From Rhodospirillales bacterium URHD0017 (GTDB taxonomy: Bacteria > Pseudomonadota > Alphaproteobacteria > Reyranellales > Reyranellaceae), in the NCBI GenBank assembly GCA_900110395.1, contig FODP01000029.1:1-64000 (forward strand): a DNA stretch of 64,000 nt, written 5' to 3'. The position numbers and the translations under genes are program-made. The number at the start of each line of letters is the position of its first letter. Position 1 is the stretch's first letter. The notes under the pieces are model-generated. The model did not search any database. It was not told the DNA's origin and saw only the letters and a program-made list of their open reading frames with translations. Below are positions 1 through 64,000 of this stretch, piece by piece.

Positions 1-282
1 GATCTTGCGACCACCCCACACTGGGTTCTCCTGGCGAACCGCCAGTACCGCCGCCTCCATCTCAGCCTCCGTCTTCGACGGCGAGCTCAGCGGCCGACGC
101 GAGCGATCCGACAGACCACCAGACCCCTCTCGTCGATAGCGATCCAACCACTTGTACAGAATGCTCGGCTGCACCTTGTGCTGACGGCAAAGCTCCCGAC
201 GGTTCGCCCCCGACGCCAGGGCCAACCGGCACAGCTCCTCCTGAGCCTCTTCCTTGCTCCGGAACGGCATCGAAAACCTCAT
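1..282 (-). CDS. IS481-like transposase, N-terminal part (runs off the window)
   Basis: The minus-strand frame is open from an ATG at 282 to base 1, 94 codons without a stop, so the C-terminus lies outside the window. The visible part is a helix-turn-helix region (LCRQHKVQPSILYKWLDRY at about residues 35-53) followed by an arginine-rich linker and NPVWGGRKI, the usual lead-in to the DDE catalytic domain of IS481/IS3-type transposases. No DDE residues can be seen here. The role would be transposition of an insertion sequence whose end lies just upstream (about 300-346). Whether the element is complete cannot be told from this window. Confidence 0.8.
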   Translation of the reverse strand, partial: MRFSMPFRSKEEAQEELCRLALASGANRRELCRQHKVQPSILYKWLDRYRREGSGGLSDRSRRPLSSPSKTEAEMEAAVLAVRQENPVWGGRKI

Positions 283-300
283 GGGTCCACTCCCTTGGAG

Positions 301-339
301 TGTTCACCATGTCTCCGAACACCTGTTCACTATCTCTCC
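301..339. repeat. Tandem 16-nt repeat near the IS end
   Basis: TGTTCACCATGTCTCC (301-316) is followed at a 23-nt period by TGTTCACTATCTCTCC (324-339), differing at two positions. It sits just upstream of the transposase start, where the terminal region and transposase binding sites of an IS481-like element are expected. The exact terminal inverted repeat cannot be fixed because the other end is not in the window. Confidence 0.5.
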
Positions 340-387
340 GGTCCATACAATACGGGGGAGGGTAGGGGCTGCCGAAACACCCAAGCC

Positions 388-463
388 GTCATCCTGAGCG
401 TAGCGAAGGATCTCATGCCGATTGCAAGCGGCGATGAGGTCCTTCAGCTACGCTCAGGACGAC
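388..463. repeat. REP-like palindrome, copy 1
   Basis: The arms at about 388-415 (core TCCTGAGCGTAGCGAAGGA) and 435-463 (core TCCTTCAGCTACGCTCAGGA) are inverted copies with one unpaired base, and would form a long stem with a roughly 20-nt loop. It lies between the IS fragment and the end of the TauD-like gene. A related element is at 8684-8779. It could act as a bidirectional terminator or mRNA-stabilising hairpin, but it looks like a dispersed extragenic palindrome. Confidence 0.65.
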
Positions 464-494
464 AGGTGCGCGCGCCGAGCGCGCCCATTCATGA

Positions 495-1310
495 TCAGAA
501 CGGCCGATCGCCCTTGATCGTCACACGATGCCCGTGACGCACATGTGGGTGGTAGTCGAACGTCGCGCGATGCATGGCGCAGCGGTTGTCCCAGAAGGCG
601 ACCGAGTGCTTCTCCCAACGGAAGCGGCACTGGAACTCAGGCGTCTCGCAGTGGCGCACCAGCATCTCAAGCAGCGCGTCGCTCTCGTGCTTCCTCAGGC
701 CCTCGATGCGCTTGGTGAAGCCGCGATTGACGAACAGACACTTGCGCCCCGTCACGGGATGCGTGCGCACGATGGGATGGACAGCCTCGGGGAACTGCTT
801 GTCGCTGCGTCCGAACTCGGGCCGCGAATATACGTGGGCGCTGGTGTGAAAGGCCGACAGGCCTTCGACCAGCCGCTTGATCGGCTCGGATAGCGCCTCG
901 TAGGCGAGATACATGTTGGCGAAGGCCGTGTCGCCACCGACCGGTGGTGACTGGTGCAGGTAGAGGATCGAACCCATCGGCGGTTCGGGCTCGCATGACA
1001 TGTCGGAGTGCCAGACCTCGCCCGTCGCCGTCTTGGTCTTCTCGTCGGCATGAACGACGCGGATCTCAGGATGGCCCTCGACCTCGGCCCGGGCTGCCGG
1101 ATGGACCAAAAGCTCGCCGAACAGGCGACCGAACGCCTTGTGCTGATCGACGCTCATTTGCTGGTCGCGGAAGAACAGCACGTGATGCGCCATCAGCGCA
1201 TCGTGCAGCTCGCTCGCCTGCTGGTTCGACATCGACGCGAGATCGACGCCGGACACTTCCGCGCCGATCGCCGGTGTGAGCTTGCGGATAGCGATGGTTT
1301 CGTAGGCCAT
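495..1310 (-). CDS. TauD/TfdA-family Fe(II)/2-oxoglutarate dioxygenase
   Basis: 271 residues, the usual length for the TauD/TfdA family, which couples 2-oxoglutarate decarboxylation to hydroxylation of small substrates such as sulfonates, phenoxyacids or carnitine precursors. The iron ligands are visible as WHSDMS (His101, Asp103) and His247 in CAMHRATFDYH, with the 2-oxoglutarate-binding Arg at about 262 (RVTIKG). The N-terminal segment with AEVSGVDL is also typical of the family. It is cytoplasmic, with no signal peptide. The start codon lies 10 bases after the stop of the upstream secreted-protein gene at 1321-1977, so the two may be cotranscribed. The substrate cannot be read from the sequence; alkyl sulfonate or an aromatic ether are the commonest for this family. 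Confidence 0.9.
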   Translation of the reverse strand: MAYETIAIRKLTPAIGAEVSGVDLASMSNQQASELHDALMAHHVLFFRDQQMSVDQHKAFGRLFGELLVHPAARAEVEGHPEIRVVHADEKTKTATGEVWHSDMSCEPEPPMGSILYLHQSPPVGGDTAFANMYLAYEALSEPIKRLVEGLSAFHTSAHVYSRPEFGRSDKQFPEAVHPIVRTHPVTGRKCLFVNRGFTKRIEGLRKHESDALLEMLVRHCETPEFQCRFRWEKHSVAFWDNRCAMHRATFDYHPHVRHGHRVTIKGDRPF

Positions 1311-1320
1311 GATGTGTCGC

Positions 1321-1977
1321 CTATTTGCAAGTTTCGACGCGCGGCGGCGCGCCGATCACCAAAGCCACCTTGGAGATGTCGAGGCAGCGCGTTCCGATCC
1401 ACGCCTTGCCCTGCACGAAGATGGCGAATCGGGCAAAGGTATTGGCCTGCTCCGTCGGCGTCGGCCGCGCCAGCGCCAGCAGCCAATAGAGCGCATAGAG
1501 ATTGCTGGTGGCGAAATCCGCCGCCGCCATGTCGAGATCCTTGTTCCACATCGCCGCGTTCTTGGCCGCCGCCCCCGTCGGATCGGGCAGGGCCGCCAGC
1601 CAGGCATGGGCACTGGTGGCGAGACCGTAGGCTTCACCGTTCTGCGCCTTGAGGGCCTTCACCTGCTCGGCCACGGCGATGTAGCCCTTGCCCTCGATGG
1701 TGTTGCCGGCGCAGCCCTGCCGGCACAGCGCCACGAAGGTCAGGTACTCGGCCAGGATGATCTCGACATTGCCGTTGTTGTGCTTTCGCCAGGCACGCGC
1801 CATGTGCCAGCCCTGCGTCAGCTCCGCACCGGTCCATGGCCTGGCGGCAAGCGGCGTGTCGCGCTCGAGGTCGGCGATCACTACCTGCGCGGCCGCCTGC
1901 CATTCGGCCGGGATCTGCGCGAACACCCGGCCGGTGGCGGCGAAGGTGATGAGCAGGAACATGATCAGGATTTTCAC
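1321..1977 (-). CDS. Secreted protein of unknown function
   Basis: 218 residues. The first about 20 (MKILIMFLLITFAATGRVFA) are a clear Sec signal peptide with an AQ cleavage site, so the mature protein is probably periplasmic. The remainder is mainly alpha-helical with several Trp residues and Cys at about 84 and 88 (CRQGC) plus Cys near the C-terminus (RCLD, ETCK), which could form disulfides. No enzyme motif was recognised. It lies upstream of the dioxygenase gene on the same strand and 12 bases downstream of the 1990-2655 gene, which suggests a three-gene unit. Function is unknown. Confidence 0.75.
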   Translation of the reverse strand: MKILIMFLLITFAATGRVFAQIPAEWQAAAQVVIADLERDTPLAARPWTGAELTQGWHMARAWRKHNNGNVEIILAEYLTFVALCRQGCAGNTIEGKGYIAVAEQVKALKAQNGEAYGLATSAHAWLAALPDPTGAAAKNAAMWNKDLDMAAADFATSNLYALYWLLALARPTPTEQANTFARFAIFVQGKAWIGTRCLDISKVALVIGAPPRVETCK

Positions 1978-1989
1978 GGCGCCCCTCCC

Positions 1990-2655
1990 TCAGTAACGAT
2001 GCGCCCGTTTTCCATCGGCGCTTTCGTATTGCACCAGACCGTCGGCGCGCAGCTCGGTGGCATCGCGCGGCTTGAGGTTGCGCGCCTGCGCCGGTGTGAT
2101 CAACCGATGATGCGGTGTGTCCTCGAGCGAAGCGCCGACATCCCAGCAGTCGTCCTCGTTGGTCACCCAGTCCTCGACGGCGAACTGCCGCAGATCGATG
2201 GGATCGGAATAGGTGCGCAGCGTCTTGCGATGCTTGTTGGTGTATTCATGGAAGTACGACATCGCGAGCTCGCGCGGGGAGCGATAGACCGGGTCGCGCC
2301 AGCGCAGCCAGACATGGTTGCTCTTGGAGATGGCGCCCCAGCAACCATTGCGCCGGAAGATGGCAATGACGTGGTCCGAATCGCCCTTGGCCACGAGGTC
2401 CATCAGCAATGGCGGGTCGCCGTGCAGCCACAGCGCGCAGGCCGCGGTGAAGGCCGCCTCGATGCAATGGGCGCGGCGGTGCCGCAGCACGCCGCGTACC
2501 GAGCGCAGCGTGTCGCCTTCCTCCTCGAAGTTGGCGTTGAGGCCGATCAGGAATTCCTGGATGCGCCAGGGCGTCGTCAGGGGACGCAAGGCGTGTCCTT
2601 CCTCGACGGTGAGGCCGAGATCAGCGGCTGTGGGGCGGAGCTTGCGGACCAGCAT
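1990..2655 (-). CDS. Unknown protein, possible transglutaminase-like cysteine protein
   Basis: 221 residues with no signal peptide or membrane segment. A Cys in RRAHCIEAAFTAACALW (about residue 64), a His in SDHVIAIFRR (about 94) and an Asp in RDPVYRS (about 121) occur in the order and rough spacing of a transglutaminase/papain-like triad, and the Cys starts a helix as it does in that fold. This is an inference from spacing, not an identified family. It is the first gene of the apparent unit 2655-495. Confidence 0.65.
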   Translation of the reverse strand: MLVRKLRPTAADLGLTVEEGHALRPLTTPWRIQEFLIGLNANFEEEGDTLRSVRGVLRHRRAHCIEAAFTAACALWLHGDPPLLMDLVAKGDSDHVIAIFRRNGCWGAISKSNHVWLRWRDPVYRSPRELAMSYFHEYTNKHRKTLRTYSDPIDLRQFAVEDWVTNEDDCWDVGASLEDTPHHRLITPAQARNLKPRDATELRADGLVQYESADGKRAHRY

Positions 2656-2713
2656 GGACCCCGAAGGTCCCCCGGCGGGTGGTCAATGACAACAGGCTCG
2701 GCCTCGACTGCGG

Positions 2714-4501
2714 TCAAAAATAGGAGGGGCGCCGGCCCGCCCGCTGCCATCGGGCCGGCCTGCCCGCCGGTCCGGCGACCGCCGAAAACACGGCAATGGG
2801 CTGGTCGAAGCCTTTGAGGGCCCGCGGCTCGAGCTCGGCAAGCGGCACTTGCGATCGCACGGCATCAGCCGCGATGCGATCGAGAAGAATCTGGGAATCC
2901 TCCGCGCTCGAGCACAAGCGGGAGGCGAGGTTCACGACGTTGCCGATCGCGCTGTAGTGGAGATGGCCTTCCGAGCCGATCCGGCCGACCGTGGCGGGCC
3001 CCATGGCCAGGCCAATGCCGAAACCAAGCCCCTCTTCCAGAGTGCGCCAGCCGTCGAGGAGCTTCTGCACGCCCTCTTGCATGGCGGTCGCCATGTTGAC
3101 GGCGCGCAATGCCGGATCGGAGCAGGCAACAGGGGCGTTGAGCAGCGCCATCACGCCATCGCCCGAGTAGTTGATCAGGGTGGCGCCGTGGTCGCTGATG
3201 ACCTTTTCCAGCACATCGTAGTACTCGCGGAGCACACCGATGATGGTTTCCGGTTCGGCCCGCGAGGAGAAGCCCGTGAAGCCCCGCAAGTCGCAGAACA
3301 CCACGACGACCTCGACGCGGCGGCCGTCGAGGACGCGGTCGTCGCCGGTGCGCTCGATCAGCTCGGCCACCGCCGGCGCGAGGAAGCGTTTGAGGCGGTT
3401 GATGCGTTCCGAGCGTTCCTGCGAGACCGACAACTCGCCCGCCATCTCGTTGAACCGGTCGGCCAGGCGCTCGAACTCGTCGCCTGTCTTGATCGTGATG
3501 CGGTGGTCGAATTGCCCCGCGCCGATCCGCGCAACGCCTTCCTCCAGCAGCTGGATGGGCTCGACCATGCGCTGGGCAAGCCAGTAGGCAAGCCCCGCCG
3601 CGAGCAGCGTGCCGGCGACCAGCAGGATGCTCGTGCGCCACAGCGCGGCGTAGATCGGTCCGAAGGCCTCGGCGAGCGGCTGCTTGACGATGACGCTCCA
3701 GTCGAGGCCGGGGATCGGCGCCATCGCGGCCATGACGGTGTTTCCCCTGATGTCCTGCCCGGCAGCGGCCTGGCCGGGCCGGGCGAGAATGGCGGACCGC
3801 AGGTCCTGCAGCGGTCTTTGCGCGGCCTGATCCGCCCGCAGCACCAGGCTGATGTCTGGATGGGCAACAAGACGTCCCGGCCGGTCGAGCACGAACGCCT
3901 CGCCGGTCTGCCCGACGCGGATGGCCGAGATCACCTCCCAGATGAACTTGAGATTGACCTCGGCGACGGCCACGCCGTCGACGGCGCGGTTGCCGGCGAT
4001 CGCGACGGTGATGAACGGTTCGGAGTCGGCGATGAAGGTGACGGGGCCGAACCACACGCGATCCGAGCGGGCTCCCAGCACGGCCGGCTTGGCGGAATGG
4101 TCTTCGCGGCTGTCGATCCGGTTGAGGCCGATGCGCGACACGAACAGCCGTTCCCGTCCCTGGCCATCGACCAGACTGAGGCTCTCGACGGCGGGAACCT
4201 GGCGCAGCAGGCGCAAGGCCTCGACGCGGCGTCGGTCGCCGGGAGTTTCCGACCATGGCAGTTGCACGGTCCAGCTCAGCTGGTCGCGGATACCTTCGAC
4301 GAAGTCCTCGATCTTCACGGAGGCCAGCCGGGCCTCCGCATCCAGCAGGTCGTTCAGCCTGGCGCGCTGGTCGCGATAGCCAAACCACGCCTCGCTTCCG
4401 CCCGCGATCAGCAGCGGCGTGACGACGGCCCCGAACAGGATGAGGAAGTATCTCCTGAACAGCGACGTGCGCGGGGCGGCGACGGTCGGCCGGCGGCTCA
4501 T
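2714..4501 (-). CDS. Membrane adenylate/guanylate cyclase with sensor and HAMP domains
   Basis: 595 residues. A transmembrane helix at about 15-37, an extracytoplasmic Cache-like sensor to about 290, a second membrane helix (about 291-312), a HAMP linker (about 312-365), a short coiled region and a class III nucleotide cyclase domain (about 395-560). In the cyclase domain the metal-binding Asp residues are in [10 protein letters not shown] and [11 protein letters not shown]. It would make cAMP (or cGMP) from ATP (GTP) in response to a periplasmic ligand. Its start overlaps the stop of the ABC binding-protein gene by 4 bases, so the two are translationally coupled, and the binding protein may deliver the signal. 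The ligand is unknown. Confidence 0.9.
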
Positions 4502-5526
4502 TCGAGGATCCGGTCGGCGCTGCCGAGAAGCGAGCTCGGGAAGGATATGCCGAGCGGCTTGGCAGCCTTCATGTTGATGAACAGTTCGACCTTGGTGACG
4601 CGTTGCACGGGCAGATCGGACGGCTTCTCGCCCTTGAGGATGCGGCCGGCGTATATGCCGGTCTGGCGGTGCGACTGGTGGAAATCGCCGCCGTAGCTCA
4701 TCAGCCCGCCGGCCATCGGGAAATCGCGCGATTGCGTCATCGCCGGCACGCCGTGACGGACCGCGAGTTCGGCGAGAAGCTGGCTGCGATAGGCGAAGTA
4801 GGGATCGGAGCTGAAGACGAGTCCCGCCGCTCCCTGTTCGCGCACGGCAGCGAACATGCCATCGAACTCTTCCTCGGTGCTGGCCTTCAGGACGACGAGG
4901 GTGAGCCCGAGACTGTCCGCGGCGGCCTGGAGGTTCTTGAGCTGCGAGGTCGATGTCGGGCTCGACGGATTGATGGCGACGGCGAATGTCTTCGTGCCGG
5001 GGCGCACCTCGCGCATGAATTCCAGGCGCTTGCGCGAGACCTCGACGCTGAGGCTCGACACCCCGGTCAGGTTGCCGCCCGGCCGCGACAGGCTGTCGAC
5101 GACGCCGAGCGCGATGGGATCGCCGCCCATCTCGAACACGATCGGGATGGTGGTCGTCGCCGCTTTCGCGGCCAGCGCCACTTCAGCGCCACCCGGCGCC
5201 ACCATCACCGCCACCTGGCGACCGGCGAGATCGCGCGCCAGGGCGGGCAGTTGACCGTAGTGGCCCTCTGCCCATCGAAATTCGATCGAGACGTTGCGTC
5301 CCTCGAGGTAGCCGGTCTGGGCCAGGCCTTCGCGGAAGGCGCCGAGACGGCTGGCATAGCGGTGCGGCGTTTCCGATCCGAGATAGCCGATGACCGGCGT
5401 GGCCTGGGCGCGGGCCGGGATCGCCCATGGCGCCGCGAGGCCACCGGCCAACGCCACGAAATCGCGTCGCCCGATCCGGTCAGCGACTACGCGAGCAGCG
5501 CAGGATCCAAACGGCAAGGTGGTCAT
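4498..5526 (-). CDS. ABC transporter substrate-binding protein, TrpX-like
   Basis: 342 residues with an N-terminal twin-arginine export signal ([11 protein letters not shown], about residues 18-28) and an Ala-rich cleavage region ending ARAQA. The mature protein has the two-lobed layout of the TrpX/YtrF-type binding-protein family ([10 protein letters not shown], then [34 protein letters not shown]). Members bind tryptophan or other small organics. No permease or ATPase gene is adjacent. The stop overlaps the cyclase start by 4 bases, which hints at a sensing rather than transport role. Confidence 0.85.
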
Positions 5527-5600
5527 CCTTCATGCCAGGCACGGGCTACTCCGGTGCCTGAGGCGACCTGGACCGGACGCGTCCAGGTCATTGAAGCGGT

Positions 5601-5676
5601 TGGTGGAGCTGAGGGGGATCGAACCCCTGACCTCCTCATTGCGAACGAGGCGCTCTCCCAGCTGAGCTACAGCCCC
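5601..5676 (-). tRNA. tRNA-Ala (anticodon CGC)
   Basis: Read on the minus strand, the acceptor stem is GGGGCTG/CAGCTCC with one G-T pair. The D-arm is TAGCTCAGCTGGGAGAGC, the anticodon arm is CCTCG-TTCGCAA-TGAGG with anticodon CGC, and the T-arm is AGGGG-TTCGATC-CCCCT. The discriminator A and an encoded CCA follow. It should read GCG codons. It lies between the TrpX-like gene and ridA. Confidence 0.95.
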
Positions 5677-5799
5677 CCATCAACCGAACCTGGGCAAGCA
5701 AAAAGGCCCAAGGAAGGCGCGGATAATGGTTGGCGGGTCCCCTGTCAAGCAAGCGGGCCTATGTTAGCGTTGCCGCTCGTTTTTCACGGAGTATTTGAA

Positions 5800-6195
5800 G
5801 TGCCCGCCAGCAGCAAGAAGGTCGTCCAGTCCGATGCCGCCCCCAAGGCGCTCGGCCCCTATTCGCAAGCCATCGTCGCCAACGGCCTGGTGTTCTGTGC
5901 GGGCCAGATCCCGCTCGATCCCAAGACCGGCAACCTGGTCGAGGGTGGCATCGCCGAGCAGACACACCAAGTGTTGAAGAACCTGCGGGCGGTCCTGAAG
6001 GCGGCGGGCAGCGACCTCGACCGCTCGGTCAAGACCACGGTGTTCCTGAAGAGCATGGACAGCTTCGTGGCCATGAACGAGGTCTACGGCCGGCCGGAGT
6101 ATTTCGGCGCCGCCGCACCGGCGCGCTCGACCGTCGAGGTGGCGCGCCTGCCACGCGACGTGCTGGTCGAGATCGAAGTCGTGGCACTGGCCTGA
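5800..6195 (+). CDS. ridA: RidA-family enamine/imine deaminase
   Basis: 131 residues if translation starts at the GTG at 5800, which is preceded by a GGAG ribosome-binding site at a spacing of 8. The frame stays open far upstream, but that part overlaps the tRNA and is not conserved. The family signature is complete: LGPYSQAI near the N-terminus, CAGQIPLDP, and [12 protein letters not shown] with the catalytic Arg at about 109. RidA proteins hydrolyse reactive enamines/imines made by PLP enzymes, in the cytoplasm, as trimers. An alternative start at ATG 5761 would add 13 residues without a clear ribosome-binding site. Confidence 0.92.
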
Positions 6196-6205
6196 GCATC
6201 CAGCC

Positions 6206-6448
6206 GTGACGCTCGTCGCCTGGCTGCTCGGTCTCGGCGCCTCGCTGTTCATCTTCGGCGTTGTCGTCGTGCATCTGCTGATGGCACTGGTGCTGATCAT
6301 CCCGACCTGGCGCATCTGCACGCGCGCCGGCTTCTCGGGCGCGCTGTCGCTGTTCCATCTCGTGCCGTTGATCGGCTCCTTTATCGTCATGGGCGTGCTG
6401 GCCTTCAGTGACTGGCCCAACGGCGAAGCCCCTTCGGGGAAGCGTTGA
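6206..6448 (+). CDS. Small two-helix membrane protein
   Basis: 80 residues, GTG start. Two hydrophobic segments (about 3-30 and 46-64) with a short charged loop (PTWRICTRAGF) between them. The spacing and the motif WRI-x-x-(R/K)AG-F are repeated in the N-terminal half of the next gene, so the two look like paralogous membrane hairpins. Function is unknown. It starts 10 bases after ridA and ends one base before the next ATG, which suggests an operon. Confidence 0.65.
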   Translation: MTLVAWLLGLGASLFIFGVVVVHLLMALVLIIPTWRICTRAGFSGALSLFHLVPLIGSFIVMGVLAFSDWPNGEAPSGKR

Positions 6449-6449
6449 C

Positions 6450-7073
6450 ATGGGCGCAGAGGTCCTTGGCCTGTTCGGACTGTCGAGCGTCTTCGCCCTG
6501 ATCGGGCTGGTGTTTGCCGGCTGGATGGCTTGGCGCATCGTTGAGAAGGCGGGCTTGCCGGGCTGGGCTGGCCTCGGCGCCATCCTGCTGACCTTGACCG
6601 GAGTCGGCACGATCGTGCCGCTGATCCTGCTCTGGGTCTTCGCTTTCATGCGCTGGCCGCGCGATGAGATGGCGGGCACTCCCGCCGGCGCATCATCGCC
6701 CGGCCGGCCGGGATCGCCGACAGCCTTGCCGCCGCCGCCGGCCGCCTTGGCCGACCGGCGTCCCTGGCGACTGAGCGGCCTCTCGGCAAGCGGCCCTGTG
6801 GCGCTGTCGATGGACGGGACTCAGCCTGCCTACCTGCTGACCGGCGCCGCCACGCAGCAGGGCAACGAGCTTTCCGTCCCCGACCCGACAGTTGGCCAGC
6901 CGCATGCGCGGCTGTTTGTCTCCGGTGGCCGGCTCGGCCTGGAAGATCTCGGCACGCCGGGCGGCACGCGGATCGACGGGGCCCGCCTGCTGCCCGAGCA
7001 CGGTCCACGCGATATCAGCGCGGCGCGTGTCATCCACGTCGGCACCGTCGAATTGACCCTGTCGCGGGCGTAA
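6450..7073 (+). CDS. Membrane protein with C-terminal FHA-like domain
   Basis: 207 residues from the ATG at 6450. Two membrane helices (about 5-24 and 38-62) are followed by a proline/alanine linker and, at about 110-205, an FHA-like fold (NELSVPDPTVGQPHARLFV, then LGTPGGTRIDG), which normally binds phosphothreonine peptides. The core FHA residues (the Arg of GR and the Ser/His pair) are only partly recognisable; PHARL fits the SxxHa strand. It could be an adaptor at the membrane. It is cotranscribed with the preceding small membrane gene. Confidence 0.7.
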   Translation: MGAEVLGLFGLSSVFALIGLVFAGWMAWRIVEKAGLPGWAGLGAILLTLTGVGTIVPLILLWVFAFMRWPRDEMAGTPAGASSPGRPGSPTALPPPPAALADRRPWRLSGLSASGPVALSMDGTQPAYLLTGAATQQGNELSVPDPTVGQPHARLFVSGGRLGLEDLGTPGGTRIDGARLLPEHGPRDISAARVIHVGTVELTLSRA

Positions 7074-7173
7074 TTAGGGGCGGGAAATTGGCCGGGAAAT
7101 TGGCTTGTGATCGACATTCCCCGCCGAGTAGGGTGCCCGGCCGGCGACCTGCCGGCAGCGATTCGGAGAGGCA

Positions 7174-7455
7174 ATGATGTCGGCGGGCCAGCTGATCCTA
7201 AAAATTCTCGACATCTATTCGGCCATCATCATTGCCAGCGCCATCATGAGCTGGCTGGTCGCGTTCGGCGTCGTCAACGTGCGCAACCAGTTCATCCGCG
7301 TGGTCGTCGACCTGCTCTATCGCGTCACCGAACCGGTGTTGCGGCCGCTCCGCCGGCTTCTGCCCAACCTGGGCGGCATCGACATCTCGCCGGTCGTGGC
7401 CCTGTTGCTGATCATTGTCATCCAGCACCTCATCGCGACTTACATCTTGTACTAG
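7174..7455 (+). CDS. yggT: YggT-family membrane protein
   Basis: 93 residues with two hydrophobic segments (about 8-30 and 70-90) around the conserved middle VDLLYRVTEPVLRPLRRLLP, the hallmark of YggT/Ycf19 proteins. The family is linked to membrane organisation and osmotic or cell-shape phenotypes, with no defined biochemical activity. It is followed three bases later by the DUF167 gene and then folD, the usual yggT-yggU neighbourhood in proteobacteria. ATG codons at 7174 and 7177 are both possible starts. Confidence 0.9.
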   Translation: MMSAGQLILKILDIYSAIIIASAIMSWLVAFGVVNVRNQFIRVVVDLLYRVTEPVLRPLRRLLPNLGGIDISPVVALLLIIVIQHLIATYILY

Positions 7456-7458
7456 CTC

Positions 7459-7782
7459 GTGTCGGACGATCCGGTGTTCATGCGCCGCACCGGCACGGGC
7501 GTGACGGTCGAACTGCGCGCCCAGCCGCGGGCCCGACGCCTTGCGCTCACCTGTGGCGGCGGCGCGCTCAAGGCGCAGGTGACGGCGCCCGCCGAGGACG
7601 GCAAGGCGAACGCGGCCGTAATCGATCTGTTGGCGGCGACCTGGCGGCTGCCCAAGTCGGCTTTCGCGGTGACACGGGGCGCCACGTCACGCGACAAGGT
7701 CTTGAGCATTACCGGTGAGCCCGCGCTGCTCGCGGCGAAGATCACCGAATGGACGAGGGACTCTGCGGGGAGAGATGGCTGA
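7459..7782 (+). CDS. DUF167 (YggU-like) protein
   Basis: 107 residues from a GTG at 7459. The conserved DUF167 core is visible: VRAQPRARR-like start ([12 protein letters not shown]), [23 protein letters not shown] and the Lys/Arg-rich tail around [13 protein letters not shown]. The function is not established; the fold is a small alpha/beta domain. It overlaps the start of folD by 8 bases, so translation is coupled. Confidence 0.88.
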
Positions 7783-8677
7783 AGCGAAACTGATAGACGG
7801 CAAGGCCTACGCCGCCGGCCTGCGCAAGCGCGTCGGCACGGGCGTCGAGGCGCTGATCGCCGGCGGCGGGCCAAAGCCCGGTCTCGCCACGGTGCTGATC
7901 GGCGATGATGCGGCGAGCCAGGTCTATGTCCGCAGCAAGGGCAAGCTCGCCGCCGAGCTCGGCATGGCGAGCTTCGATCACCGCCTGCCCGAGAGCACGA
8001 CCGGAGCCGAGCTGCTGGAGCTGATCGCGCGCCTCAATGCGGACAAGGCCGTGCACGGCATCCTGGTGCAGTTGCCGCTGCCCAAGCACATCGACACCGC
8101 GCAGGTGCTTTTAGCCGTCGATCCGGCCAAGGACGTCGACGGTTTCCATCCGCTGAATGTCGGACGACTGGGCACGGTCGATTCGGGCGCGCCGCTCGAT
8201 TTTCCGGTGCCGTGCACGCCGCTTGGCGTGTCGATGCTGCTGCAGGATACGCTGGCCTCGCTGTCCGGCTGCCATGCCGTGATCATCGGCCGCTCGAACC
8301 TGGTCGGCCGGCCGGTGGCGCGCCTGCTGCTGCGCGCCGATTGCACGGTGACGATCGCCCATTCGCGCACCCGCGACCTGCCGGCGCTCGCCCGCCAGGC
8401 CGACATCCTGGTGGTCGCCATCGGCAAGCCCGAGGTCGTGCGCGGCGACTGGATCAGGCCCGGCGCGGCGGTGATCGACGTCGGCATCAACCGCGTGCCG
8501 GCGGGCGACGGCAAAACGCGCCTGGTGGGCGACGTCGCCTTCGCCGAGGCGCTGCCGGTCGCCGGCCACATCACGCCGGTGCCGGGCGGCGTCGGGCCGA
8601 TGACGGTGGCGTGTCTGATGTACAACACGCTGCAGGAAGCGCGGAAGTCGGCCGGGCTGCCGTTCGTGGCGATCTAG
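7775..8677 (+). CDS. folD: Bifunctional methylenetetrahydrofolate dehydrogenase/cyclohydrolase
   Basis: 300 residues from the ATG at 7775. FolD converts 5,10-methylene-THF to 10-formyl-THF with NADP in the cytoplasm, supplying purine and fMet synthesis. Catalytic Tyr51 and Lys55 are in [10 protein letters not shown]. The second signature [13 protein letters not shown], the cofactor loop [13 protein letters not shown] and the C-terminal [12 protein letters not shown] are all intact. Length is close to the usual 285-300. An upstream in-frame extension exists, but the chosen start has the better family fit and overlaps the DUF167 gene. Confidence 0.97.
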
Positions 8678-8683
8678 CCTTCC

Positions 8684-8779
8684 CGTCATCCCGAGCGAAG
8701 TCGAGGGACCTCGTCTTGTCGACGCATCGACAGGTCCCTCCGCTACGCCTCGCTGCGCCCGGCTCCGGTCGGGACGACG
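8684..8779. repeat. REP-like palindrome, copy 2
   Basis: It begins CGTCATCCCGAGCGAAG and ends with the inverted complement (CGGTCGGGACGACG). An inner inverted pair GAGGGACCT/AGGTCCCTC surrounds a small loop. It occupies the whole gap between the convergent folD and zinc-binding protein genes. The outer arm matches the outer arm of the element at 388-463, so both belong to one dispersed family. It may also serve as a bidirectional terminator here. Confidence 0.7.
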
Positions 8780-8783
8780 GTGG

Positions 8784-9683
8784 TTAGTTCTTCATCATCC
8801 CCGCGACCAGTGCCGTCACGTTGTGGCGCATCATCGCCTCATAGGTCGGTGCCGGTCCGTTCGGTCCCGACAGTGCGTCGCTGTAGAGCTGCGGCCCGAC
8901 GACGGCGCCGGACTCGCGGGCGATCTGGTCGATCAGGCCGGGGTTGCTCATGTTCTCGACGAACAGCGCCTTGATCTTCTGCTCGCGCACCAGGCGGATC
9001 AGCGCCGCGACGTCCTTGGCCGACGGCTCGCTCTCGGTGGTGAAGCCGCGCGGGGCGAAGAATTCCACCCCGTAGGCCGCCGTGAAGTAGCGGAAGGAGT
9101 CGTGCGCGGTGATCGCGCGCCGCTGTGTCGCCGGCACCTTGGCGATCTCGGTCTTGATCCATTGGTCGAGCGTGGCGAGGCGCTTGTCGTAGGCTTGTCC
9201 GCGCTCGCGATAGAACGAAGCGTTCGCGGCATCGGCCGCGGCCAGCCCCTCGACGATGTTGCCGACATAGCGCCGCACCCGGCCGGCATCCTGCCAGCAA
9301 TGCGGATCGGGACCATGAGCGTGGCTGCGGCCGGGCGCCGGCGCGCTCTCGAGCGTCGCCACATCCGCCGTCGCCACGATGCCGCGGCCCTTGAAGGGAG
9401 CGGCCTTGGCCAGGCGATCGATCCAGCCCTCGTAGCCCAGGCCGTTGCTCACCAGCGCCTGCGCCGCGGCGAGCGCACGCGCGTCGGTCGGCTTGGGTTG
9501 GTAGGTGTGGGCGTCGGTGTCGGCGCCGACCAGCACGGCAAGCTCGATGCGATCGCCGGCGACCTCAGCCACCAGGTCGCCCAGGATCGAGAAGGTCGCG
9601 ACGACCTTGGGCCTGGCTTGGGCAAAAGCGGGCAGCACTGCGAACGGCGGCGCGGCCGCCAGGAACTGGCGTCGGAGCATCAT
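8784..9683 (-). CDS. Zinc/manganese ABC transporter substrate-binding protein (ZnuA-like)
   Basis: 299 residues with an N-terminal export signal (MMLRRQFLAAAPPFAVLPAFA). It belongs to the cluster A-I metal-binding proteins: VVATFSILGDLVAEVAGD, a first His ligand in DAHTYQPKP, a second in DPHCWQD, a third in AHDSFRYF, and an acidic ligand region around FVENMSNP. A His-containing loop (RSHAHGPDPH) is shorter than in many ZnuA proteins. It would deliver Zn2+ (or Mn2+) in the periplasm to a membrane transporter, but no znuB/znuC gene is adjacent. A Zur-type operator lies 10 bases upstream of the start, which favours zinc. Confidence 0.9.
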   Translation of the reverse strand: MMLRRQFLAAAPPFAVLPAFAQARPKVVATFSILGDLVAEVAGDRIELAVLVGADTDAHTYQPKPTDARALAAAQALVSNGLGYEGWIDRLAKAAPFKGRGIVATADVATLESAPAPGRSHAHGPDPHCWQDAGRVRRYVGNIVEGLAAADAANASFYRERGQAYDKRLATLDQWIKTEIAKVPATQRRAITAHDSFRYFTAAYGVEFFAPRGFTTESEPSAKDVAALIRLVREQKIKALFVENMSNPGLIDQIARESGAVVGPQLYSDALSGPNGPAPTYEAMMRHNVTALVAGMMKN

Positions 9684-9692
9684 CGCTCAATT

Positions 9693-9705
9693 GTTATATT
9701 ATAAC
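9693..9705. promoter_or_regulatory. Zur-type operator
   Basis: GTTATATTATAAC is a perfect palindrome around the central T and matches the GTTATA-n-TATAAC core used by alphaproteobacterial Zur, the zinc-responsive repressor. It lies 10-22 bases upstream of the metal-binding protein start and overlaps the stop codon region of the upstream deacylase gene. Binding there would block transcription of the metal-binding protein gene when zinc is sufficient. Confidence 0.75.
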
Positions 9706-10190
9706 GGGAAGTCGAGCCAGCGCGGCGTGTGCCCGGTGGCTGCGAAGAAGCGCAGCAGGTCGGCCGGCGCCAGCGCCGTGGTCATGGTGTTGACCAGGGG
9801 GTGGGCGTTGATCGGGCCGCCGTCGGCGATGCCGCGATCGAGCACCAGCCGTACGGCGTGGGTCTCGTCGTTGGCCAGGGAGAGCGGGGTCACCGATCCC
9901 GGCTCGACACCCAGGTAACGCTTCAGGCGATCGGCGCTGCCGAAGGAGAGGCGGCCGGCGCCCAGCACCTCGCCGAGGCGCTTGAGGTCGATGGCGCGAT
10001 CTTCCAATGCCACGACCAGCCACATCTCCTCCTTCTTGTTGCGCAGGAAGAGGTTCTTGATGTGATGGCCGGGCAGGTTGCCGCGCAAGGCCTTGGCCTC
10101 CTCGACGGTGAAGACCGGCGGATGCTCGACGGTGCGATGGGCGATGCCCAGCTGGTCGAGGCGGGCGAAGAGTTGTTGCGGATCGAGCAT
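9699..10190 (-). CDS. Prolyl-tRNA editing deacylase (ProX/YbaK family)
   Basis: 163 residues. It shows the YbaK/aaRS-associated fold: HRTVEHPPVFTVEEAKA, then LPGHHIKNLFLRNKK with the conserved Lys, LSFGSADRLKRYLGVEPGSVTPL and the C-terminal NAHPLVNTMTTAL. These free-standing proteins hydrolyse Ala (or Cys) mischarged on tRNA-Pro in the cytoplasm. The start at 10190 faces rfbA with only 17 bases between them. The stop overlaps the Zur box of the following gene. Confidence 0.9.
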   Translation of the reverse strand: MLDPQQLFARLDQLGIAHRTVEHPPVFTVEEAKALRGNLPGHHIKNLFLRNKKEEMWLVVALEDRAIDLKRLGEVLGAGRLSFGSADRLKRYLGVEPGSVTPLSLANDETHAVRLVLDRGIADGGPINAHPLVNTMTTALAPADLLRFFAATGHTPRWLDFPL

Positions 10191-10207
10191 CGGGCTACAT
10201 CGTTTTC

Positions 10208-11074
10208 ATGAAAGGCATCGTTCTGTCCGGCGGCAGCGGCACGCGGCTTTACCCGATGACCCGGGCGGCCAACAAGCAGCTCCTGCCGGTCTACAACAAG
10301 CCGATGGTCTATTACCCGCTGACCACGCTGATGCTGGCGGGTTGCCGCGAGATCCTGCTGGTCGTCAATCCGGCCGACGTGGAGTCCTATCGCCGCCTGT
10401 TCGGCGACGGCAAGCAGTGGGGCCTCGACATCCGCTACGCCGTGCAGCCCAGGCCCGGCGGCATCGCCGAGGTGTTCATCGTCGGGCGCGAGTTCGTGGG
10501 CAAAGATCGCGTCGGCCTGATTCTGGGCGACAACCTGTTCTATGGCGATTCGCTGCCGGCGGTGGCCGAGCGCGGCGCCACGGGCAGTGGCGCGGTGGTC
10601 TACGCCTATTGGGTGAGCGATCCCGCAGCCTATGGCGTGGTCGAGTTCGATGCCGCGGGCCGGCCGGTCTCGATCGTCGAGAAGCCCAAGGAGCCCAAAT
10701 CGAACTGGGCGGTGACCGGTCTTTATTTCTACGACGCCGATGTTTGCGACGTCGCCGCGCACATTCCGCGCTCGGCGCGCGGCGAGCTCGAGATCAGCGA
10801 CGTCAATGCGCACTACCTGAAGCAGGGGCGGCTCACCGTCGAGAAGCTGGGCCGCGGCTACGCCTGGCTCGACACCGGCACGCCGTCGAGCCTGCTGCGC
10901 GCCGCCCAGTTCGTCGAGACCGTCGAGGACCGCCAGGGCCTGCAGATCGGCAGCCCCGAGGAGGTCGCCTGGCGCAAGGGCTATATCGACGATGGCGGCA
11001 TGGAAAAGCTGATCCAGCCCATCCGGGAAAGCGAATACGGCAAGTATCTGCAGCGGCTTCTGGCCCGCGCCTGA
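10208..11074 (+). CDS. rfbA: Glucose-1-phosphate thymidylyltransferase
   Basis: 288 residues, full length for RfbA/RmlA, which makes dTDP-glucose from dTTP and glucose-1-phosphate as the first step of dTDP-rhamnose synthesis. The nucleotide-binding start GIVLSGGSGTRLYPMT is intact, with KQLLPVYNKPMVYYPL, the ILGDNLFYGD metal-binding region and VEKPKEPKSNWAVTGLYFYD. The other dTDP-rhamnose genes (rfbB, C, D) are not next to it. Cytoplasmic. Confidence 0.95.
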   Translation: MKGIVLSGGSGTRLYPMTRAANKQLLPVYNKPMVYYPLTTLMLAGCREILLVVNPADVESYRRLFGDGKQWGLDIRYAVQPRPGGIAEVFIVGREFVGKDRVGLILGDNLFYGDSLPAVAERGATGSGAVVYAYWVSDPAAYGVVEFDAAGRPVSIVEKPKEPKSNWAVTGLYFYDADVCDVAAHIPRSARGELEISDVNAHYLKQGRLTVEKLGRGYAWLDTGTPSSLLRAAQFVETVEDRQGLQIGSPEEVAWRKGYIDDGGMEKLIQPIRESEYGKYLQRLLARA

Positions 11075-11153
11075 GGCCGGGGGCGGGCTTGCAATGGCGG
11101 CCGAAAACCCGTATCAACGCCGCCTTCCGGCACCTACCCGGCCGGATCGGAGC

Positions 11154-11228
<75 letters not shown>

Positions 11229-11762
11229 AATTCTTTCACGAGACCAGGAGTTTAGAAGGTACCGGAGGGCGCATTTTTGCTTACACGGCCGTCTAGCAAC
11301 CCAATGTAAGCGCTTTGTAAGCAACTGGATATGGAACGTGCCGTCGGCGCTTCGCAGGCGCATGGGGCCGTGAAGCGCCAGAGCCAAACTGAAGCCGCGA
11401 GCGGCCTGTGAAAGCCACATCCTGCACAACGCTATGCCGCCGTTGCTCTGCGCTGACGTCGGCCGCTGTCACGACGCAATCATCCGAAGGAACCTAGCGT
11501 GTTCTCTTCCTCGCGGATCGTCTATGCGCGATGGGTCGGCACCAATCCGAACACTCGAGCTTGTGCGCCGGAGACTCATGTCTGTTGGTTGCGGGGGCGC
11601 AAATAGCATTACTCGCTCCTGAGCGCGGCTTGAAAACGCACGAGCGCTGCCCTCCGAAGGCAGGGGCAGGCTCCTAGGCCAAGCGCGATTGAACTGGTAA
11701 TAAACATATACAGTTCCGTCCTAGTAGAGGCTGCGGAAGAACGGCTCCCGCGAGCAATATCG
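11229..11762. other. Gap between tRNA-Gly and the NRPS cluster, no clear gene
   Basis: About 530 bases without a convincing gene. There is no integrase next to the tRNA. Near the right end, from 11634, a frame in phase with the first NRPS gene stays open without an ATG, GTG or TTG, and its translation (IYSSVLVEAAEERLPRAIS) resembles the start of an adenylation domain. The true 5' end of that gene may therefore lie here, or be damaged. Confidence 0.5.
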
Positions 11763-13514
11763 ATGAAGCAGGAAAGACCCGAGCTGCCAAGTTCACAAGC
11801 ATGCGGCGTTCTGATCGGGAATCGCTGCGAGTTCGTTGTGGCCACCTTTGCTATCTGGAAAGCAGGCTTCACCGTCGTGCCTCTGGATCCAGCGTGGCCC
11901 CGTGAGCGACTTGAAATGGCTATTGCCTCGTGCCCCCTAAGGCACGTGTTCACCATAGCCGCGTTCAAGCACAAGGCGGAAACGATCGCGCCCCCGGAAT
12001 CTGTCACGGTACTGGACGTTGAAGAAGAGCCGGCAGAGAACGACATCAGTGGAGTTCAGCACACCTCCGATTCCGAATCTCGCGCTTACGTGATCTTTAC
12101 CTCTGGCTCGACGGGCAGCCCCAAGGGGGTGCCGATCAGCCATGCAAACCTGGCGCAGCTATTGGCCTGGCAAGAGCACGCGTTCGAGCTCGGTCCGCAC
12201 TACGCGTCGGTGCAAATCCTGCCCGTCGGCTTCGATTTTGGCTTCGAGGAGATCTTGAACCAGCTGTGCTTCGGCGGCCGCATCCATTTCGCCGAGCCCG
12301 AGGACACCCTCATACCGTCTCGCTACGCGCAACGAGTGACTGAATACGGCGCCAACCTTCTCTACGTCACGCCGTCCCATTTAGAGGTGCTCCTGCCGGC
12401 GCTGAATCTCGAAGCCTTCAGGATGATTCTGGTCGGCGGCGAAAAGTTCTCTTGGAAACTGTGGGACCACCTGGCGTCGAGCTTCTCTCCGCAGCGACGC
12501 ATCTTCAATGGCTACGGCCCGACCGAGACGACAATCACCTCTACGTCGCACCGGCTTGCCTCTTCGGATCGAGAAACGTATTCCATCGCCGCGTCGCTGC
12601 CTATCGGCACGCCGTGCTCGGACACGCGCATCTACATCCTCGACGTGGCCCGCAATCCGTCCCCGCCTGGCGTCGTCGGTGAGATTTACATTGGCGGCGC
12701 TGGCGTGTCAGAGGGCTATCTCGACAGTGCCTCGCGCGAGCAGGGGAGCCGTTTCGAACCCGATCCCTTCGACGACCGACCACACGCCCGCATGTTCCGC
12801 ACCGGCGACATCGCGCGTTTCCTCGAGGACGGGGCAATCGAGTATCTCGGACGCAGCGACCAGCAAGTCAAGGTCAATGGATTCCGGATCGAACTCGAGG
12901 AAATCGCCCAGGCCGTACGGCACGCCGGAGCGGACCAAGTGGTGGTTGACTACGATCAATCATCGGGGCGGACCAATCCGCTGGTCGCCTACATCACACT
13001 GCCCACGCAGGCAGACACCGACCTGCGCCAATTGCATCAAGCGGTAGCGACTCGATTGCCGATCTACATGCGCCCCCACCTCATTGTCCTTGACGAATTG
13101 CCCCTTACAACCAATGCCAAACACGACCTTGGGGCATTACGCGAGCGCTATTTCTCGAATCTCATCGAAAGCCCGTCGGCCTCTCCGGATTCCGACACAG
13201 CGGTGGAAGAAGGTATCTGCCGAATTTGGCAGCACCTGCTTGGCGTCCCTTTTTTGAAGCCGCAGGACGACATCTTCGAATACGGTGCGAGCTCGATCGT
13301 CATCCTGCAGGCACGGACCGATATCGAAGAGAGGACGGGATTGGCGGTCGATCTCTCGTCGCTGTTCGAGCACCGGACGAGTGAGGCGCAGGCGAGGCAT
13401 CTACTGCACTCGAGCTTTCTACACCCGTCGCCGTCAGCCAGCGGCCTCCCCAGCCGACGGAATTCAAGGGCATTCCTTCGGATGCGTCAGCGCGCTGCGG
13501 CACGCTCGGCGTAG
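11763..13514 (+). CDS. NRPS adenylation-PCP didomain protein, N-terminally short
   Basis: 583 residues. The adenylation domain activates an amino acid with ATP and loads it on the following carrier. Core motifs seen: A2 (AIWKAGFTVVPLDPAWP), A3 (YVIFTSGSTGSPKGV, about 110), A4 with the amine-binding Asp (VGFDFGFEE, about 157), A5 (FNGYGPTETTI), A7-A8 (MFRTGDIARF, then QVKVNGFRIELEEI) and A10 with its Lys (LTTNAKHD, about 453). The PCP serine is in EYGASSIVIL (about 511). The A1 motif (LTYxEL) is absent before A2, where about 25-50 residues are missing or altered. The preceding in-phase sequence looks related but has no usual start codon. It may supply the A-PCP that the next protein lacks. Confidence 0.85.
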   Translation: MKQERPELPSSQACGVLIGNRCEFVVATFAIWKAGFTVVPLDPAWPRERLEMAIASCPLRHVFTIAAFKHKAETIAPPESVTVLDVEEEPAENDISGVQHTSDSESRAYVIFTSGSTGSPKGVPISHANLAQLLAWQEHAFELGPHYASVQILPVGFDFGFEEILNQLCFGGRIHFAEPEDTLIPSRYAQRVTEYGANLLYVTPSHLEVLLPALNLEAFRMILVGGEKFSWKLWDHLASSFSPQRRIFNGYGPTETTITSTSHRLASSDRETYSIAASLPIGTPCSDTRIYILDVARNPSPPGVVGEIYIGGAGVSEGYLDSASREQGSRFEPDPFDDRPHARMFRTGDIARFLEDGAIEYLGRSDQQVKVNGFRIELEEIAQAVRHAGADQVVVDYDQSSGRTNPLVAYITLPTQADTDLRQLHQAVATRLPIYMRPHLIVLDELPLTTNAKHDLGALRERYFSNLIESPSASPDSDTAVEEGICRIWQHLLGVPFLKPQDDIFEYGASSIVILQARTDIEERTGLAVDLSSLFEHRTSEAQARHLLHSSFLHPSPSASGLPSRRNSRAFLRMRQRAAARSA

Positions 13515-13523
13515 CAACAGCGG

Positions 13524-16500
13524 ATGGCAAGATTGCGCAATATCCTCGCTTCCCTGGCGGCGAACGCCAGGGAGATGCCCGGCAAGCGCGCGTTCGGTTT
13601 TCTTGGCAACGAGGGCGAGATCGTCCGCGAAATCGATTTCGCAAACCTTTACTCCGTCGTGGTGGCACAGGCCGAATCCTACCGACGCGCCGGACTGCGG
13701 CGGCATCAACGTGTCGTCGTCAGCCTTCCTGCCGGCCTCGAGTTCGTTACAAGCTTTCTCTCCATTCTTTCGGCTGGCGGTGTCGCCGTGCCCATACCCT
13801 CGCCCGTCGGACCAGCGGCGCGGCAGCGGGTCGCCCGCATGGTCAGGCACTGCGCGCCGCACTTCATCATTGCTACATCGGGCGAAGACACGGGGATCGG
13901 CCTGGCCGAGGACGCTGCCGTACTGTCGCCGCCCGACCTCGACGCGACGGCTGAGCCGGGCGCCCCGGACCCTGTCTCGCAGCATATTGAGAATCATGAC
14001 CTTGCCTTCCTCCAGTACACTTCAGGCTCCACGAGCTTCCCGAAGGCGGTCGAAGTCACTCACGGGATGCTGTCGCACAACATGGCCTCGATACAGCGTG
14101 CATTCGAGCATGAGGCATCGTCAGTCTTCGTGAGCTGGCTGCCTCACTTCCACGACATGGGGCTGCTGGGCATGATTCTTCAGCCACTCCATTGTGGCGC
14201 CACGAGCTACCTGATGGCACCGAGTCGATTCATTCGGAACCCGCTTTCATGGCTGCAAACGATAAGTGACAGGCGAGCCACGACCAGCGGAGGACCGAAC
14301 TTCGCCTACAGTTCATGTCTGACGGCACTACGGGAGAACGAAACTCCACTTGCGCTCAATCTCAGCTGCTGGAGGGTGGCTTTCAATGGCTCGGAGCCGG
14401 TTCGCGTCTCGACAATGCGCGCATTTACCGAGGCCTTTTGCAAGTATGGCCTTCGTCCCGGAGCCTTGTTCCCTTGTTATGGTATGGCGGAGAATGGCCT
14501 TTTCGTCTCCGGCGGCCCGGTCGGCTCCGGAGTCACCACCCGTGTATCGTCCGATGGAGGGAGCGAGACGGTTTCGAGCGGCGTGGTGGGTCACGGCCAG
14601 GAAGTGGTCATCGTCGACCCTGATACCGCACGTCCAGTGGGCCACGGCGTGGAGGGAGAGATTTGGATTCGCAGTCCTTCCACGGCACGAAGGTACTTCC
14701 GTAATGAAGAAGACAGTGCGACCCAGCTCAACGCCAGACTAGAGGGCCGAACCGAGGGCTACTTGAGAACTGGCGATATCGGCTTCCTGGCCGACTCGCA
14801 GCTCCATGTGGCCGGACGCCTCAAAGACATCATCATCGTCAACGGGCGCAATGTGTACCCCGAAGACATAGAAGGGCTCGTACTCGAGACCCTGTCCGAC
14901 ATGAACCGGGTGCGGGTGGTGGCCTTCGGTTGCGAGCGGGAGGATAGCGAGAGCGTCGTCGTCCTGGTTGCGCGGCTGCGCCTGCACGGAATGCCGCTGC
15001 GCGACCTGCTCGCGCGACTGCAGAATGTGATCTTCGATGCGTTCGAAGGTCTGAACGCAGAGGTCCATCGCGTTGCGGCCGCTGCGATCCCGGTAACCTC
15101 CAGCGGCAAAGTACGCCGCAGCACCTGCAAACAAGAGTACCTGCGCGGCCTGGCCTTGCCGCCATCAAATGCCATGGGACGAGAACTGTCGCCGGCACTT
15201 GATGCCTTTCAGGTCATTCTCGGCAGGGCGTTGCAACGCGAGGAAATGGCGCAGAGTCTCCTGGAGCTGGGATTCGATTCTCTGATGCTGGCCCGTCTCG
15301 CCGAACGCCTCGAGCGACAGGGAATCGCACCGCCTCGGACGAGCATCCTTGCTCGAATGAGCCCATCGAAGATCGAGGTTATGGAGGCGTCACCTCGGTA
15401 CGAACCGCCTGCGGCCCACAATCTTTCGGGCAAGCGCATCGGTGCCAGCCTCAATCAACAATCCTATGCTTTCCATGAACTGATATCGCCCGGGCATCCG
15501 CGCTCTTGCATGGGATTTGCGTTGTCCCTGCACGGGCCGCTCGACAGTACGCGGGTGAAGGAGGCCTTCGATGCCGTTCTGAAGCGCCACAGTGCGCTGT
15601 CGTTGCGTATCAAGGGCGATGGCATGCTCGCCACCACCCAAGTCGCCTCCACCAGTCACCATGTCTCCTCTCTCCAGCTGGCCCAGTCTCTGGCCGCCGG
15701 GCTTATTCGTGAGCCCATGCCGCTGTTCGACGAGCCAATGTGCAAGGCGTATGTGATTGCATCACCGCAGGGCACTCTCCTCGCTCTACAGGTCCATCAC
15801 GCCGCTTGCGATCTCTATTCTCTGGGCCTCTTGATCGATGACCTGCGCGCGGCCTTCAGCGGCGGGCTGCCTGCGGAGGCCGCTGGAGACTATCGGGATT
15901 TTGTCGTCGAGCAGGTCCGCTATCTGAATCAGCCGATCGCGGCGGAGGCCAGCGCACGGTGGAAGGAGCGACTGCACGACCAGCCCTTGAATATCAACTT
16001 CCCGAAGATTCGCGGCGCTGCAGCCCGTCTAGGGTCCAAAGCGCTCCTCCTTCGGCTTGCCATCGATGCAGCCGGGACGACGCGCCTTCGCACATTCGTC
16101 CGCCGACATGAAGCAACGGCATATGGCGTGCTGTTGATCGGGTTCGGCATCGTACTGTCACGCTTTTCCGGGCAGGACCGAGTGACGATAGCCTCGCCCT
16201 TCCATGGACGTAGGACCTCGCGCGACATGGGCACGGTGGGGCTGTTTCAAAATTTGCTGCCGATTGCCCTGCAGCTCCCGGGCGGTGCCAGCTTCCAGGA
16301 TATCGTCCGGAGCCAGGTTCCAGAAATTGCCGCTATGATCGATGACGGTGGCTTGCCTTTGAGCCGCATACAGCATCACTTCAGGACTCCTCGGCCACTC
16401 GTCGAGCAAGGCTTTGATGCGATGTTCACGCTGCAATCGTCGGCCGGACGAAACGCGGCGTCGCTCGCCAAGGCAAGCCTGCGCACGACGGGGGTGGGCT

Positions 16501-16955
16501 TCGATCTTGGACCGATGACCGCCGTGGTGACCGACATCACCGAAGCAACCCTCGAAACACCCATCGATCTAAGCGTTTTCATGGAAGACACGATCGATGG
16601 CTATCTTGCGTACAACCCGGACGTCGTTTCTCAAGAGACCGCGCACAGATTGCTGGAAGCGTTCAAACTGGTGCTTCACGCTGGGCTTGATCAGCCCGAG
16701 ACACCGATCAGCAAACTTCCCGTACTGACCGAACCAGAACGCGCGAAAATTCTCGAACAATGGGCCGTCGGCCCAGGCGCCCCACGGCCCTATCAGATGG
16801 CGCCCGAGCTTTTTCGTGCCTCTGCCGCAAAACATCCCGACAAGGTCGCGGTCTCCGATGCCAGGCGAGCTCTCACATATCGGGAACTCTCGGCCGAGAT
16901 CGACCGACATGCCGTGGCGCTTCGCCGCCCTCAGCAGCGCAAGCCGCGCTCGTGA
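13524..16955 (+). CDS. FAAL-ACP-C protein ending in a truncated adenylation domain
   Basis: 1143 residues. A fatty acyl-AMP ligase (about 1-545: LQYTSGSTSFPKAVEV, the FAAL-type ATTSGGPNFAYSSC, LRTGDIGFLADSQLHVAGR, IIVNGRNVYPEDIE) would activate a free fatty acid. An ACP follows with its serine in ELGFDSLML (about 585). A condensation domain (about 642-1075) keeps the catalytic motif as HHAACD (about 757). Last come about 65 residues of an adenylation domain, including A1 (ALTYRELSAE, about 1115), which stop at a TGA before A2. The protein would start lipopeptide synthesis by acylating the first amino acid. The acceptor aminoacyl-PCP must then come from another protein, plausibly the A-PCP gene just upstream, which is missing exactly the A1 end. 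Confidence 0.9.
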   Translation: MARLRNILASLAANAREMPGKRAFGFLGNEGEIVREIDFANLYSVVVAQAESYRRAGLRRHQRVVVSLPAGLEFVTSFLSILSAGGVAVPIPSPVGPAARQRVARMVRHCAPHFIIATSGEDTGIGLAEDAAVLSPPDLDATAEPGAPDPVSQHIENHDLAFLQYTSGSTSFPKAVEVTHGMLSHNMASIQRAFEHEASSVFVSWLPHFHDMGLLGMILQPLHCGATSYLMAPSRFIRNPLSWLQTISDRRATTSGGPNFAYSSCLTALRENETPLALNLSCWRVAFNGSEPVRVSTMRAFTEAFCKYGLRPGALFPCYGMAENGLFVSGGPVGSGVTTRVSSDGGSETVSSGVVGHGQEVVIVDPDTARPVGHGVEGEIWIRSPSTARRYFRNEEDSATQLNARLEGRTEGYLRTGDIGFLADSQLHVAGRLKDIIIVNGRNVYPEDIEGLVLETLSDMNRVRVVAFGCEREDSESVVVLVARLRLHGMPLRDLLARLQNVIFDAFEGLNAEVHRVAAAAIPVTSSGKVRRSTCKQEYLRGLALPPSNAMGRELSPALDAFQVILGRALQREEMAQSLLELGFDSLMLARLAERLERQGIAPPRTSILARMSPSKIEVMEASPRYEPPAAHNLSGKRIGASLNQQSYAFHELISPGHPRSCMGFALSLHGPLDSTRVKEAFDAVLKRHSALSLRIKGDGMLATTQVASTSHHVSSLQLAQSLAAGLIREPMPLFDEPMCKAYVIASPQGTLLALQVHHAACDLYSLGLLIDDLRAAFSGGLPAEAAGDYRDFVVEQVRYLNQPIAAEASARWKERLHDQPLNINFPKIRGAAARLGSKALLLRLAIDAAGTTRLRTFVRRHEATAYGVLLIGFGIVLSRFSGQDRVTIASPFHGRRTSRDMGTVGLFQNLLPIALQLPGGASFQDIVRSQVPEIAAMIDDGGLPLSRIQHHFRTPRPLVEQGFDAMFTLQSSAGRNAASLAKASLRTTGVGFDLGPMTAVVTDITEATLETPIDLSVFMEDTIDGYLAYNPDVVSQETAHRLLEAFKLVLHAGLDQPETPISKLPVLTEPERAKILEQWAVGPGAPRPYQMAPELFRASAAKHPDKVAVSDARRALTYRELSAEIDRHAVALRRPQQRKPRS

Positions 16956-16957
16956 GC

Positions 16958-17803
16958 ATGCTCGACATCGAAACCCAACCGCTCGACGCTTTTTGGGGCT
17001 CGTTGGGCGGGCCGTCGAACGACGAATGCCACCTCGCGCTGGTCGACATTTCTAGACCGACGCGGCATAGCGGCCTGGCGGAAGGGGCCTGGCGCGACGT
17101 GCTATGCGGTGCGGAGCGGACTCGGCTTGACGCGTTCAAGTCCGCGGCCGCCGCCTGGGAATACGAGGCAAGTCATGTGGCGCTGCGCCTGATTCTGGAG
17201 CGCTGCCTGAAAATCCCTGCATCGAAGATCCAGTTTCGACGACCGGGCGTGCCCTTCCAAGCCCCCGAACTCGTCGACATCGGCTCACACGCCATCAAGG
17301 CGAGCCTGTCGCATTCCGGGCGCTTTGCGGCCATAGCAACTAGTCGATCTTCGGCAGTAGGCGCGGACGTGGAGCCTCTGTCGCGCGCCAAGGACGCCTA
17401 CGAAGTCGTGCACATGTTCCTTTGCGACGAAGAGCTGGCTTGCCTGGCCGAGATGAGCACGGGGCGACGCATGGCCGCCGCGTTGCGCGCCTGGTGCATG
17501 AAGGAAGCCGTCCTCAAGGCTGCAGGGGCGGGCTTCCAGATAGACCCGACAACGATCTGGCTGAACATCAAGCACCCAGGCGTCCCCCAGCTGACTTCGA
17601 TAAAGGCGCCCGCCGGCGACCTTGCGTTGTCGGTGTGTTCCGCCGTCGTCCCGACACGGCCGGAAGCATTGGTCGCACTGGCCGTCGAGCCCACAATTCG
17701 TTCCATCCAGGTTTCCTGTTTGTCCCTTGAAGAGCTTGTCGCTGCAGCCTCGCTCACGCGAACATGCTGGCAGGATCGGCGATCAGCTCGCGAACAAGGT
17801 TAA
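16958..17803 (+). CDS. Sfp-type 4'-phosphopantetheinyl transferase
   Basis: 281 residues from the ATG at 16958; a GTG at 16952, overlapping the NRPS stop, is an alternative. It transfers 4'-phosphopantetheine from CoA to the carrier-protein serines of the assembly line. The family motifs are present: SLSHSGRFAAIA, AVGADVEPL (metal-binding Asp and Glu) and WCMKEAVLKAAG. It lies immediately after the truncated NRPS gene, as if the missing downstream domains had been replaced by this gene. Its 3' end overlaps the opposing kinase gene by 50 bases. Confidence 0.93.
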   Translation: MLDIETQPLDAFWGSLGGPSNDECHLALVDISRPTRHSGLAEGAWRDVLCGAERTRLDAFKSAAAAWEYEASHVALRLILERCLKIPASKIQFRRPGVPFQAPELVDIGSHAIKASLSHSGRFAAIATSRSSAVGADVEPLSRAKDAYEVVHMFLCDEELACLAEMSTGRRMAAALRAWCMKEAVLKAAGAGFQIDPTTIWLNIKHPGVPQLTSIKAPAGDLALSVCSAVVPTRPEALVALAVEPTIRSIQVSCLSLEELVAAASLTRTCWQDRRSAREQG

Positions 17804-18899
17804 GCGCCACAGATCGGCGATTGAGAAAGTCTCCTGCCGAGCCGTGCTCCTTTTGCAGCTTGTCCCGGCTTTCATCCGAATGCGCGGCCTTGAATGTTGC
17901 CGGGATCAGCCAGGCATATTTCAAGGCCATCGCGAGTTTGGCCGCGCGAATCAGGTCGACGCTCCTGTGTTCCGGGCGGAGCGTATAGAAACGCCGGAGG
18001 TACGTCTGCAGCGCCTGATCGAGCAGCAGACCTCCTCGGTCGCAGGGCAAAAACCCATCGACGATGCCGTCGACGATGAAGTTCGCGGCGTCGAGACCGG
18101 CAGGCGCGTGGTCGCAATAGGCGTAGTCGATCAGAATGTGACGCGAGTCCGGCCCGCATTCTCCGAAAACATTGGGTTGCCAGAAGTCGTTGTGAGAGAA
18201 GACTTGGGGAAGTGTCGCCAGATCGGCAAGCATCTTGCTCGAATTCCGGTGCAGGCGCTTGAGCGGTCCGATCATCGGCATCATGGCGTCCACGTCTGCG
18301 AATTTGCCGGTCGGTCGCATATGTTCTTCGATGCCGTCCATCAATTCACTTCGGCGATCGTAGTATGCGGTCAGAAACGGCGTGGAGCTCCGGCTCAGCC
18401 GAGGAGGCATCTCCATCGCCTGCGCTTCCGCCAAACGGCTAAGACAAGACCGGATCGTGCCCTCGTCCCATCCGATTGATCGCGAATCGTCTATCTTCTC
18501 GAGGACAATTCTTGCCTCGTCGGCGCCGATCCACGCCTGATAGCAGGTTGCGCTTCGCAGCTTGGGCAAGTTAGGCCACGAGGAGTAACGGGCATAGAAG
18601 TCAGCCTCGCGCCGCCAGTAGAACGGACTCTGGGGGTCGGCCACGGCGCGCCAGCGTCCTTCCTGACCGGGGATGAGAGCAAGGGCTTTCGCGACGAAGT
18701 CCAACGTTTCGGTCTTATGGCCGATCCTCACCGTGCAGCGGATGGTCTCAAGTGCCTGCGTTGCACCCGCAACGATCTTGTGTTCGATGGGCCGGACCTC
18801 CAAGCCTTGCAGATCGAACGTGCGGCCGTCGAGCCGACGCTCCAAGGCCGTTGTCACAAGTTCCTGATGACGTGGGACAGAACTCTCTAGTTTCATCAT
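17754..18899 (-). CDS. APH-fold phosphotransferase (aminoglycoside phosphotransferase family)
   Basis: 381 residues. The catalytic loop is VFSHNDFWQPNVF (HxDxxxxN, about residue 230) and the metal-binding Asp follows in ILIDYAYCDHAP. The N-lobe has a probable nucleotide-binding Lys in LDFVAKALALI. This fold phosphorylates small molecules such as aminoglycosides, macrolides, choline or homoserine. It is the only minus-strand gene inside the first half of the cluster and overlaps the end of the phosphopantetheinyl transferase gene. A self-protection kinase or a tailoring kinase for the product are the two likely roles. The substrate is not visible in the sequence. Confidence 0.85.
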   Translation of the reverse strand: MMKLESSVPRHQELVTTALERRLDGRTFDLQGLEVRPIEHKIVAGATQALETIRCTVRIGHKTETLDFVAKALALIPGQEGRWRAVADPQSPFYWRREADFYARYSSWPNLPKLRSATCYQAWIGADEARIVLEKIDDSRSIGWDEGTIRSCLSRLAEAQAMEMPPRLSRSSTPFLTAYYDRRSELMDGIEEHMRPTGKFADVDAMMPMIGPLKRLHRNSSKMLADLATLPQVFSHNDFWQPNVFGECGPDSRHILIDYAYCDHAPAGLDAANFIVDGIVDGFLPCDRGGLLLDQALQTYLRRFYTLRPEHRSVDLIRAAKLAMALKYAWLIPATFKAAHSDESRDKLQKEHGSAGDFLNRRSVALNLVRELIADPASMFA

Positions 18900-19087
18900 C
18901 GTGAATAATCGGCTTCGCCAACACGGCCTACGGTCACAGTACTAGATACTGCGCGATTACGCTGCTCGCCGGGCTAAATGAAGTTCTCCCTTCCAAAGGC
19001 GCCGTCCAGATTCGCACGCCAGAATCCTGTTGAACAGGCGTTGGTTTAACAATAGTTTTGTTGCGCTATACACGCGGAGGTAATCTG

Positions 19088-19270
19088 ATGAATGTCCTAG
19101 CGCAGTTCATTGATGCAGATTTGTTGCTCCAGCTTGACGAACGCGAGGTGCGCGCTTTGGGCGCCATCATTGACGCCGAGATCACTGGCAATCCGAATGT
19201 CAGAAAAGCGATCGCCGAGCGACTTGCCGGGATTATGCCGAAACTCGGGAAAAGCCCCCGCAGCAAGTAG
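19088..19270 (+). CDS. Small protein of unknown function within the NRPS cluster
   Basis: 60 residues from the ATG at 19088, which has a strong GGAGG ribosome-binding site nine bases before it. The frame is open slightly upstream, but this site decides the start. The sequence is amphipathic: an acidic first half (FIDADLLLQLDEREVRALG) and a basic end (KLGKSPRSK). It has no Cys and no signal peptide. It is not MbtH, lacking the conserved Trp residues of that family. Its place just before the hydrolase-PKS operon and its strong initiation signal suggest a real, well-expressed protein. Function is unknown. Confidence 0.6.
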   Translation: MNVLAQFIDADLLLQLDEREVRALGAIIDAEITGNPNVRKAIAERLAGIMPKLGKSPRSK

Positions 19271-19316
19271 GTCAGTATCAGTACTGCCAAGTATGGCGAT
19301 GTCCAGTTGTCGTTGA

Positions 19317-21098
19317 ATGAACTATGCTGGAATCCATACTGAATCAATTTACGTTGAAGCGAGGCGGGGCACGAGGCTTGCAGTTCGGCTTTACCGACCC
19401 GGCAGGTTGCAAAAGTCAGAAGCCTACCCGCTACTTTTGTGTTTCTATCGATATAATAGCCCGACGAGCAATCCCGATCACATTGCCCGCTGGGTAAAGC
19501 GATACCCTGCTTTGGCCGCAACCTGTGGTGTAGGTACGGAATCGTTTGTGGACAAACCCAGAGACCCTCTGACGATGGCGCCTTGGCTGGCGACGGTCGT
19601 CAAGGAAGGCTTCGCGCTGGGTATTGTTGACATAAGGGGTACAGGTGCGTCGTTCGGGACATGGAACGGCCCATTCAGCCTGCAAGAAGCAGAAGATGCT
19701 TACGACGTAATCGAAACCCTGGCGCGCAAGCCCTGGTGCAACGGCGCCGTGGGTCTCGTCGGCCGCTCCTACATGGGGGCGAACCAGTTTGTGGCAGCCC
19801 TGCTGAAGCCGCCATCACTGATCGGCATCTTTGCCGAAATGGCTCCCTTCGACGTGTTTCACCTCGTCCACCAGAATGGCATTTTTCGCGAGGACTTTGC
19901 CGAATCCTGGGCCGCCGACATTACGATCAGGGATTGCACTGCTCGCGGATTGGCCGTGGAAGGGGACCATGATGGCAGCCTTCTCGCGGCAGCACGGGCG
20001 GAGCACCGGGGCAATCCGGACATATTCATCAAGTTCAAGGAAGCTCGATTTCGCGACAGCGTCGATGTGGAGACGGGAACGCGACTATACGAGGCATTCA
20101 ACCCGGCGCATCACCTGACACACGGACCACCGCACGATATCCCGACCTACATCCTGTCCGGCTGGCACGACATCAATTCGGCCGACGCGCTCCACTTTCA
20201 GTTCGCCTGCAAAGGCCCGGTCAAGACCGTGATAGGTCCATGGGCGCATGCCGGGTCATTCGGCATCGACCTGGCCGACGAATGCGTCTCCTGGTATCGC
20301 CATCTCATGGCCACGCCACCGGCAGAAAGGCGGTTGCCTCATCGGGAAACCACCTACTGCCAGATGAGTGGCGGCGGCCAGGCGCAGTGGTTCCAGGCTA
20401 AACGCGCCGATCTCCTGCTTTCTGGGTCGAAGTCGCTGTATCCCTGTGAGGGACAGCGCGACAAACCGTTCGGTCTTTCCGAGGTGGAGGATGAACGGCA
20501 CGGGTTGCTCGGACCATGTGCCGCGGACCCCGAAACGACCTCGGGAATAAGCACCCGCTGGACCAACGGCTACGGCGGTCCGTTCGGCTATGGCGATCTC
20601 CGTGGGCTTGCGGCACAGGGAATGGCGTTGTCATCCCCCCCGCTGCAGCGGCCACTCGAACTCGTGGGAACGCCGGTGCTCGCACTGGATCTGGCGGAGA
20701 CTACGACGCCAAGCCTGTTCTTTTTTCTGGCTGACATTCATCCCGACGGCTTCGCGCAGTATGTGACCGAAGGTGCACTAGCCCTCGCCCATCGGAAATT
20801 GACATCGCCCATCTACGAGACCGGAGGGCGTCCATTTCATAGAGGGAACGCCGAGGACATGCTTGCAGACCGGTACGTCACGGATCGGATAAAGGTTGCA
20901 TTGCTGCCGGTGGCCTGGGAGTTCGTCGCCGGCCACCGCATCGAATTGATCGTGGTGGCAGCCGACAAGGACAACGCGGAAAACACGACCCTGAAAGGCC
21001 AGCAATTTGCTTTCCTCTTCGGCCCCGGCAGATCGCGGCTTGACTTGCCGATCGACACCCCGCCAGGGGTGTATTTTGCGGCGGACGCAGGAGCATGA
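19317..21098 (+). CDS. CocE/NonD-type alpha/beta hydrolase (S15 peptidase family)
   Basis: 593 residues. An alpha/beta hydrolase domain contains the nucleophile in GLVGRSYMGAN (about 145), a cap domain, the acid in LSGWHDINSAD and the His in GPWAHAGSF; the C-terminal jelly-roll is the X-Pro dipeptidyl-peptidase type. The family contains X-Pro peptidases, cocaine esterase and acylases. There is no signal peptide, so it should be cytoplasmic. Its stop overlaps the PKS start (ATGA), so it belongs to the biosynthetic operon. It could remove an acyl or peptide leader from the product, or hydrolyse the product for self-protection. Confidence 0.88.
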   Translation: MNYAGIHTESIYVEARRGTRLAVRLYRPGRLQKSEAYPLLLCFYRYNSPTSNPDHIARWVKRYPALAATCGVGTESFVDKPRDPLTMAPWLATVVKEGFALGIVDIRGTGASFGTWNGPFSLQEAEDAYDVIETLARKPWCNGAVGLVGRSYMGANQFVAALLKPPSLIGIFAEMAPFDVFHLVHQNGIFREDFAESWAADITIRDCTARGLAVEGDHDGSLLAAARAEHRGNPDIFIKFKEARFRDSVDVETGTRLYEAFNPAHHLTHGPPHDIPTYILSGWHDINSADALHFQFACKGPVKTVIGPWAHAGSFGIDLADECVSWYRHLMATPPAERRLPHRETTYCQMSGGGQAQWFQAKRADLLLSGSKSLYPCEGQRDKPFGLSEVEDERHGLLGPCAADPETTSGISTRWTNGYGGPFGYGDLRGLAAQGMALSSPPLQRPLELVGTPVLALDLAETTTPSLFFFLADIHPDGFAQYVTEGALALAHRKLTSPIYETGGRPFHRGNAEDMLADRYVTDRIKVALLPVAWEFVAGHRIELIVVAADKDNAENTTLKGQQFAFLFGPGRSRLDLPIDTPPGVYFAADAGA

Positions 21099-24000
21099 GC
21101 GCTTCGGAGGACATGTCCGTAGCCATCGTCGGGATGGCTTGCCGCCTTCCGGGAGCGCCCGACCCGTCCTCTTTCTGGCGCAACCTGACCGCAAAGGCTT
21201 GCAGCATCAGGCACTTCTCCGTCGATGAGATGCTGGCGGCAGGTGTGCCGGATACGTTGGCCCGCCATCCGGACTATGTTCCCGCCCACGGTTTCCTCGA
21301 GGGCTTCGACCAGTTCGATGCACCTTACTTCGGTATCGGACTACGCGAAGCAGAATTGATGGATCCGCAGCACCGGCTGCTGCTGGAGTGCGCCGGCGAG
21401 GCCCTGCAGGATGCCGGACTGGAGCATCCGGAGCGGCGGCGAGATCAACGTGTCGGGGTTTTTGCCGGTGTAACGATTTCAACCTATTTCGCGAACAATG
21501 TGCTGCCGCGTAAGGACCTTCGATCGCTGTTCGGCGATCAGCAGCTCATGCTGGCGTGCGACAAGGATTTCGCGGCCTTGCGTGTCGCCCATGCGTTCGA
21601 TCTGCGCGGGCCGGCAATCGCAGTCCAGGCGGCGTGTGCGAGCTCCCTCGTGGCGGTAAGCGTCGCCATGCGCAGCCTTCTGTCCGGAGAGTGCGATATC
21701 GCGCTGGCCGGAGGAGCCTCGGTTCGGTCGCCACAGGCGGCTGGGTACCTCTATACCGAAGGCGGCACCGGTTCACGCGACGGCATGTGCCGCGCTTTCG
21801 ACGCGGCCGCGACCGGCAGCGTTGCAGGAAGCGGCGCCGGCATCATCGTATTGAAAAGGACTACCGACGCGTTGGCCGACCGAAGCAGTATCCGCGCAAT
21901 CGTTCGCGGAGCCGCCGTCGCCAACGATGGGGCGAACAAGCCCAACTTCGTGATTCCCACTGTAGCCGGCCAGGTTCAGGCCATGCGCGATGCAATGGAC
22001 TTCGCCCAGGTTCGGCCCAACCAGGTGACGGTTTTGGAGGCCCACGGCACCGGCACGCTGGTCGGCGATCCAATCGAGATTGCGGCTTTCGCAGCGGCTT
22101 ACCCAAAGGAAGACGCCGCGGCACCTGCATTCCTGGGCTCGGTCAAGCCGAACATTGGTCACTTGGATGCCGCGGCAGGCCTGGCCGGGCTAATCCGCGT
22201 CGTTCTTTCCCTGCGGCACCGTCAGGTCCCACCCGTGTACGGATTTCAAACGCCGAACGCGCACTGCCGCTTTGGTGCGACCCGCTTCGTCGTTCCGACG
22301 GTACTTCAGCCCCTTGACGGTGACGACCGGCCTTTGTTCGGGGCGGTGAATTCCATCGGGATGGGTGGTGTGAATGCCCATGTCATCCTGGAATCACCAC
22401 CACGGCTCACGCCGCGGAGACCTCAGGCGACCCGACGCGTCTATGTGCTTCCCGTCTCGGCAAAAACGAGGGAGAGCGCCACCAATTATCTAAGTCGGTT
22501 GCGCTCTGTCCTGCCTGAATTGACCAGCATGTCTGACGTGGAGTTCACGCTGCAGCGGGGTCGCTCGCCGCTGAAGTACCGGGCTGCGGCGATCGGCAGG
22601 AGCGCGGAGGAACTGTCCGCCAGCCTGGAAAGGGCAAAGCCTATCGAATCCGACGGTGAGCCCGGAAATGTCATCTTAGTGTTTCCCGGCCAAGGCGAAG
22701 TTACTTTCAAGAATCTTGCGGACTTAGCGGCTGACGTCCCATCCGTTTCTGCGGAGATTGGCGAAATTCTCACTGCCGCCAGCGATTACTTCGGACAGGA
22801 CTTGCGCTGGATGGCGGGCCGCGACGAGCCGGCGTCGCCATCGGGTGACTTGCATCGGCAGATTGCCGCGTTCACAGGCCCCCTGGCGCTCGCGCGCGCC
22901 CTGGCTCGCAGTGGCCTTAAGCCGGACTTCACCGCCGGATACTCGATGGGCGAAATCGCAGCCGCCTGTACGTCCGGCCTCATGGACCTCGAAGGCGCAA
23001 TGCTGCTTCTGAAGGCGCGCTCGGAGGCATTCCGGGACTCTCCGGTCGGTACGATGTCAGCCGCCGCTTCAGAGGCCGAAAGGCTTCTGACAGGCAGCGT
23101 TTGGCCCGCGATTCGCCAGGGCGACGGCCGGACTGTCTATGGCGGCACGCCGGAGGCCATGCGGGACTTTGAACGTCGTCTCGATGCAAACGACATCGCG
23201 CACGTCCCGCTCGGGGTGCCGCTTGCTTTTCATACACCGTTGATGGAAGAGGCCGCGGTTCGCATCGAGATGGCAATAGCCAGCAAGCTCCGCCTGTCAA
23301 CTCCCACCACTCCATTCATCAGTGCATTCAACTCGGTGACGGAAAATGGGCGCGACCCTTCGCGGCCAGCGTATTGGGCGCAGCAGGTCCGTCTGACGTT
23401 GCATTTCGATCGCCTGCTTGGCGCCATTGTGGCGGAACGACCGTGCCAAGTGATCGATCTGGGCCCGCAACAGCGGGTTGCACCGGCGGTGGCGCGATTG
23501 CTCGGACGCATGCCGGACGTAACGCCTCGCCTGCCGGGTGACTGGTCGATGCAGTTCATGAACCATCTGACACAGGCTTGGCGGTGCGGCGCCTCAATCG
23601 ACTGGCCTTCGGCAGGAGAAGACGATCGGATAGTCTCACTGCCGGCTTACGCCTTTGACCATCGTCGACATTGGATGGAGCTCCGGCCCGAGGCGAAAGG
23701 GAAACAGAACATGACTCCCAGCAAGGCAGACGCTTCTGTGACAGGCGGCATGAGCACCCACATTACGATCTACTCGGATCGCGTGGAGATACGCACTGGC
23801 GCGGCGATTGATCAGGGCGCACCGAACGGCGGCGTCGCAACCGAGCCGCAGCCAGCGCCGCAGGCGCAGCGGGCACCTCTAGCCGAATCAGTCGCCGACA
23901 CGTCTGAGCCTTCAGGGAGACAACTCGCTCCCGTCGGTATTGATGTCACCATCGCGTCAATCGCCGCCAACTACCTCGGTATTGCCACGCTGAAGCCAGA

Positions 24001-24265
24001 AGACAACCTGGTCGATCTCGGAGCCAACTCCCTGATGATGACCCAGATGATTGCTCAAGTACGAAATCAGCTCGACGTCCAGATCGCCCTGGCTGACGTC
24101 TTCCTCGAGCCAACCATCGCCAATATCGCGAGACTCGCCCGAGGAGGCGATGGAGGGCGCTTCTCCATCGACCTCGACCTGGTACGGTCCGAGTTGGAGA
24201 ATATCGAGAGATTGACGCCCGAAGAAGTCCAGTCCGCCTTGCGCGATGCCGAGAATGAGCGCTGA
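21095..24265 (+). CDS. Type I polyketide synthase module, KS-AT-ACP
   Basis: 1056 residues. The ketosynthase (about 7-430) has its Cys in AACASSL (about 181) and His in EAHGTGT and KPNIGHLDAAAG. The acyltransferase (about 530-830) has Ser in GYSMGEIAAA (about 616) and AFHT (about 711), which favours malonyl-CoA. A proline/alanine linker leads to an ACP with Ser in DLGANSLMM (about 977). There are no KR, DH, ER or methyltransferase domains, so the module alone would add an unreduced beta-keto C2 unit. The C-terminal ENIERLTPEEVQSALRDAE helix is probably a docking segment. It is coupled to the hydrolase upstream and overlaps the monooxygenase downstream. Confidence 0.95.
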   Translation: MSASEDMSVAIVGMACRLPGAPDPSSFWRNLTAKACSIRHFSVDEMLAAGVPDTLARHPDYVPAHGFLEGFDQFDAPYFGIGLREAELMDPQHRLLLECAGEALQDAGLEHPERRRDQRVGVFAGVTISTYFANNVLPRKDLRSLFGDQQLMLACDKDFAALRVAHAFDLRGPAIAVQAACASSLVAVSVAMRSLLSGECDIALAGGASVRSPQAAGYLYTEGGTGSRDGMCRAFDAAATGSVAGSGAGIIVLKRTTDALADRSSIRAIVRGAAVANDGANKPNFVIPTVAGQVQAMRDAMDFAQVRPNQVTVLEAHGTGTLVGDPIEIAAFAAAYPKEDAAAPAFLGSVKPNIGHLDAAAGLAGLIRVVLSLRHRQVPPVYGFQTPNAHCRFGATRFVVPTVLQPLDGDDRPLFGAVNSIGMGGVNAHVILESPPRLTPRRPQATRRVYVLPVSAKTRESATNYLSRLRSVLPELTSMSDVEFTLQRGRSPLKYRAAAIGRSAEELSASLERAKPIESDGEPGNVILVFPGQGEVTFKNLADLAADVPSVSAEIGEILTAASDYFGQDLRWMAGRDEPASPSGDLHRQIAAFTGPLALARALARSGLKPDFTAGYSMGEIAAACTSGLMDLEGAMLLLKARSEAFRDSPVGTMSAAASEAERLLTGSVWPAIRQGDGRTVYGGTPEAMRDFERRLDANDIAHVPLGVPLAFHTPLMEEAAVRIEMAIASKLRLSTPTTPFISAFNSVTENGRDPSRPAYWAQQVRLTLHFDRLLGAIVAERPCQVIDLGPQQRVAPAVARLLGRMPDVTPRLPGDWSMQFMNHLTQAWRCGASIDWPSAGEDDRIVSLPAYAFDHRRHWMELRPEAKGKQNMTPSKADASVTGGMSTHITIYSDRVEIRTGAAIDQGAPNGGVATEPQPAPQAQRAPLAESVADTSEPSGRQLAPVGIDVTIASIAANYLGIATLKPEDNLVDLGANSLMMTQMIAQVRNQLDVQIALADVFLEPTIANIARLARGGDGGRFSIDLDLVRSELENIERLTPEEVQSALRDAENER

Positions 24266-25502
24266 GCGCGACGCTGCCCGGGATCTCTTCGCGCGCTACC
24301 GCAGGATGACGGCGGCGCAGCAGCATCTCCTGGCGTCTCGCCTGGAACAGCAAGGACGGTCCCTCAATATACCGTCGTCGGCATCGCTGGCACGGGGCGG
24401 CGGCGCCCCGGCACAGCGTCCGGGATTCAGCCTCTTCTTCTTCTCCGATCGCTCGCGGCCGCTGGGAAGGCACTATGAGCTGGTGCTCAAGTGCGCCGAG
24501 GAGGCCGACGAGGCGGGGCTCGAAGCGATCTGGATCCCTGAGCGGCATTTCCACGACTTTGGCGGCCCCTACCCGAATCCAGCGCTGCTCGCGGCCGCGA
24601 TTGCTATGCGAACACGGCGAATCGGCATTCGGGCTGGCAGCGTGGTGATGCCGCTTCACAATCCAATTCGAGTCGTCGAAGACTGGAGTGTCGTCGACAG
24701 CCTGTCCGGAGGGCGTTGCGGCATCGCTGTTGCCTCCGGCTGGCATCCGGCAGACTTCGCGCTGCTGTCGAACGTTCCGTACGACGCGCGCCGTGAAGAG
24801 ACGTTCGCCCTCCTGGACCACGTCTCGCGCATGTGGCGCAGTCGGCTGCCTGAGCGCTCCGCCGACTGCTCCCACGATCGCGATCACGACGGCCTGACAA
24901 TTCTGCCGACACCGGTTCAGCCGATCCTGCCAATGTGGCTGACCACCACGGGCAGACGAGAGACCTGGATGCAGGCTGCGCGACGCGGTGTCGGCGTGCT
25001 CACGGGGCTGCTCGAGCAAACTCGAAGCCAGCTTGCGCAGAACATTGCCGTGTATCGCGAGGAACTTGCGCGCCACCATACGCCCGAGGCTGGCAAGGTC
25101 ACGGTCATGCTCCACTGCCTGCTGAAAGCCGACGCGGAAGACGCTCGCGCCGCTGCGCGCGCTGCGATGACGAGGTACTTCGAGAATCACTTGCAGATGT
25201 ACCTGCCGTTCATCCGCAAGCTCCACGCAGGCATCGACATCGACTCTTTGACGGCACAAGACCGCAGCGCGCTCGTCGCGAAGGGGGCCGACAGATATAT
25301 TGCGGGAGACGCCCTGGTTGGCTCTGCACAGACAGCAGTCCAATCCTGCGCGGAGCTTCGCGAGGCAGGAGTCGATGAGGTGGCATGCCTCGTCGATTTC
25401 GGTCCGGTGGACGGGGATGTTCTGGAGACCGTTAGTCAGCTTCGTATTCTCGCGAAATCATCGTTGGCAATGCCCGAGCCCACAAGTTCCGTCGCCGGCT
25501 AG
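24246..25502 (+). CDS. Luciferase-like FMN-dependent monooxygenase of NRPS/PKS type
   Basis: 418 residues (ATG at 24246; 24255 is possible). The luciferase-like barrel begins after about 60 residues: FSLFFFSDRSRPLG, AIWIPERHFHDFGGPYPNPA, RIGIRAGSVVMPLHNPIRVVEDWS and RCGIAVASGWHPADF. These features match the MupA/Atu3671 subgroup, which is found almost only inside NRPS-PKS clusters. The short helical N-terminal stretch (ARDLFARYRRMTAAQQHLLASRL) looks like the end of a carrier-linked docking region. It would hydroxylate or oxidise a carrier-bound intermediate using FMNH2 and O2. It overlaps the PKS gene by up to 20 bases. Confidence 0.88.
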   Translation: MPRMSAERDAARDLFARYRRMTAAQQHLLASRLEQQGRSLNIPSSASLARGGGAPAQRPGFSLFFFSDRSRPLGRHYELVLKCAEEADEAGLEAIWIPERHFHDFGGPYPNPALLAAAIAMRTRRIGIRAGSVVMPLHNPIRVVEDWSVVDSLSGGRCGIAVASGWHPADFALLSNVPYDARREETFALLDHVSRMWRSRLPERSADCSHDRDHDGLTILPTPVQPILPMWLTTTGRRETWMQAARRGVGVLTGLLEQTRSQLAQNIAVYREELARHHTPEAGKVTVMLHCLLKADAEDARAAARAAMTRYFENHLQMYLPFIRKLHAGIDIDSLTAQDRSALVAKGADRYIAGDALVGSAQTAVQSCAELREAGVDEVACLVDFGPVDGDVLETVSQLRILAKSSLAMPEPTSSVAG

Positions 25503-25537
25503 GCGGAGCGCCGCCACCTGAAGGGAGGTCCGCAGGT

Positions 25538-28500
25538 GTGAGTACACATGACAGGTGGCCGGCTTCTCCCGGGCAGGTGAACTTATGGCTCGAAGAGGCC
25601 TCGAACAGAGGTGGCCGGAGCAACATCAACGTGGCCCTGCTGAAGATCGAAGGTCCGATCACCGGTGACGCGATCTCTCGTGCACTCGTTGAGCTGTTGA
25701 CCGCGCATCCGGCCATGCACACTCGCTTCGAGGAGGCTGATGGCGTTCTCTATCAGTGCCTTGGCGGCGTCGTGCCGCCGACAATACTGTCCCATGACTA
25801 CTCCAGCTGCCATCCCAAAACTGCCGTTCGGCGGGCACTACTGACCGCCCGGACAGTGGCCGACGCGCCGCTCGACCCCGCCGCAGGCAATGTCTTTCGA
25901 GCTGCTGTGCTGTGCGCCACACCGGACCTGCACTTTGTTGTCCTGGCGGCATCCATGCTCGTTTCAGACGGCGCTTCGATGGCCGCTCTTTACCGGGAAT
26001 TCCTCCTGAAGCTGCCGAGTTCCACGACCACGATCGAGCGAAAGGATGCCGTGGCGGCGCTGCGGGCGGCCGGCGTCGTCGACCAGGCGGCGTTCGAGGT
26101 GTCGCTCCGCTTCTGGCAGAAGCGACTGGAGGGGCGGACGCTCAAGTATCCCTGGCCCGTCGCTCAATCGCTATCGGCAGCGAGCCTGTCGGATGGCTTC
26201 ATCGTACGGCACGAGTGCTCACTGGCCGACAGCCGCGCGCTCGACACTTTGGCAGAACGAAGGGCGGCGACACGCTACGCTGTTGTCGCCGCGGCCATCG
26301 CCGTGGTTCTGCAACGAATCGTCGGCTGGACCGAGATCCCCTTCGTCTTGCCGATGGATGGTCGAAACGTCGCGAACGCAGGGGTCGTCGGGCATTTTCT
26401 TAGAATAGCGCCCTGCGTGATCAGGATCGATCCGGACGCAGATTTCGCAGCCGCGATCGACGCGACGGCGGCGGCGCTCGTTGAGGGCGGCCAGCATCGA
26501 TGCGTGAATCTCTACAAACTGCTGGGCGTCATCCGCTCGAGCGGCCAGTCGGGCGTCGGAGCCTCAGTAATGATCGCCCAGAACAACGCTCCCGCCCACA
26601 AGGTGCAGATCGGTGCCGTTTCTGTCGCTCCGCTCCGCCTGCACAACCACTCGTCGAAGTTCGATTGGTCAGCCCTTGTGGGTCAAGGGGAGCCTATCAC
26701 TGTCGAATCCACCTTCCGCAAGTCTCTCTTCTCGGCCGCGGCGGCGGATAGTTGGATGGCTCAAGTGGCACACGTCCTGGCGGAGGCGGCGAGAGGCTCC
26801 CGGGCGCCGGTCGGCTCCATGCTCCCACCGAACGCCAGAGTGCCGGCAGCCTTGGAGGACGACGAGCACGCAGACGACCCACCACGGCTGTCGCTTCCGG
26901 ACCTGATCGGACGTGTCGCGATGGACCGTCCGGACGCAGATGCCCTGGTCGTCGGCGGGGTCAGGATCTCCTATGGCGAGCTTGGCGCCCGGATTGCGCG
27001 TGCATCCGCCCGCCTCGCACAGCATGGCCTGCGGCGAGGCGAGCCCGTGCTGATCGCTGCGGGCCGCGGACTGGCCAGCTACGTGGGTTTTCTCGCAGTG
27101 ATCGCCAGCGGCGGAATTGCCACGCCGTTCGATCCATCATGGCCCGCCTTTCGGCGGGAACTGGTCCGCCAATCAGTCGGCGCCCGGTTCGTCTGTGGCG
27201 ACGTCGATCTGGTCCCCGAGCGCTCCTGGATGGAGTCGATCGATTTGGAGGGGCCAGATTCTGCGGCGCCGCCCGCGGGCGTTGGCCCCCTCCGTCTGGA
27301 TGACCCAGCGTACATCATCTTCACTTCCGGCACCACCGGCCGCGCGAAGCCCGTGGTGGGAACCCATCGAGCGCTCGCCAATCTTGCCGCAACCGCGACT
27401 GAATTTGACCTCGGCCCGGGCTGGCAAGTTGGTCAGTACGCAAGCCTCTGGGTCGATGCATCGCTCTGGGACATTTGCGCGACATTGAGCAGTGGTGCGA
27501 CGCTGGTCGTTCTGTCCGATCGATCCCGCCTTGGTCCGCGTGCGCTGCAGGCGACGATCGATCGCGAACGCCTGGATCTCCTCAAGGTGCCCCCCAGCAT
27601 TCTGGCGGCGTTCGATCAGAATCGCGCCGTGCCGCGGGTGACGATCCTCGCCGGCGAGGAATGCCCGTTGAGTGTCTGGAAAGCCTGGGCGCAACAGACC
27701 AGACTCTTCAACGCTTATGGCCCAACGGAAGCCGGCGTCTGGGCAAGCCTGGAAAGTCTTCCCGCAGACGGCCGGCTAATCATCACCGTCGGCCGACCCA
27801 TTCGCGGAGCGGCAATCAGCGTGCGCGATCCGGCCGGGCGACTGGTCCCCCGAGGCGCCTGGGGTGAGGTTTGGATCGCCGGCCAGGGACTGGCACTCGG
27901 CTACCACAACGATGCTGGCCAGACCACCATGGACTATCGGGAACTAGCCGACTCCAACGGGGGAAAGCGGCGCTGGTACCGCACAGGCGATCGCGGGCGC
28001 ATGCTGTTCGATGGTCGACTGCAACTCGCCGGTCGCTTCGATCGGATGTTCAAGTTGAACGGCCAGCGCATCCACCCGGAAGAGGTAGAAAGTTGCATCC
28101 GGGAGGCCAGCCCTTCGGTCATCAACGCCGTCGTTGTGGGCGTTCCAGTCAGTGCGCCGAAGAGGATGGTCGCCCTGGTGGAATCGGTGCAGCTCAGCGA
28201 ATCTGACATCAAACAGCTGATCGGATCCTCTCTGCGACGTACTCTCCCGGTGGGACTTGCAAATCCCCAGATCAGGATCGTTGGCGATCTGCCGAAAACT
28301 GCCGGCGGCAAGATCGACATGGCGACGGCGCGTCGATTGGCTGAACAGTCTTCGGAAAGAAACGAGCACGAAAATGGTGACGCAGGCTTCTTCTACAGGC
28401 TCAGTTACGCACCCGATGGGTACCTACCGCTTTCCCTTCAGCCGCGCAAACCGTGGATGTTCGTTGGCTTCGACCTGACTCTTCCCCGCGAGTTGGAACG

Positions 28501-30157
28501 AGCGGTCGCCGACCATGGACTGACAACCGCGGTTGCGCTGCTTGAGGAGTTGGCCGATCCGAAAGCGTCCGCTTTTCCGTCGGGCGTGGGTCAGGTCATC
28601 CTCGCATTGGATTTCCCCGAGACGGCCGACAACGTTGAAGAGCTGTTACGGAGGCTGCACCGCGGCCTGACATCGCTGGCGCTCAGACTTTGTGCCCCCG
28701 GGCAGCGCGCGATTGAGCTCTGGATCGTTCTCAATCGCCTGTTTCGCATCGGTCCGGATGATCCCATCTCGCCCCCGGCCCGACTGCCGCTTGCCTGGCT
28801 CAAGGCTGCTGCAGTCGAATTGCCAGAAGTTCGCGTGAAGCTTCTGGACTTCGGACCACCGGGCCATCGTCCGTCGAGTGTTGATGAATGGCGGATCGCA
28901 CTCGGTTCGTTGATCGAATTGCCATCAGGATCGATACGCGCCTTCCGGTCCGGCACGATTTACTCGCGCCGCCTATCGGCAGCTGCCGTCCCAGCGACCG
29001 ACCGGGAGCCTCAACTTGAAAGTTCTGCGTTGTTCTTTGGCGGCGGCGACATTGCGCAGGCTTTCGCCTGCCGCATGGTCAAGCCTGGTGCGACCGTTGT
29101 ATTCGCCAGCCGGCGAGCCAAATCCCCCGAGCGCGGACCGCTCGAGGCGCAACGTGTTTCGGAATTGAGCCGCTTGGGCGTCAAGGCAAAATTTGTCCGG
29201 TGCGATCTGGGCGAGGCAGCGGACGTCGCGCGGGTGCTGAAGGGCTTCGTGGGTGCCTTCGGGCAATCCGTGCTGGTCGGCCATTTTGCAGCTGACGCTG
29301 TCGGCAAGTCCGTACTCACGACATCCGAGGAAGACGCTCTGGACCAGTATCGAACCAAGGCGAAGGGACTGTCGACCATACTCACGCTTACCTCGGCACA
29401 CTGCCCGCAGGCCCGGGTGTTCGCGATGTCGTCTTCGGCGACCTTCGGCGGCGGCTTCGGCAGCTATGCCTATGCGTTCGGCAACATGATGCTTGAGGCG
29501 ATAGCCGATCAGGCCCAGTGCGAGGTTCAAGTCATCGCTACGGGACGCTGGCGGAGTATCGGCATGGCGGCGCGGCTGGCGTCCAGCGGCCGCGTATCCG
29601 ATGAATTCGCCAAGACGCTGAGGACTGGTTTCGATGTGGAGGACGGGTGCAAGGCTCTGCGAACAGCGTTAAGCGTGCGGGAACCGCTGGTTTTCATCTC
29701 GGCTCACCCGTTGCCGCCCACTGAACCTAGTGATTATTTTGTCGCCGACGTCAGCTCGGCTGCCGGCATCGTTGCACCTGAGCCGATGAGGCCCCGAAAG
29801 GCTGATGCATTGGACGCCTACGTGGCGCCACGTACGCCCCTCGAGGCCTGGCTCGCGAAACGCTTCGAGAATTGCCTCAGTGTAAGTCCGGTTGGCATCC
29901 GGGATGACTTTTTCGCTCTCGGCGGACACTCGCTATACGCCGTAAACTTGGCTGATATGATTTCCAGTGATTTCGGCGTGCAGATCGGGCTGGCGGCAGT
30001 TTTTCGTGCGCCTAGCGTGGAAGACATGGCGCGGTTTCTAACTGAGGCGTCGGCCCAGTCCCATTCCATCCACCAGCTTGCCGCCACGCTTCTGCACCTG
30101 TCGGCACTGCCAGACGATGTCGTCGAGAAGCTCGAGCAGAAAGCGGGTCTTGAATGA
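25538..30157 (+). CDS. NRPS module C-A-KR-PCP with an altered C domain
   Basis: 1539 residues. The condensation domain (about 1-430) has ASMLVSDGAS where HHxxxDG is expected, so both His are replaced (Ser and Met) while Asp-Gly remain. The adenylation domain (about 455-930) has A3 YIIFTSGTTGRAKPV, A4 WVDASLWD with the Asp that binds an amino group, A5 FNAYGPTEAGV, RTGDRGRMLFDG and A10 GGKID. After it come a KR structural half (FFYRLSYAPDGYLPL) and a ketoreductase (nucleotide fold FFGGGDIAQAF, about 1166; Ser in AMSSSATFG; SYAYAFGN, about 1310). The PCP serine is in LGGHSL (about 1465). A-KR pairs usually reduce alpha-keto acids, but the retained A4 Asp suggests an amino acid. The KR could instead act on the beta-keto group made by the PKS. 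Confidence 0.92.
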   Translation: MSTHDRWPASPGQVNLWLEEASNRGGRSNINVALLKIEGPITGDAISRALVELLTAHPAMHTRFEEADGVLYQCLGGVVPPTILSHDYSSCHPKTAVRRALLTARTVADAPLDPAAGNVFRAAVLCATPDLHFVVLAASMLVSDGASMAALYREFLLKLPSSTTTIERKDAVAALRAAGVVDQAAFEVSLRFWQKRLEGRTLKYPWPVAQSLSAASLSDGFIVRHECSLADSRALDTLAERRAATRYAVVAAAIAVVLQRIVGWTEIPFVLPMDGRNVANAGVVGHFLRIAPCVIRIDPDADFAAAIDATAAALVEGGQHRCVNLYKLLGVIRSSGQSGVGASVMIAQNNAPAHKVQIGAVSVAPLRLHNHSSKFDWSALVGQGEPITVESTFRKSLFSAAAADSWMAQVAHVLAEAARGSRAPVGSMLPPNARVPAALEDDEHADDPPRLSLPDLIGRVAMDRPDADALVVGGVRISYGELGARIARASARLAQHGLRRGEPVLIAAGRGLASYVGFLAVIASGGIATPFDPSWPAFRRELVRQSVGARFVCGDVDLVPERSWMESIDLEGPDSAAPPAGVGPLRLDDPAYIIFTSGTTGRAKPVVGTHRALANLAATATEFDLGPGWQVGQYASLWVDASLWDICATLSSGATLVVLSDRSRLGPRALQATIDRERLDLLKVPPSILAAFDQNRAVPRVTILAGEECPLSVWKAWAQQTRLFNAYGPTEAGVWASLESLPADGRLIITVGRPIRGAAISVRDPAGRLVPRGAWGEVWIAGQGLALGYHNDAGQTTMDYRELADSNGGKRRWYRTGDRGRMLFDGRLQLAGRFDRMFKLNGQRIHPEEVESCIREASPSVINAVVVGVPVSAPKRMVALVESVQLSESDIKQLIGSSLRRTLPVGLANPQIRIVGDLPKTAGGKIDMATARRLAEQSSERNEHENGDAGFFYRLSYAPDGYLPLSLQPRKPWMFVGFDLTLPRELERAVADHGLTTAVALLEELADPKASAFPSGVGQVILALDFPETADNVEELLRRLHRGLTSLALRLCAPGQRAIELWIVLNRLFRIGPDDPISPPARLPLAWLKAAAVELPEVRVKLLDFGPPGHRPSSVDEWRIALGSLIELPSGSIRAFRSGTIYSRRLSAAAVPATDREPQLESSALFFGGGDIAQAFACRMVKPGATVVFASRRAKSPERGPLEAQRVSELSRLGVKAKFVRCDLGEAADVARVLKGFVGAFGQSVLVGHFAADAVGKSVLTTSEEDALDQYRTKAKGLSTILTLTSAHCPQARVFAMSSSATFGGGFGSYAYAFGNMMLEAIADQAQCEVQVIATGRWRSIGMAARLASSGRVSDEFAKTLRTGFDVEDGCKALRTALSVREPLVFISAHPLPPTEPSDYFVADVSSAAGIVAPEPMRPRKADALDAYVAPRTPLEAWLAKRFENCLSVSPVGIRDDFFALGGHSLYAVNLADMISSDFGVQIGLAAVFRAPSVEDMARFLTEASAQSHSIHQLAATLLHLSALPDDVVEKLEQKAGLE

Positions 30158-33100
30158 CGGCGGGATCGGAACGGCGTGCCCGCCTCGCACAGCTGGTCGT
30201 CAAATCGAACGACCAAGCACGGCAGCCCACGTCGATGGCGGTTTCTCTTTCGGACCTCCAGAGGAACATCTGGGTCGAGCAACGGATAGAGCCCGCATCG
30301 TGCGCATACAATTCCGCCGTCGCGTTGGAGATCCTCGGGCCTATCAATCCCGAGGGTTGGCGTAGCGCGCTCGTCCAAGCAATTCACCAAATGCCTGCCC
30401 TCATGGCCACTTATGTGGAATCGGCTGGCGGCATCGAATGCGTTGGTGATTCCGGCAACCCTATCTCGATACCAGTCAAGGATCTGGTTTGGTCGCCAGG
30501 CGGGGATCTGCGCCTCTTGGCCAAGGACTTCGCCCGGAAGCCATTTGATCTTCAAGAGGAGCGGCCGTTTCGGGCTGAAATCCTGCGCGCGGCGAGCGAC
30601 AGATGGGTGCTACTCATGTGCGCCCATCACATCGCCTGGGACGGCGAGTCGTTGCGTGCGTTGTTGACAGGCTTGGAGGCTGGTCTTCGGGTCGGCTCGG
30701 TTCATCCGCAGCCCCGCGTTCGGCCCTCAGGTTCTGCAGAATTGACTCCTGAAGAGCGCACGTTGCGCCTTGCACGGGCCGCAACACTGTATGCCGCCAT
30801 CGAACCCGACGCCGGTCCCATCCTAGCGAACGGAAGCGACGAAGCGGGACGCGATGTCCTCGGGGACCCGGAATTCCTTGCCCTGGAGGTCGAAAAAGGG
30901 ACGATCGACGACGTTGAGGCCTTGGCGAGGCGGCTCGGATGTTCGCCCTTTCATGTGTTCCTTGCTGGTCTCGCCTCGACGGCGTTTTTTCAAGGCCAAA
31001 CGGGCATGTATGCGACCGTCTTGCACCAGACGCGCGATGGTGCGGCTGCGTACGGGCTGAGGCGACTTCTCGTGAGCCTCCCAACTCCGGATGGACTCTT
31101 GTTCGAAGGTCTCGTCAAACGATGTCGTGATAGCTTCGTCGATGCGCTCGAACTTTCGGACTTGTCGGAAAGCGATCTACGCGATGCATTCAAGGCCGCA
31201 ACCGGCCGCTCGGATTTTCCACTGGGTCGAAATCTCGTGTCCTTCGACGTTGCATCTGACGGCCCAATGAAGATCGGCGGTCTGCAAGTTCGGTTGCACG
31301 TCGCTCAACCGACGTTCGCGCGTGCCAGCTTTGGAATGTCGATTGTCGCTACCCGCGCGGGATTGCTTCTTCGAATCGAGGCCAAGCCTCGTGACGGTGT
31401 GGCACGATACCTTGGAGAATTCGGACAGAGATTTCTTGCGGACCTCTCGCGTCTCCTGCGGTGTTCGGATCATAAATTGGCCGACTTTCCGCTTGCGTAC
31501 ATGACAGAGCAACGTCGGCTCGTGGCTGACCTTACAGGCCCGGCAGTCGCAGCAGCGTCTTCTGTCACGCTGTTGCTCGAAGAAGCCTCGAGGAGACATG
31601 CCGCAGACCCAGCCATCCTCATGAACTCAGCGACCACGAGTTATGCGGAACTGCGGCTTCAGGCTCACGCTTGGTGCTTGCGGATCTCGGAGGTTACAGG
31701 CGGCCAGCCTCGACCCCGCATCGCGCTCGTCGCGCGACGCCATAGTCAGACGGTTGCGGCACTCTGGGGAATCTGGATGGCTGGCGGTGTGGCGGTACTC
31801 TTGGAGCCATCGCTCGAAAAGCAGCGTCTGGAGACGTACCTTGCGCAAGCTTCGCTGGCTGCGGCTGCCGGACCAGACGACTGCGATTTGCGCGAAAGGA
31901 TGAAGGAATACGCCATACCCTGGCTCGCCCTGGAAACGGCGACACCCAGTCCGCCGACGCTTTCGCCGATCGCAGCCAACGCCAGCGGTGATCCTGCTTA
32001 TGAAATTCTCACCTCCGGCAGCACCGGCGCGCCGAAAGTCGTTCAGATCAGTCATGGCAATCTGTCCCACACGCTGGCGGCAGCTCTATCCTTTTCGCAC
32101 TCCTTGGAGCGGCCCAGTTGCCTTTGGTCGGCAAGCCTGGCCTTCGACATTGCCCTGATCGAAATCCTGTTGCCCTTGTCGCTCGGAGGCGTGCTGCATG
32201 TTCATGGTGCCGAGCCGATCGATGTGGGCGAGCTTGCCAGAGAAGCGCAGCGCTGCGATATCTTTCACGCTGTCCCCTCTGTCCTGCGACAAGTCCTCAA
32301 GGCTTGCCCCGACGATACCGGGCCCAGGCTCACGCTGGTCGGGGGCGACAAAGTCACACCGGACCTGTTGACAGACATCCGAACGACATGGCCCCAGACG
32401 CGTATCCGCGTGCTCTATGGCCCGACCGAGACGACCATCATCTGCGCGTCGGTGGAAGTCTCGGCTGGGGCTGGCTTCGATGCTCCTGTCATCGGCAGAG
32501 CGCACTGCAACACGCGCCTCAGGATCGTCGACAGGCAGGGCAAGTCAGTCCCGTACGGAGTGCCTGGCGAGCTTCTCGTCGGGGGAGCGATTGTCGGGCG
32601 TTACACGATCGCTGAGCCCGACCAGCACGAAAGATTCTTCCAAATCGGTGCGCGGCGATACTTCCGTACCGGGGATATTGTCAGAGTGCGGCGCGATGGT
32701 GTTCTGGTCTTCCTTGGGCGCTGTGACGATCAGGAGAAGATTGACGGTGTACGCGTGATGCCGGAGTTCGTAGAGGCCACGCTTCGGAAATTCGATGAGT
32801 TCGAGGAAATTGCCGTCGTCGGCTATGACGCGGCGCCAGACGTCCGTCGTCTCATGGCCTTCTACAGGTCGTATGGCGCGGCCATACCCGAACCGTTCAA
32901 TCTATGGGCACGCGTGGCGGGCCGGTTGCCTCGTGCAGCATTTCCTGCACACTTCGAGCCCGTCGCTGAACTGCCCCTCAACAGTAACGGAAAGATCGAC
33001 CGCAAGGCCCTGTCGACGCGGGCACGGCAAATCGCAGGCCAGGCTGCACCGATCATCCATATCACCGAGATGCAAGCAATGATCATTGCCGCCTGGTCTG

Positions 33101-34620
33101 ACGTCCTTGGCAAGGCGGTCTCTCCGGGGGATGTGAGCTTCATGGCCCTCGGCGGTGATTCGCTGGCAATGGCCAGATTGCGGGTCCGTCTGCAGGAACG
33201 GTTCCAAGCATCCGTGTCGCTGGCCGAACTCATGGAGCGCCCCACCGTTGCCGGGATGGCGGAGCTGATCTCGAGAAGGCCGGTCGACGCCGCAATGCCA
33301 GGTGGCCAGCCACCAACCAGCGCCCCGCTCACGCTACAGCAACGGCAGATCTGGACGTTGGCCAAACGTCTGCCATCGGGACCTCACATGGTGGTTCCCC
33401 TCGCAGTGACGCTGTCGCGAACCTGCGACTGGCGGTTGCTTAGGCAAGCCGTCCTGGGCTGCCTGGCCGCTCACGACGGCCTCGCCGCCGAGATCGTAGA
33501 TGATGACGAAGGGCAGCCAAGCATGTTGCGCCGGTCTCCAGAGGCCATCGCGCAGCTCCTCGATTTCAAAGTCAAAGAATCCGACAGCGATATCACGACA
33601 CAGCGCGTTTTGGAGCGGTTCTTCAAAGCGGGCTTCAATCTCGATCGTGAAGTTCTTGTCCGTTTTCTTTTTGTCGAAAGATCCGACCTGCCGATACTCG
33701 CGATCAACGTACATCATGTCATTTGCGACGGCTGGTCGATTGACCTCATGCTGCGCGACATCGTGCGGCGCTACGAGATGCTGACCGACCCGTCGGCGAT
33801 CACGGTACTGTCGGCCCCTTCCTTTCTCAAGTATGCGCTCGACCTCGCCACGGCCGAAAGATCTCCGCGGGCACGGTCGTATAGGGAACACCTCGACGGC
33901 ACTGGGGGCGTTGCCGTCACCCTGTTCGATCCGCAAAGCGCCGGCAGAGCGCGCGCCTCCTTCATTGTGAGCCATGCGGTCCATACCTTGAAAGCATTCG
34001 ACGGCCAGGCGCTTGATGCATTGGCTCGAAGAACCGCGACAACGCCCTTCGCGTTGGGGTTGGCCGCTTTCGCCGCCGTTCTGTCCGAGCTTGCTGGCGT
34101 GCGCACGCCGCGCATCGCACTCATGAGTGCCAATCGGGACGCCGGCGGCGTGGAGAATGTGATCGGCTTGGTTGCGAATACGCTCCTGGTAGACGTGGAT
34201 ACTGAATTCGCAGCGAGCGACCCCCGCAAATATCTCCACGCGGTAACCCGGAGGCTCGCCCAAGCTTTGAGATACCAGGACGTGTCTATACCCGATCTGG
34301 CCGCCTGCGTACGTCTGCTAGGCTTCGATTCGAAAGCCTACAGCAGTGCTTTTCAGTTTGGCTTTCTTGACGAGGGGCAGGTCGCAATCAAGGGACACAC
34401 GCTCGAAATGACCGCCGTGCAATCGCCGAACTGGTGGCATAGCGGCCAGCCGGAATTTAAGTTGACCGGCTACGAACTGGCGATGGCCCTGCGACGGCAG
34501 GGAAACACCCTTTCATTGCTGGCCACCTTTCAGGTCGACGTCTTCAGCCCGCCGGCCGTCACAGAGGTCCTCCGCAACCTGGAGGCGACGCTATGCCGGT
34601 ATGCCAAGGCGACTTCCTGA
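30154..34620 (+). CDS. NRPS module C-A-PCP with a terminal C domain
   Basis: 1488 residues. First condensation domain with intact AHHIAWDG (about 158). Adenylation domain (about 460-965): A3 ILTSGSTGAPKVV, A4 LAFDIALIE with Asp (about 664), A5 VLYGPTETTI, YFRTGDIVRV, A10 NSNGKIDRKAL. PCP with Ser in LGGDSLAMA (about 1003). Second condensation domain with intact NVHHVICDG (about 1187) running to the end. No thioesterase or reductase follows, so the terminal C domain probably releases the chain onto an amine or alcohol, or cyclises it. The start overlaps the previous gene by 4 bases; the end overlaps the opposing aminotransferase by 30. Confidence 0.93.
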   Translation: MTAGSERRARLAQLVVKSNDQARQPTSMAVSLSDLQRNIWVEQRIEPASCAYNSAVALEILGPINPEGWRSALVQAIHQMPALMATYVESAGGIECVGDSGNPISIPVKDLVWSPGGDLRLLAKDFARKPFDLQEERPFRAEILRAASDRWVLLMCAHHIAWDGESLRALLTGLEAGLRVGSVHPQPRVRPSGSAELTPEERTLRLARAATLYAAIEPDAGPILANGSDEAGRDVLGDPEFLALEVEKGTIDDVEALARRLGCSPFHVFLAGLASTAFFQGQTGMYATVLHQTRDGAAAYGLRRLLVSLPTPDGLLFEGLVKRCRDSFVDALELSDLSESDLRDAFKAATGRSDFPLGRNLVSFDVASDGPMKIGGLQVRLHVAQPTFARASFGMSIVATRAGLLLRIEAKPRDGVARYLGEFGQRFLADLSRLLRCSDHKLADFPLAYMTEQRRLVADLTGPAVAAASSVTLLLEEASRRHAADPAILMNSATTSYAELRLQAHAWCLRISEVTGGQPRPRIALVARRHSQTVAALWGIWMAGGVAVLLEPSLEKQRLETYLAQASLAAAAGPDDCDLRERMKEYAIPWLALETATPSPPTLSPIAANASGDPAYEILTSGSTGAPKVVQISHGNLSHTLAAALSFSHSLERPSCLWSASLAFDIALIEILLPLSLGGVLHVHGAEPIDVGELAREAQRCDIFHAVPSVLRQVLKACPDDTGPRLTLVGGDKVTPDLLTDIRTTWPQTRIRVLYGPTETTIICASVEVSAGAGFDAPVIGRAHCNTRLRIVDRQGKSVPYGVPGELLVGGAIVGRYTIAEPDQHERFFQIGARRYFRTGDIVRVRRDGVLVFLGRCDDQEKIDGVRVMPEFVEATLRKFDEFEEIAVVGYDAAPDVRRLMAFYRSYGAAIPEPFNLWARVAGRLPRAAFPAHFEPVAELPLNSNGKIDRKALSTRARQIAGQAAPIIHITEMQAMIIAAWSDVLGKAVSPGDVSFMALGGDSLAMARLRVRLQERFQASVSLAELMERPTVAGMAELISRRPVDAAMPGGQPPTSAPLTLQQRQIWTLAKRLPSGPHMVVPLAVTLSRTCDWRLLRQAVLGCLAAHDGLAAEIVDDDEGQPSMLRRSPEAIAQLLDFKVKESDSDITTQRVLERFFKAGFNLDREVLVRFLFVERSDLPILAINVHHVICDGWSIDLMLRDIVRRYEMLTDPSAITVLSAPSFLKYALDLATAERSPRARSYREHLDGTGGVAVTLFDPQSAGRARASFIVSHAVHTLKAFDGQALDALARRTATTPFALGLAAFAAVLSELAGVRTPRIALMSANRDAGGVENVIGLVANTLLVDVDTEFAASDPRKYLHAVTRRLAQALRYQDVSIPDLAACVRLLGFDSKAYSSAFQFGFLDEGQVAIKGHTLEMTAVQSPNWWHSGQPEFKLTGYELAMALRRQGNTLSLLATFQVDVFSPPAVTEVLRNLEATLCRYAKATS

Positions 34621-35895
34621 CCTCGCCGCGAAAGATGTGACGAAAGAGGAAAGACGACGGACACCTTCGTCTATGTCGTCATATGGCACGGCACTAAAGG
34701 ACAGGCGCATCGCCCTGTCGTGCGCGGTTGCAAACGCAAAGAGCGACAACGGTACGGTGATTACGTCTACCGTTGCCGCACATTCCCGCATAGTTTGCAT
34801 GCTGAACTCGAACGGCACGTGGACAGTGACAAAGAAGCCCCCCTCCGGTCTGTTCCAGTGCACGCCTGACGAGTCGCGAGGAAATCTGAAGTGGCGCTCC
34901 ATTGCGGCAAGCAGAGCATCCCGCCGCCCGCGATAGTGATCGGCGAGCACTGCAACGTGTGCGCCCAGCCTATGGCCTTTTTCGATCAACTGAGCGGCGA
35001 GCGTGGCTTGCATTAGTGGCGACGTATTGATGCTCGATAAGCTCTTGGCTTTTGAGGCCACTTCCGACAGGGGCACCACCCTGCCGGACAGCGACACCTC
35101 GACGTCACCGCTGAGATAGCCGATGCGCAGACCAGGAAACAATGTCTTGGAGTACGAGCCCAGCAACACGACTTGCTCCGGATCGATGGCCTTCAGCAAA
35201 GGCGGGGGCGCGCCTTCATACCGCAGCATGCGGTAGGGAGAATCCTCGAATATCAACATATTCTCACGCCGCGCCAGGGCACACAGGCGTTGTCGCGTCT
35301 GCAACGAGGTCGTATTGCCGCTCGGGTTGTCGAAGTCGGGGATCGTATAGAGGGCGCGTGGTACTTTACCCTCGCGCCGCAACGCCTGTATCGCCATCGA
35401 GAGTTCGTCTAGGTCGGGTCCATCGGCTCGAAGACAGATAGGTACGGTTTGGATACCCAACAGTTTCGCCGCCGCGGTAATGCCTTGGTAAACTGGCTCG
35501 GTTGCCACGAGAACATCGCGCGACGGCGTGAACAGCGTCAGCAGCAGAATGAACATTGCTTCCTGGCAGCCATTCGTGATCACCAGGTGCTCCGGGTCAA
35601 TCGTGAGCCCTTCGTCTTGCAACAGCTGGCGCGCAACATGATGGTGAATTATCCCGTTGGTGCGACCATATTGAGCGATCTCGTTGAGGGCCTTGTCGGT
35701 CGCCAAGCCCGGCTTCCCTAGAATGGTGGGCGCGTGCTTGCGCAACAGTTCAAGGCTTTCGTCGACCACAAAGAGGTCCGCTGAGGGACGGCCGGGAGCG
35801 AACGAGATAGCCTGCGGATAGCGCTCGACTATCTCATTGAGAAAATGCATCGAATCGAGGATCGGCTCACCCAAGCGTTCCGAAACGTTCAGCAT
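34591..35895 (-). CDS. PLP-dependent class I/II aminotransferase
   Basis: 434 residues. Fold type I aminotransferase: YGRTNGIIHHHVARQL, TNGCQEAMFILLLTL, PDFDNPSGNTTS, the PLP Lys in SYSKTLFPGLRIGY and the C-terminal Arg region AMRLSFSAV. It is closest in layout to the 2-aminoadipate/valine-pyruvate (MocR C-terminal domain) group but lacks a GntR DNA-binding domain. It probably makes a non-standard amino acid precursor for the assembly line from a keto acid. It is convergent with the last NRPS gene and divergent from the dioxygenase gene. Confidence 0.88.
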   Translation of the reverse strand: MLNVSERLGEPILDSMHFLNEIVERYPQAISFAPGRPSADLFVVDESLELLRKHAPTILGKPGLATDKALNEIAQYGRTNGIIHHHVARQLLQDEGLTIDPEHLVITNGCQEAMFILLLTLFTPSRDVLVATEPVYQGITAAAKLLGIQTVPICLRADGPDLDELSMAIQALRREGKVPRALYTIPDFDNPSGNTTSLQTRQRLCALARRENMLIFEDSPYRMLRYEGAPPPLLKAIDPEQVVLLGSYSKTLFPGLRIGYLSGDVEVSLSGRVVPLSEVASKAKSLSSINTSPLMQATLAAQLIEKGHRLGAHVAVLADHYRGRRDALLAAMERHFRFPRDSSGVHWNRPEGGFFVTVHVPFEFSMQTMRECAATVDVITVPLSLFAFATAHDRAMRLSFSAVPYDDIDEGVRRLSSFVTSFAARSGSRLGIPA

Positions 35896-36071
35896 TCGGC
35901 TCCCCTTGGTTGTCTTTTCAACCTAGAGGAGAGTATCACTTTCTCCGGGTTCTTCAAGGAGGCCGACGATCGTACGTCGAGACGCACGCAATGCGGAAGA
36001 GACTTGCAACTCTCAACGTGAGGCGCCATCAACGGACTACGTTCGGTAGGCTCCCTTTGACTTTGAGAGGG

Positions 36072-36773
36072 ATGAAGGGACTCGATGATGGCGCTGCAAG
36101 GAATTTTCGGAACAATGGCGTCGTCGTTGTTCGCCGGTTTTTTGATCAGGGCACAATCACCAAGATGACTAGGGCTCTTGAAGCCTATCAACATGAGACG
36201 GTGTCTCGTCTGCCCAATAGCTTCTACGTTCGCGAGGCAAACAGCAAGGAGCTGCGCGGCCTTTGGTGGATGAACATATTTAGTCCATTCTTCGCTGATC
36301 TGCTTCAGGCAGAACCTCTCCTGGACTGCGTGTATTTTCTTACCGGCTGGCAGCCAAGACCGATGTTCGTGGAAGCTTTCATGAAGCCAGCCCAATGCGG
36401 CGGCCGCATCCCGCTCCACCAGGATATCGCCTACAGCGCAGTGTCGCCGCATCAGCAGGCGACAATCTGGGCGCCGATTGATCGCGTAAGGATCGCAAAT
36501 GGCGCCGTCCGATACCTTGCCGGATCGCATAGGGACGGGTTGAAGTCGCATCGAATGAGCGACGTGCACGGAAGCTCACTCGAAGTAGACGGGGACATTG
36601 TGGCATCCGCAAGATATCCAGAAGTCGTATACGAACTGAATCCTGGCGATATCATTGTTCACGACGGTCTTACTATGCACTACAGCAACGCCAACAACAG
36701 TCAAACGCGCCGGCGCGCCATTGCCCTTGGATATCGCGGTCATGGCACTGGATTCTCGGAACTAATAATCTGA
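36072..36773 (+). CDS. Phytanoyl-CoA dioxygenase-like Fe(II)/2-oxoglutarate oxygenase
   Basis: 233 residues from the ATG at 36072; ATG 35991 and TTG 35910 are in-frame alternatives that add residues outside the family core (ARNFRNNGVVVVRRFF normally lies near the start). Iron ligands are LHQDIAYS (HxD) and the His in TMHYSNAN, with the 2-oxoglutarate Arg in QTRRRAIAL. The Asp of HxD is present, so it is a hydroxylase type rather than a SyrB2-like halogenase. It is the last gene of the cluster and probably hydroxylates an amino acid or the finished product. Confidence 0.85.
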   Translation: MKGLDDGAARNFRNNGVVVVRRFFDQGTITKMTRALEAYQHETVSRLPNSFYVREANSKELRGLWWMNIFSPFFADLLQAEPLLDCVYFLTGWQPRPMFVEAFMKPAQCGGRIPLHQDIAYSAVSPHQQATIWAPIDRVRIANGAVRYLAGSHRDGLKSHRMSDVHGSSLEVDGDIVASARYPEVVYELNPGDIIVHDGLTMHYSNANNSQTRRRAIALGYRGHGTGFSELII

Positions 36774-36929
36774 GATGTTTGGTCGCCACGCGACAGGGAG
36801 CATGGCACGCCCAACCGTAAATCATAAAAATCTTTGGATCGTCTTAGACTTCCTTATGTCTTCCAGCGGCTGACTAGACACTCCACGGGAATGAACAGCG
36901 TATCCTGCAGCTCGATTTGCGATGGCAAT

Positions 36930-37728
36930 TCAGCCACCCCTCTCTTCCTGCTCTTTCCTTCGTAGACGAAACTCGCTGGATTGTTGGGCAGAATCCAAAG
37001 CGCTGCCGCAGATGCGCAAGGCCTCCGCATCGGCAACGGGCAGGGCGGCGTCGATCCACTGGCGACAGCTGGCAGAAAGAAACGTCACTTCATCGCCGTC
37101 CACGAGCTGCACAAAGGCGGCAATCTCGTCGCGGTGACGCCGGTGGTCCGCGGCAGAAATGTGGGGTCACCTCGTTCGTTAGGCTCGGCATAGAAGTAGA
37201 ACAACACAGGCCGGCGGGACAGGCGCCATGCTTCGGTTACCAGGCCAAAGGCGTGCTTGACGAGATGCGCGGCGTCGAGGTGACGAAAGCACAGTTCACC
37301 TGAGCGAAGCGCGTCGCGCATCGCGGCGAAACGGTCCATCAGCCCGCCCCACACCGGCCGATCGTAGGCGGACGACAGCGAAACCGTTTTGGCGTCGCGC
37401 AACGGCTCAAAGCGTTTTGACTCGACGCCGACTAAGTGGGTCGCCGTGATCACCACCGCGTCAAGCCAAGGGTGACGCCCGCCCGACCACGGCAATCGCG
37501 CGCAATACTCCACCTCGACGCGATCGGGCGTACCCATCGCTCCGGTGCCAGGTAGCGGCGGCAAATCCATCGGGCGCTCGATAGACCACCCGAAGGCATT
37601 CCCCGCCAGCGCGGCCGAGCTTACCGGATGAGCGAACTTTCCGCTGCCGACCTCGTCACCGCCGGCGGCGGCAAGTGGGCGCAGACTTGCGCTACGGGCA
37701 CGCCGGGAAGGAACGGGTTCTCGGTCAT
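36930..37728 (-). pseudogene. PD-(D/E)xK endonuclease, frameshifted (PGN_0703-like)
   Basis: The gene starts at the ATG at 37728 (MTENPFLPGVPVAQV), which has an AAGGAA ribosome-binding site and overlaps the previous stop (ATGA). The frame changes near 37,690 to LAAAGGDEVGSGKFAHPVSS, LPWSGGRHPWLDAVV and VESKRFEPLRDAK (Asp and Glu-x-Lys of a PD-(D/E)xK nuclease). It changes again at the G-run 37163-37166 to SAADHRRHRDEIAAFVQ, ending at 36930. Each break is repaired by adding one base to a C/G run. It is therefore either a recent pseudogene or an intact gene with sequencing errors. Such nucleases are found in defence islands. Confidence 0.7.
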
Positions 37729-38537
37729 TCTTTCCTTCCAACCCTCCAAGAAATGCGGTTGTCGAGTGCGCCAAGCAACGTGTCGTCATTGCAGGTCGAG
37801 GAGCCGACCAGCCGTTCGTCGAGCGCGTGAAAGGCGAACGTCATAGTGACGCCTTGCGCTTGGCCAAGCGCACGACATCCTCGGTCCAGCGCAGCCTCAA
37901 GCTCGGTGAGGTCGTAACGCGTGTAATAGTCCATCGGAGCCAACACCCTCAGATCGACGTGATCGGCCTCAAGGATTGCACTCTTTAGGCTGGGCGGGTA
38001 TGCGCGGGCGAGCAACCATATACAGCCGTAGCCTATGATCTCAATCGCGGCATAGAGCGGTGTATCGCTGGCGATCTTGAGCTCGATCAGCTCGAAGTGC
38101 CGCTCCCCGCACTGGTGGGCGAGGTCAATTGCGCGGCGCCCATCCGCGGCGCCGGCGATCAGTCCCGAGGCGACGGGCACTTGGTTAGCCCAGTCGGTGC
38201 GGCCAGTACGCCCGCAGGCTGCGGCAATCGCACGTTCCAACACTACCTCAGGACTCGTGTTATGCGCGGCGATCTGCAGCTGGGGACGCGGCCAGCGCCA
38301 GTTCTCCTGCGACCGATCACGATTGGTGGCAGCATCCCCACGCTTGTAATTGTCGACAACTGTTCGGAAGACCAGGTCGACGAGATCCTGATCGGTGGTC
38401 AGCTGCAGGTCGCGCATCGCCGAACGATGCCGCGTGCTGGCGATTCCCAGCGCGCTACGGACTGCCTCCTCTACGTGCTCAATCAACGACCTTGGAGTGC
38501 CTGAAGCAGTTCGGTTGATCTCTCGGCTTTTCCGCAC
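37725..38537 (-). CDS. Unknown protein with a nuclease-like D...ExK pattern
   Basis: 270 residues. The middle contains RRAIDLAHQCGERHFELIEL followed by K, that is an Asp and, 14 residues later, Glu-Leu-Lys on successive strands. This is the pattern of the PD-(D/E)xK core, followed by a helix (AAIEIIGYGCIWLLA). The N-terminal region is basic and helical. No family was recognised. It overlaps the next nuclease gene by 4 bases (ATGA), so the two probably work together. It is divergent from the 38732-44260 operon, with about 190 bases between them for two promoters. Confidence 0.65.
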   Translation of the reverse strand: MRKSREINRTASGTPRSLIEHVEEAVRSALGIASTRHRSAMRDLQLTTDQDLVDLVFRTVVDNYKRGDAATNRDRSQENWRWPRPQLQIAAHNTSPEVVLERAIAAACGRTGRTDWANQVPVASGLIAGAADGRRAIDLAHQCGERHFELIELKIASDTPLYAAIEIIGYGCIWLLARAYPPSLKSAILEADHVDLRVLAPMDYYTRYDLTELEAALDRGCRALGQAQGVTMTFAFHALDERLVGSSTCNDDTLLGALDNRISWRVGRKE

Positions 38538-38731
38538 TTAGCTCCTCTCGGCCTGTCGGGTGGCAAACGTCTACTGCGCCGCGGTGCTCCAAACCGTACC
38601 TCTGACTATGCGTCGATGCACCCTTCATAGGGCTATTGCGACGCGATATCATCGGCATATCATCGGCGAATCCTTGGTTGACCTCGCCGGCTGATGGCTT
38701 CAATTGAGAATACGACATTCTTGTCGCGCGC

Positions 38732-40129
38732 GTGCTAGCGAGAACTTCGGTGACCTCGGCTCAAGATGCTCGATTGGAGGAGCCTCGCACCCTCTTTACC
38801 GCTCCCTGGGATCCTATCGTCGTCCGGCGTGGGGACGCGTTGGGCTTGGGTGCGCTCACTAATGTTTTCGCAGAGGGGGTCGCGCCCGGGTTGAGCAATC
38901 GCGTCACCGACGGACGCTGGATCACCGTCCTCGCCTGGTGCCTCGATCGATCGCATCACGTCTTCCACGCGAGCGGCGGACGATCTCTCGAATCGCGGTC
39001 TGACCAAAGCAAGCGGTACCGCTGGCTTCGCCCGCTCGAATTGATGTGGGTAGCCCGGACCACGGCGCTCGCTGTCGATACCCGAGACCGTCCACTGCCG
39101 GGACGCAGGCGGGTGGAACCCTGGTACCGGCAGTATGACGAGAACGGCAAAGCCCCCAATCGTTTCGGTATGTCTATGGATCAGTTCCGTGCGTACCGTC
39201 AGACCGGTGTTTATGGTGGATACCGCGTCGCCTTTCGAAAATGGCCTGGCATGACGGTTGGCGGTGACGGATGGACACCGTCATCGACAACGGCAGCGCT
39301 CGCCAAATGGCTCGATGGCAGACTTGGGCCGGCGCACTGGCCTCCAAGGGCGAGTGGCGACGACGGCGTGTCCACCCAGAGCGCCAAGCGTGGTCGTGGG
39401 GAGGAAGATCACTGGTGGTTGCGGCACTGGCCGGCTTTCGATGGCCGCGGACGACGCGTAGACGATACCCTCCCGCGACAAAGGACCGATTACTCGGTGC
39501 TGCCAGAGGCCGACCTCCTGAGGCCGCCGATATTCGGTAGGCACCCGTCCGGAAACAGAAGGCGGGAGGTGGCGCTTCAGATCGCGCGATCTTCGGCCGT
39601 GAACCACGCCGGAATTTGCGAGCATCTGGGTAGCCATTTTCGGCATGAGCCTGAAACGAGCCTTCTGCCGGCTTTCTCCCGCCTGGCCGATGCGGGCATG
39701 GATGCGATGGGCTTGGTGGCGAAGGTGCTGACTGACAAGAGCAGCGTCAGTTTGGAAGAGGTTGCTAGTTTCCCCGGAGCGGTCGCGATCTGCAACAAAT
39801 TGCACGCCGCCTCTAAGGAATGGCGACGTCGAGCCACCATAGACATGCGCCATATTCAGACGGCCCATTTGTTTGCGGGCGCCATCAAGAGCGGCTCTCC
39901 CGGCGATTGCCTACGCGAGTTGCTCCGACATCACGAAAGTCACGGCGGCGGGCTGCGCTGGTTCGTGCTTCGCAAGGACAAGGTCGAGCCGCGCGTACCC
40001 CCCGGTTCCAACGCGTCGGGGTACGGCTTCCGCCTTTATTCTCTCTGCCGCCTTGCCGCGCAGTGCGGAGTGATAAGAGGAATGCCGGCTGCGTTGCGCG
40101 ACGCCGACGAGACGGAATTGGACGAGTAG
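38732..40129 (+). CDS. Unknown protein, first gene of the Tdp1-like/helicase operon
   Basis: 465 residues, not assigned to a family. The N-terminal part (about 35-200) is rich in Trp and Arg (FRKWPGMTVGGDGW, LDRSHHVFHASGG). The C-terminal third is helical (IDMRHIQTAHLFAGAI, CLRELLRHHESHGGGLRWF). There is no signal peptide or membrane segment, and no nuclease, ATPase or methylase motif was found. The gene ends 10 bases before the Tdp1-like gene, so it is part of a compact three-gene operon. It could be the specificity or target-recognition component. The start is uncertain; this one uses the full open frame (TTG/CTG-type start near 38732). Confidence 0.65.
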   Translation: MLARTSVTSAQDARLEEPRTLFTAPWDPIVVRRGDALGLGALTNVFAEGVAPGLSNRVTDGRWITVLAWCLDRSHHVFHASGGRSLESRSDQSKRYRWLRPLELMWVARTTALAVDTRDRPLPGRRRVEPWYRQYDENGKAPNRFGMSMDQFRAYRQTGVYGGYRVAFRKWPGMTVGGDGWTPSSTTAALAKWLDGRLGPAHWPPRASGDDGVSTQSAKRGRGEEDHWWLRHWPAFDGRGRRVDDTLPRQRTDYSVLPEADLLRPPIFGRHPSGNRRREVALQIARSSAVNHAGICEHLGSHFRHEPETSLLPAFSRLADAGMDAMGLVAKVLTDKSSVSLEEVASFPGAVAICNKLHAASKEWRRRATIDMRHIQTAHLFAGAIKSGSPGDCLRELLRHHESHGGGLRWFVLRKDKVEPRVPPGSNASGYGFRLYSLCRLAAQCGVIRGMPAALRDADETELDE

Positions 40130-40139
40130 GGGGCACTGA

Positions 40140-42131
40140 ATGGGGCACGGAAAAATGTCCTGGGAATCTCTTTTGGAAACCCAAGCGCCAGCGGAGTGCT
40201 TCCTGAAGGCGGCTCTGTTCACCACTTACGACCGAGCCGACGAACGCTTCGTCGTTGAGCATCTGCTGCCCTTGTTTCTCAAACTGGGCCACGAACACGA
40301 CGGCGAAAGCGCAGAGCGCCAATACTTTCTGCTTGAACTGGATCGCCGCCTTCAGGAAATCCACGACCGCATCGTGATCGTATCATCCACGGCCCGCGAG
40401 GAACCGCGGGCATCGGACGATAGGAACGAGCGGCCGGGCGCCACCTACGATTGGATCTGGCGATCGATCCGTCATTTGACGGTCGGCAGCGCACGAAAAG
40501 CCGTGCAACACTCGAAGCTTTGGCTTCTCCATTGGGGAAGCGCCGACGAGGACACAGATGAATATCTCGAGATCGTTATCTCCTCGGCAAATCTCACGCG
40601 GCCGGCCTTTCAGAGCCAGCTGCAGGCGGGATGGCGCGCATGCATCGCGCTTCAGCCTCAGCGCTCGGAAAATCGACTGGCCAAATGGGGTGTCCTGCCA
40701 GCCTTCTTGGAAGAACTGGGAAAATCTGCCGGCGAACCGCAACGCGTGCGAGCGTTCACCGAATTACTGGCGCGGGTGGAGTGCCCCAAGGACACGACGT
40801 TCCTCGCAAGCGTTCCGGGCATTTACTCCCGAAAGGAGCTTCATCGTAGGCCATGGGGCGCGGCGGGACTTGCGAGGATCGTTCCAGCAGGCAAGTCAAT
40901 GACGACGATCTCCGTTATTAGCCCATATGTCGGCTGGTGGACCCTCTCCTCTCTCCGGCGCTGGTGCGCTGAGGCCGGCGGATCGCCGAACCGGCTTGAG
41001 TTGGTCTGGATCGACAAGGACCACGCGTGGACGAAGTACTGGTGTCTGCCAAGGAGCACTGCAGAGCTATTGATGAAGTCGAAGGGTTCGATCAGACGAT
41101 ACACGAATGAGAGTGGCGAGCGCGTCGGTTTTCATGAAGAGCATCGCGCGGAGGATCCGCGTTGGTGCCACGCGAAGCTATATCATCTGCGGCGCGGTAA
41201 TTCGCGACGGCTCTTGGTTACGTCCGCAAACTTCAGCACTGCGGCTTGGGGGAACGAAGGCCGGAAGGGTGTCTGCGTGATCGAAAACTTCGAGCTGGGT
41301 GTGTGTATCCCTGTCGGTCCTGACGATTGGCCTTTCGACAATCTCGAATGCTTCGAAAACCCAAACGACATCGCAACCGTCGCGGTGGTGCCCTCGCAGT
41401 CGTCTAATCTCATCGCTTGGGCGAATGCAACCTGGGACGGAAAGACGATACGCATCGACTGCCGATGCGCCCAGGTCTCCGCGCTCTCCGGTGAATTGCG
41501 CGCCGGGTCGCATCGTGTACCGGTTAAGACATGGCGCCAAATCCCGGGTAGCAGCGTGTCCACTGCGAAGGTTGCCTACACAGGGTCCTGGGAACCGCCC
41601 TTCGCGATGGATCTGAAATGCCGGAATGAACACATCAGCGTGCCCATCTTTGATGAAAGATCGCAGGGCGAACGCGAAATGACCCTTCCACCGGAGGTCG
41701 ATGCTGAACTTGCGCAACTCCTGCGTGACCAGTTGCTGTTCGAGCAGTATGGCGGACGTATCGCGCTTGAGGACCCTGACACGGACATTCCCGACGCCGA
41801 CGGCGGGCTTGCGGACGGGGAGATTGAAGGCGCTGATGACAAGAACGGCTCAACGAGCCGCAGCCACGACAGCTATGTGGTGCCGTCGTTCGAATTGGCG
41901 CGCCAGCATTTCGAGATCGTCAACAATTGGGCGGCCAGGCTGGAGAAGTCTTCGGGAGCCAACAGTGAAGCTTGGGAGCGCGAATGGCTGCGCCGGGACG
42001 GCGAACTCCTGCTCGACGCCTTCAAACGTAAGTTCAAAGCCGATGGCATCAAAAATTCCTCGATCGCGCTTCCGAGCCGACTGGCGGCCGAAGAACTCGC
42101 CGTTCGATTGAAATACTTTCCCGAGGCATGA
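40140..42131 (+). CDS. Tdp1-like PLD-superfamily phosphodiesterase
   Basis: 663 residues. There are two PLD half-motifs of the HxK...N kind rather than HKD: QHSKLWLLHW followed by VISSANLTRPAF (about 122-158), and WCHAKLYHL followed by LLVTSANFSTAAWGNEG (about 342-372). SVPGIYSRKELHRRPWGAAG and FELGVCIPV between and after them also match the layout of tyrosyl-DNA phosphodiesterase 1, which removes proteins or adducts from DNA 3' ends. The last 150 residues are acidic and then helical, and are not part of that family. It overlaps the helicase start by 4 bases. Function as a DNA-end nuclease or phosphodiesterase in defence or repair is inferred. Confidence 0.8.
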   Translation: MGHGKMSWESLLETQAPAECFLKAALFTTYDRADERFVVEHLLPLFLKLGHEHDGESAERQYFLLELDRRLQEIHDRIVIVSSTAREEPRASDDRNERPGATYDWIWRSIRHLTVGSARKAVQHSKLWLLHWGSADEDTDEYLEIVISSANLTRPAFQSQLQAGWRACIALQPQRSENRLAKWGVLPAFLEELGKSAGEPQRVRAFTELLARVECPKDTTFLASVPGIYSRKELHRRPWGAAGLARIVPAGKSMTTISVISPYVGWWTLSSLRRWCAEAGGSPNRLELVWIDKDHAWTKYWCLPRSTAELLMKSKGSIRRYTNESGERVGFHEEHRAEDPRWCHAKLYHLRRGNSRRLLVTSANFSTAAWGNEGRKGVCVIENFELGVCIPVGPDDWPFDNLECFENPNDIATVAVVPSQSSNLIAWANATWDGKTIRIDCRCAQVSALSGELRAGSHRVPVKTWRQIPGSSVSTAKVAYTGSWEPPFAMDLKCRNEHISVPIFDERSQGEREMTLPPEVDAELAQLLRDQLLFEQYGGRIALEDPDTDIPDADGGLADGEIEGADDKNGSTSRSHDSYVVPSFELARQHFEIVNNWAARLEKSSGANSEAWEREWLRRDGELLLDAFKRKFKADGIKNSSIALPSRLAAEELAVRLKYFPEA

Positions 42132-44260
42132 TGCCGCCGATCAACCCCTTAAGCCTTTCGGCGCGGCGATGGGAATTCCTGTCTAACCCTGACCGATATG
42201 TGGCCGCAACCGAGCACTCCGAGCGCAAACTCGTCGTCGAAAGTACCCGCCGCCAGTTCCTGACGGCGAATGACATTCTCGCGCGGCTGAATGGCAGCTT
42301 CGGAAAATCTTCCCGACGGGGACTCCTGCTCGCTGACGACGTAGGTCTCGGAAAGACACCGATCGCGGCTTTGGTCGCATGGGTCGTCGCCTCTGCAGGG
42401 GACGGGCGTTCTGTGCGCATCCTGGCGCCGAACAACGTGATGATGCGGCGCTGGGAAGAAGAGCTGCTGGCGCATGTTGAACCATTGCAAAAATGTGCCT
42501 CCCATCTCGACGTCCGCAGAACCCGCGTCAAGGTCGGGAAGGTTGGCAAGCTTCGCGCCGGATCGATTCAGGTTGCCAAGCATTCCTATGCCGCTTCGAA
42601 GCAACCCCTCAAATGCAGTCTGCTCATCATCGACGAGGCGCATCGTGCCAAAGGCGACAAGACCGAGTTTCGAGCCGCATTGAAGAAGCAGCGCAAGCAC
42701 GCCGATCGTGTGCTGATCCTCACGGCGACGCCGTTCAGCATCCGGCTGGAGGAACTTGTCGGACTACTGGACCTGATTGACGCTCCAACGACGGTCAAGA
42801 GTCACGTGCGTACCTTCAGTCGCGCTCTCGACGACCTCTATTTCGGCAATACCGCTCGACGTGCCGAGGCCGTGGCCGGGCGCCTTGCCGCCAAGGCTGC
42901 GGCCACGCTGGAAGAAATCGCACCGTTTGTCATCCGCCACGCTGCCGACGACCTCCCGCTAGAGCAGCACAGGTTCGGAGCGCGTGCCGATTGGCCGATG
43001 CAGGTGCCGCATGCAACGGCGGAAGAAGAAGAGCTGATTCTGCGGATGGACCGCGCGCTACGAATTGCTGGTCGAACGGGAGCGGCGCGGAAGATGACCA
43101 ACGATCCGCGATTTCACGTCGGATGGCGCCACTACGATTCGGAGGTGCGTCGACTGATGAAGGAAGCGCCTCATCTCCCGCACCCCATCAGGGCTGTTTC
43201 CCAATTGCATCTGGCAGCGATCAAACATCAGCGCCAACGTGTAACGATTCATTCCAAAATCTTCGCTGTCGCTGAACACGTGAAGCGCATCGTGGGTGAG
43301 GAGGAGAAGGTCGTCCTGTTCTGCCACCATCATGCGACCGCGCAGGAACTCGCTGCGCATCTGCATTCAACGCTTCCTGAGATGCGCATGCGACGAACTC
43401 CTGCCAGGAACGTTTGGGAGGCGGCCTGGAAGGAGGCCCTCGCCATTTCTACTGACGGTGTCAACAATGGAAGGCTTCGCGACACCTTCATCCGTTGGCT
43501 CTGCTGCGACCTGATTCGCGCTCAGACCTCGCGTTGGCTGGACGGGAAGCGAGCCGTCGCGGCCGATCTGGCGAGCGCGCTGAACCGCTCACACGCGCGG
43601 CGTTGCCCGGAAGACGGTAGCATCGCCGAAGCGGCGCGCCATCTCTATGGGGCACTTGTCCAGTCCAGATCGAGCCGTGCAGTGCTCAAGGAAGCCGAGG
43701 GAAGGCTCGAGTTGCTGCCCGGCGCGAGCGGCGCGTCCCGCGTGCTAGCCGTTTGCAATCCGAGCGAAGGTCGCAACGAAAGTGACCTATTCATCCACAA
43801 CCAACAGCCAGATACCGCGATCTCCATTTTCAACAGCCCGTTTGGGCCGGACGTGCTGATCGCCACGGACAAGTTGTCGGAAGGTATCGACCTGCACCGG
43901 TACTGCCGACATCTAGTGCACTACGAACTCGATCCGAGCCCCATTCGAACTGTGCAAAGAAACGGTCGCTTGCGCAGGGTCAACAGCTGGGCCGCTCTGA
44001 CGGGCCAACCCATCCGCTACGCCTATCCGGCTTTCGGCGGGACACGAGACCACCGGCTGGTGCAGATCATGAAGAAGCGTATCGACAGTTTTTCGCTCCT
44101 GCTCGGCGGCGTGCAGGATTTTGATGTCGATCAGATCATCGATGCCGAGGAAAAGTGGCGCAATGACGTGATACAGCTCGCGAAAAGTCGTCTCGCGATG
44201 ACGGGCCGCCGGCTATGCGCGCGCGATCCGCAAGGGACGCGGGACCATAAGATCGCTTAG
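42128..44260 (+). CDS. SNF2-like superfamily 2 helicase/translocase
   Basis: 710 residues. Motif I is LLLADDVGLGKTPIAAL (about 75), motif Ia ILAPNNVMMRRWEEELL, motif II LLIIDEAHRAKG (about 168), motif III ILTATPFS, and the second lobe has VLFCHHHATAQELAAHL, LIATDKLSEGIDLHRY and PIRTVQRNGRLRRV. About 180 residues are inserted between the lobes. It would translocate on double-stranded DNA using ATP and feed or remodel the substrate of the Tdp1-like partner encoded directly upstream. It is the last gene of the operon. Confidence 0.9.
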   Translation: MMPPINPLSLSARRWEFLSNPDRYVAATEHSERKLVVESTRRQFLTANDILARLNGSFGKSSRRGLLLADDVGLGKTPIAALVAWVVASAGDGRSVRILAPNNVMMRRWEEELLAHVEPLQKCASHLDVRRTRVKVGKVGKLRAGSIQVAKHSYAASKQPLKCSLLIIDEAHRAKGDKTEFRAALKKQRKHADRVLILTATPFSIRLEELVGLLDLIDAPTTVKSHVRTFSRALDDLYFGNTARRAEAVAGRLAAKAAATLEEIAPFVIRHAADDLPLEQHRFGARADWPMQVPHATAEEEELILRMDRALRIAGRTGAARKMTNDPRFHVGWRHYDSEVRRLMKEAPHLPHPIRAVSQLHLAAIKHQRQRVTIHSKIFAVAEHVKRIVGEEEKVVLFCHHHATAQELAAHLHSTLPEMRMRRTPARNVWEAAWKEALAISTDGVNNGRLRDTFIRWLCCDLIRAQTSRWLDGKRAVAADLASALNRSHARRCPEDGSIAEAARHLYGALVQSRSSRAVLKEAEGRLELLPGASGASRVLAVCNPSEGRNESDLFIHNQQPDTAISIFNSPFGPDVLIATDKLSEGIDLHRYCRHLVHYELDPSPIRTVQRNGRLRRVNSWAALTGQPIRYAYPAFGGTRDHRLVQIMKKRIDSFSLLLGGVQDFDVDQIIDAEEKWRNDVIQLAKSRLAMTGRRLCARDPQGTRDHKIA

Positions 44261-44391
44261 ATTCTTCTCAGATGGGACAATCGTCAGCCAAGGCGTGAGA
44301 AATGCATGCACTGCTGCGCGCTCGCATGCCGCAGCGTGCGGTTACTGGTGACACAGGGACTCCTCAGAAGCCACAGCGTTACCTTGTCACC

Positions 44392-44840
44392 ATGCTCCGC
44401 GCACTTCCGTTACAGACTATAGTCGACATCGGCCGGCATGGCCTTGCGCTCGCTGTTCACTGCCCGACCTGTCACACGACGCGCAGCGCCTCGACGGATG
44501 ACCAAGTTGGCGACATCGGCTCTTTGCGACCGCTCGCCTTCGCTGCACGTTCGACCGGTTCAAAGGTCACCCATGCCGGAGTCGTGGCGTGCCGAAAATC
44601 CGGCCGCATGAGCTGCTGATTGTCGGCGGCCCTGTGACGCTCGCTTTCCTGACGTCCCCTCGTTACATCTGGGAAATCGACCAGGCGCAACTTGACAAGC
44701 CGCCGTGGTTCGGCGCCACAGATCACTATCGCTGCCCTGGCTGTGGCGCCGCGTGGAATGGCACATCCATGGGCCTGCGTGGCGGCCGGGCGGTTCTAGC
44801 TAGTGCTGCTAGGCCGCCTTCTTCTCCGGCGGGCGCATGA
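44392..44840 (+). pseudogene. Possible broken zinc-ribbon gene
   Basis: One frame gives MLRALPLQTIVDIGRHGLAL then VHCPTCH, ending in a stop at 44619. A second frame continues with RCTFDRFKGHPCRSRGVPKI, HELLIVGGPV and YRCPGCGAAWNG to 44840. The order of Cys pairs is like the intact zinc-ribbon protein at 48862, so this may be one gene split by a frameshift. No single frame explains the whole stretch. Bases 44261-44391 hold nothing recognisable. Confidence 0.35.
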
Positions 44841-45462
44841 CGATGGCGTCGTCCGGCGCCGGCTTCTGCATCGCCAGCGCCTCCTCGAGTGAGCTGCCAT
44901 GCAGCCAGCGGTCGATGTCGTCCGACGTCATCAGCAGGACCGGCATCGCCTTCTCGTGGACCGGCTCGACGATGCCGTTCGGCTCCGTGGTCATGATCGA
45001 GAACAACGTGTGATCGCCGACCTTGGGCGCCTTCTTGGTCCCTCGATCACCCGTCCACGGGCGCCAGATTCCGGCGAAGAAGAATGGCTGTCCATCGGCG
45101 CGCTCGAACCAGCGCCACTCCTTTGACCCTTTGGGCGTGTTCTTGTCGGGTTCGGCGAAGGCCGACGCCGGCACGACGCAGCGATGTTTACGATCGAGCC
45201 AGTCGCGCCATAGCCTGTTGTTTAGGGTCCGGAAGTTGGTGCCGAGGCCAGCGCCCGCCTTGAATGGCGGAAAGCCCCACAGCATTTCGCGCACCACGCG
45301 CTGGTCGTCCTGGTCGACGACGACGGCCGCCTGATGGTTGGGATAGACGTCGAGCGTATCGTTGCGCGTGCTCATGACCTCGGCCCATTCCCGGCCGATC
45401 AGCCTGTGATGCTGGACCAGGTGCCGCACTTCCCACGGCCTGAGCGTATAGAGATTGCACAT
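44809..45462 (-). CDS. SRAP-domain protein (YedK/HMCES family)
   Basis: 217 residues. Cys2 (MCNLYTL) is the residue that forms a thiazolidine cross-link with abasic sites in single-stranded DNA after removal of the initiator Met. Other family features are PNHQAAVVV, LWGFPPFK, NFRTLNNRLWR, the acidic residue in VVPASAFAEPD and the His in EPVHEKAMPVLL. It protects abasic sites from error-prone repair. It faces the ligase and other DNA-handling genes in this region. The region seems to be island cargo rather than an SOS operon; no LexA box was identified. Confidence 0.92.
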   Translation of the reverse strand: MCNLYTLRPWEVRHLVQHHRLIGREWAEVMSTRNDTLDVYPNHQAAVVVDQDDQRVVREMLWGFPPFKAGAGLGTNFRTLNNRLWRDWLDRKHRCVVPASAFAEPDKNTPKGSKEWRWFERADGQPFFFAGIWRPWTGDRGTKKAPKVGDHTLFSIMTTEPNGIVEPVHEKAMPVLLMTSDDIDRWLHGSSLEEALAMQKPAPDDAIVMRPPEKKAA

Positions 45463-45482
45463 GACGAAAACCTAGCACGACC

Positions 45483-45965
45483 TCAATGCGGCGGGCTCGC
45501 TTTGTCCGGCATGTTGGCAAAGGCGACACGAAACGCCTTCTCGAATCGCGTCCTCAGTTCCTTCTTTGTCAGGCGAGGATTGCAGGGCACGGTTGCCACC
45601 GCTTCCAGCAGGGCAAAGTCCATGGTCTGCCGCTCATCGTTGCGCCACTTGGCGTACTTGGGACCGTCCGCGATCGGCATCACGTTCTCGACCCGCCAAA
45701 GGAAGCTGATCCTGCGGGCGTCGTCGGTGAACAGCTTTGCCGCGGCATATACCGCTCGACTCATCGGCGTGTCCTCTAGCGGCTGAAGCTTCCCTGTGAT
45801 GGCGTCGTTGTACTCGGTCGGAAAATCCGGATCGCGGGGCAGCAAGCCAGCCAGACCATGAAGCAAAGTCGCATAGCCCTTCTGGAATTCCATGACGTCG
45901 AGTGGCACGAAGTCGCCCCGCTGGCTACCTGGTGGCAACTGGTGGAGCGAAAAGTCCTTGCTCAT
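45483..45965 (-). CDS. Unknown cytoplasmic protein
   Basis: 160 residues from the ATG at 45965 (MSKDFSLHQLPPGSQRGDF); a longer form from 46025 is possible. It is helical, with conserved-looking segments MEFQKGYATLLHGLAGLLPRD and ARRISFLWRVENVMPIAD, and has no motif that could be assigned. It ends 20 bases before the SRAP gene start region and could be cotranscribed with it. Confidence 0.55.
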   Translation of the reverse strand: MSKDFSLHQLPPGSQRGDFVPLDVMEFQKGYATLLHGLAGLLPRDPDFPTEYNDAITGKLQPLEDTPMSRAVYAAAKLFTDDARRISFLWRVENVMPIADGPKYAKWRNDERQTMDFALLEAVATVPCNPRLTKKELRTRFEKAFRVAFANMPDKASPPH

Positions 45966-46063
45966 GAACCGAATATGGCGTCTTCCCACAAAGCTCGCTA
46001 GCGACAGGTTCGGCACGTTGTGCATGCACTGCCAGCAAGTGGCAGACGCGTTAGAATGCCCTC

Positions 46064-46306
46064 ATGGCAAAAGACACTGTTCGCGCGATCGAGAAAATCC
46101 TGGGCGAGGCCGACCGTTTGATCCGCCGGCGACTCGGTGAGAGCCATCTTGAGGTCGCTCACCTGGTCATCGCCGTCACACCGGAGGGCGAGGTCGTATT
46201 GCGGAGCAATGTGAGCCCGGATGTTCTACTGTCGTTCGGTGACGACCTGAAGAATGTCGCTGACGAACTGGAGGCGCCACCTAAACCGGGCGACACGACG
46301 CACTGA
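46064..46306 (+). CDS. Small protein of unknown function
   Basis: 80 residues, ATG start. It is charged, with a helical first half (VRAIEKILGEADRLIRRRLG) and a likely beta segment (VAHLVIAVTPEGEVVLRSN). There is no Cys, signal or membrane segment. It is divergent from the gene at 45483-45965. Not recognised. Confidence 0.5.
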   Translation: MAKDTVRAIEKILGEADRLIRRRLGESHLEVAHLVIAVTPEGEVVLRSNVSPDVLLSFGDDLKNVADELEAPPKPGDTTH

Positions 46307-46374
46307 ATGATGGTATCAGGTCCCGCCTCCACGTTGCGGCTTGCGGAAGCGCGCGCTTTGCCCATATCGAGCTG

Positions 46375-46530
46375 ATGACCCCCTCCGAAGCAGCCCTTTT
46401 CCATCGTTTGGCCGCACTGAATGCCGCACTCGACAAAGCCGGCGTGGTCGAGCCCAATCTCAAAATGATCAGGCTCTTACGGAAGCTCGAACGACATTGG
46501 TCTTGGACGGCGGAAGATCAGAAACGGTGA
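46375..46530 (+). CDS. Very small putative protein
   Basis: 51 residues from the ATG at 46375: MTPSEAALFHRLAALNAALD, then a basic helix with RLLRKLERHWSW. The amphipathic helix character and fit to local codon use suggest coding, but the ribosome-binding site is weak. It follows the 80-residue gene by about 70 bases and converges with the ligase gene. Confidence 0.4.
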   Translation: MTPSEAALFHRLAALNAALDKAGVVEPNLKMIRLLRKLERHWSWTAEDQKR

Positions 46531-46552
46531 CGCGACGGCCGTTGTCGATAGG

Positions 46553-47554
46553 CTAGCGCTTCCGACGCGGATGCGGCGTGGGCCGCACAACTTGGCGCGC
46601 CGGCTTGTCCTCACGCTGCGCCTGATAGGAGACCTGCCTCAGAAGGTTGTCCTCAGTCCAAGTCAGGTAGGTTACCTCCACAACTAGCTCGGGCTTCACC
46701 CAGTGCACCTTGGAGAGCTTCGGGGGCGCGCCGAAGCGGCTGTCACGCGGCGGCGGCTCGGCCAGCGGCATCTTCGCCACCTGCAGCGGCGTCAGCACGC
46801 CGGACAAGCGCTTCAGCTCCTTGTCCGTGATGCCGGTGCCGGCACGGCCGGCGTAGTGCAGCCGGCCGTCCTCGGTGTAGTAGCCCAGCAGCAGGGCGCC
46901 GAGGTGCGATCGGCTTCCCTCCGGATCTGTCCAGCCGATGACGATGAACTCCTCGCGATTCAGGCACTTCGACTTGACCCAGATTCCTCGATCACCAGGA
47001 GCGTATGGCCGATCGATCCGCTTGGAAATGACGCCTTCCAGGCCCAGCTTGCAGGCGTGCTCGCGAAAGCGGGGGCCGTCACTGACGACGTGCTCGCTAT
47101 AGCGCAGTCCGTGGATTTCGTTCTTGAACAGTCGTTTCAGCTGCTCTTTGCGCTTGATCAGCGGCAGTTGAGCCGTGTCCTCGCCATTCAGGCACAGCAG
47201 GTCAAACGCAAAGAAGAACAGCTGATCCGTGTGCCCTTCATCCATGGCGGCCTGAAGCCGGCTGAAAACTGGTACGCCGTCTGAATTGAGAGCGCAGAGC
47301 TCGCCATCGACATAGGCATTCTTCACCCGAAGCGAGCCAAGCGCGTCGATCGTCCGGCGGTACCGATGCGACCAGTCCAGCCCGGTACGCGTTAGGAGCT
47401 GGATCTTGCCCTCATCGATCCGGGCATGCATCCGGTAGCCGTCGTACTTGATCTCATGCAGCCAATCCTTGCCCGTAGGCGCTTCGTCCACCAGGCGCGT
47501 GAGCTGCGGCTTGATCCACTTGGGTCGCCGAGATGTCGTTCCCACAGGAAGCAC
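46553..47554 (-). CDS. ATP-dependent DNA ligase (LigC/LigD ligase domain type)
   Basis: 333 residues. The active-site Lys36 is in HEIKYDGYRMHA (motif I, KxDGxR). Motif III is around YVDGELCAL, motif IIIa FFFAFDLLCL, motif IV LEGVISKRID and motif V GIWVKSKCL. An OB-fold domain follows (FIVIGWTDPEGSR, LHYAGRAGTGI, EVTYLTWTEDNLLRQVS). This is the ligase used with Ku in bacterial end joining, here without polymerase or nuclease domains and without a Ku gene in the window. It would seal nicks using ATP. A short copy of its C-terminal segment appears at 50081-50125. Confidence 0.93.
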   Translation of the reverse strand: MLPVGTTSRRPKWIKPQLTRLVDEAPTGKDWLHEIKYDGYRMHARIDEGKIQLLTRTGLDWSHRYRRTIDALGSLRVKNAYVDGELCALNSDGVPVFSRLQAAMDEGHTDQLFFFAFDLLCLNGEDTAQLPLIKRKEQLKRLFKNEIHGLRYSEHVVSDGPRFREHACKLGLEGVISKRIDRPYAPGDRGIWVKSKCLNREEFIVIGWTDPEGSRSHLGALLLGYYTEDGRLHYAGRAGTGITDKELKRLSGVLTPLQVAKMPLAEPPPRDSRFGAPPKLSKVHWVKPELVVEVTYLTWTEDNLLRQVSYQAQREDKPARQVVRPTPHPRRKR

Positions 47555-47650
47555 TGGAACATATTCCGCCGGCAGGGCAAAGGCGCTGCGTATGGCCGTT
47601 CCAACAGCTTGCAGTACTCTGCGGTGCGGATATCAACGGCGGGCATGGGA

Positions 47651-47829
47651 TCAACCGCACTTACGCGCCGCAATCGTGTGCTCATCGGCAAGGCTCACGT
47701 CGGCCGAATCGTTCCAACTGTTCACCCACGTGTCGACCACGGACTGGACGTCGGCCCGATCGCGGACCGTGAGGATCGAGTCGTTGCAGATGAACCAACT
47801 TGTTGGCCCTTCGTCTCGTCTATGGGCAT
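47651..47829 (-). pseudogene. Possible small gene with one frameshift
   Basis: From the ATG at 47829 (MPIDETKG) the frame closes quickly. Adding one G to the GGG run near 47,814 joins it to a coding-like stretch with GPTSWFICNDSILTVRDRAD and SVVDTWVNSWNDSAD, ending KCG-stop at 47651. No family was recognised. The rest of the gap between the ligase gene and 48137 (about 570 bases in all) shows no convincing gene. Confidence 0.3.
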
Positions 47830-48136
47830 GGCACGGTAATGCCGCAACATTGGCGGCGTTCCATTAGGGACCGATTGCCAAGGCCAACGTGCACTGGCGC
47901 TCGCGCTTGCTCTGTAACCTCGAAGCGCGTCGGAAGGGCGTCTGCGCGGGGTGCAGGAACCGCCAGCAATCAACCGGCGCCGGCATCCGACTGCTCTGTC
48001 AGAGGCCAGGGCCAATTGGCAGTTCCCAACCCCTAGCGCCTCGCCTCGGCAAACTGGATCTGCTTACCCAAGGTCTAGTGGATTGACTCTCGATCGGAAT
48101 GTTCTCATTTTGTTCTCATGATTGGCTTTTGTGAGG

Positions 48137-48859
48137 ATGACGATGCTGATCCTTCTCTTGCCGTTAACGACAATCGTGGTTGCCCTTGTGGGCTTCTATG
48201 TCTGGCATCGCCAACTCGTCCGAAAGCGGCACTTTGAAGTCGCGGATGCCGCGTTGTCCGCGTTCCGTCAGGCCGAGGCCGCAATTGCGCATGCTCGTCG
48301 GCCCAACGTCGTCGCAGGCGAAGGCGCAACTCGGAAGCGCGGGCCTCTCGAGTTGCCCGCATATGGCGGCCTGCTGGATCGTCTGTACATCCCCGTGGAG
48401 CGTCTCAAGCTTCACAGCAACGCGTTCGAGGAGCTCGAGCGAGCCGCTGTCAACGTTGAGGTCCATTTCGGCATCGACGTAGCGCGCCAGCTTCGTGAAC
48501 CTCTCCGGGTCCGTCATCGGATAGTCGTAGCGACTGCGTGCCGGATGGGTAGCGTGGGCCTTCCCACAGAAGCCAAGGTTAGTCGCGCGTTGGTCCGACG
48601 ATGGGAAGCCGTGGCGCACGCGGGGACAGTAGCGCCCGACGACGTTGATCAGCTTTCAGTCGACATGGGCGAAGCGAAGTGGGCTGTCGAGACAGCGCTG
48701 CGGCCTTTCGTGGAAGCGCCAACCTTCAGCGAGTTTCTCCTCGTGCATGAGCTTCCGTCGGCAGTACGCCGCGCCTTGCACTGGGCGCGTCCAGGCTACG
48801 GGAAAATCGCGATCTACGCCGCCGTCCCATTGGCTGAGCGCACTACTGACGACCCATAG
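48137..48859 (+). CDS. Single-pass membrane protein of unknown function
   Basis: 240 residues from the ATG at 48137 (GAGG just upstream). One N-terminal membrane helix (MLILLLPLTTIVVALVGFYV) is followed by a helical cytoplasmic part: RKRHFEVADAALSAFRQAEA, then a region rich in Arg and Val (RHRIVVATACRMG). No motif was recognised. It lies two bases upstream of the zinc-ribbon gene, in a run of four small genes on the plus strand. Confidence 0.6.
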   Translation: MTMLILLLPLTTIVVALVGFYVWHRQLVRKRHFEVADAALSAFRQAEAAIAHARRPNVVAGEGATRKRGPLELPAYGGLLDRLYIPVERLKLHSNAFEELERAAVNVEVHFGIDVARQLREPLRVRHRIVVATACRMGSVGLPTEAKVSRALVRRWEAVAHAGTVAPDDVDQLSVDMGEAKWAVETALRPFVEAPTFSEFLLVHELPSAVRRALHWARPGYGKIAIYAAVPLAERTTDDP

Positions 48860-48861
48860 CC

Positions 48862-49101
48862 ATGCCCTCACTCACGCTGCACGACATTGCGAGCGGCCTT
48901 GGCGCTCGATTGATCGGCGTCGAATGCCAGCACTGCATACGGCGTGGAGTCCTCACTGCTGAGGGTCTGAAAGCGCGGCGCGGTGATGGTCGCACGCTTG
49001 AGGAGGCTGGTGTCCGGTGTAGCGTCTGCGGCTCTCGCCGCTTCACTGCAACCCGCTTCGCGACGCGGTCTGCCGCACACACCTTCATGAGGAACCTCTG
49101 A
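48862..49101 (+). CDS. Small zinc-ribbon protein
   Basis: 79 residues. Two Cys pairs (CQHC at about 23-26 and CSVC at about 53-56) form a probable zinc ribbon with a GSRRF tail. The segment between (GVLTAEGLKARRGDGRTLEE) is typical of small ribbon proteins on mobile elements. Its role may be DNA or protein binding. It follows the membrane-protein gene by two bases and is followed after three bases by the next gene. Confidence 0.6.
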   Translation: MPSLTLHDIASGLGARLIGVECQHCIRRGVLTAEGLKARRGDGRTLEEAGVRCSVCGSRRFTATRFATRSAAHTFMRNL

Positions 49102-49104
49102 GCC

Positions 49105-49419
49105 ATGGTCCGCCGTAGAGGAAATCCGTTCGCGTCCCAAGTGAAGCGTCTGCCGCACAAGGCGCTCATGCGGCACGAGGACCCACTGCGTCTGTCCGAC
49201 AATGACGAGCTCATGTCGGTGATGGTGAGTATTGCCGGCGGTGCTGAGTGCCTCGCCTATGCCGGCACACGTGGCAACGAGCTGTACTGCCGAGTCTTAT
49301 CCTTCGATACGGCCGAGAAGGCCCGCGCGATGCAAACCTGGATCGAGACATCGGGCATCGAGAATCGTGCCGTGCCGGTGCCGGTAAATTACCCGCAACT
49401 GAAAGTCGGAAGGGGATAA
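49105..49419 (+). CDS. Unknown small protein
   Basis: 104 residues, ATG start. It has a basic N-terminus (MVRRRGNPFASQVKRLPHK) and an alpha/beta second half (NELYCRVLSFDTAEKARAMQ). There is no signal peptide. It belongs to the run 48137-49874. Not recognised. Confidence 0.55.
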   Translation: MVRRRGNPFASQVKRLPHKALMRHEDPLRLSDNDELMSVMVSIAGGAECLAYAGTRGNELYCRVLSFDTAEKARAMQTWIETSGIENRAVPVPVNYPQLKVGRG

Positions 49420-49430
49420 GGAGGCGTCAG

Positions 49431-49874
49431 ATGGATCAGCAGTTCTCTGAACAATCACTCGTGAAGTATCGCAGCATCCTCCTCGAGATGCGTCGGGATG
49501 CCTCTCCTGGGCTCAATATGCTCTACCTTTCGGGGCTCGCTGAAACGCTCGCGTTGATTGACACAGAGAACGCCCTGGAGCCCGGCAGTCATAATCTGAA
49601 TGTCCGCTCGATCGCTCGTGTCTTGCGTGCCTGGGGTGACTTTGAAGGGGAGACCTGGGCTGGCGGGTTTGTCCTGGAGCTTCGTGACGGTCGCCGCGTC
49701 TACGCCGAAAGCTACGCGGATGGGCCCGATTGGGGACCTGACTCCTGCGTGTCAGTCGTGGCGGTACCCACTAACAGCCTCCTGCCGAAGCTGCCAAAGA
49801 ACCACGACTCACAGCTGTATGGCTGGGTCGAGGATCTCCCCGAGCTGAGCGACTACTTGAGACGGCTGGGCTAG
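49431..49874 (+). CDS. Unknown protein
   Basis: 147 residues from the ATG at 49431, chosen because of the AAGGAGG ribosome-binding site just upstream; the frame is open for another 61 codons but overlaps the previous gene. It looks alpha/beta, with GFVLELRDGRRVYAESYADG and a C-terminal LYGWVEDLPELSDYLRRLG. No family was recognised. Confidence 0.65.
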   Translation: MDQQFSEQSLVKYRSILLEMRRDASPGLNMLYLSGLAETLALIDTENALEPGSHNLNVRSIARVLRAWGDFEGETWAGGFVLELRDGRRVYAESYADGPDWGPDSCVSVVAVPTNSLLPKLPKNHDSQLYGWVEDLPELSDYLRRLG

Positions 49875-50235
49875 CGCTAAGTCAGGTTCTGGCCTTCGGG
49901 CGCATCGCTGATCGCGAAGATGCCGGTGGGTCGGGCGGCTGACGGTGCTGGCCCTTCTCGTTGGACTTGCGGCTGGTCGTCGGATGCTCATGATCTTCTC
50001 CTGAGATTTTTCGAGAGCGGAATGCACCTAATGCGAACGGCCACGACGGCGGGACCTGGCCGGGCAAGGGAAAGGCGGGGACCTACCTGACCTGGACCGA
50101 AGACAACCTGCACTCGACCGAGTGATTGCATTGCAGAGGTGCATACCCGAAGGCAGCTAAGGGTCTGTGAGCTGAAACTGTCGACGCGCCATGAGGCGAG
50201 GCACTGCTACACAGCGAACATCTAAAGGCGCAATT
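49875..50235. other. Gap with a ligase-like remnant
   Basis: About 360 bases with no complete gene. At 50081-50125 the plus strand encodes TYLTWTEDNLHSTE-stop, whose first ten residues are identical to the C-terminal segment TYLTWTEDNL of the ligase at 46553-47554. The upstream part of that frame (GGTWPGKGKAG) does not match the ligase. A short minus-strand frame with an AGGAGA site at about 49994 (MSIRRPAASPTRRAS) is possible but unconvincing. Confidence 0.4.
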
Positions 50236-50679
50236 GTGGTCAAGTTTCTCCTGTTCCTTGTTGCGTCGTTAATTGCGTCGCCTGCTGTCGGGCAAGTCAT
50301 CACAGATGGTGACACCCTGAAGATAGGTGGCACGATCTATCGTCTCTGGGGCATCGACGCCCCGGAGGCAAAGCAGACATGTCCCGATGGATGGCCGGCT
50401 GGCAGCCTTGCCGCGACCAGACTGCAGGCACTGACTGCAGGCCGGTCAATCGTCTGCCAAGAGAAGGACCGTGACCGCTATGGCCGGATTGTCGCTATCT
50501 GCCGAGCATCGGGCGAGGATCTGGGCGCCATCATGGTGCGGGAGGGACTGGCCTGGGCGTTCGTGCGATACAGCCGCGACTACGTGGACGAATACGCGAA
50601 GGCCGCCGGCGAGCGCCGCGGTGTGCATGCGCACGGCTGCGTGCCGGCGTGGGAGTGGCGGGCGCAGCAGCGGCGCTGA
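50236..50679 (+). CDS. Secreted thermonuclease (SNase-like)
   Basis: 147 residues from the GTG at 50236, which starts a clear signal peptide (VKFLLFLVASLIASPAVGQ). The frame is open 15 codons further, but that part would hide the signal. SNase-fold features: VITDGDTLKIGGTIYRLWGI with DAPE, the Arg/Asp active-site region CQEKDRDRYGRIVAIC, and LGAIMVREGLAWAF. It would degrade DNA or RNA outside the cytoplasm with Ca2+. Such nucleases are common cargo on proteobacterial mobile elements. Confidence 0.85.
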   Translation: MVKFLLFLVASLIASPAVGQVITDGDTLKIGGTIYRLWGIDAPEAKQTCPDGWPAGSLAATRLQALTAGRSIVCQEKDRDRYGRIVAICRASGEDLGAIMVREGLAWAFVRYSRDYVDEYAKAAGERRGVHAHGCVPAWEWRAQQRR

Positions 50680-50760
50680 CCGCTCCCGCGGGGTATCCAT
50701 CCGGCGAGGGCCGCGGGTAAGGTGGAGTCGACCTGGGCGTTTCCGGCTGCGGCCGCGCCC

Positions 50761-51282
50761 TTATTGCGGCTTGTGCTGGGCCCGGTGCCGGTAGACGAGA
50801 TCGCCTGGATCCTGTTTCGGCGCATCTGGGTCGAGCCTCGCACCTAAGCGTTCTGCAACGGCGATCGAACGGCGGTTCTCTGGGTCCACGTAGCTTACGA
50901 GGCCAAAGAGGCCGAGCTCGCACGCAGCCCAGTCCCGTAACGCCTCTGCGGCCTCCGTCGCGTATCCCTGACCCTCATGCCCCTCATAGACAAGCCACCC
51001 AAGTTCTTTTTCCGGAAACAGCGGGCCGTGGCTGATGTCGACGAGGCCCACACACTCACTGGTGGCAAGGAGGTCCATCATCAGCGCTCCGTGCCCGAAC
51101 AGGTCCCAGCACGCGACTCCATGGCAGAACTTCCCCCACGCCGCCCGTTGAGCGTAGGGTCCGCCAATGCCCTTTGCCCGCGGCGAGGCAAGAAGCCGTG
51201 CATAGGCCGGGAAATCCCCGGCGACAGGTGGGCGGAGGGTCAAGCGCTCCGTGATGAGCGTTGGAATGGCTTGCGAGGGCAT
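50761..51282 (-). CDS. GNAT-family N-acetyltransferase (RimJ-like)
   Basis: 173 residues from the ATG at 51282 (MPSQAIPTLITERLTLRPP); 51303 is an alternative. The family start ITERLTLRP, the strand ECVGLVDI, the acetyl-CoA loop YEGHEGQGYATEAAEAL and VDPENRRSIAVAERLGA are present. Members acetylate the N-terminus of proteins or small amines. No link to neighbouring genes is evident. Confidence 0.85.
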   Translation of the reverse strand: MPSQAIPTLITERLTLRPPVAGDFPAYARLLASPRAKGIGGPYAQRAAWGKFCHGVACWDLFGHGALMMDLLATSECVGLVDISHGPLFPEKELGWLVYEGHEGQGYATEAAEALRDWAACELGLFGLVSYVDPENRRSIAVAERLGARLDPDAPKQDPGDLVYRHRAQHKPQ

Positions 51283-51361
51283 ATGGCGGGCACACTTGGA
51301 CACGGCGGTTAGAGACGCGCGTTTATACCTCAGGTTGGTCCGGCACCGCGATCAGCGGAGT

Positions 51362-51440
51362 TCAGGCCGCCGCGGAGAGCCCCGCGTGTGAGGGCCTCCA
51401 GTTCCACGGGAGAAGTTCGTCGCCCGCGGGCGCGCTCACC
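51362..51440 (-). pseudogene. Possible IS66 transposase C-terminal remnant
   Basis: On the minus strand, GDELLPWNWRPSHAGLSAAA-stop resembles the last residues of IS66 TnpC proteins (xELLPWNW near the C-terminus). Nothing upstream in the frame continues the similarity. The remainder of 51283-51826 holds no gene I could support; it contains the promoter region of the LysR gene. Confidence 0.3.
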
Positions 51441-51826
51441 GCGGGTACGCCCGATCGAGGCCGCATTGGGGATTTTGGCCTCGGCGTCGGTATCTCAAAG
51501 CACATCGCTATAGCGCAGGCGCCGCACGAGAGCGGTTCAACCGCACTTCAGCGCCGCGATGGCTTCGGTCTTGAATTTGCAGCGCGCGGAGCGCCCGACT
51601 GCAGTGAGGTCGCTTATTTCTGTGGTTGATTACAACCATCTAATGTTGAGGCAATCCGGACTTTAGGAACACCTAGCTACATTCACCCCCGTCTGATGCC
51701 CGGTCTGCCGCGAATTGAGGCGGCACATATCAATGCATCGCAAACGCCCGGGCCCGTTGTTGCTGCCGTGCTGGTGACCAAGCCAGAGGCCAGCTGAATG
51801 TTTGCGCCAGCAAGGGGACCGGGGCG

Positions 51827-52714
51827 ATGGATTTGATGGATCTCCGCTATCTGTCGATCGTGGTCGAAACCGGCAGCTTTTCGGGTGCTGCCGAATCGCT
51901 CGGCGTCAACCCCGCGACTATCAGCAGACGCATCATCCGCCTGGAGGATGAGCTTGGCGTCACCATATTCGAGCGTGGGTCCTTTGGAATTCGCCTCACG
52001 GCAGCCGGCCGAAGAATCATGGTCCCGGTCAGGCGAACACTCGATGGCCTCGACAGCGTGCGGCAGGTCGGCAAGAGCAGCGGGGCGGGAATGACCGGCC
52101 ATGTCCGATTGGGCGTCCGCATGCCGCCCATTGGGGATCCGCTGCAGTCCCTGCTGGCGGATTGGCGCAACCAGCATCCCGATGTCGTTCTTACCCTTCA
52201 TGAATTGAACGACCACCAGATCTCTGCAGCGCTGGCGGAACGCAGTCTGGATATCGCTTTCGTGACGACGCAGGCGCTGCGGCGTGGCGCCAACTCTATT
52301 CCTGTCTATCGAGAGCCCCTCGTCGCAGCCCTTCCGCACGGGCACATCCTTGCCTCGTATGAGTCTCTGACCTGGACTCTATTGCGCGACCAGACCCTTC
52401 TCGCGCAAGGGTGGGACGACAGCCACTCTGCGCGAGAGTTCTATTCATCGCTCTTGGGAGACAGCGTGAACTTCTCCTCCCATCCCGCGAGCAAGCAATC
52501 AGTGATGGCCCTCGTTGGCGCCGGGTTTGGCATAACGCTGGCAGCGCAAAGCCAGGCGGAGGTCGTGTTTCCCGGCGTGGTCTATAAACCCATTCTCGAA
52601 GAGGATGCGTGGGTACAGGTCGAGCTTGCATGGCGTCCAACGACGGAGGACGCTGCCGTGGGACGGTTTGTTGCGTTCATGCGCGACGAAGCACGATCAC
52701 GCAGACTGCTTTGA
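51827..52714 (+). CDS. LysR-family transcriptional regulator
   Basis: 295 residues (ATG 51827; 51836 gives MDLRYL). The N-terminal winged helix-turn-helix is typical: LRYLSIVVETGSFSGAAESL, NPATISRRIIRLEDELG and LFERx-like IFERGSFGIRLTAAG. The ligand domain runs from about 90 to 290. It converges with the conjugation operon, overlapping the DUF2274 gene by 18 bases. It is a candidate regulator of the element's transfer genes, but no binding site could be identified. Confidence 0.92.
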   Translation: MDLMDLRYLSIVVETGSFSGAAESLGVNPATISRRIIRLEDELGVTIFERGSFGIRLTAAGRRIMVPVRRTLDGLDSVRQVGKSSGAGMTGHVRLGVRMPPIGDPLQSLLADWRNQHPDVVLTLHELNDHQISAALAERSLDIAFVTTQALRRGANSIPVYREPLVAALPHGHILASYESLTWTLLRDQTLLAQGWDDSHSAREFYSSLLGDSVNFSSHPASKQSVMALVGAGFGITLAAQSQAEVVFPGVVYKPILEEDAWVQVELAWRPTTEDAAVGRFVAFMRDEARSRRLL

Positions 52715-52930
52715 CCGTGTCCGCCGGAGCTTCGCGAAAGCCCGGTCCGTCGCCATGAAGCGAGCCAGCATTGGCGGAACGAGCTTCGCGGGCTCGATCG
52801 CGGCTTTGCCTGTCGCCTGCCCGAGCGCCTCCCCGTAGACAACAAGATCGCGGTGCACGGTGGCGGGCAGGTCGATCGTGAGCCGTACAGGCTTGTCGTC
52901 TTCGATGGCATTCAGCTTCAGTTTCGACAT
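52697..52930 (-). CDS. DUF2274 protein of the conjugation operon
   Basis: 77 residues from the ATG at 52930. MSKLKLNAIEDDKPVRLTID, HRDLVVYGEAL and PPMLARFMATDRAFAKLRR match the DUF2274 family, almost always found right after trbI in proteobacterial conjugative elements. It resembles a small ribbon-helix-helix-like protein. It starts 10 bases after trbI and is the last gene of the operon. Confidence 0.88.
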   Translation of the reverse strand: MSKLKLNAIEDDKPVRLTIDLPATVHRDLVVYGEALGQATGKAAIEPAKLVPPMLARFMATDRAFAKLRRTRSKQSA

Positions 52931-52940
52931 AGGGTTCTCC

Positions 52941-54098
52941 TCAGCCGCCGTAGGGCTCGAGCACGAGATCGCGCGTGACCAGGACGCGGACGGGGAAACC
53001 CGGCCGGATGGTGATGGTGGGCTGGACGTTGAGCGACCGGCCGACGATGCGCTGGCCGATCTGGTTGACGCTGTCCGCACCGCCGCGTCGAATGGCTCGG
53101 ATCAGGTCGTCCTCGCTGCCGCTGCTGCCGACTTCCGATCCGATGCTGAGCAGGGTGGAAAGGATGGCCGCCTTGAACAGCGTACCCCAATGGTTGTCGA
53201 CGTCGTCCTCGAGGCCGGCATAGCCCTCGGCATCGGCGCCCGGTTGCCGTTCCAGCACAATCGATCGGCCGTTCGGCATGATGAGCCGGGTCCAGACCAG
53301 GAGCGCTCTCGTCTGGCCGAAGGCGATCTGCGCATCGTACTGGCCAATCAGGCGGGCGCCCTGCGGGATCAGGCGAGTCTTCCCGGTGGGGCTGTCGTAC
53401 ACATCTTCGGTCACCTGGGCCGTCACCTGGCCCGGCAGGTCCGAACGCAGGCCGGTGAGCAGCGCCGCCGGGATGACAGCGCCAGCCTGGAGAACATATG
53501 GACTGGCCGGCGCTTCGATACGGTCGCTGCTGACCGTGCGGCGATCGACGTTGCCGTTGAGAAAGGCGAGCTTGCGATCCTGTAAGGCAAGGTCGCTAGC
53601 CGGGCCACCCGGTGGGGCGGGGACATTTGCCGAAATCGGTGCGGCCGAAGAGCTCTGTCGGACATTGGTCGTGGCGAAGAGACGGCTCAGCCGTGCCGCC
53701 TCCTGTTCCTGAGCGATCCGTTGCTTTTCAGGATCAGGCGATGTGGGGGCCCCTGCCGCCCCGGCATTGAGGATTGGCCGGCCCAGATCGCCGGGAAGCG
53801 GCGGACCAAGCGGAGGAACGTTCTTCGGAAGGCCGGCATAGTCGCGGGGCAGATTGGAAAGGCCATCCGGCGTCGTGCGGTTGTCGGTGCCATAGAGTTC
53901 CGTCCTGTCGATCTTCAATCCGGGTCGCAACGCGAGGAACAGCGCGGCGGCGATCGCGACCGCCAGGATGAGTGCGAGGACAACGATCACCTTGCGCGAA
54001 AGACGCGTGACGGGCGGCCTGCCGGGCCGAAGCCGCATCTGCAGCCGCGCCTCATCTCGTCCAGGTCCTGCAGCGGATTCACTCGGGACATCCGTCAT
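52941..54098 (-). CDS. trbI: Conjugal transfer protein TrbI (VirB10-like)
   Basis: 385 residues from the ATG at 54098, which overlaps the trbG stop (ATGA). A cytoplasmic basic N-terminus, one membrane helix (VIVVLALILAVAIAAALFLA, about 36-55), a proline-rich periplasmic linker, and the C-terminal VirB10 domain with VLQAGAVIPAALLTGLRSDL, GKTRLIPQGARLIGQYD, DNHWGTLFKAAILSTLL and PTITIRPGFPVRVLV. It spans the envelope and links the inner-membrane motor to the outer-membrane core. Confidence 0.95.
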   Translation of the reverse strand: MTDVPSESAAGPGRDEARLQMRLRPGRPPVTRLSRKVIVVLALILAVAIAAALFLALRPGLKIDRTELYGTDNRTTPDGLSNLPRDYAGLPKNVPPLGPPLPGDLGRPILNAGAAGAPTSPDPEKQRIAQEQEAARLSRLFATTNVRQSSSAAPISANVPAPPGGPASDLALQDRKLAFLNGNVDRRTVSSDRIEAPASPYVLQAGAVIPAALLTGLRSDLPGQVTAQVTEDVYDSPTGKTRLIPQGARLIGQYDAQIAFGQTRALLVWTRLIMPNGRSIVLERQPGADAEGYAGLEDDVDNHWGTLFKAAILSTLLSIGSEVGSSGSEDDLIRAIRRGGADSVNQIGQRIVGRSLNVQPTITIRPGFPVRVLVTRDLVLEPYGG

Positions 54099-55081
54099 GA
54101 CTGCGGCCTTCCGTCGGTACGGACGATGCGGACTCTCTTCTGCGTCTCGCCGCCCAGCCGCAGCTCGGCTGCCGCAAACAGGCGGTCGACGACCATGTGA
54201 TTGCCCTGAATGCGGTAGTTGACGAGCTCGGCGCCGCCCGCGGGGCCGATAACCCACAGCGGCGGCATCTCGCCCTGGCCGATGCCGGTGGGAAACGCGA
54301 TGAACACCTGGCGGCCGTCGTCGAAGGCGCGCAGCGGACGCCAGGGCGGCGTGTCGCCTTCGATCTTGTAGCGGAAGTTTAGTGAGTTGATGTCCACGCC
54401 GCTCGCCACTGCCGTACCAGCCACTGCCGCGGCGGTCTGCCGGCGCAGGGCGATGAGCTGGTCCTGCGCGTAGGCCCAGGAGACCGATGCCATATAGGTC
54501 TTGTCGGTGGACCGGAGCTCGACATGGTAAGTCCGCTTGTCAGTGTTGATCACAAGATTGGTGACCAGGTCCGGGCGCGTCGGCTTGACGAGAATATGGA
54601 TGCGCTTCGTTGGCCCCGTGCCGCTCTCGGTATCTCCGATCACCCAGCGCACGGTATCGCCGGCGGCGACCGGACCGGAGCCGACCAGCTGTTCGCCCGG
54701 CGCGAGCGCGATGTCGGTGATCTGGCCAGGCGCGGCGTACACCTGATAGAGCGCGCCATCCGAGTAGGGATAGACCTGCATGGCGTTGATGTAGCCCGCG
54801 CGGGTAGGCTGCACGCGCGCCGCGCCATTGGCCTCCTCCACCCGCACCTGCGGATCGGCCGGATCGGCGGGTGCCTTCTTGCCCGGAAGCGGCTTCAGCT
54901 GCCCCGGCAAGGGCAAGGGTTTGGCGACCTCGACGATCTTAACGGGTTTGGGTGGATCGGCCTGGAGCACCGCCTGCCGTGGCGTGTCGTCGTATTTGAT
55001 TTCCGGAGGCTTCCAGGCACTCGAGCAGGCGGCCAGCGAGACCGACGCAAGCAACGGGGCAGCAAGCAATGGAATACGCAT
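54095..55081 (-). CDS. trbG: Conjugal transfer protein TrbG (VirB9-like)
   Basis: 328 residues from the ATG at 55081 (TGATG overlap with trbF). The N-terminus MRIPLLAAPLLASVSLAACS is a lipoprotein signal with the lipobox Cys at 19. The C-terminal VirB9 domain has NLVINTDKRTYHVELRST, MASVSWAYAQDQ, FRYKIEGDTPPWRPLRAFDD and YRIQGNHMVVDRLFAAAELR. It forms part of the outer-membrane ring with TrbI. Confidence 0.95.
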   Translation of the reverse strand: MRIPLLAAPLLASVSLAACSSAWKPPEIKYDDTPRQAVLQADPPKPVKIVEVAKPLPLPGQLKPLPGKKAPADPADPQVRVEEANGAARVQPTRAGYINAMQVYPYSDGALYQVYAAPGQITDIALAPGEQLVGSGPVAAGDTVRWVIGDTESGTGPTKRIHILVKPTRPDLVTNLVINTDKRTYHVELRSTDKTYMASVSWAYAQDQLIALRRQTAAAVAGTAVASGVDINSLNFRYKIEGDTPPWRPLRAFDDGRQVFIAFPTGIGQGEMPPLWVIGPAGGAELVNYRIQGNHMVVDRLFAAAELRLGGETQKRVRIVRTDGRPQS

Positions 55082-55761
55082 CAGCCGAGCTCCTTGGACC
55101 AGTTGAAGGCGTGAACGTAAATGCCGAGCGGGTTCTTGCGCAGCCGCTCGGCGTCGGTCGGCGGCTGCACGACGATGGTGAGAATGGCGCTCCAACGCTC
55201 GGTCGCGGCGAGCGCGTTGTCGACATAGTGGCGCTCGGTCCAAGCCACGCGGAAACTGCTGTCGGAAGCGCGCACGACGCTCGCCACCTCGACCGAAATC
55301 TGGGTCTTGCCCACCTTCCCGAAGGGATCACTGGTCCGCGCGTAGTCGTTGAGCGCCAAGGCGCCGCGGTCGGTGACGAACTTGTAGGCTTCCAGCCAGT
55401 CGTTGCGCAGGACGACGGCATCCGCGGGAATGCGACGTACTTCCTCGACAAAGCGAGCGAGATGCCAGGCGATCTGCGGATCGGTCGCACGATAGTCCGC
55501 AAGCGCTGGTGCGACTGCCTGGGCCTGCCCGAGCTTGTCGATCTGAACAACCCACGGCGTGACCGTGCCACGGGCCGACTGCCAGACCAGGCCGCCCGCC
55601 AGTCCACCGCTCATCAGCAAGGCGCCAAAGAAGGCGAGACGCCAGTTCCTGGCCTGCACACGCGCCGAGCCGATGCGCTCGTCCCAGGCCTGGCCGGCAC
55701 GCTGATAAGGTGTCTCTGGCTCTGGCGTGATGCCGTAGCGGACAGTCGGACGTCGGAACAT
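55081..55761 (-). CDS. trbF: Conjugal transfer protein TrbF (VirB8-like)
   Basis: 226 residues. There is a short cytoplasmic start with TPYQRAGQAWDERIGSARVQ, one membrane helix (LAFFGALLMSGGLAGGLVW, about 42-60) and a periplasmic NTF2-like domain (ATDPQIAWHLARFVEEVRRI, VRASDSSFRVAWTERHY, LGIYVHAFNWSKELG). It is the assembly factor of the type IV secretion channel. It lies two bases after trbL. Confidence 0.95.
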   Translation of the reverse strand: MFRRPTVRYGITPEPETPYQRAGQAWDERIGSARVQARNWRLAFFGALLMSGGLAGGLVWQSARGTVTPWVVQIDKLGQAQAVAPALADYRATDPQIAWHLARFVEEVRRIPADAVVLRNDWLEAYKFVTDRGALALNDYARTSDPFGKVGKTQISVEVASVVRASDSSFRVAWTERHYVDNALAATERWSAILTIVVQPPTDAERLRKNPLGIYVHAFNWSKELG

Positions 55762-55763
55762 CG

Positions 55764-57023
55764 CTATGATCCTTCGGAAAGGTCGACGGACGAACCGCCG
55801 CTCGGGTGATCGCCGGCGCGGACGGCGTGGTGAGCAGCGGAAGCGCCACGGTGCATGGTCTGGTGGCGCCTCATGCGGTTGGCCCAGGCAGGAGGGCCAG
55901 CATCGCTGGCGCCTACAGGACCAGAACGGGTTGGCCGGCCGCCGACCGTCGTGGCCCCTGCTCCGGCTTCAAAGTTGTCACGCAGGCCTGACGCCGCGCG
56001 GCGCAGCGGACTCGTGGTCGCCGTTCCCGCTGCACTCGCGACGCCGCGAACGCCTCCAGCACGGAAGCCAGCGGTCATGCCGCCGGCGGCCGTAGCGCCT
56101 GCACCCGCCACGCCGCCTATTGCCCGGCCAGCTGCGCCGGTGGTTCCCGTCGCCACGGCCGCGCCGGCGACACCGGCGCCTGCAACTGCCAGTCCCGTGC
56201 CGACGGCCGCGCCGGTACCGAGCTGTGGACCGCCGGCAACCAGCCCGTTGGCAATGCCGGCGCCAAAGATCGAAAGACCGAGCAGCGCCAGGGCCGCGAG
56301 GATCAGGGTCAGCGCATCGTCTATCGTTGGTGGATTGTTGAAACCGCTGGTGAACTGGCCGAAGATCGTGGAGCCGATGCCCACGATCACGGCCAGGACC
56401 AGCACCTTCACGCCGCTGGAGAACACGTTGCCTAATACTTTCTCGGCAAGGAAAGCTGTGCGGCTGAAGAGGCCGAACGGGACCAGGACGAACCCGGCGA
56501 GCGTGGTCAGCTTGAATTCGATCAGGCTGACGAAGAGCTGGATGGCCATGATGAAGAAGCTGATGACGACGATCAGCCAGGCGATCAGCAGGATGACGAT
56601 CTGGATGAAGTTGTCGAAGAAGCTGACAAAGCCCATCAATCCGGAGATCGAATCAAGGATCGGCTTGCCAGCATCGATGCCGACCTGCGCCAGCCGTCCC
56701 GGCTGAAGGAGCTGGGCGGCGCTGATCGTGTTGCCGCCGGCCAGAAGGCCAAGGCCAGCGAAGGAATGATAGATGATCGACGCGAGATTGTTGTAGTTGC
56801 CGAGGATGAAGGCGAACACGCCGACATAGAGGGTCTTCCGGATCAGGCGGGCGAGCACCTCCTCCTCGGGCGAGAAGGCCCAGAACAGCGCGGCCAAGGT
56901 AACGTCGATCATGATGAGGACGCCGGCCAGCCATTGGACGTCGCCTTGGATCAGACCAAAACCCGAGTCGATGTACTGGGTGAAGATGCCCAGGAACCGG
57001 TCGATGACGCCCGTGCCGCCCAT
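55764..57023 (-). CDS. trbL: Conjugal transfer protein TrbL (VirB6-like)
   Basis: 419 residues from the ATG at 57023 (MGGTGVIDRFLGIFTQYIDS). There are at least five membrane helices between about 30 and 260 (for example MIDVTLAALFWAF, IVILLIAWLIVVISFFIMAI), then a glycine/alanine-rich low-complexity tail of about 150 residues. It forms the inner-membrane pore. The longer frame upstream overlaps trbJ and is not part of the family. Confidence 0.93.
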   Translation of the reverse strand: MGGTGVIDRFLGIFTQYIDSGFGLIQGDVQWLAGVLIMIDVTLAALFWAFSPEEEVLARLIRKTLYVGVFAFILGNYNNLASIIYHSFAGLGLLAGGNTISAAQLLQPGRLAQVGIDAGKPILDSISGLMGFVSFFDNFIQIVILLIAWLIVVISFFIMAIQLFVSLIEFKLTTLAGFVLVPFGLFSRTAFLAEKVLGNVFSSGVKVLVLAVIVGIGSTIFGQFTSGFNNPPTIDDALTLILAALALLGLSIFGAGIANGLVAGGPQLGTGAAVGTGLAVAGAGVAGAAVATGTTGAAGRAIGGVAGAGATAAGGMTAGFRAGGVRGVASAAGTATTSPLRRAASGLRDNFEAGAGATTVGGRPTRSGPVGASDAGPPAWANRMRRHQTMHRGASAAHHAVRAGDHPSGGSSVDLSEGS

Positions 57024-57039
57024 GGCAACCGGATCCTCG

Positions 57040-57780
57040 CTAGTGGAACATGCGCGCTGTCTGCGGCTGATAGCCCGGGCCATAGCTCAGGAAGCGCTGC
57101 AGCTGTTCGCGTGCCTGAGCCTGGCTCGCCACGTTGCGCGCACTTTCCAGGCTCTGGGCTCGCGCGAGCGATGCCATCACCGCGGTGAGATCGGCGAGTT
57201 GGTTGGTCTGCAGCGCGACCAGCTGGTTGCCGGACTGGGCGGCCTGAAGCGCGCCCGTCGCGGACTGGCTCGACGACACCAAGGCTTCGATCTCTGCGCG
57301 CGTGCGATCGAGATTGCCGACGACGCCGGCCTGCACGCGCATGGCGTCCTGGAAACCCGCCAGGGAGTTCTGCCAGCGCGCCTGGGCGTCGGCGAGCAGC
57401 TGGGGTGAGGAGGTCGAGGAGCCGTAGCTCTGTGAATAGGTGCGGATGAATGCCTGATCGATCGAAGTGACGTCGTAGGCGATGCGCTGCGCCTGGCCGA
57501 GCAACTGCCGGGTCTGTCCGATCGATTGCTGAAGCTGCGCCAGGGACGAATAGGGCAGGCTCGCGAGGTTGCGGGCCTGGTTGAGCAGGAACATTGCCTC
57601 GTTCTGCAGACTCTGGATCCCGTTGTTGACCTGCTGCAGGGTGCGCGCGGCAGTGAGCAGGTTTTGGCTGAAGTTGCTGGGATCGAAGACTGTCATCTGC
57701 GCGCGCGCCGGGAGCCCTGCGGCAAGAACGGCGAAGAGCGAGACGGTAGCGAGCAGCATGCGAACACGATCAGCGGTCAT
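57040..57780 (-). CDS. trbJ: Conjugal transfer protein TrbJ (VirB5-like)
   Basis: 246 residues from the ATG at 57780. A signal peptide (MLLATVSLFAVLAAGLPARA) is followed by an alpha-helical, Gln/Ala-rich protein with YGSSTSSPQLLADAQARWQN and a long helical hairpin. It is the periplasmic pilus-tip component and in IncP systems also prevents entry of a second element. It overlaps the trbE stop by 11 bases. Confidence 0.93.
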   Translation of the reverse strand: MTADRVRMLLATVSLFAVLAAGLPARAQMTVFDPSNFSQNLLTAARTLQQVNNGIQSLQNEAMFLLNQARNLASLPYSSLAQLQQSIGQTRQLLGQAQRIAYDVTSIDQAFIRTYSQSYGSSTSSPQLLADAQARWQNSLAGFQDAMRVQAGVVGNLDRTRAEIEALVSSSQSATGALQAAQSGNQLVALQTNQLADLTAVMASLARAQSLESARNVASQAQAREQLQRFLSYGPGYQPQTARMFH

Positions 57781-60208
57781 CGGAAGTCTCCTCCGGGGTG
57801 GTAAGCAGGATGGCCGCCCAGTCGAGGCCCTTGCGGCGCAGCCAGGCGGCGGCGAAGCCTTCGGCGCCATGCTCGGTCAGCGTGTCAGCGATGGCGGCCT
57901 GATCGGTTTTCGAGGAGGCGGCAGTGAAGGCGAGCGCCACTTCCGAGAGACCGAGCTCGAACAGCCGGTTGCCGCGGCGCGACTGGCAGTAGTAGTCGCG
58001 CTTAGGCGTCGCGCGGCTCAGGATCTCGATCTGCCGGTCGTTCAGCCCAAAGCGGCGGTAGATCGCCGCAATCTGCGGTTCGAGCGCCCGCTCATTCGGC
58101 AGGAAGAGTCGAGTCGGGCAGCTTTCGATGATGGCCGGTGCGATGGCGCTGCCGTCGATGTCGGCCAGCGACTGCGTGGCGAACAGGACGGATGCGTTCT
58201 TCTTGCGCAGCGTCTTCAGCCATTCGCGCAGCTGTCCGGCAAATCCGTGATCGTCGAGGGCGAGCCATCCTTCGTCGACGATGACCAGGGTGGGCCGGCC
58301 GTCGAACCGGTCCTGGATGCGGTGGAAGAGATAGGAGAGGACCGCGGCCGCGGCCCCGCTGCCGATCAGGCCTTCGGTCTCGAAGGCCTGAACCTCGGCC
58401 TCGCCGAGGTGCTCCGCCTCGGCGTCGAGCAAGCGACCCCAAGGCCCTCCCACCGTGTAAGGCTGCAGCGCCTGCTTCAGCGCGCTGGACTGCAGCAGGA
58501 CGGACAGGCCGGTGATTGTCCGCTCTGCAATCGGCGCGGAGGCAAGCGAGGTCAGGGCAGACCATAGATGCTCCTTGAGATCCGGCGTGACGGTCACAGA
58601 CTCGCGCGACAGCAAGGTCGCGATCCATTCGGCAGCCCAGGCGCGCTCGCCGGGTTCGTCGATCCGAGCCAGCGGCTGCAGAGCAACCGGCGCATCGTCT
58701 TCACCTGCAAGCGCGCCGCCGAGATCATGCCAGTCGCCGCCCATGGCCAGGGCAGCCGCGCGGATCGACCCGCCGAAGTCGAAGGCGAAGACCTGCGCAC
58801 CTGGATAGCGCCTGAACTGCAGCGCCATTAGCGCCAGCAGCACGCTCTTGCCGGCGCCGGTGGGGCCTACGACCAGCGCGTGGCCGACGTCGCCGACATG
58901 CAGAGAGAAGCGGAACGGCGTCGCCCCTTCCGTGCGGGCAAAGAAGAGCGGCGCGCCGTCAAGATGCTCGTCCCGTTCCGGACCGGCCCACACTGCAGAG
59001 AAGGGCATCATGTGAGCAAGGTTGAGGGTGGAGATCGGCGGCTGCCGCACGTTGGCGTAGACATGCCCCGGCAAGCTGCCCAGCCACGCCTCGATAGCGT
59101 TCAGGGTCTCGCGCATGCAGGTGAAGTCGCGGCCCTGGATGGTCTTCTCCACCAGAGCCAGCCGCTCGGCCGCGACCGAAGGATCCTCGTCCCACACCGT
59201 CACAGTGGCGGTGACATAGGCCTGGGCTACGGCATCGGAGCCCAGCTCCTGCAGCGCCTGATCGGCATCGAGCGCCTTGTTGGCGGCATCGGAGTCCAGC
59301 AAGACCGAGGCCTCATTGGTCATCACCTCCTTGAGAATCGCCATGATCGACTTGCGCTTGGCGAACCACTGGCGGCGGATACGGCCCAACACCCTGGCGG
59401 CATCGGTCTTGTCTAGGCAGATCGCCCGCGTCGACCAGCGATAGGGGAAGGCCAGTCGATTGAGTTCGTCGAGCAGGCCGGGCCACGTCTGCGACGGGAA
59501 GCCCATGATGGTGAGGGTGCGCAGATGCGCGTCGCCGAGCCGCGGCTCGAGGCCGCCTGTCAGTTCCTGGTCGACCAGGATGGCGTCGAGATGCATCGGC
59601 GTCTCGGGCACCCGGACGCGCTGACGGCGGGTCGAGATGCAGGAATGCAGGGAGGTGAGAGTCTCGCCATCGTCGAGCCAGCCGGCCTCTGGCATGAAGT
59701 CCTCGATCAGAGCAAGCACCCGGTCGGTGCGGTCGATGAACGCCGCAAGAGCGTTGCGCCAATCGGCATCGGATCGAGACCGGCCTTCATAGAGCCAGGC
59801 CTCAGCGCGCGCCGCATCGTCGGCCGCCGGTAGCCAGACGAGCGTCAGGAAATAGCCGTTCTCGAAGTGAGCGCCTTCCTCCTCAAATTGCGCGCGGCGC
59901 TCGTCGTCGACGAGGCCGGATGCCGGATCGGGGAACCGGCTGTCGGGGTAGCGGTTGGCCGGCACGCGCTGGGCTTCGACGAAGATCGCCCAGCCCGAGC
60001 CCAGGCGTCGGAGCGCATTGTTGAGCCGCGATGTTATGGAAACGAGCTCTGCGGCCGTCGCCGAATCGAGATCGGGGCCGCGGAATCGGGCGGTGCGCTG
60101 GAACGAGCCGTCCTTGTTGAGGATGACGCCGCGCTCGACGAGCGCTGCCCATGGCAGAAAGTCGGCAACGCCCTGGGAGCGGCGACGGTATTCGGCGAGG
60201 TTCATCAT
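57770..60208 (-). CDS. trbE: Conjugal transfer ATPase TrbE (VirB4-like)
   Basis: 812 residues from the ATG at 60208 (MMNLAEYRRRSQGVADFL). The N-terminal CagE/TrbE/VirB4 region carries GVILNKDGSFQRTARFRGPD. The ATPase domain has Walker A ALVVGPTGAGKSVLLAL (about 450), Walker B TLVIVDEGWLALDD and ASVLFATQSLADID. It powers pilus assembly and substrate transport at the inner membrane. It lies 10 bases after trbD. Confidence 0.97.
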   Translation of the reverse strand: MMNLAEYRRRSQGVADFLPWAALVERGVILNKDGSFQRTARFRGPDLDSATAAELVSITSRLNNALRRLGSGWAIFVEAQRVPANRYPDSRFPDPASGLVDDERRAQFEEEGAHFENGYFLTLVWLPAADDAARAEAWLYEGRSRSDADWRNALAAFIDRTDRVLALIEDFMPEAGWLDDGETLTSLHSCISTRRQRVRVPETPMHLDAILVDQELTGGLEPRLGDAHLRTLTIMGFPSQTWPGLLDELNRLAFPYRWSTRAICLDKTDAARVLGRIRRQWFAKRKSIMAILKEVMTNEASVLLDSDAANKALDADQALQELGSDAVAQAYVTATVTVWDEDPSVAAERLALVEKTIQGRDFTCMRETLNAIEAWLGSLPGHVYANVRQPPISTLNLAHMMPFSAVWAGPERDEHLDGAPLFFARTEGATPFRFSLHVGDVGHALVVGPTGAGKSVLLALMALQFRRYPGAQVFAFDFGGSIRAAALAMGGDWHDLGGALAGEDDAPVALQPLARIDEPGERAWAAEWIATLLSRESVTVTPDLKEHLWSALTSLASAPIAERTITGLSVLLQSSALKQALQPYTVGGPWGRLLDAEAEHLGEAEVQAFETEGLIGSGAAAAVLSYLFHRIQDRFDGRPTLVIVDEGWLALDDHGFAGQLREWLKTLRKKNASVLFATQSLADIDGSAIAPAIIESCPTRLFLPNERALEPQIAAIYRRFGLNDRQIEILSRATPKRDYYCQSRRGNRLFELGLSEVALAFTAASSKTDQAAIADTLTEHGAEGFAAAWLRRKGLDWAAILLTTPEETSDDR

Positions 60209-60218
60209 GGCAAGAACC

Positions 60219-60488
60219 TCACGCGCCGAGATGCGTCGGATAACGAAGATGCCGCCGCACGACATCGATGAAAGCGGGATCGCGCCGGGTCGCCCACACG
60301 GCCGCCAGATGACCGACCAGCCAGATGGCCGCGCCGGCGAGCCACAGGCGCAGGCCGAGGCCGACCGCGGCGGCGAGTGTGCCGTTGACGATCACCACCG
60401 CGCGCGGCGCGCCGCCCAGAAGCAGCGGTTCGGTGAGCGCGCGATGGACCGGGGCGTAGAAGCCGGCGATGGGCTCGCGCGGCTCCAT
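60219..60488 (-). CDS. trbD: Conjugal transfer protein TrbD (VirB3-like)
   Basis: 89 residues from the ATG at 60488, which overlaps the trbC stop. PREPIAGFYAPVHRALTEPL is the conserved VirB3 start, followed by one or two membrane helices (VVIVNGTLAAAVGLGLRLWL, IWLVGHLAAVWA) and RDPAFIDVVRRHLRY at the end. An inner-membrane subunit working with TrbE. Confidence 0.93.
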   Translation of the reverse strand: MEPREPIAGFYAPVHRALTEPLLLGGAPRAVVIVNGTLAAAVGLGLRLWLAGAAIWLVGHLAAVWATRRDPAFIDVVRRHLRYPTHLGA

Positions 60489-60805
60489 CAGACGAGCGCT
60501 CCGCCGCCGAACGAGAAGAACGACAGGAAGAAGCTCGAGGCGGCAAAGGCGATGGAAAGGCCGAAGACAATCTGGATCAGGCGGCGGAAGCCGCCGGAGG
60601 TCTCGCCGAAGGCCAGCGCCAGGCCGGTCAGGATGATGACGATGACCGAGATGACCTTGGCGACCGGGCCCTGGATGGATTCCAGGATCTGATTGAGGGG
60701 CTGCTCCCACGGCATGTTCGATCCGGCCGCATGGGCCGGCATCGTGAGAAGCGCGAAGACGACAAAGGTCGAGAAGACGGCGAGGGGGCGCCGGACATGC
60801 TGCAT
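60488..60805 (-). CDS. trbC: Conjugal transfer pilin TrbC (VirB2-like)
   Basis: 105 residues from the ATG at 60805. A signal peptide (LAVFSTFVVFALLTMPAHAA) precedes a mature pilin of two hydrophobic helices (VISVIVIILTGLALAFG, LIQIVFGLSIAFAASSFFL) joined by a short Gly/Arg loop. It is the major pilus subunit precursor. It abuts trbB (shared base) and trbD. Confidence 0.93.
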   Translation of the reverse strand: MQHVRRPLAVFSTFVVFALLTMPAHAAGSNMPWEQPLNQILESIQGPVAKVISVIVIILTGLALAFGETSGGFRRLIQIVFGLSIAFAASSFFLSFFSFGGGALV

Positions 60806-61785
60806 TATTGTTCTCCTGCGGGCACGAGGACGTAGTCGCCGGTCGGGCCAAGGCCCTGCACGGCGGCGAGTTCGGTGAGCCTGCGGGCCGCGCCACGCCC
60901 GGTGAGGACCGCAATGATCTCGACGGTTTCGGCAATCAGCGCTCGGGGCACGGTCACGACGGCTTCCTGGATGAGCTGCTCGAGGCGGCGAAGGGCGCCG
61001 AGAGCGGATCCGGCGTGCAAGGTGCCGACGCCGCCGGGATGGCCGGTGCCCCAGGCCTTGAGGAGGTCCAGCGCTTCGGCCCCGCGCACCTCGCCGATCG
61101 GAATGCGATCGGGCCGCAGGCGCAGCGCCGATCGCACGAGATCGGAAAGTGTCGCGGCGCCGTCCTTGGTGCGCAGCGCCACGAGGTTCGGCGCGGCGCA
61201 CTGGAGCTCGCGGGTGTCCTCGATCAGCACGACCCGGTCGCCGGTCTTCGCGACCTCCGCCAGGAGGGCGTTGACCAGTGTCGTCTTCCCGGTCGACGTG
61301 CCGCCGGCGACAAGGATGTTCCTGCGATCACGAACGGCGACGCGCAGCAAGTTGGCCTCTGCCCACGACATGATCCCGGCTTGGACATAGTGGTCGAGGG
61401 AGAACACGGCGATTGCCGGCCGGCGGATGGCGAAGCAGGGTGCGGCCACCACGGGCGGCACCAGCCCCTCGAACCGCTCGCCGCTTTCCGGCAGCTCCGC
61501 CGAAACGCGCGGCATGCCGGCATGGACCTCAACACCCACGTGATGGGCAACGAGCCGCACGATCCGTTCGGCGTCGGCCGGTGCGATCCGGCAGCCAGTA
61601 TCCTCCAAGCCGCCAGAAAGACGGTCGATCCAAAGCCGGCCGTCCGGATTGAGCATGATTTCGACGATGCCAGGATCTTCGAGGTGCGCAGCGATCCGAG
61701 GTCCGAACGCGGTGCGCAGCATGCGCGTGCCTCGGGCGACGGCTTCCGATCGGAAGGAGGAGATCGTTGTCACATCGCGCTCCAC
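60805..61785 (-). CDS. trbB: Conjugal transfer ATPase TrbB (VirB11-like)
   Basis: 326 residues. The N-terminal domain has [17 protein letters not shown]. The ATPase has Walker [17 protein letters not shown] (about 162), the Asp box [27 protein letters not shown] (Walker B region) and the His box [15 protein letters not shown]. It is a hexameric traffic ATPase at the cytoplasmic side of the channel. About 120 bases separate it from the CopG gene; they hold no gene. Confidence 0.96.
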
Positions 61786-61903
61786 ACTGTCACCTCAAGA
61801 TCGAGGCGATGGGCGCTGCTTAAAGAGCGAACCGGTAAGGACGCAACGGCGGCGAGAGACCGATCGGGCTGCCGGATAGAAAGACAGGTGAACGGATCGA
61901 CCC

Positions 61904-62341
61904 TTACGACGCGCCTGCCTCGGTGGCGCTATCGGCGTCGCTGGCAACGTCTTTCACAACCTCATCCGCAAGGGTGCGACCGCGGGCCAGCCGCCGGCCC
62001 AGCGCTTCCACGAATCCGTCATAACGCGCGCGACCATTCGTCTGAGCTGCAGCTTGGGCGGTATCGGGGAGTGGCGGTGTGCTGGTCAGCCAGAAGCGGA
62101 CAAAGAGCGCCAGTGCTTCGTTGGAGATGGTGACATGGCGTTCGAGAGTTTGGATCTGCCGCGTCATGCGATCGAGCCGGCGCGCTAGTGCTGCTTCCAG
62201 GCGGTCGGCGCCGTCAGGCGACAGGAGCGAAGCAAGGGCTGTCTCCACCACCAGCGCCTGGGGAACGCGCTTGCGGTGGGCGTAGTCGGCGAGCTGGATT
62301 GCCAGGTCCGGCGGCAGGCGGAATGTGTGCTTGGTGCGCAT
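61904..62341 (-). CDS. Ribbon-helix-helix (CopG-type) protein
   Basis: 145 residues. The N-terminal ribbon-helix-helix is MRTKHTFRLPPDLAIQLADY then AHRKRVPQALVVETALASLL. The rest is helical with a coiled stretch (RLDRMTRQIQTLERHV) and an acidic tail. CopG-like genes sit between traG and trbB in many proteobacterial conjugative elements and probably control the operon or the relaxosome. It starts three bases after traG. Confidence 0.88.
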   Translation of the reverse strand: MRTKHTFRLPPDLAIQLADYAHRKRVPQALVVETALASLLSPDGADRLEAALARRLDRMTRQIQTLERHVTISNEALALFVRFWLTSTPPLPDTAQAAAQTNGRARYDGFVEALGRRLARGRTLADEVVKDVASDADSATEAGAS

Positions 62342-62344
62342 GCG

Positions 62345-64000
62345 TCAAAGGTCCATGCCGTCGCCGGGATCGAGAGCGACCTGCCGGGCGAGCCTGCGCG
62401 TTCGGCGCTGCAGGGCCTGAAGGTCCGTGGAAGCGTCCGTGGGCTCATCGTCCGCCAGTTCGAACTCGCGCACCGGCCTGCGGGGCTCGTGCACGACCTC
62501 CTCCTGCTCGGGGAGCGCGGGTTCTCGGCGGATTCCCGCATTGTCCGGATCTTCGGCTGGCCGGCTGGCCGCAACGATCGCTGCCGCCCACGGATTGTCA
62601 TCTTGGCGCTGCGCCAGGCCAACCTTGTTGGCAACGGTTTCCGCAGTTGACGGCACCGGAGGCGGCAGAATGCGCGCCTGCAGCTGCGGGTCTTCGAAGT
62701 AGCGGGCCTTCCTGGCCCGGATAGGATGACAGCCGGAGACGAGAACGAGCTCTTCATCGGGCGGAAGCTGCATCACTTCGCCGGGCGTCAGCAACGGGCG
62801 TGCGGTTTCCTGGCGGGACACCATCAGATGGCCGAGCCAGGGGCTCAGGCGATGGCCGGCATAGTTCTTGGCATCGCGGATCTCGGTCGCCGTGCCGAGG
62901 GCATCGGAGACCCGCTTGGCAGTTCGCTCGTCGTTGGTGGCGAAACTTACCCGCACATGGCAGTTGTCGAGGATAGAATTGTTGATGCCATAGGCCTTCT
63001 CGATCTGGTTCAGCGACTGCGCGATCAGGAAGCTCTTCAGTCCGTACCCCGCCATGAAAGCAAGGGCGCTCTCGAAGAAGTCGAGACGGCCGAGGGCCGG
63101 GAACTCGTCCAGCATCAGGAGCAGGCGGTGCCGCTGGTCCTTTGAGTCCAGTTCCTCGGTCAGCCTGCGACCGATCTGGTTCAGGATCAGGCGGACCAGC
63201 GGCTTGGTGCGGCTGATGTCGGACGGGGGTACGACTAGGTAGAGCGTGGTCGGCCTTTCCCCTTCAACGAGATCCCGGATGCGCCAGTCACATCGGCGCG
63301 TGACGGTCGCGACGACGGGATCGCGATAAAGACCCAGAAACGACATGGCGGTCGACAGCACACCCGATCGCTCGTTCTCGCTCTTGTTCAGGAGTTCCCG
63401 CGCCGCACTTGCGACCACCGGGTGCACGCCGCTCTCGCCGAGATGTGCCGTCGTCATCATCGCCCGCAATGTGGCTTCGATCGGCCGTTTCGGGTCGGAG
63501 AGAAAGTTGGCAACGCCTGCCAAAGTCTTATCCGGCTCCGCGTACAGTACGTGCAGGATGGTGCCGACCAGCAGCGCGTGGCTGGTCTTCTCCCAGTGAT
63601 TGCGCTTCTCCAGGGCACCCTCAGGATCGACCAAGACATCCGCGATGTTCTGGACGTCGCGCACTTCCCATTCGCCGCGGCGCACTTCCAGCAATGGGTT
63701 ATAGGCGGCGCTTCCCGCGTTGGTGGGATCGAACAGCAGCACGCGCCCGAACCGAGAGCGCCAACCTGCCGTCAGCGCCCAGTTCTCACCCTTGATGTCA
63801 TGGACGATTGCTGAGCCGGGCCAAGCCAGGAGGGTCGGAACGACCAGACCCACGCCCTTGCCGCTGCGCGTCGGCGCGAAACAAAGGACGTGCTCGGGAC
63901 CATTATGGCGCAGGTAGTCCTTACGCCAGCGCCCGAGTATGACGCCATCGTCGCCAAGAAGTCCGGCTTCACGTATCTCCCGTGTCTCTGCCCACCGGGC
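62345..64000 (-). CDS. traG: Type IV coupling protein TraG/VirD4 (5' end outside the window)
   Basis: The minus-strand frame is open from base 64000 to the stop at 62345, 551 codons; the N-terminal membrane region is beyond the window. Walker A is in CFAPTRSGKGVGLVVPTLL (about codons 40-58 of the visible part). Other features are IVHDIKGENWALTAGWRS, LLMLDEFPALGRLDF (Walker B) and FLIAQSLNQIEKAYG. It brings the relaxase-DNA complex to the secretion channel. The C-terminal about 100 residues are charged and poorly conserved. The relaxase gene is not in the window. Confidence 0.95.
   Translation of the reverse strand, partial: ARWAETREIREAGLLGDDGVILGRWRKDYLRHNGPEHVLCFAPTRSGKGVGLVVPTLLAWPGSAIVHDIKGENWALTAGWRSRFGRVLLFDPTNAGSAAYNPLLEVRRGEWEVRDVQNIADVLVDPEGALEKRNHWEKTSHALLVGTILHVLYAEPDKTLAGVANFLSDPKRPIEATLRAMMTTAHLGESGVHPVVASAARELLNKSENERSGVLSTAMSFLGLYRDPVVATVTRRCDWRIRDLVEGERPTTLYLVVPPSDISRTKPLVRLILNQIGRRLTEELDSKDQRHRLLLMLDEFPALGRLDFFESALAFMAGYGLKSFLIAQSLNQIEKAYGINNSILDNCHVRVSFATNDERTAKRVSDALGTATEIRDAKNYAGHRLSPWLGHLMVSRQETARPLLTPGEVMQLPPDEELVLVSGCHPIRARKARYFEDPQLQARILPPPVPSTAETVANKVGLAQRQDDNPWAAAIVAASRPAEDPDNAGIRREPALPEQEEVVHEPRRPVREFELADDEPTDASTDLQALQRRTRRLARQVALDPGDGMDL

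What the first reader, a model, noticed from the sequence alone, without database searches (positions are those of the whole stretch)
38732..44260. Operon of an unknown protein, a Tdp1-like phosphodiesterase and an SNF2-like helicase
The middle protein has two HxK...N half-motifs with SANLT/SANFSTAAWG segments and a PWG-containing linker, the pattern of eukaryotic tyrosyl-DNA phosphodiesterase 1, not of ordinary HKD PLD nucleases. It overlaps the helicase gene by 4 bases and follows an unassigned 465-residue gene by 10. The neighbours are two PD-(D/E)xK-like genes and a conjugative module. A Tdp1-like enzyme coupled to a translocase suggests a defence or DNA-end processing system that I cannot match to DISARM, BREX, Dpd, Mokosh or another named system.
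Basis: partly seen in the sequence, partly recalled or inferred. Interest (0 to 1): 0.8.

Follow-up and report, generated by a model that had tools for sequence, protein, structure and literature searches.

The report
Azaca-like operon with Tdp1-type nuclease
Three bacterial genes on a mobile DNA element look like a very distant version of the Azaca anti-phage system, and the middle one has the fold and active-site pattern of the eukaryotic DNA-repair enzyme Tdp1.

Summary
The operon is real and at the stated coordinates. Its middle protein is Tdp1-like: Pfam Tyr-DNA_phospho 57.1 bits, cut-off 22; the first 31 Foldseek rows and first 28 VIA-align rows, Z 18.7-20.9, are all Tdp1. 'No named system' is only partly right. 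Profiles without the window proteins recover gene 1 at E 7e-6 (narrower profiles only 0.02-0.06), gene 2 at 1e-18 and gene 3 at 2e-32. They come from an A-B-C operon family holding Azaca (PADLOC ZacABC), the candidate PDC-M27, and a third type whose first gene PADLOC does not match. Among 80 fetched helicase loci, B adjoins C in 22 and all three are recognised in 17. The window operon falls outside the Azaca and third-type clades in a helicase tree and fails the ZacA test, so it is Azaca-like, not Azaca. Likely role: ATP-dependent DNA restriction by translocase (C), metal-independent phospho-histidine nuclease (B) and recognition or assembly subunit (A). Activity is untested. New variant of a known kind.

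The parts
38732..40129 (+). Gene A (P0001, 465 aa): probable diverged relative of ZacA/DUF6361 and PDC-M27A; mostly helical by prediction, function unknown
   Evidence: Profile of 22 A proteins without P0001: E 7.1e-6, 22.4 bits, best decoy E 1.3. Narrower 7-row profiles: E 0.02 and 0.056. No meaningful Pfam or PADLOC hit of its own. Model pLDDT 61, no PDB match at E up to 0.001
38795..38962 (+). A N-terminal conserved segment (residues 22-77)
   Evidence: hhalign to the seven-sequence third-type A profile: score 34.1 against a maximum of 26.3 in 300 shuffles
39890..40084 (+). A C-terminal conserved segment (residues 387-451)
   Evidence: hhalign score 34.3 against a maximum of 23.4 in 200 shuffles
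40140..42131 (+). Gene B (P0002, 663 aa): Tdp1-fold PLD-superfamily phosphodiesterase, residues 1 to about 407, plus a C-terminal region not matched
   Evidence: PF06087 1.9e-15; Foldseek ranks 1-31 Tdp1; VIA Z up to 20.9 over 309 residues; 14-sequence B profile without P0002 E 1e-18
40509..40592 (+). B first half-site H124-x-K126 ... N151
   Evidence: H124, K126, N151 invariant in 22 B proteins; no Asp at K+5 in any of 22
41169..41294 (+). B second half-site H344-x-K346 ... S362-x-N364 ... N383-x-E385
   Evidence: All six invariant in 22 B proteins
42128..44260 (+). Gene C (P0003, 710 aa): SNF2/DEAD-like SF2 translocase, compact form
   Evidence: SNF2-rel_dom 1.1e-17, Helicase_C 5.3e-7; ZacC 1.3e-21; 7-sequence C profile without P0003 E 1.6e-32
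42332..42358 (+). C Walker A (ADDVGLGKT)
   Evidence: D70, V72, G73, G75, K76, T77 invariant in 8 C proteins
42632..42643 (+). C Walker B box DEAH
   Evidence: D169, E170 invariant in 8 C proteins; sequence
43829..43978 (+). C signature FNSPFxPxVLIAT...QRxGRxxR (motifs V-VI)
   Evidence: F568, P571, F572, P574, L577, E585, G586, H590, C593, H598, P605, Q610, R611, G613, R614, R617 invariant in 8 C proteins
38538..38731 (.). Intergenic gap between the divergent pair 37085-38537 (-) and the operon; possible promoter region
   Evidence: Coordinates. Two promoter-like matches here, against 1.4 expected in the whole scanned region: not significant

Best explanation
A mobile, far-diverged member of the Azaca-type superfamily of three-gene anti-phage operons. 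Shown by computation: three adjacent genes related to A (ZacA-like, the weakest link), B (Tdp1-fold PLD with two HxK...N half-sites and a conserved NxE) and C (SF2 translocase). Inferred: C hydrolyses ATP and moves on double-stranded DNA; A helps to choose or hold the target DNA or assembles the complex; B, whose two half-sites lie in one chain, cleaves DNA through a covalent phospho-histidine intermediate without metal, when translocation stalls or meets the target. In this respect it would work like the ATP-dependent PLD restriction enzymes SauUSI and CglI/NgoAVII.
For: All three proteins are recovered by profiles built without them: A E 7.1e-6, B 1e-18 and C 1.6e-32. With 7-row profiles that hold neither window proteins nor the loci searched, B adjoins C in 22 of 80 loci and A-B-C are recognised together in 17 of 80; in the other five an ORF lies in the place of A, and two of these (L061, L067) are PDC-M27A by PADLOC. 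Named plasmids L040, L041 and L044 carry DUF6361 / hypothetical or PLD / helicase; L042 has the PLD and helicase genes but only a short DUF6361 ORF set apart. PADLOC's best families for B and C are ZacB and ZacC. H, K, N, P, H, K, S, N, N and E are invariant in 22 B proteins, and the B profile is nearest by sequence to SauUSI (4.4e-6) and BfiI (1.2e-5). Third-position GC is 0.68-0.71 in the five genes of 37085-44260 against 0.78-0.88 in five other genes measured. Among 91 ORFs flanking the 22 loci, PADLOC families for DrmD-like helicases, type I restriction enzymes, WYL and GajB-like helicases match 3 members each (25 of 283 families shown; no matched control).
Against: No phage or cleavage data. 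Gene A gives no hit to ZacA or DUF6361 itself, only E 0.02 and 0.056 with narrower A profiles, and nothing in the own genome at E up to 10 with the third-type profile. B and C match ZacB/ZacC with 47 and 75 bits, where the full member L024 scores 578 and 1147. Close relatives of the operon as a whole were not found: 0 confirmed in genome contigs, no other full-length hit among 146 and 385 related genomes, none in plasmids or phages. The tree has P0003 as the longest branch, with unsure placing.
Confidence: 0.6

Rival explanations
1. DNA-end repair cassette: B removes tyrosyl-linked or other adducts from DNA ends (as eukaryotic Tdp1 does), C strips or moves along DNA, and the neighbouring SRAP and ATP-dependent ligase genes serve the same pathway.
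For: B is closer to Tdp1 than to any other solved structure listed. SRAP at 44809-45462 and an ATP-dependent ligase at 46553-47554 lie just downstream.
Against: SRAP and the ligase are on the opposite strand and have different GC3 (0.86 and 0.78 against 0.68-0.69). I did not search other A-B-C loci for these two genes. A and C point to Azaca-type operons.
Confidence: 0.2
2. Defence that targets protein-linked DNA: the Tdp1-type B acts on phage or plasmid DNA ends that carry a covalently attached protein (terminal protein, relaxase or topoisomerase), so that what is recognised is an adduct and not a sequence or methyl mark.
For: P0002 and one other of 22 B proteins match PF06087 at E up to 0.01. 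P0002 has Thr before the conserved Ser-x-Asn where the other 21 have Gly. The fold match is to Tdp1 and not to the restriction PLDs, which rank 37th (SauUSI), 40th (BfiI) and 42nd (NgoAVII).
Against: No substrate data. The B family as a whole is nearer by sequence to restriction PLDs than to Tdp1. The model was built on a B-family alignment.
Confidence: 0.12
3. Chance or element-maintenance operon: the genes serve the mobile element (entry exclusion, DNA processing during transfer) rather than defence.
For: Coupling protein (Pfam) and Trb-like genes (read by eye) at 52.9-63.9 kb in the same window.
Against: About 9 kb to the conjugative genes and different GC3; relatives of A-B-C occur in genomes of many phyla (tree leaves). 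Whether those have conjugation genes nearby was not checked.
Confidence: 0.08

Closest known systems
Azaca (ZacA-ZacB-ZacC; PADLOC PDLC03828-03830)
   Same: Gene order, strand and tight spacing; DUF6361-like first protein (remote), PLD protein with two HxK half-sites, SF2 helicase with the FxxPFxPxxL / QRxGRxxR signature.
   Different: P0001 gives no hit to ZacA or DUF6361; P0002 and P0003 score 47 and 75 bits where the full member L024 scores 578 and 1147; the helicase is 710 residues instead of about 980-1,180; P0002 matches the Tdp1 family.
PDC-M27 A-B-C (PADLOC candidate)
   Same: Three-gene order; protein sizes in L045 (461 and 668 aa) close to genes 1 and 2 here; helicase 74.5 bits.
   Different: No match of P0001 to M27A or of P0002 to M27B at E up to 1.
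Third A-B-C type, first gene not matched by PADLOC (L046, L050-L055)
   Same: L049-L055 are the best P0003 relatives; the A profile shares with P0001 an N-terminal and a C-terminal segment.
   Different: Forms its own clade (8 rows, 100/99) without P0003; L046 also carries a DrmD-family helicase gene. P0001 reaches only E 0.02 with this profile.
Eukaryotic Tdp1
   Same: PF06087 above cut-off; fold, Z up to 20.9 over 309 residues; two HKN half-sites in one chain.
   Different: 14-20% identity in the structural alignments; extra C-terminal region; sits in an operon with a translocase and a ZacA-like protein.
SauUSI, CglI/NgoAVII, BfiI (PLD restriction enzymes)
   Same: PLD nuclease working with an SF2 ATPase (SauUSI, CglI/NgoAVII); SauUSI and BfiI are the nearest solved sequences to the B-family profile.
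   Different: SauUSI and BfiI are homodimers with one HxK per chain; SauUSI has a fused target-recognition domain; CglI/NgoAVII have a methyltransferase partner. None of this was seen here.
DISARM (DrmC, DrmD)
   Same: DrmC and DrmD profiles match weakly.
   Different: Far below NCBIfam cut-offs (27.9 of 133; 86.7 of 610); no methyltransferase, DrmA or DrmB match among the neighbouring ORFs that I scanned with Pfam.

Membership tests
Azaca | First gene ZacA / DUF6361 | tested here: not met
   No hit of P0001 to PDLC03828 or PF19888 at E up to 1; only a remote match to a mixed 22-row A profile, E 7.1e-6, and 0.056 to a 7-row, mostly DUF6361 profile
Azaca | Second gene ZacB, PLD protein | tested here: inconclusive
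   ZacB profile 46.9 bits, E 4.4e-13, profile positions 15-326 of 586; full member L024 577.6 bits; no PADLOC cut-off is shown by the tool
Azaca | Third gene ZacC helicase | tested here: inconclusive
   ZacC is the best PADLOC family, 74.9 bits; full member L024 1147 bits; PDC-M27C practically ties at 74.5
Azaca | Gene order A-B-C on one strand, tightly spaced | tested here: met
   compare the coordinates
Azaca | Anti-phage activity | not testable with these tools
   Needs phage challenge
PDC-M27 | M27A and M27B proteins | tested here: not met
   No hit at E up to 1 for P0001 or P0002, while the A and B proteins of L045 and L067 give 2e-55 to 3e-278
Tdp1 (PF06087) | Family profile above gathering score | tested here: met
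   57.1 bits, cut-off 22
Tdp1 (PF06087) | Two HxK...N motifs, no Asp of HKD | tested here: met
   HKN motifs of Tdp1 as described in PMC6895789 (passages)
Tdp1 (PF06087) | Tdp1 fold | tested here: met
   Foldseek ranks 1-31, E 1e-12 to 3e-10; VIA Z 18.7-20.9, next family 15.9. Model pLDDT 59 overall; 30 of the first 40 ten-residue blocks are at 61-92
Tdp1 (PF06087) | Auxiliary catalytic Gln and Glu (recalled) | tested here: inconclusive
   P0002 has Gln 11 after N151 and E385 21 after N364; the Glu is invariant in 22 B proteins, the Gln column is filled only in P0002; Tdp1 spacing recalled, not from a call
Tdp1 (PF06087) | Phosphotyrosyl-DNA hydrolysis | not testable with these tools
   Needs enzyme assay
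SauUSI / CglI-NgoAVII type | One HxK per chain, nuclease site at a homodimer interface | tested here: not met
   Two half-sites in one chain; SauUSI description in PMC7913695 (abstract and passages)
SauUSI / CglI-NgoAVII type | Methyltransferase partner gene (CglI/NgoAVII) | tested here: not met
   None among the ten window ORFs scanned with Pfam nor P0004, P0005; not every window ORF was scanned; CglI described in PMC4267653 (abstract and one section)
DISARM | DrmA/DrmB core with methyltransferase | tested here: not met
   DrmD and DrmC matches far below cut-off; no such neighbour among the ORFs scanned

The most novel reading that the evidence does not exclude
A defence system whose nuclease is a true Tdp1-type enzyme that recognises or releases protein covalently bound to invading DNA (phage terminal protein, relaxase, topoisomerase). 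Eukaryotic Tdp1 would then have bacterial relatives inside Azaca-type immune operons, with P0002 as an intermediate between the two.
Probability: 0.1. Interest if true: 0.85.

Novelty: new variant of a known kind. Interest (0 to 1): 0.5.

Why it matters
Azaca is listed in a recent review as a system of unknown mechanism (PMC12926258, passage). The comparison here joins Azaca, PDC-M27, a third type whose first gene PADLOC does not match, and the window operon into one A-B-C superfamily. It gives ten columns invariant in 22 B proteins as mutagenesis targets, and for the window protein a Tdp1 fold, so the cleavage chemistry becomes directly testable. Pfam's Tdp1 family matched only the own genome in samples of 385 genomes of the class and 299 of the phylum, so a bacterial Tdp1-like protein in an immune-type operon is unusual in its own right.

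Tried and rejected
Close relatives of P0002: one-sequence scans of genome contigs (16 pattern matches, none confirmed) and viral contigs (1 pattern match, none confirmed), tblastn in plasmids (none) and phages (none), 146 relatives (own locus plus one marginal hit at 9.7e-4) and 385 class genomes (own plus one marginal hit at 7.6e-4). P0001 in plasmids: none. P0003 in viral contigs: no pattern match; in phages 2 short matches in unannotated records, not followed. With the helicase alignment, 80 viral-contig loci were kept of 92, one of which (L159) holds A and B.

Genes 37085-37789 and 37725-38537 as part of the system: rejected. The first has 3 plasmid records with relatives; I viewed two and saw no A-B-C among the annotated genes (PLSDB tables are incomplete and one stretch is cut by the record end). 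The second has no plasmid relative.

Fold of P0001: best PDB match E 2.7; the A5 profile against PDB sequences gave only weak, unrelated-looking hits, best E 0.0079. BFVD gave nothing at E up to 0.001 for P0002. phmmer of P0002 alone against the PDB gave no Tdp1. Rfam found nothing in 34000-50000.

A control for the defence-island count was prepared but not scanned, because many control loci looked like restriction loci themselves; the flanking-gene result is therefore descriptive, and its ORFs are longest-ORF picks that may include spurious ones.

Results against my reading: the third-type A profile gave P0001 only E 0.02 and nothing in the own genome; a 7-row, mostly DUF6361 profile gave 0.056. 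The profiles each contained one window protein among 8 rows, and those (A4, A5) contained most of the sequences that they then found, so the clean count is that: B 22 of 80, A-B-C 17 of 80 (not recognised as A: L050, L054, L061, L063, L067). L063, which I had put with PDC-M27, has no PADLOC hit for its A and stands apart in the tree. The tree warns of long-branch joins for P0003.

Literature: the ZacA/B/C search listed 20 of 504 papers, none relevant; DUF6361, PDC-M27 and ZacABC gave no paper. The link ZacABC = Azaca came from recall and was supported (28 papers hold the word, 25 listed, most not about phages). No listed row on phage defence held 'tyrosyl-DNA phosphodiesterase' (20 of 214 listed; 8 of 1,175 listed), and a search for bacterial Tdp1 phrases gave one paper, on the human enzyme. 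The original Azaca paper (Millman et al. 2022, as cited) was not seen.
Full report
OBSERVATION. The three ORFs exist exactly as described: 38732-40129 (465 aa), 40140-42131 (663 aa) and 42128-44260 (710 aa), all on the + strand, with a 10-base gap and a 4-base overlap. Codon-position GC supports all three as coding. The half-motifs, SANLT, SANFSTAAWG and PWG are in the protein.

GENE B IS TDP1-LIKE. Pfam gives Tyr-DNA_phospho (PF06087) 57.1 bits against a cut-off of 22, and PLDc_2 14 bits against 27. An AlphaFold2 model from a 22-sequence alignment has mean pLDDT 59; 30 of the first 40 ten-residue blocks are at 61-92, with a weak stretch around 290-340 and a weak tail. It matches human and yeast Tdp1 in the first 31 Foldseek rows, E 1.2e-12 to 3.3e-10, then PLD3, PPK1 and PLD1; the restriction enzymes SauUSI, BfiI and NgoAVII rank 37, 40 and 42. 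In the VIA-align second look the first 28 rows are Tdp1 with Z 18.7-20.9 over 296-315 residues, and the next family is at 15.9. In samples of 385 genomes of the class and 299 of the phylum, PF06087 matched only the own genome, at this gene; none of the 14 control genomes matched.

GENE B ALSO BELONGS TO A FAMILY OF OPERON PLD PROTEINS. PADLOC's best family is ZacB, 4.4e-13. A profile of 14 relatives without P0002 finds it at E 1e-18, 64.3 bits, with the best shuffle at E 0.056. Across 22 members (P0002 and 21 others) H124, K126, N151, P262, H344, K346, S362, N364, N383 and E385 are invariant. None of 22 has Asp five residues after the first Lys, and 4 of 22 have it after the second. By sequence this family profile is nearest to SauUSI (4.4e-6) and BfiI (1.2e-5), with Tdp1 only at 0.40-0.53, and 18 of 22 members match PLDc_2 but only 2 of 22 PF06087 at E up to 0.01. 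P0002 is thus one of two Tdp1-matching members of a family that otherwise looks like restriction-type PLDs, with two half-sites in one chain.

GENE C. SF2/SNF2-type helicase. Best PADLOC families are ZacC 1.3e-21 and, practically tied, PDC-M27C 1.5e-21. A profile of seven C proteins without P0003 finds it at 1.6e-32. It is compact: 710 residues, where the relatives and the A-B-C loci have about 870-1180, with the ATPase and motif V-VI signatures intact.

GENE A. It has no meaningful hit in Pfam, PADLOC, NCBIfam or PHROGs. A profile of 22 A proteins (DUF6361, PDC-M27A-like and third type; P0001 left out) finds it at E 7.1e-6, first among 2,206 sequences (2,000 shuffles of itself, window ORFs including its own, and itself), best decoy E 1.3. 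Narrower profiles are weaker: third type alone E 0.02, best decoy 1.9, and a 7-row, mostly DUF6361 profile 0.056; the third-type profile found nothing in the own genome at E up to 10. Both ends carry the signal: the N-terminal segment 22-77 (score 34.1; 300 shuffles at most 26.3; second-best of 39 window ORFs 23.4) and the C-terminal segment 387-451 (34.3; 200 shuffles at most 23.4). With its place in the operon I take it as a diverged A protein, but this is the weakest of the three links. Its predicted fold is helical and unmatched.

THE OPERON RECURS. tblastn of P0003 in 72,556 plasmid records gave 8 records. I viewed six. Three (L040, L041, L044) are DUF6361, PLD or hypothetical, then helicase; L042 has the PLD and helicase genes with a short DUF6361 ORF set apart; L045 is the PDC-M27 type; L043 has no annotation and showed a helicase with an Hsp70-like neighbour but no A-B-C when its ORFs were read by eye. 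With 7-row profiles that contain neither window proteins nor these loci, B is recognised in 22 of 80, always directly before C, and A as well in 17 of 80. The five others (L050, L054, L061, L063, L067) have an ORF in the place of A; those of L061 and L067 are PDC-M27A by PADLOC, that of L063 has no PADLOC hit, and those of L050 and L054 were found weakly by the profile that included P0001. In addition, the ZacB family itself matched 30 of 289 class genomes at E up to 0.001, six of them at E 1e-116 or better. The loci come from many bacterial phyla and one archaeon (leaves). L024 is full Azaca by PADLOC (ZacA 1.7e-136, ZacB 9e-174, ZacC 0), L045 and L067 match PDC-M27 A and B, and the A proteins of L046, L051 and L053 have no PADLOC hit at the thresholds used.

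PLACE OF THE WINDOW OPERON. In a helicase tree of 39 rows, Azaca-type (15 rows, 100/100), third type (8 rows, 100/99) and control helicases (11 rows, 100/100) are each one side of a branch; three PDC-M27-like rows group (100/100) with L063 apart. P0003 is in none of these and is the longest branch (2.4), so its exact place is unsure. With no hit to ZacA, and B and C scores far below a full member, I do not file it as Azaca but as a separate, far-diverged lineage of the same superfamily.

CONTEXT. The five genes of 37085-44260 have third-position GC 0.68-0.71; folD, rfbA, SRAP, the ligase and trbE have 0.78-0.88, which suggests imported cargo. The coupling protein at 62345-63853 is confirmed by Pfam; the other Trb-like genes were read by eye. 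A tRNA-Gly at 11154-11228 could be the integration site, but no repeat of its end was found and the contig stops at 65,797. Flanks of the 22 loci hold PADLOC-type genes (DrmD-like, type I restriction, WYL, GajB-like; 3 members for each listed family, of 91 ORFs; 25 of 283 families shown), without a matched control.

MECHANISM. SauUSI combines a PLD nuclease, an SF2 ATPase and a recognition domain, and translocates on DNA (PMC7913695, abstract and passages). CglI and NgoAVII split nuclease and ATPase, and cleavage needs ATP hydrolysis (PMC4267653, abstract and one section). By analogy, C would be the motor, B the nuclease and A the recognition or assembly part. This is inference. The metal-independent phospho-histidine chemistry follows from the PLD/Tdp1 active site (established knowledge; HKN mechanism in PMC6895789, passages). 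Azaca itself is listed as of unknown mechanism (PMC12926258, passage).

VERDICT. Observation confirmed; Tdp1 reading supported; 'no named system' replaced by 'remote Azaca-like'. New variant of a known kind.

Noticed in passing
11763-34620: A large NRPS/PKS-type biosynthetic cluster (adenylation, condensation, ketosynthase-like ORFs, read by eye) fills the left part of the foreign region, followed by an aminotransferase and a PhyH dioxygenase (Pfam).
   Followed up: partly
44809-47554 (-): SRAP (HMCES-type) and an ATP-dependent DNA ligase with a small unassigned gene between them, downstream of the operon on the other strand.
   Followed up: partly
11154-11228: tRNA-Gly at the border between chromosomal-looking genes (folD, rfbA, read by eye) and the foreign region: possible attachment site; right end outside the contig.
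   Followed up: partly
37085-38537 (-): Divergent overlapping pair; the first has relatives (63% and 59% identity) on Burkholderia and Qipengyuania plasmids, with no A-B-C among the annotated genes viewed. Probably a stand-alone restriction-like gene.
   Followed up: partly
L046 3267-13992: A third-type A-B-C operon continues into an actin/Hsp70-like gene (read by eye; PDC-M61B 5.1e-6) and a DrmD-family helicase gene (4e-274): a possible five-gene system.
   Followed up: no
L051 11821-13317, L054 4402-6372, L055 11080-12558, L159 664-2178: Genes that look alike by eye (SKS/SKF...C.K near the start, possibly DUF2779/Cas4-like) sit beside A-B-C operons in four loci.
   Followed up: no
L159 2019-9059: A contig filed as viral (IMG/VR) carries A and B matches followed by a helicase gene.
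   Followed up: no
L029 8158-11284 (own genome, contig C14): A second PLD-type protein (456 aa) in the same genome, hit by the ZacB profile at 3.3e-8, beside a gene that by eye resembles those next to L051 and L055.
   Followed up: no
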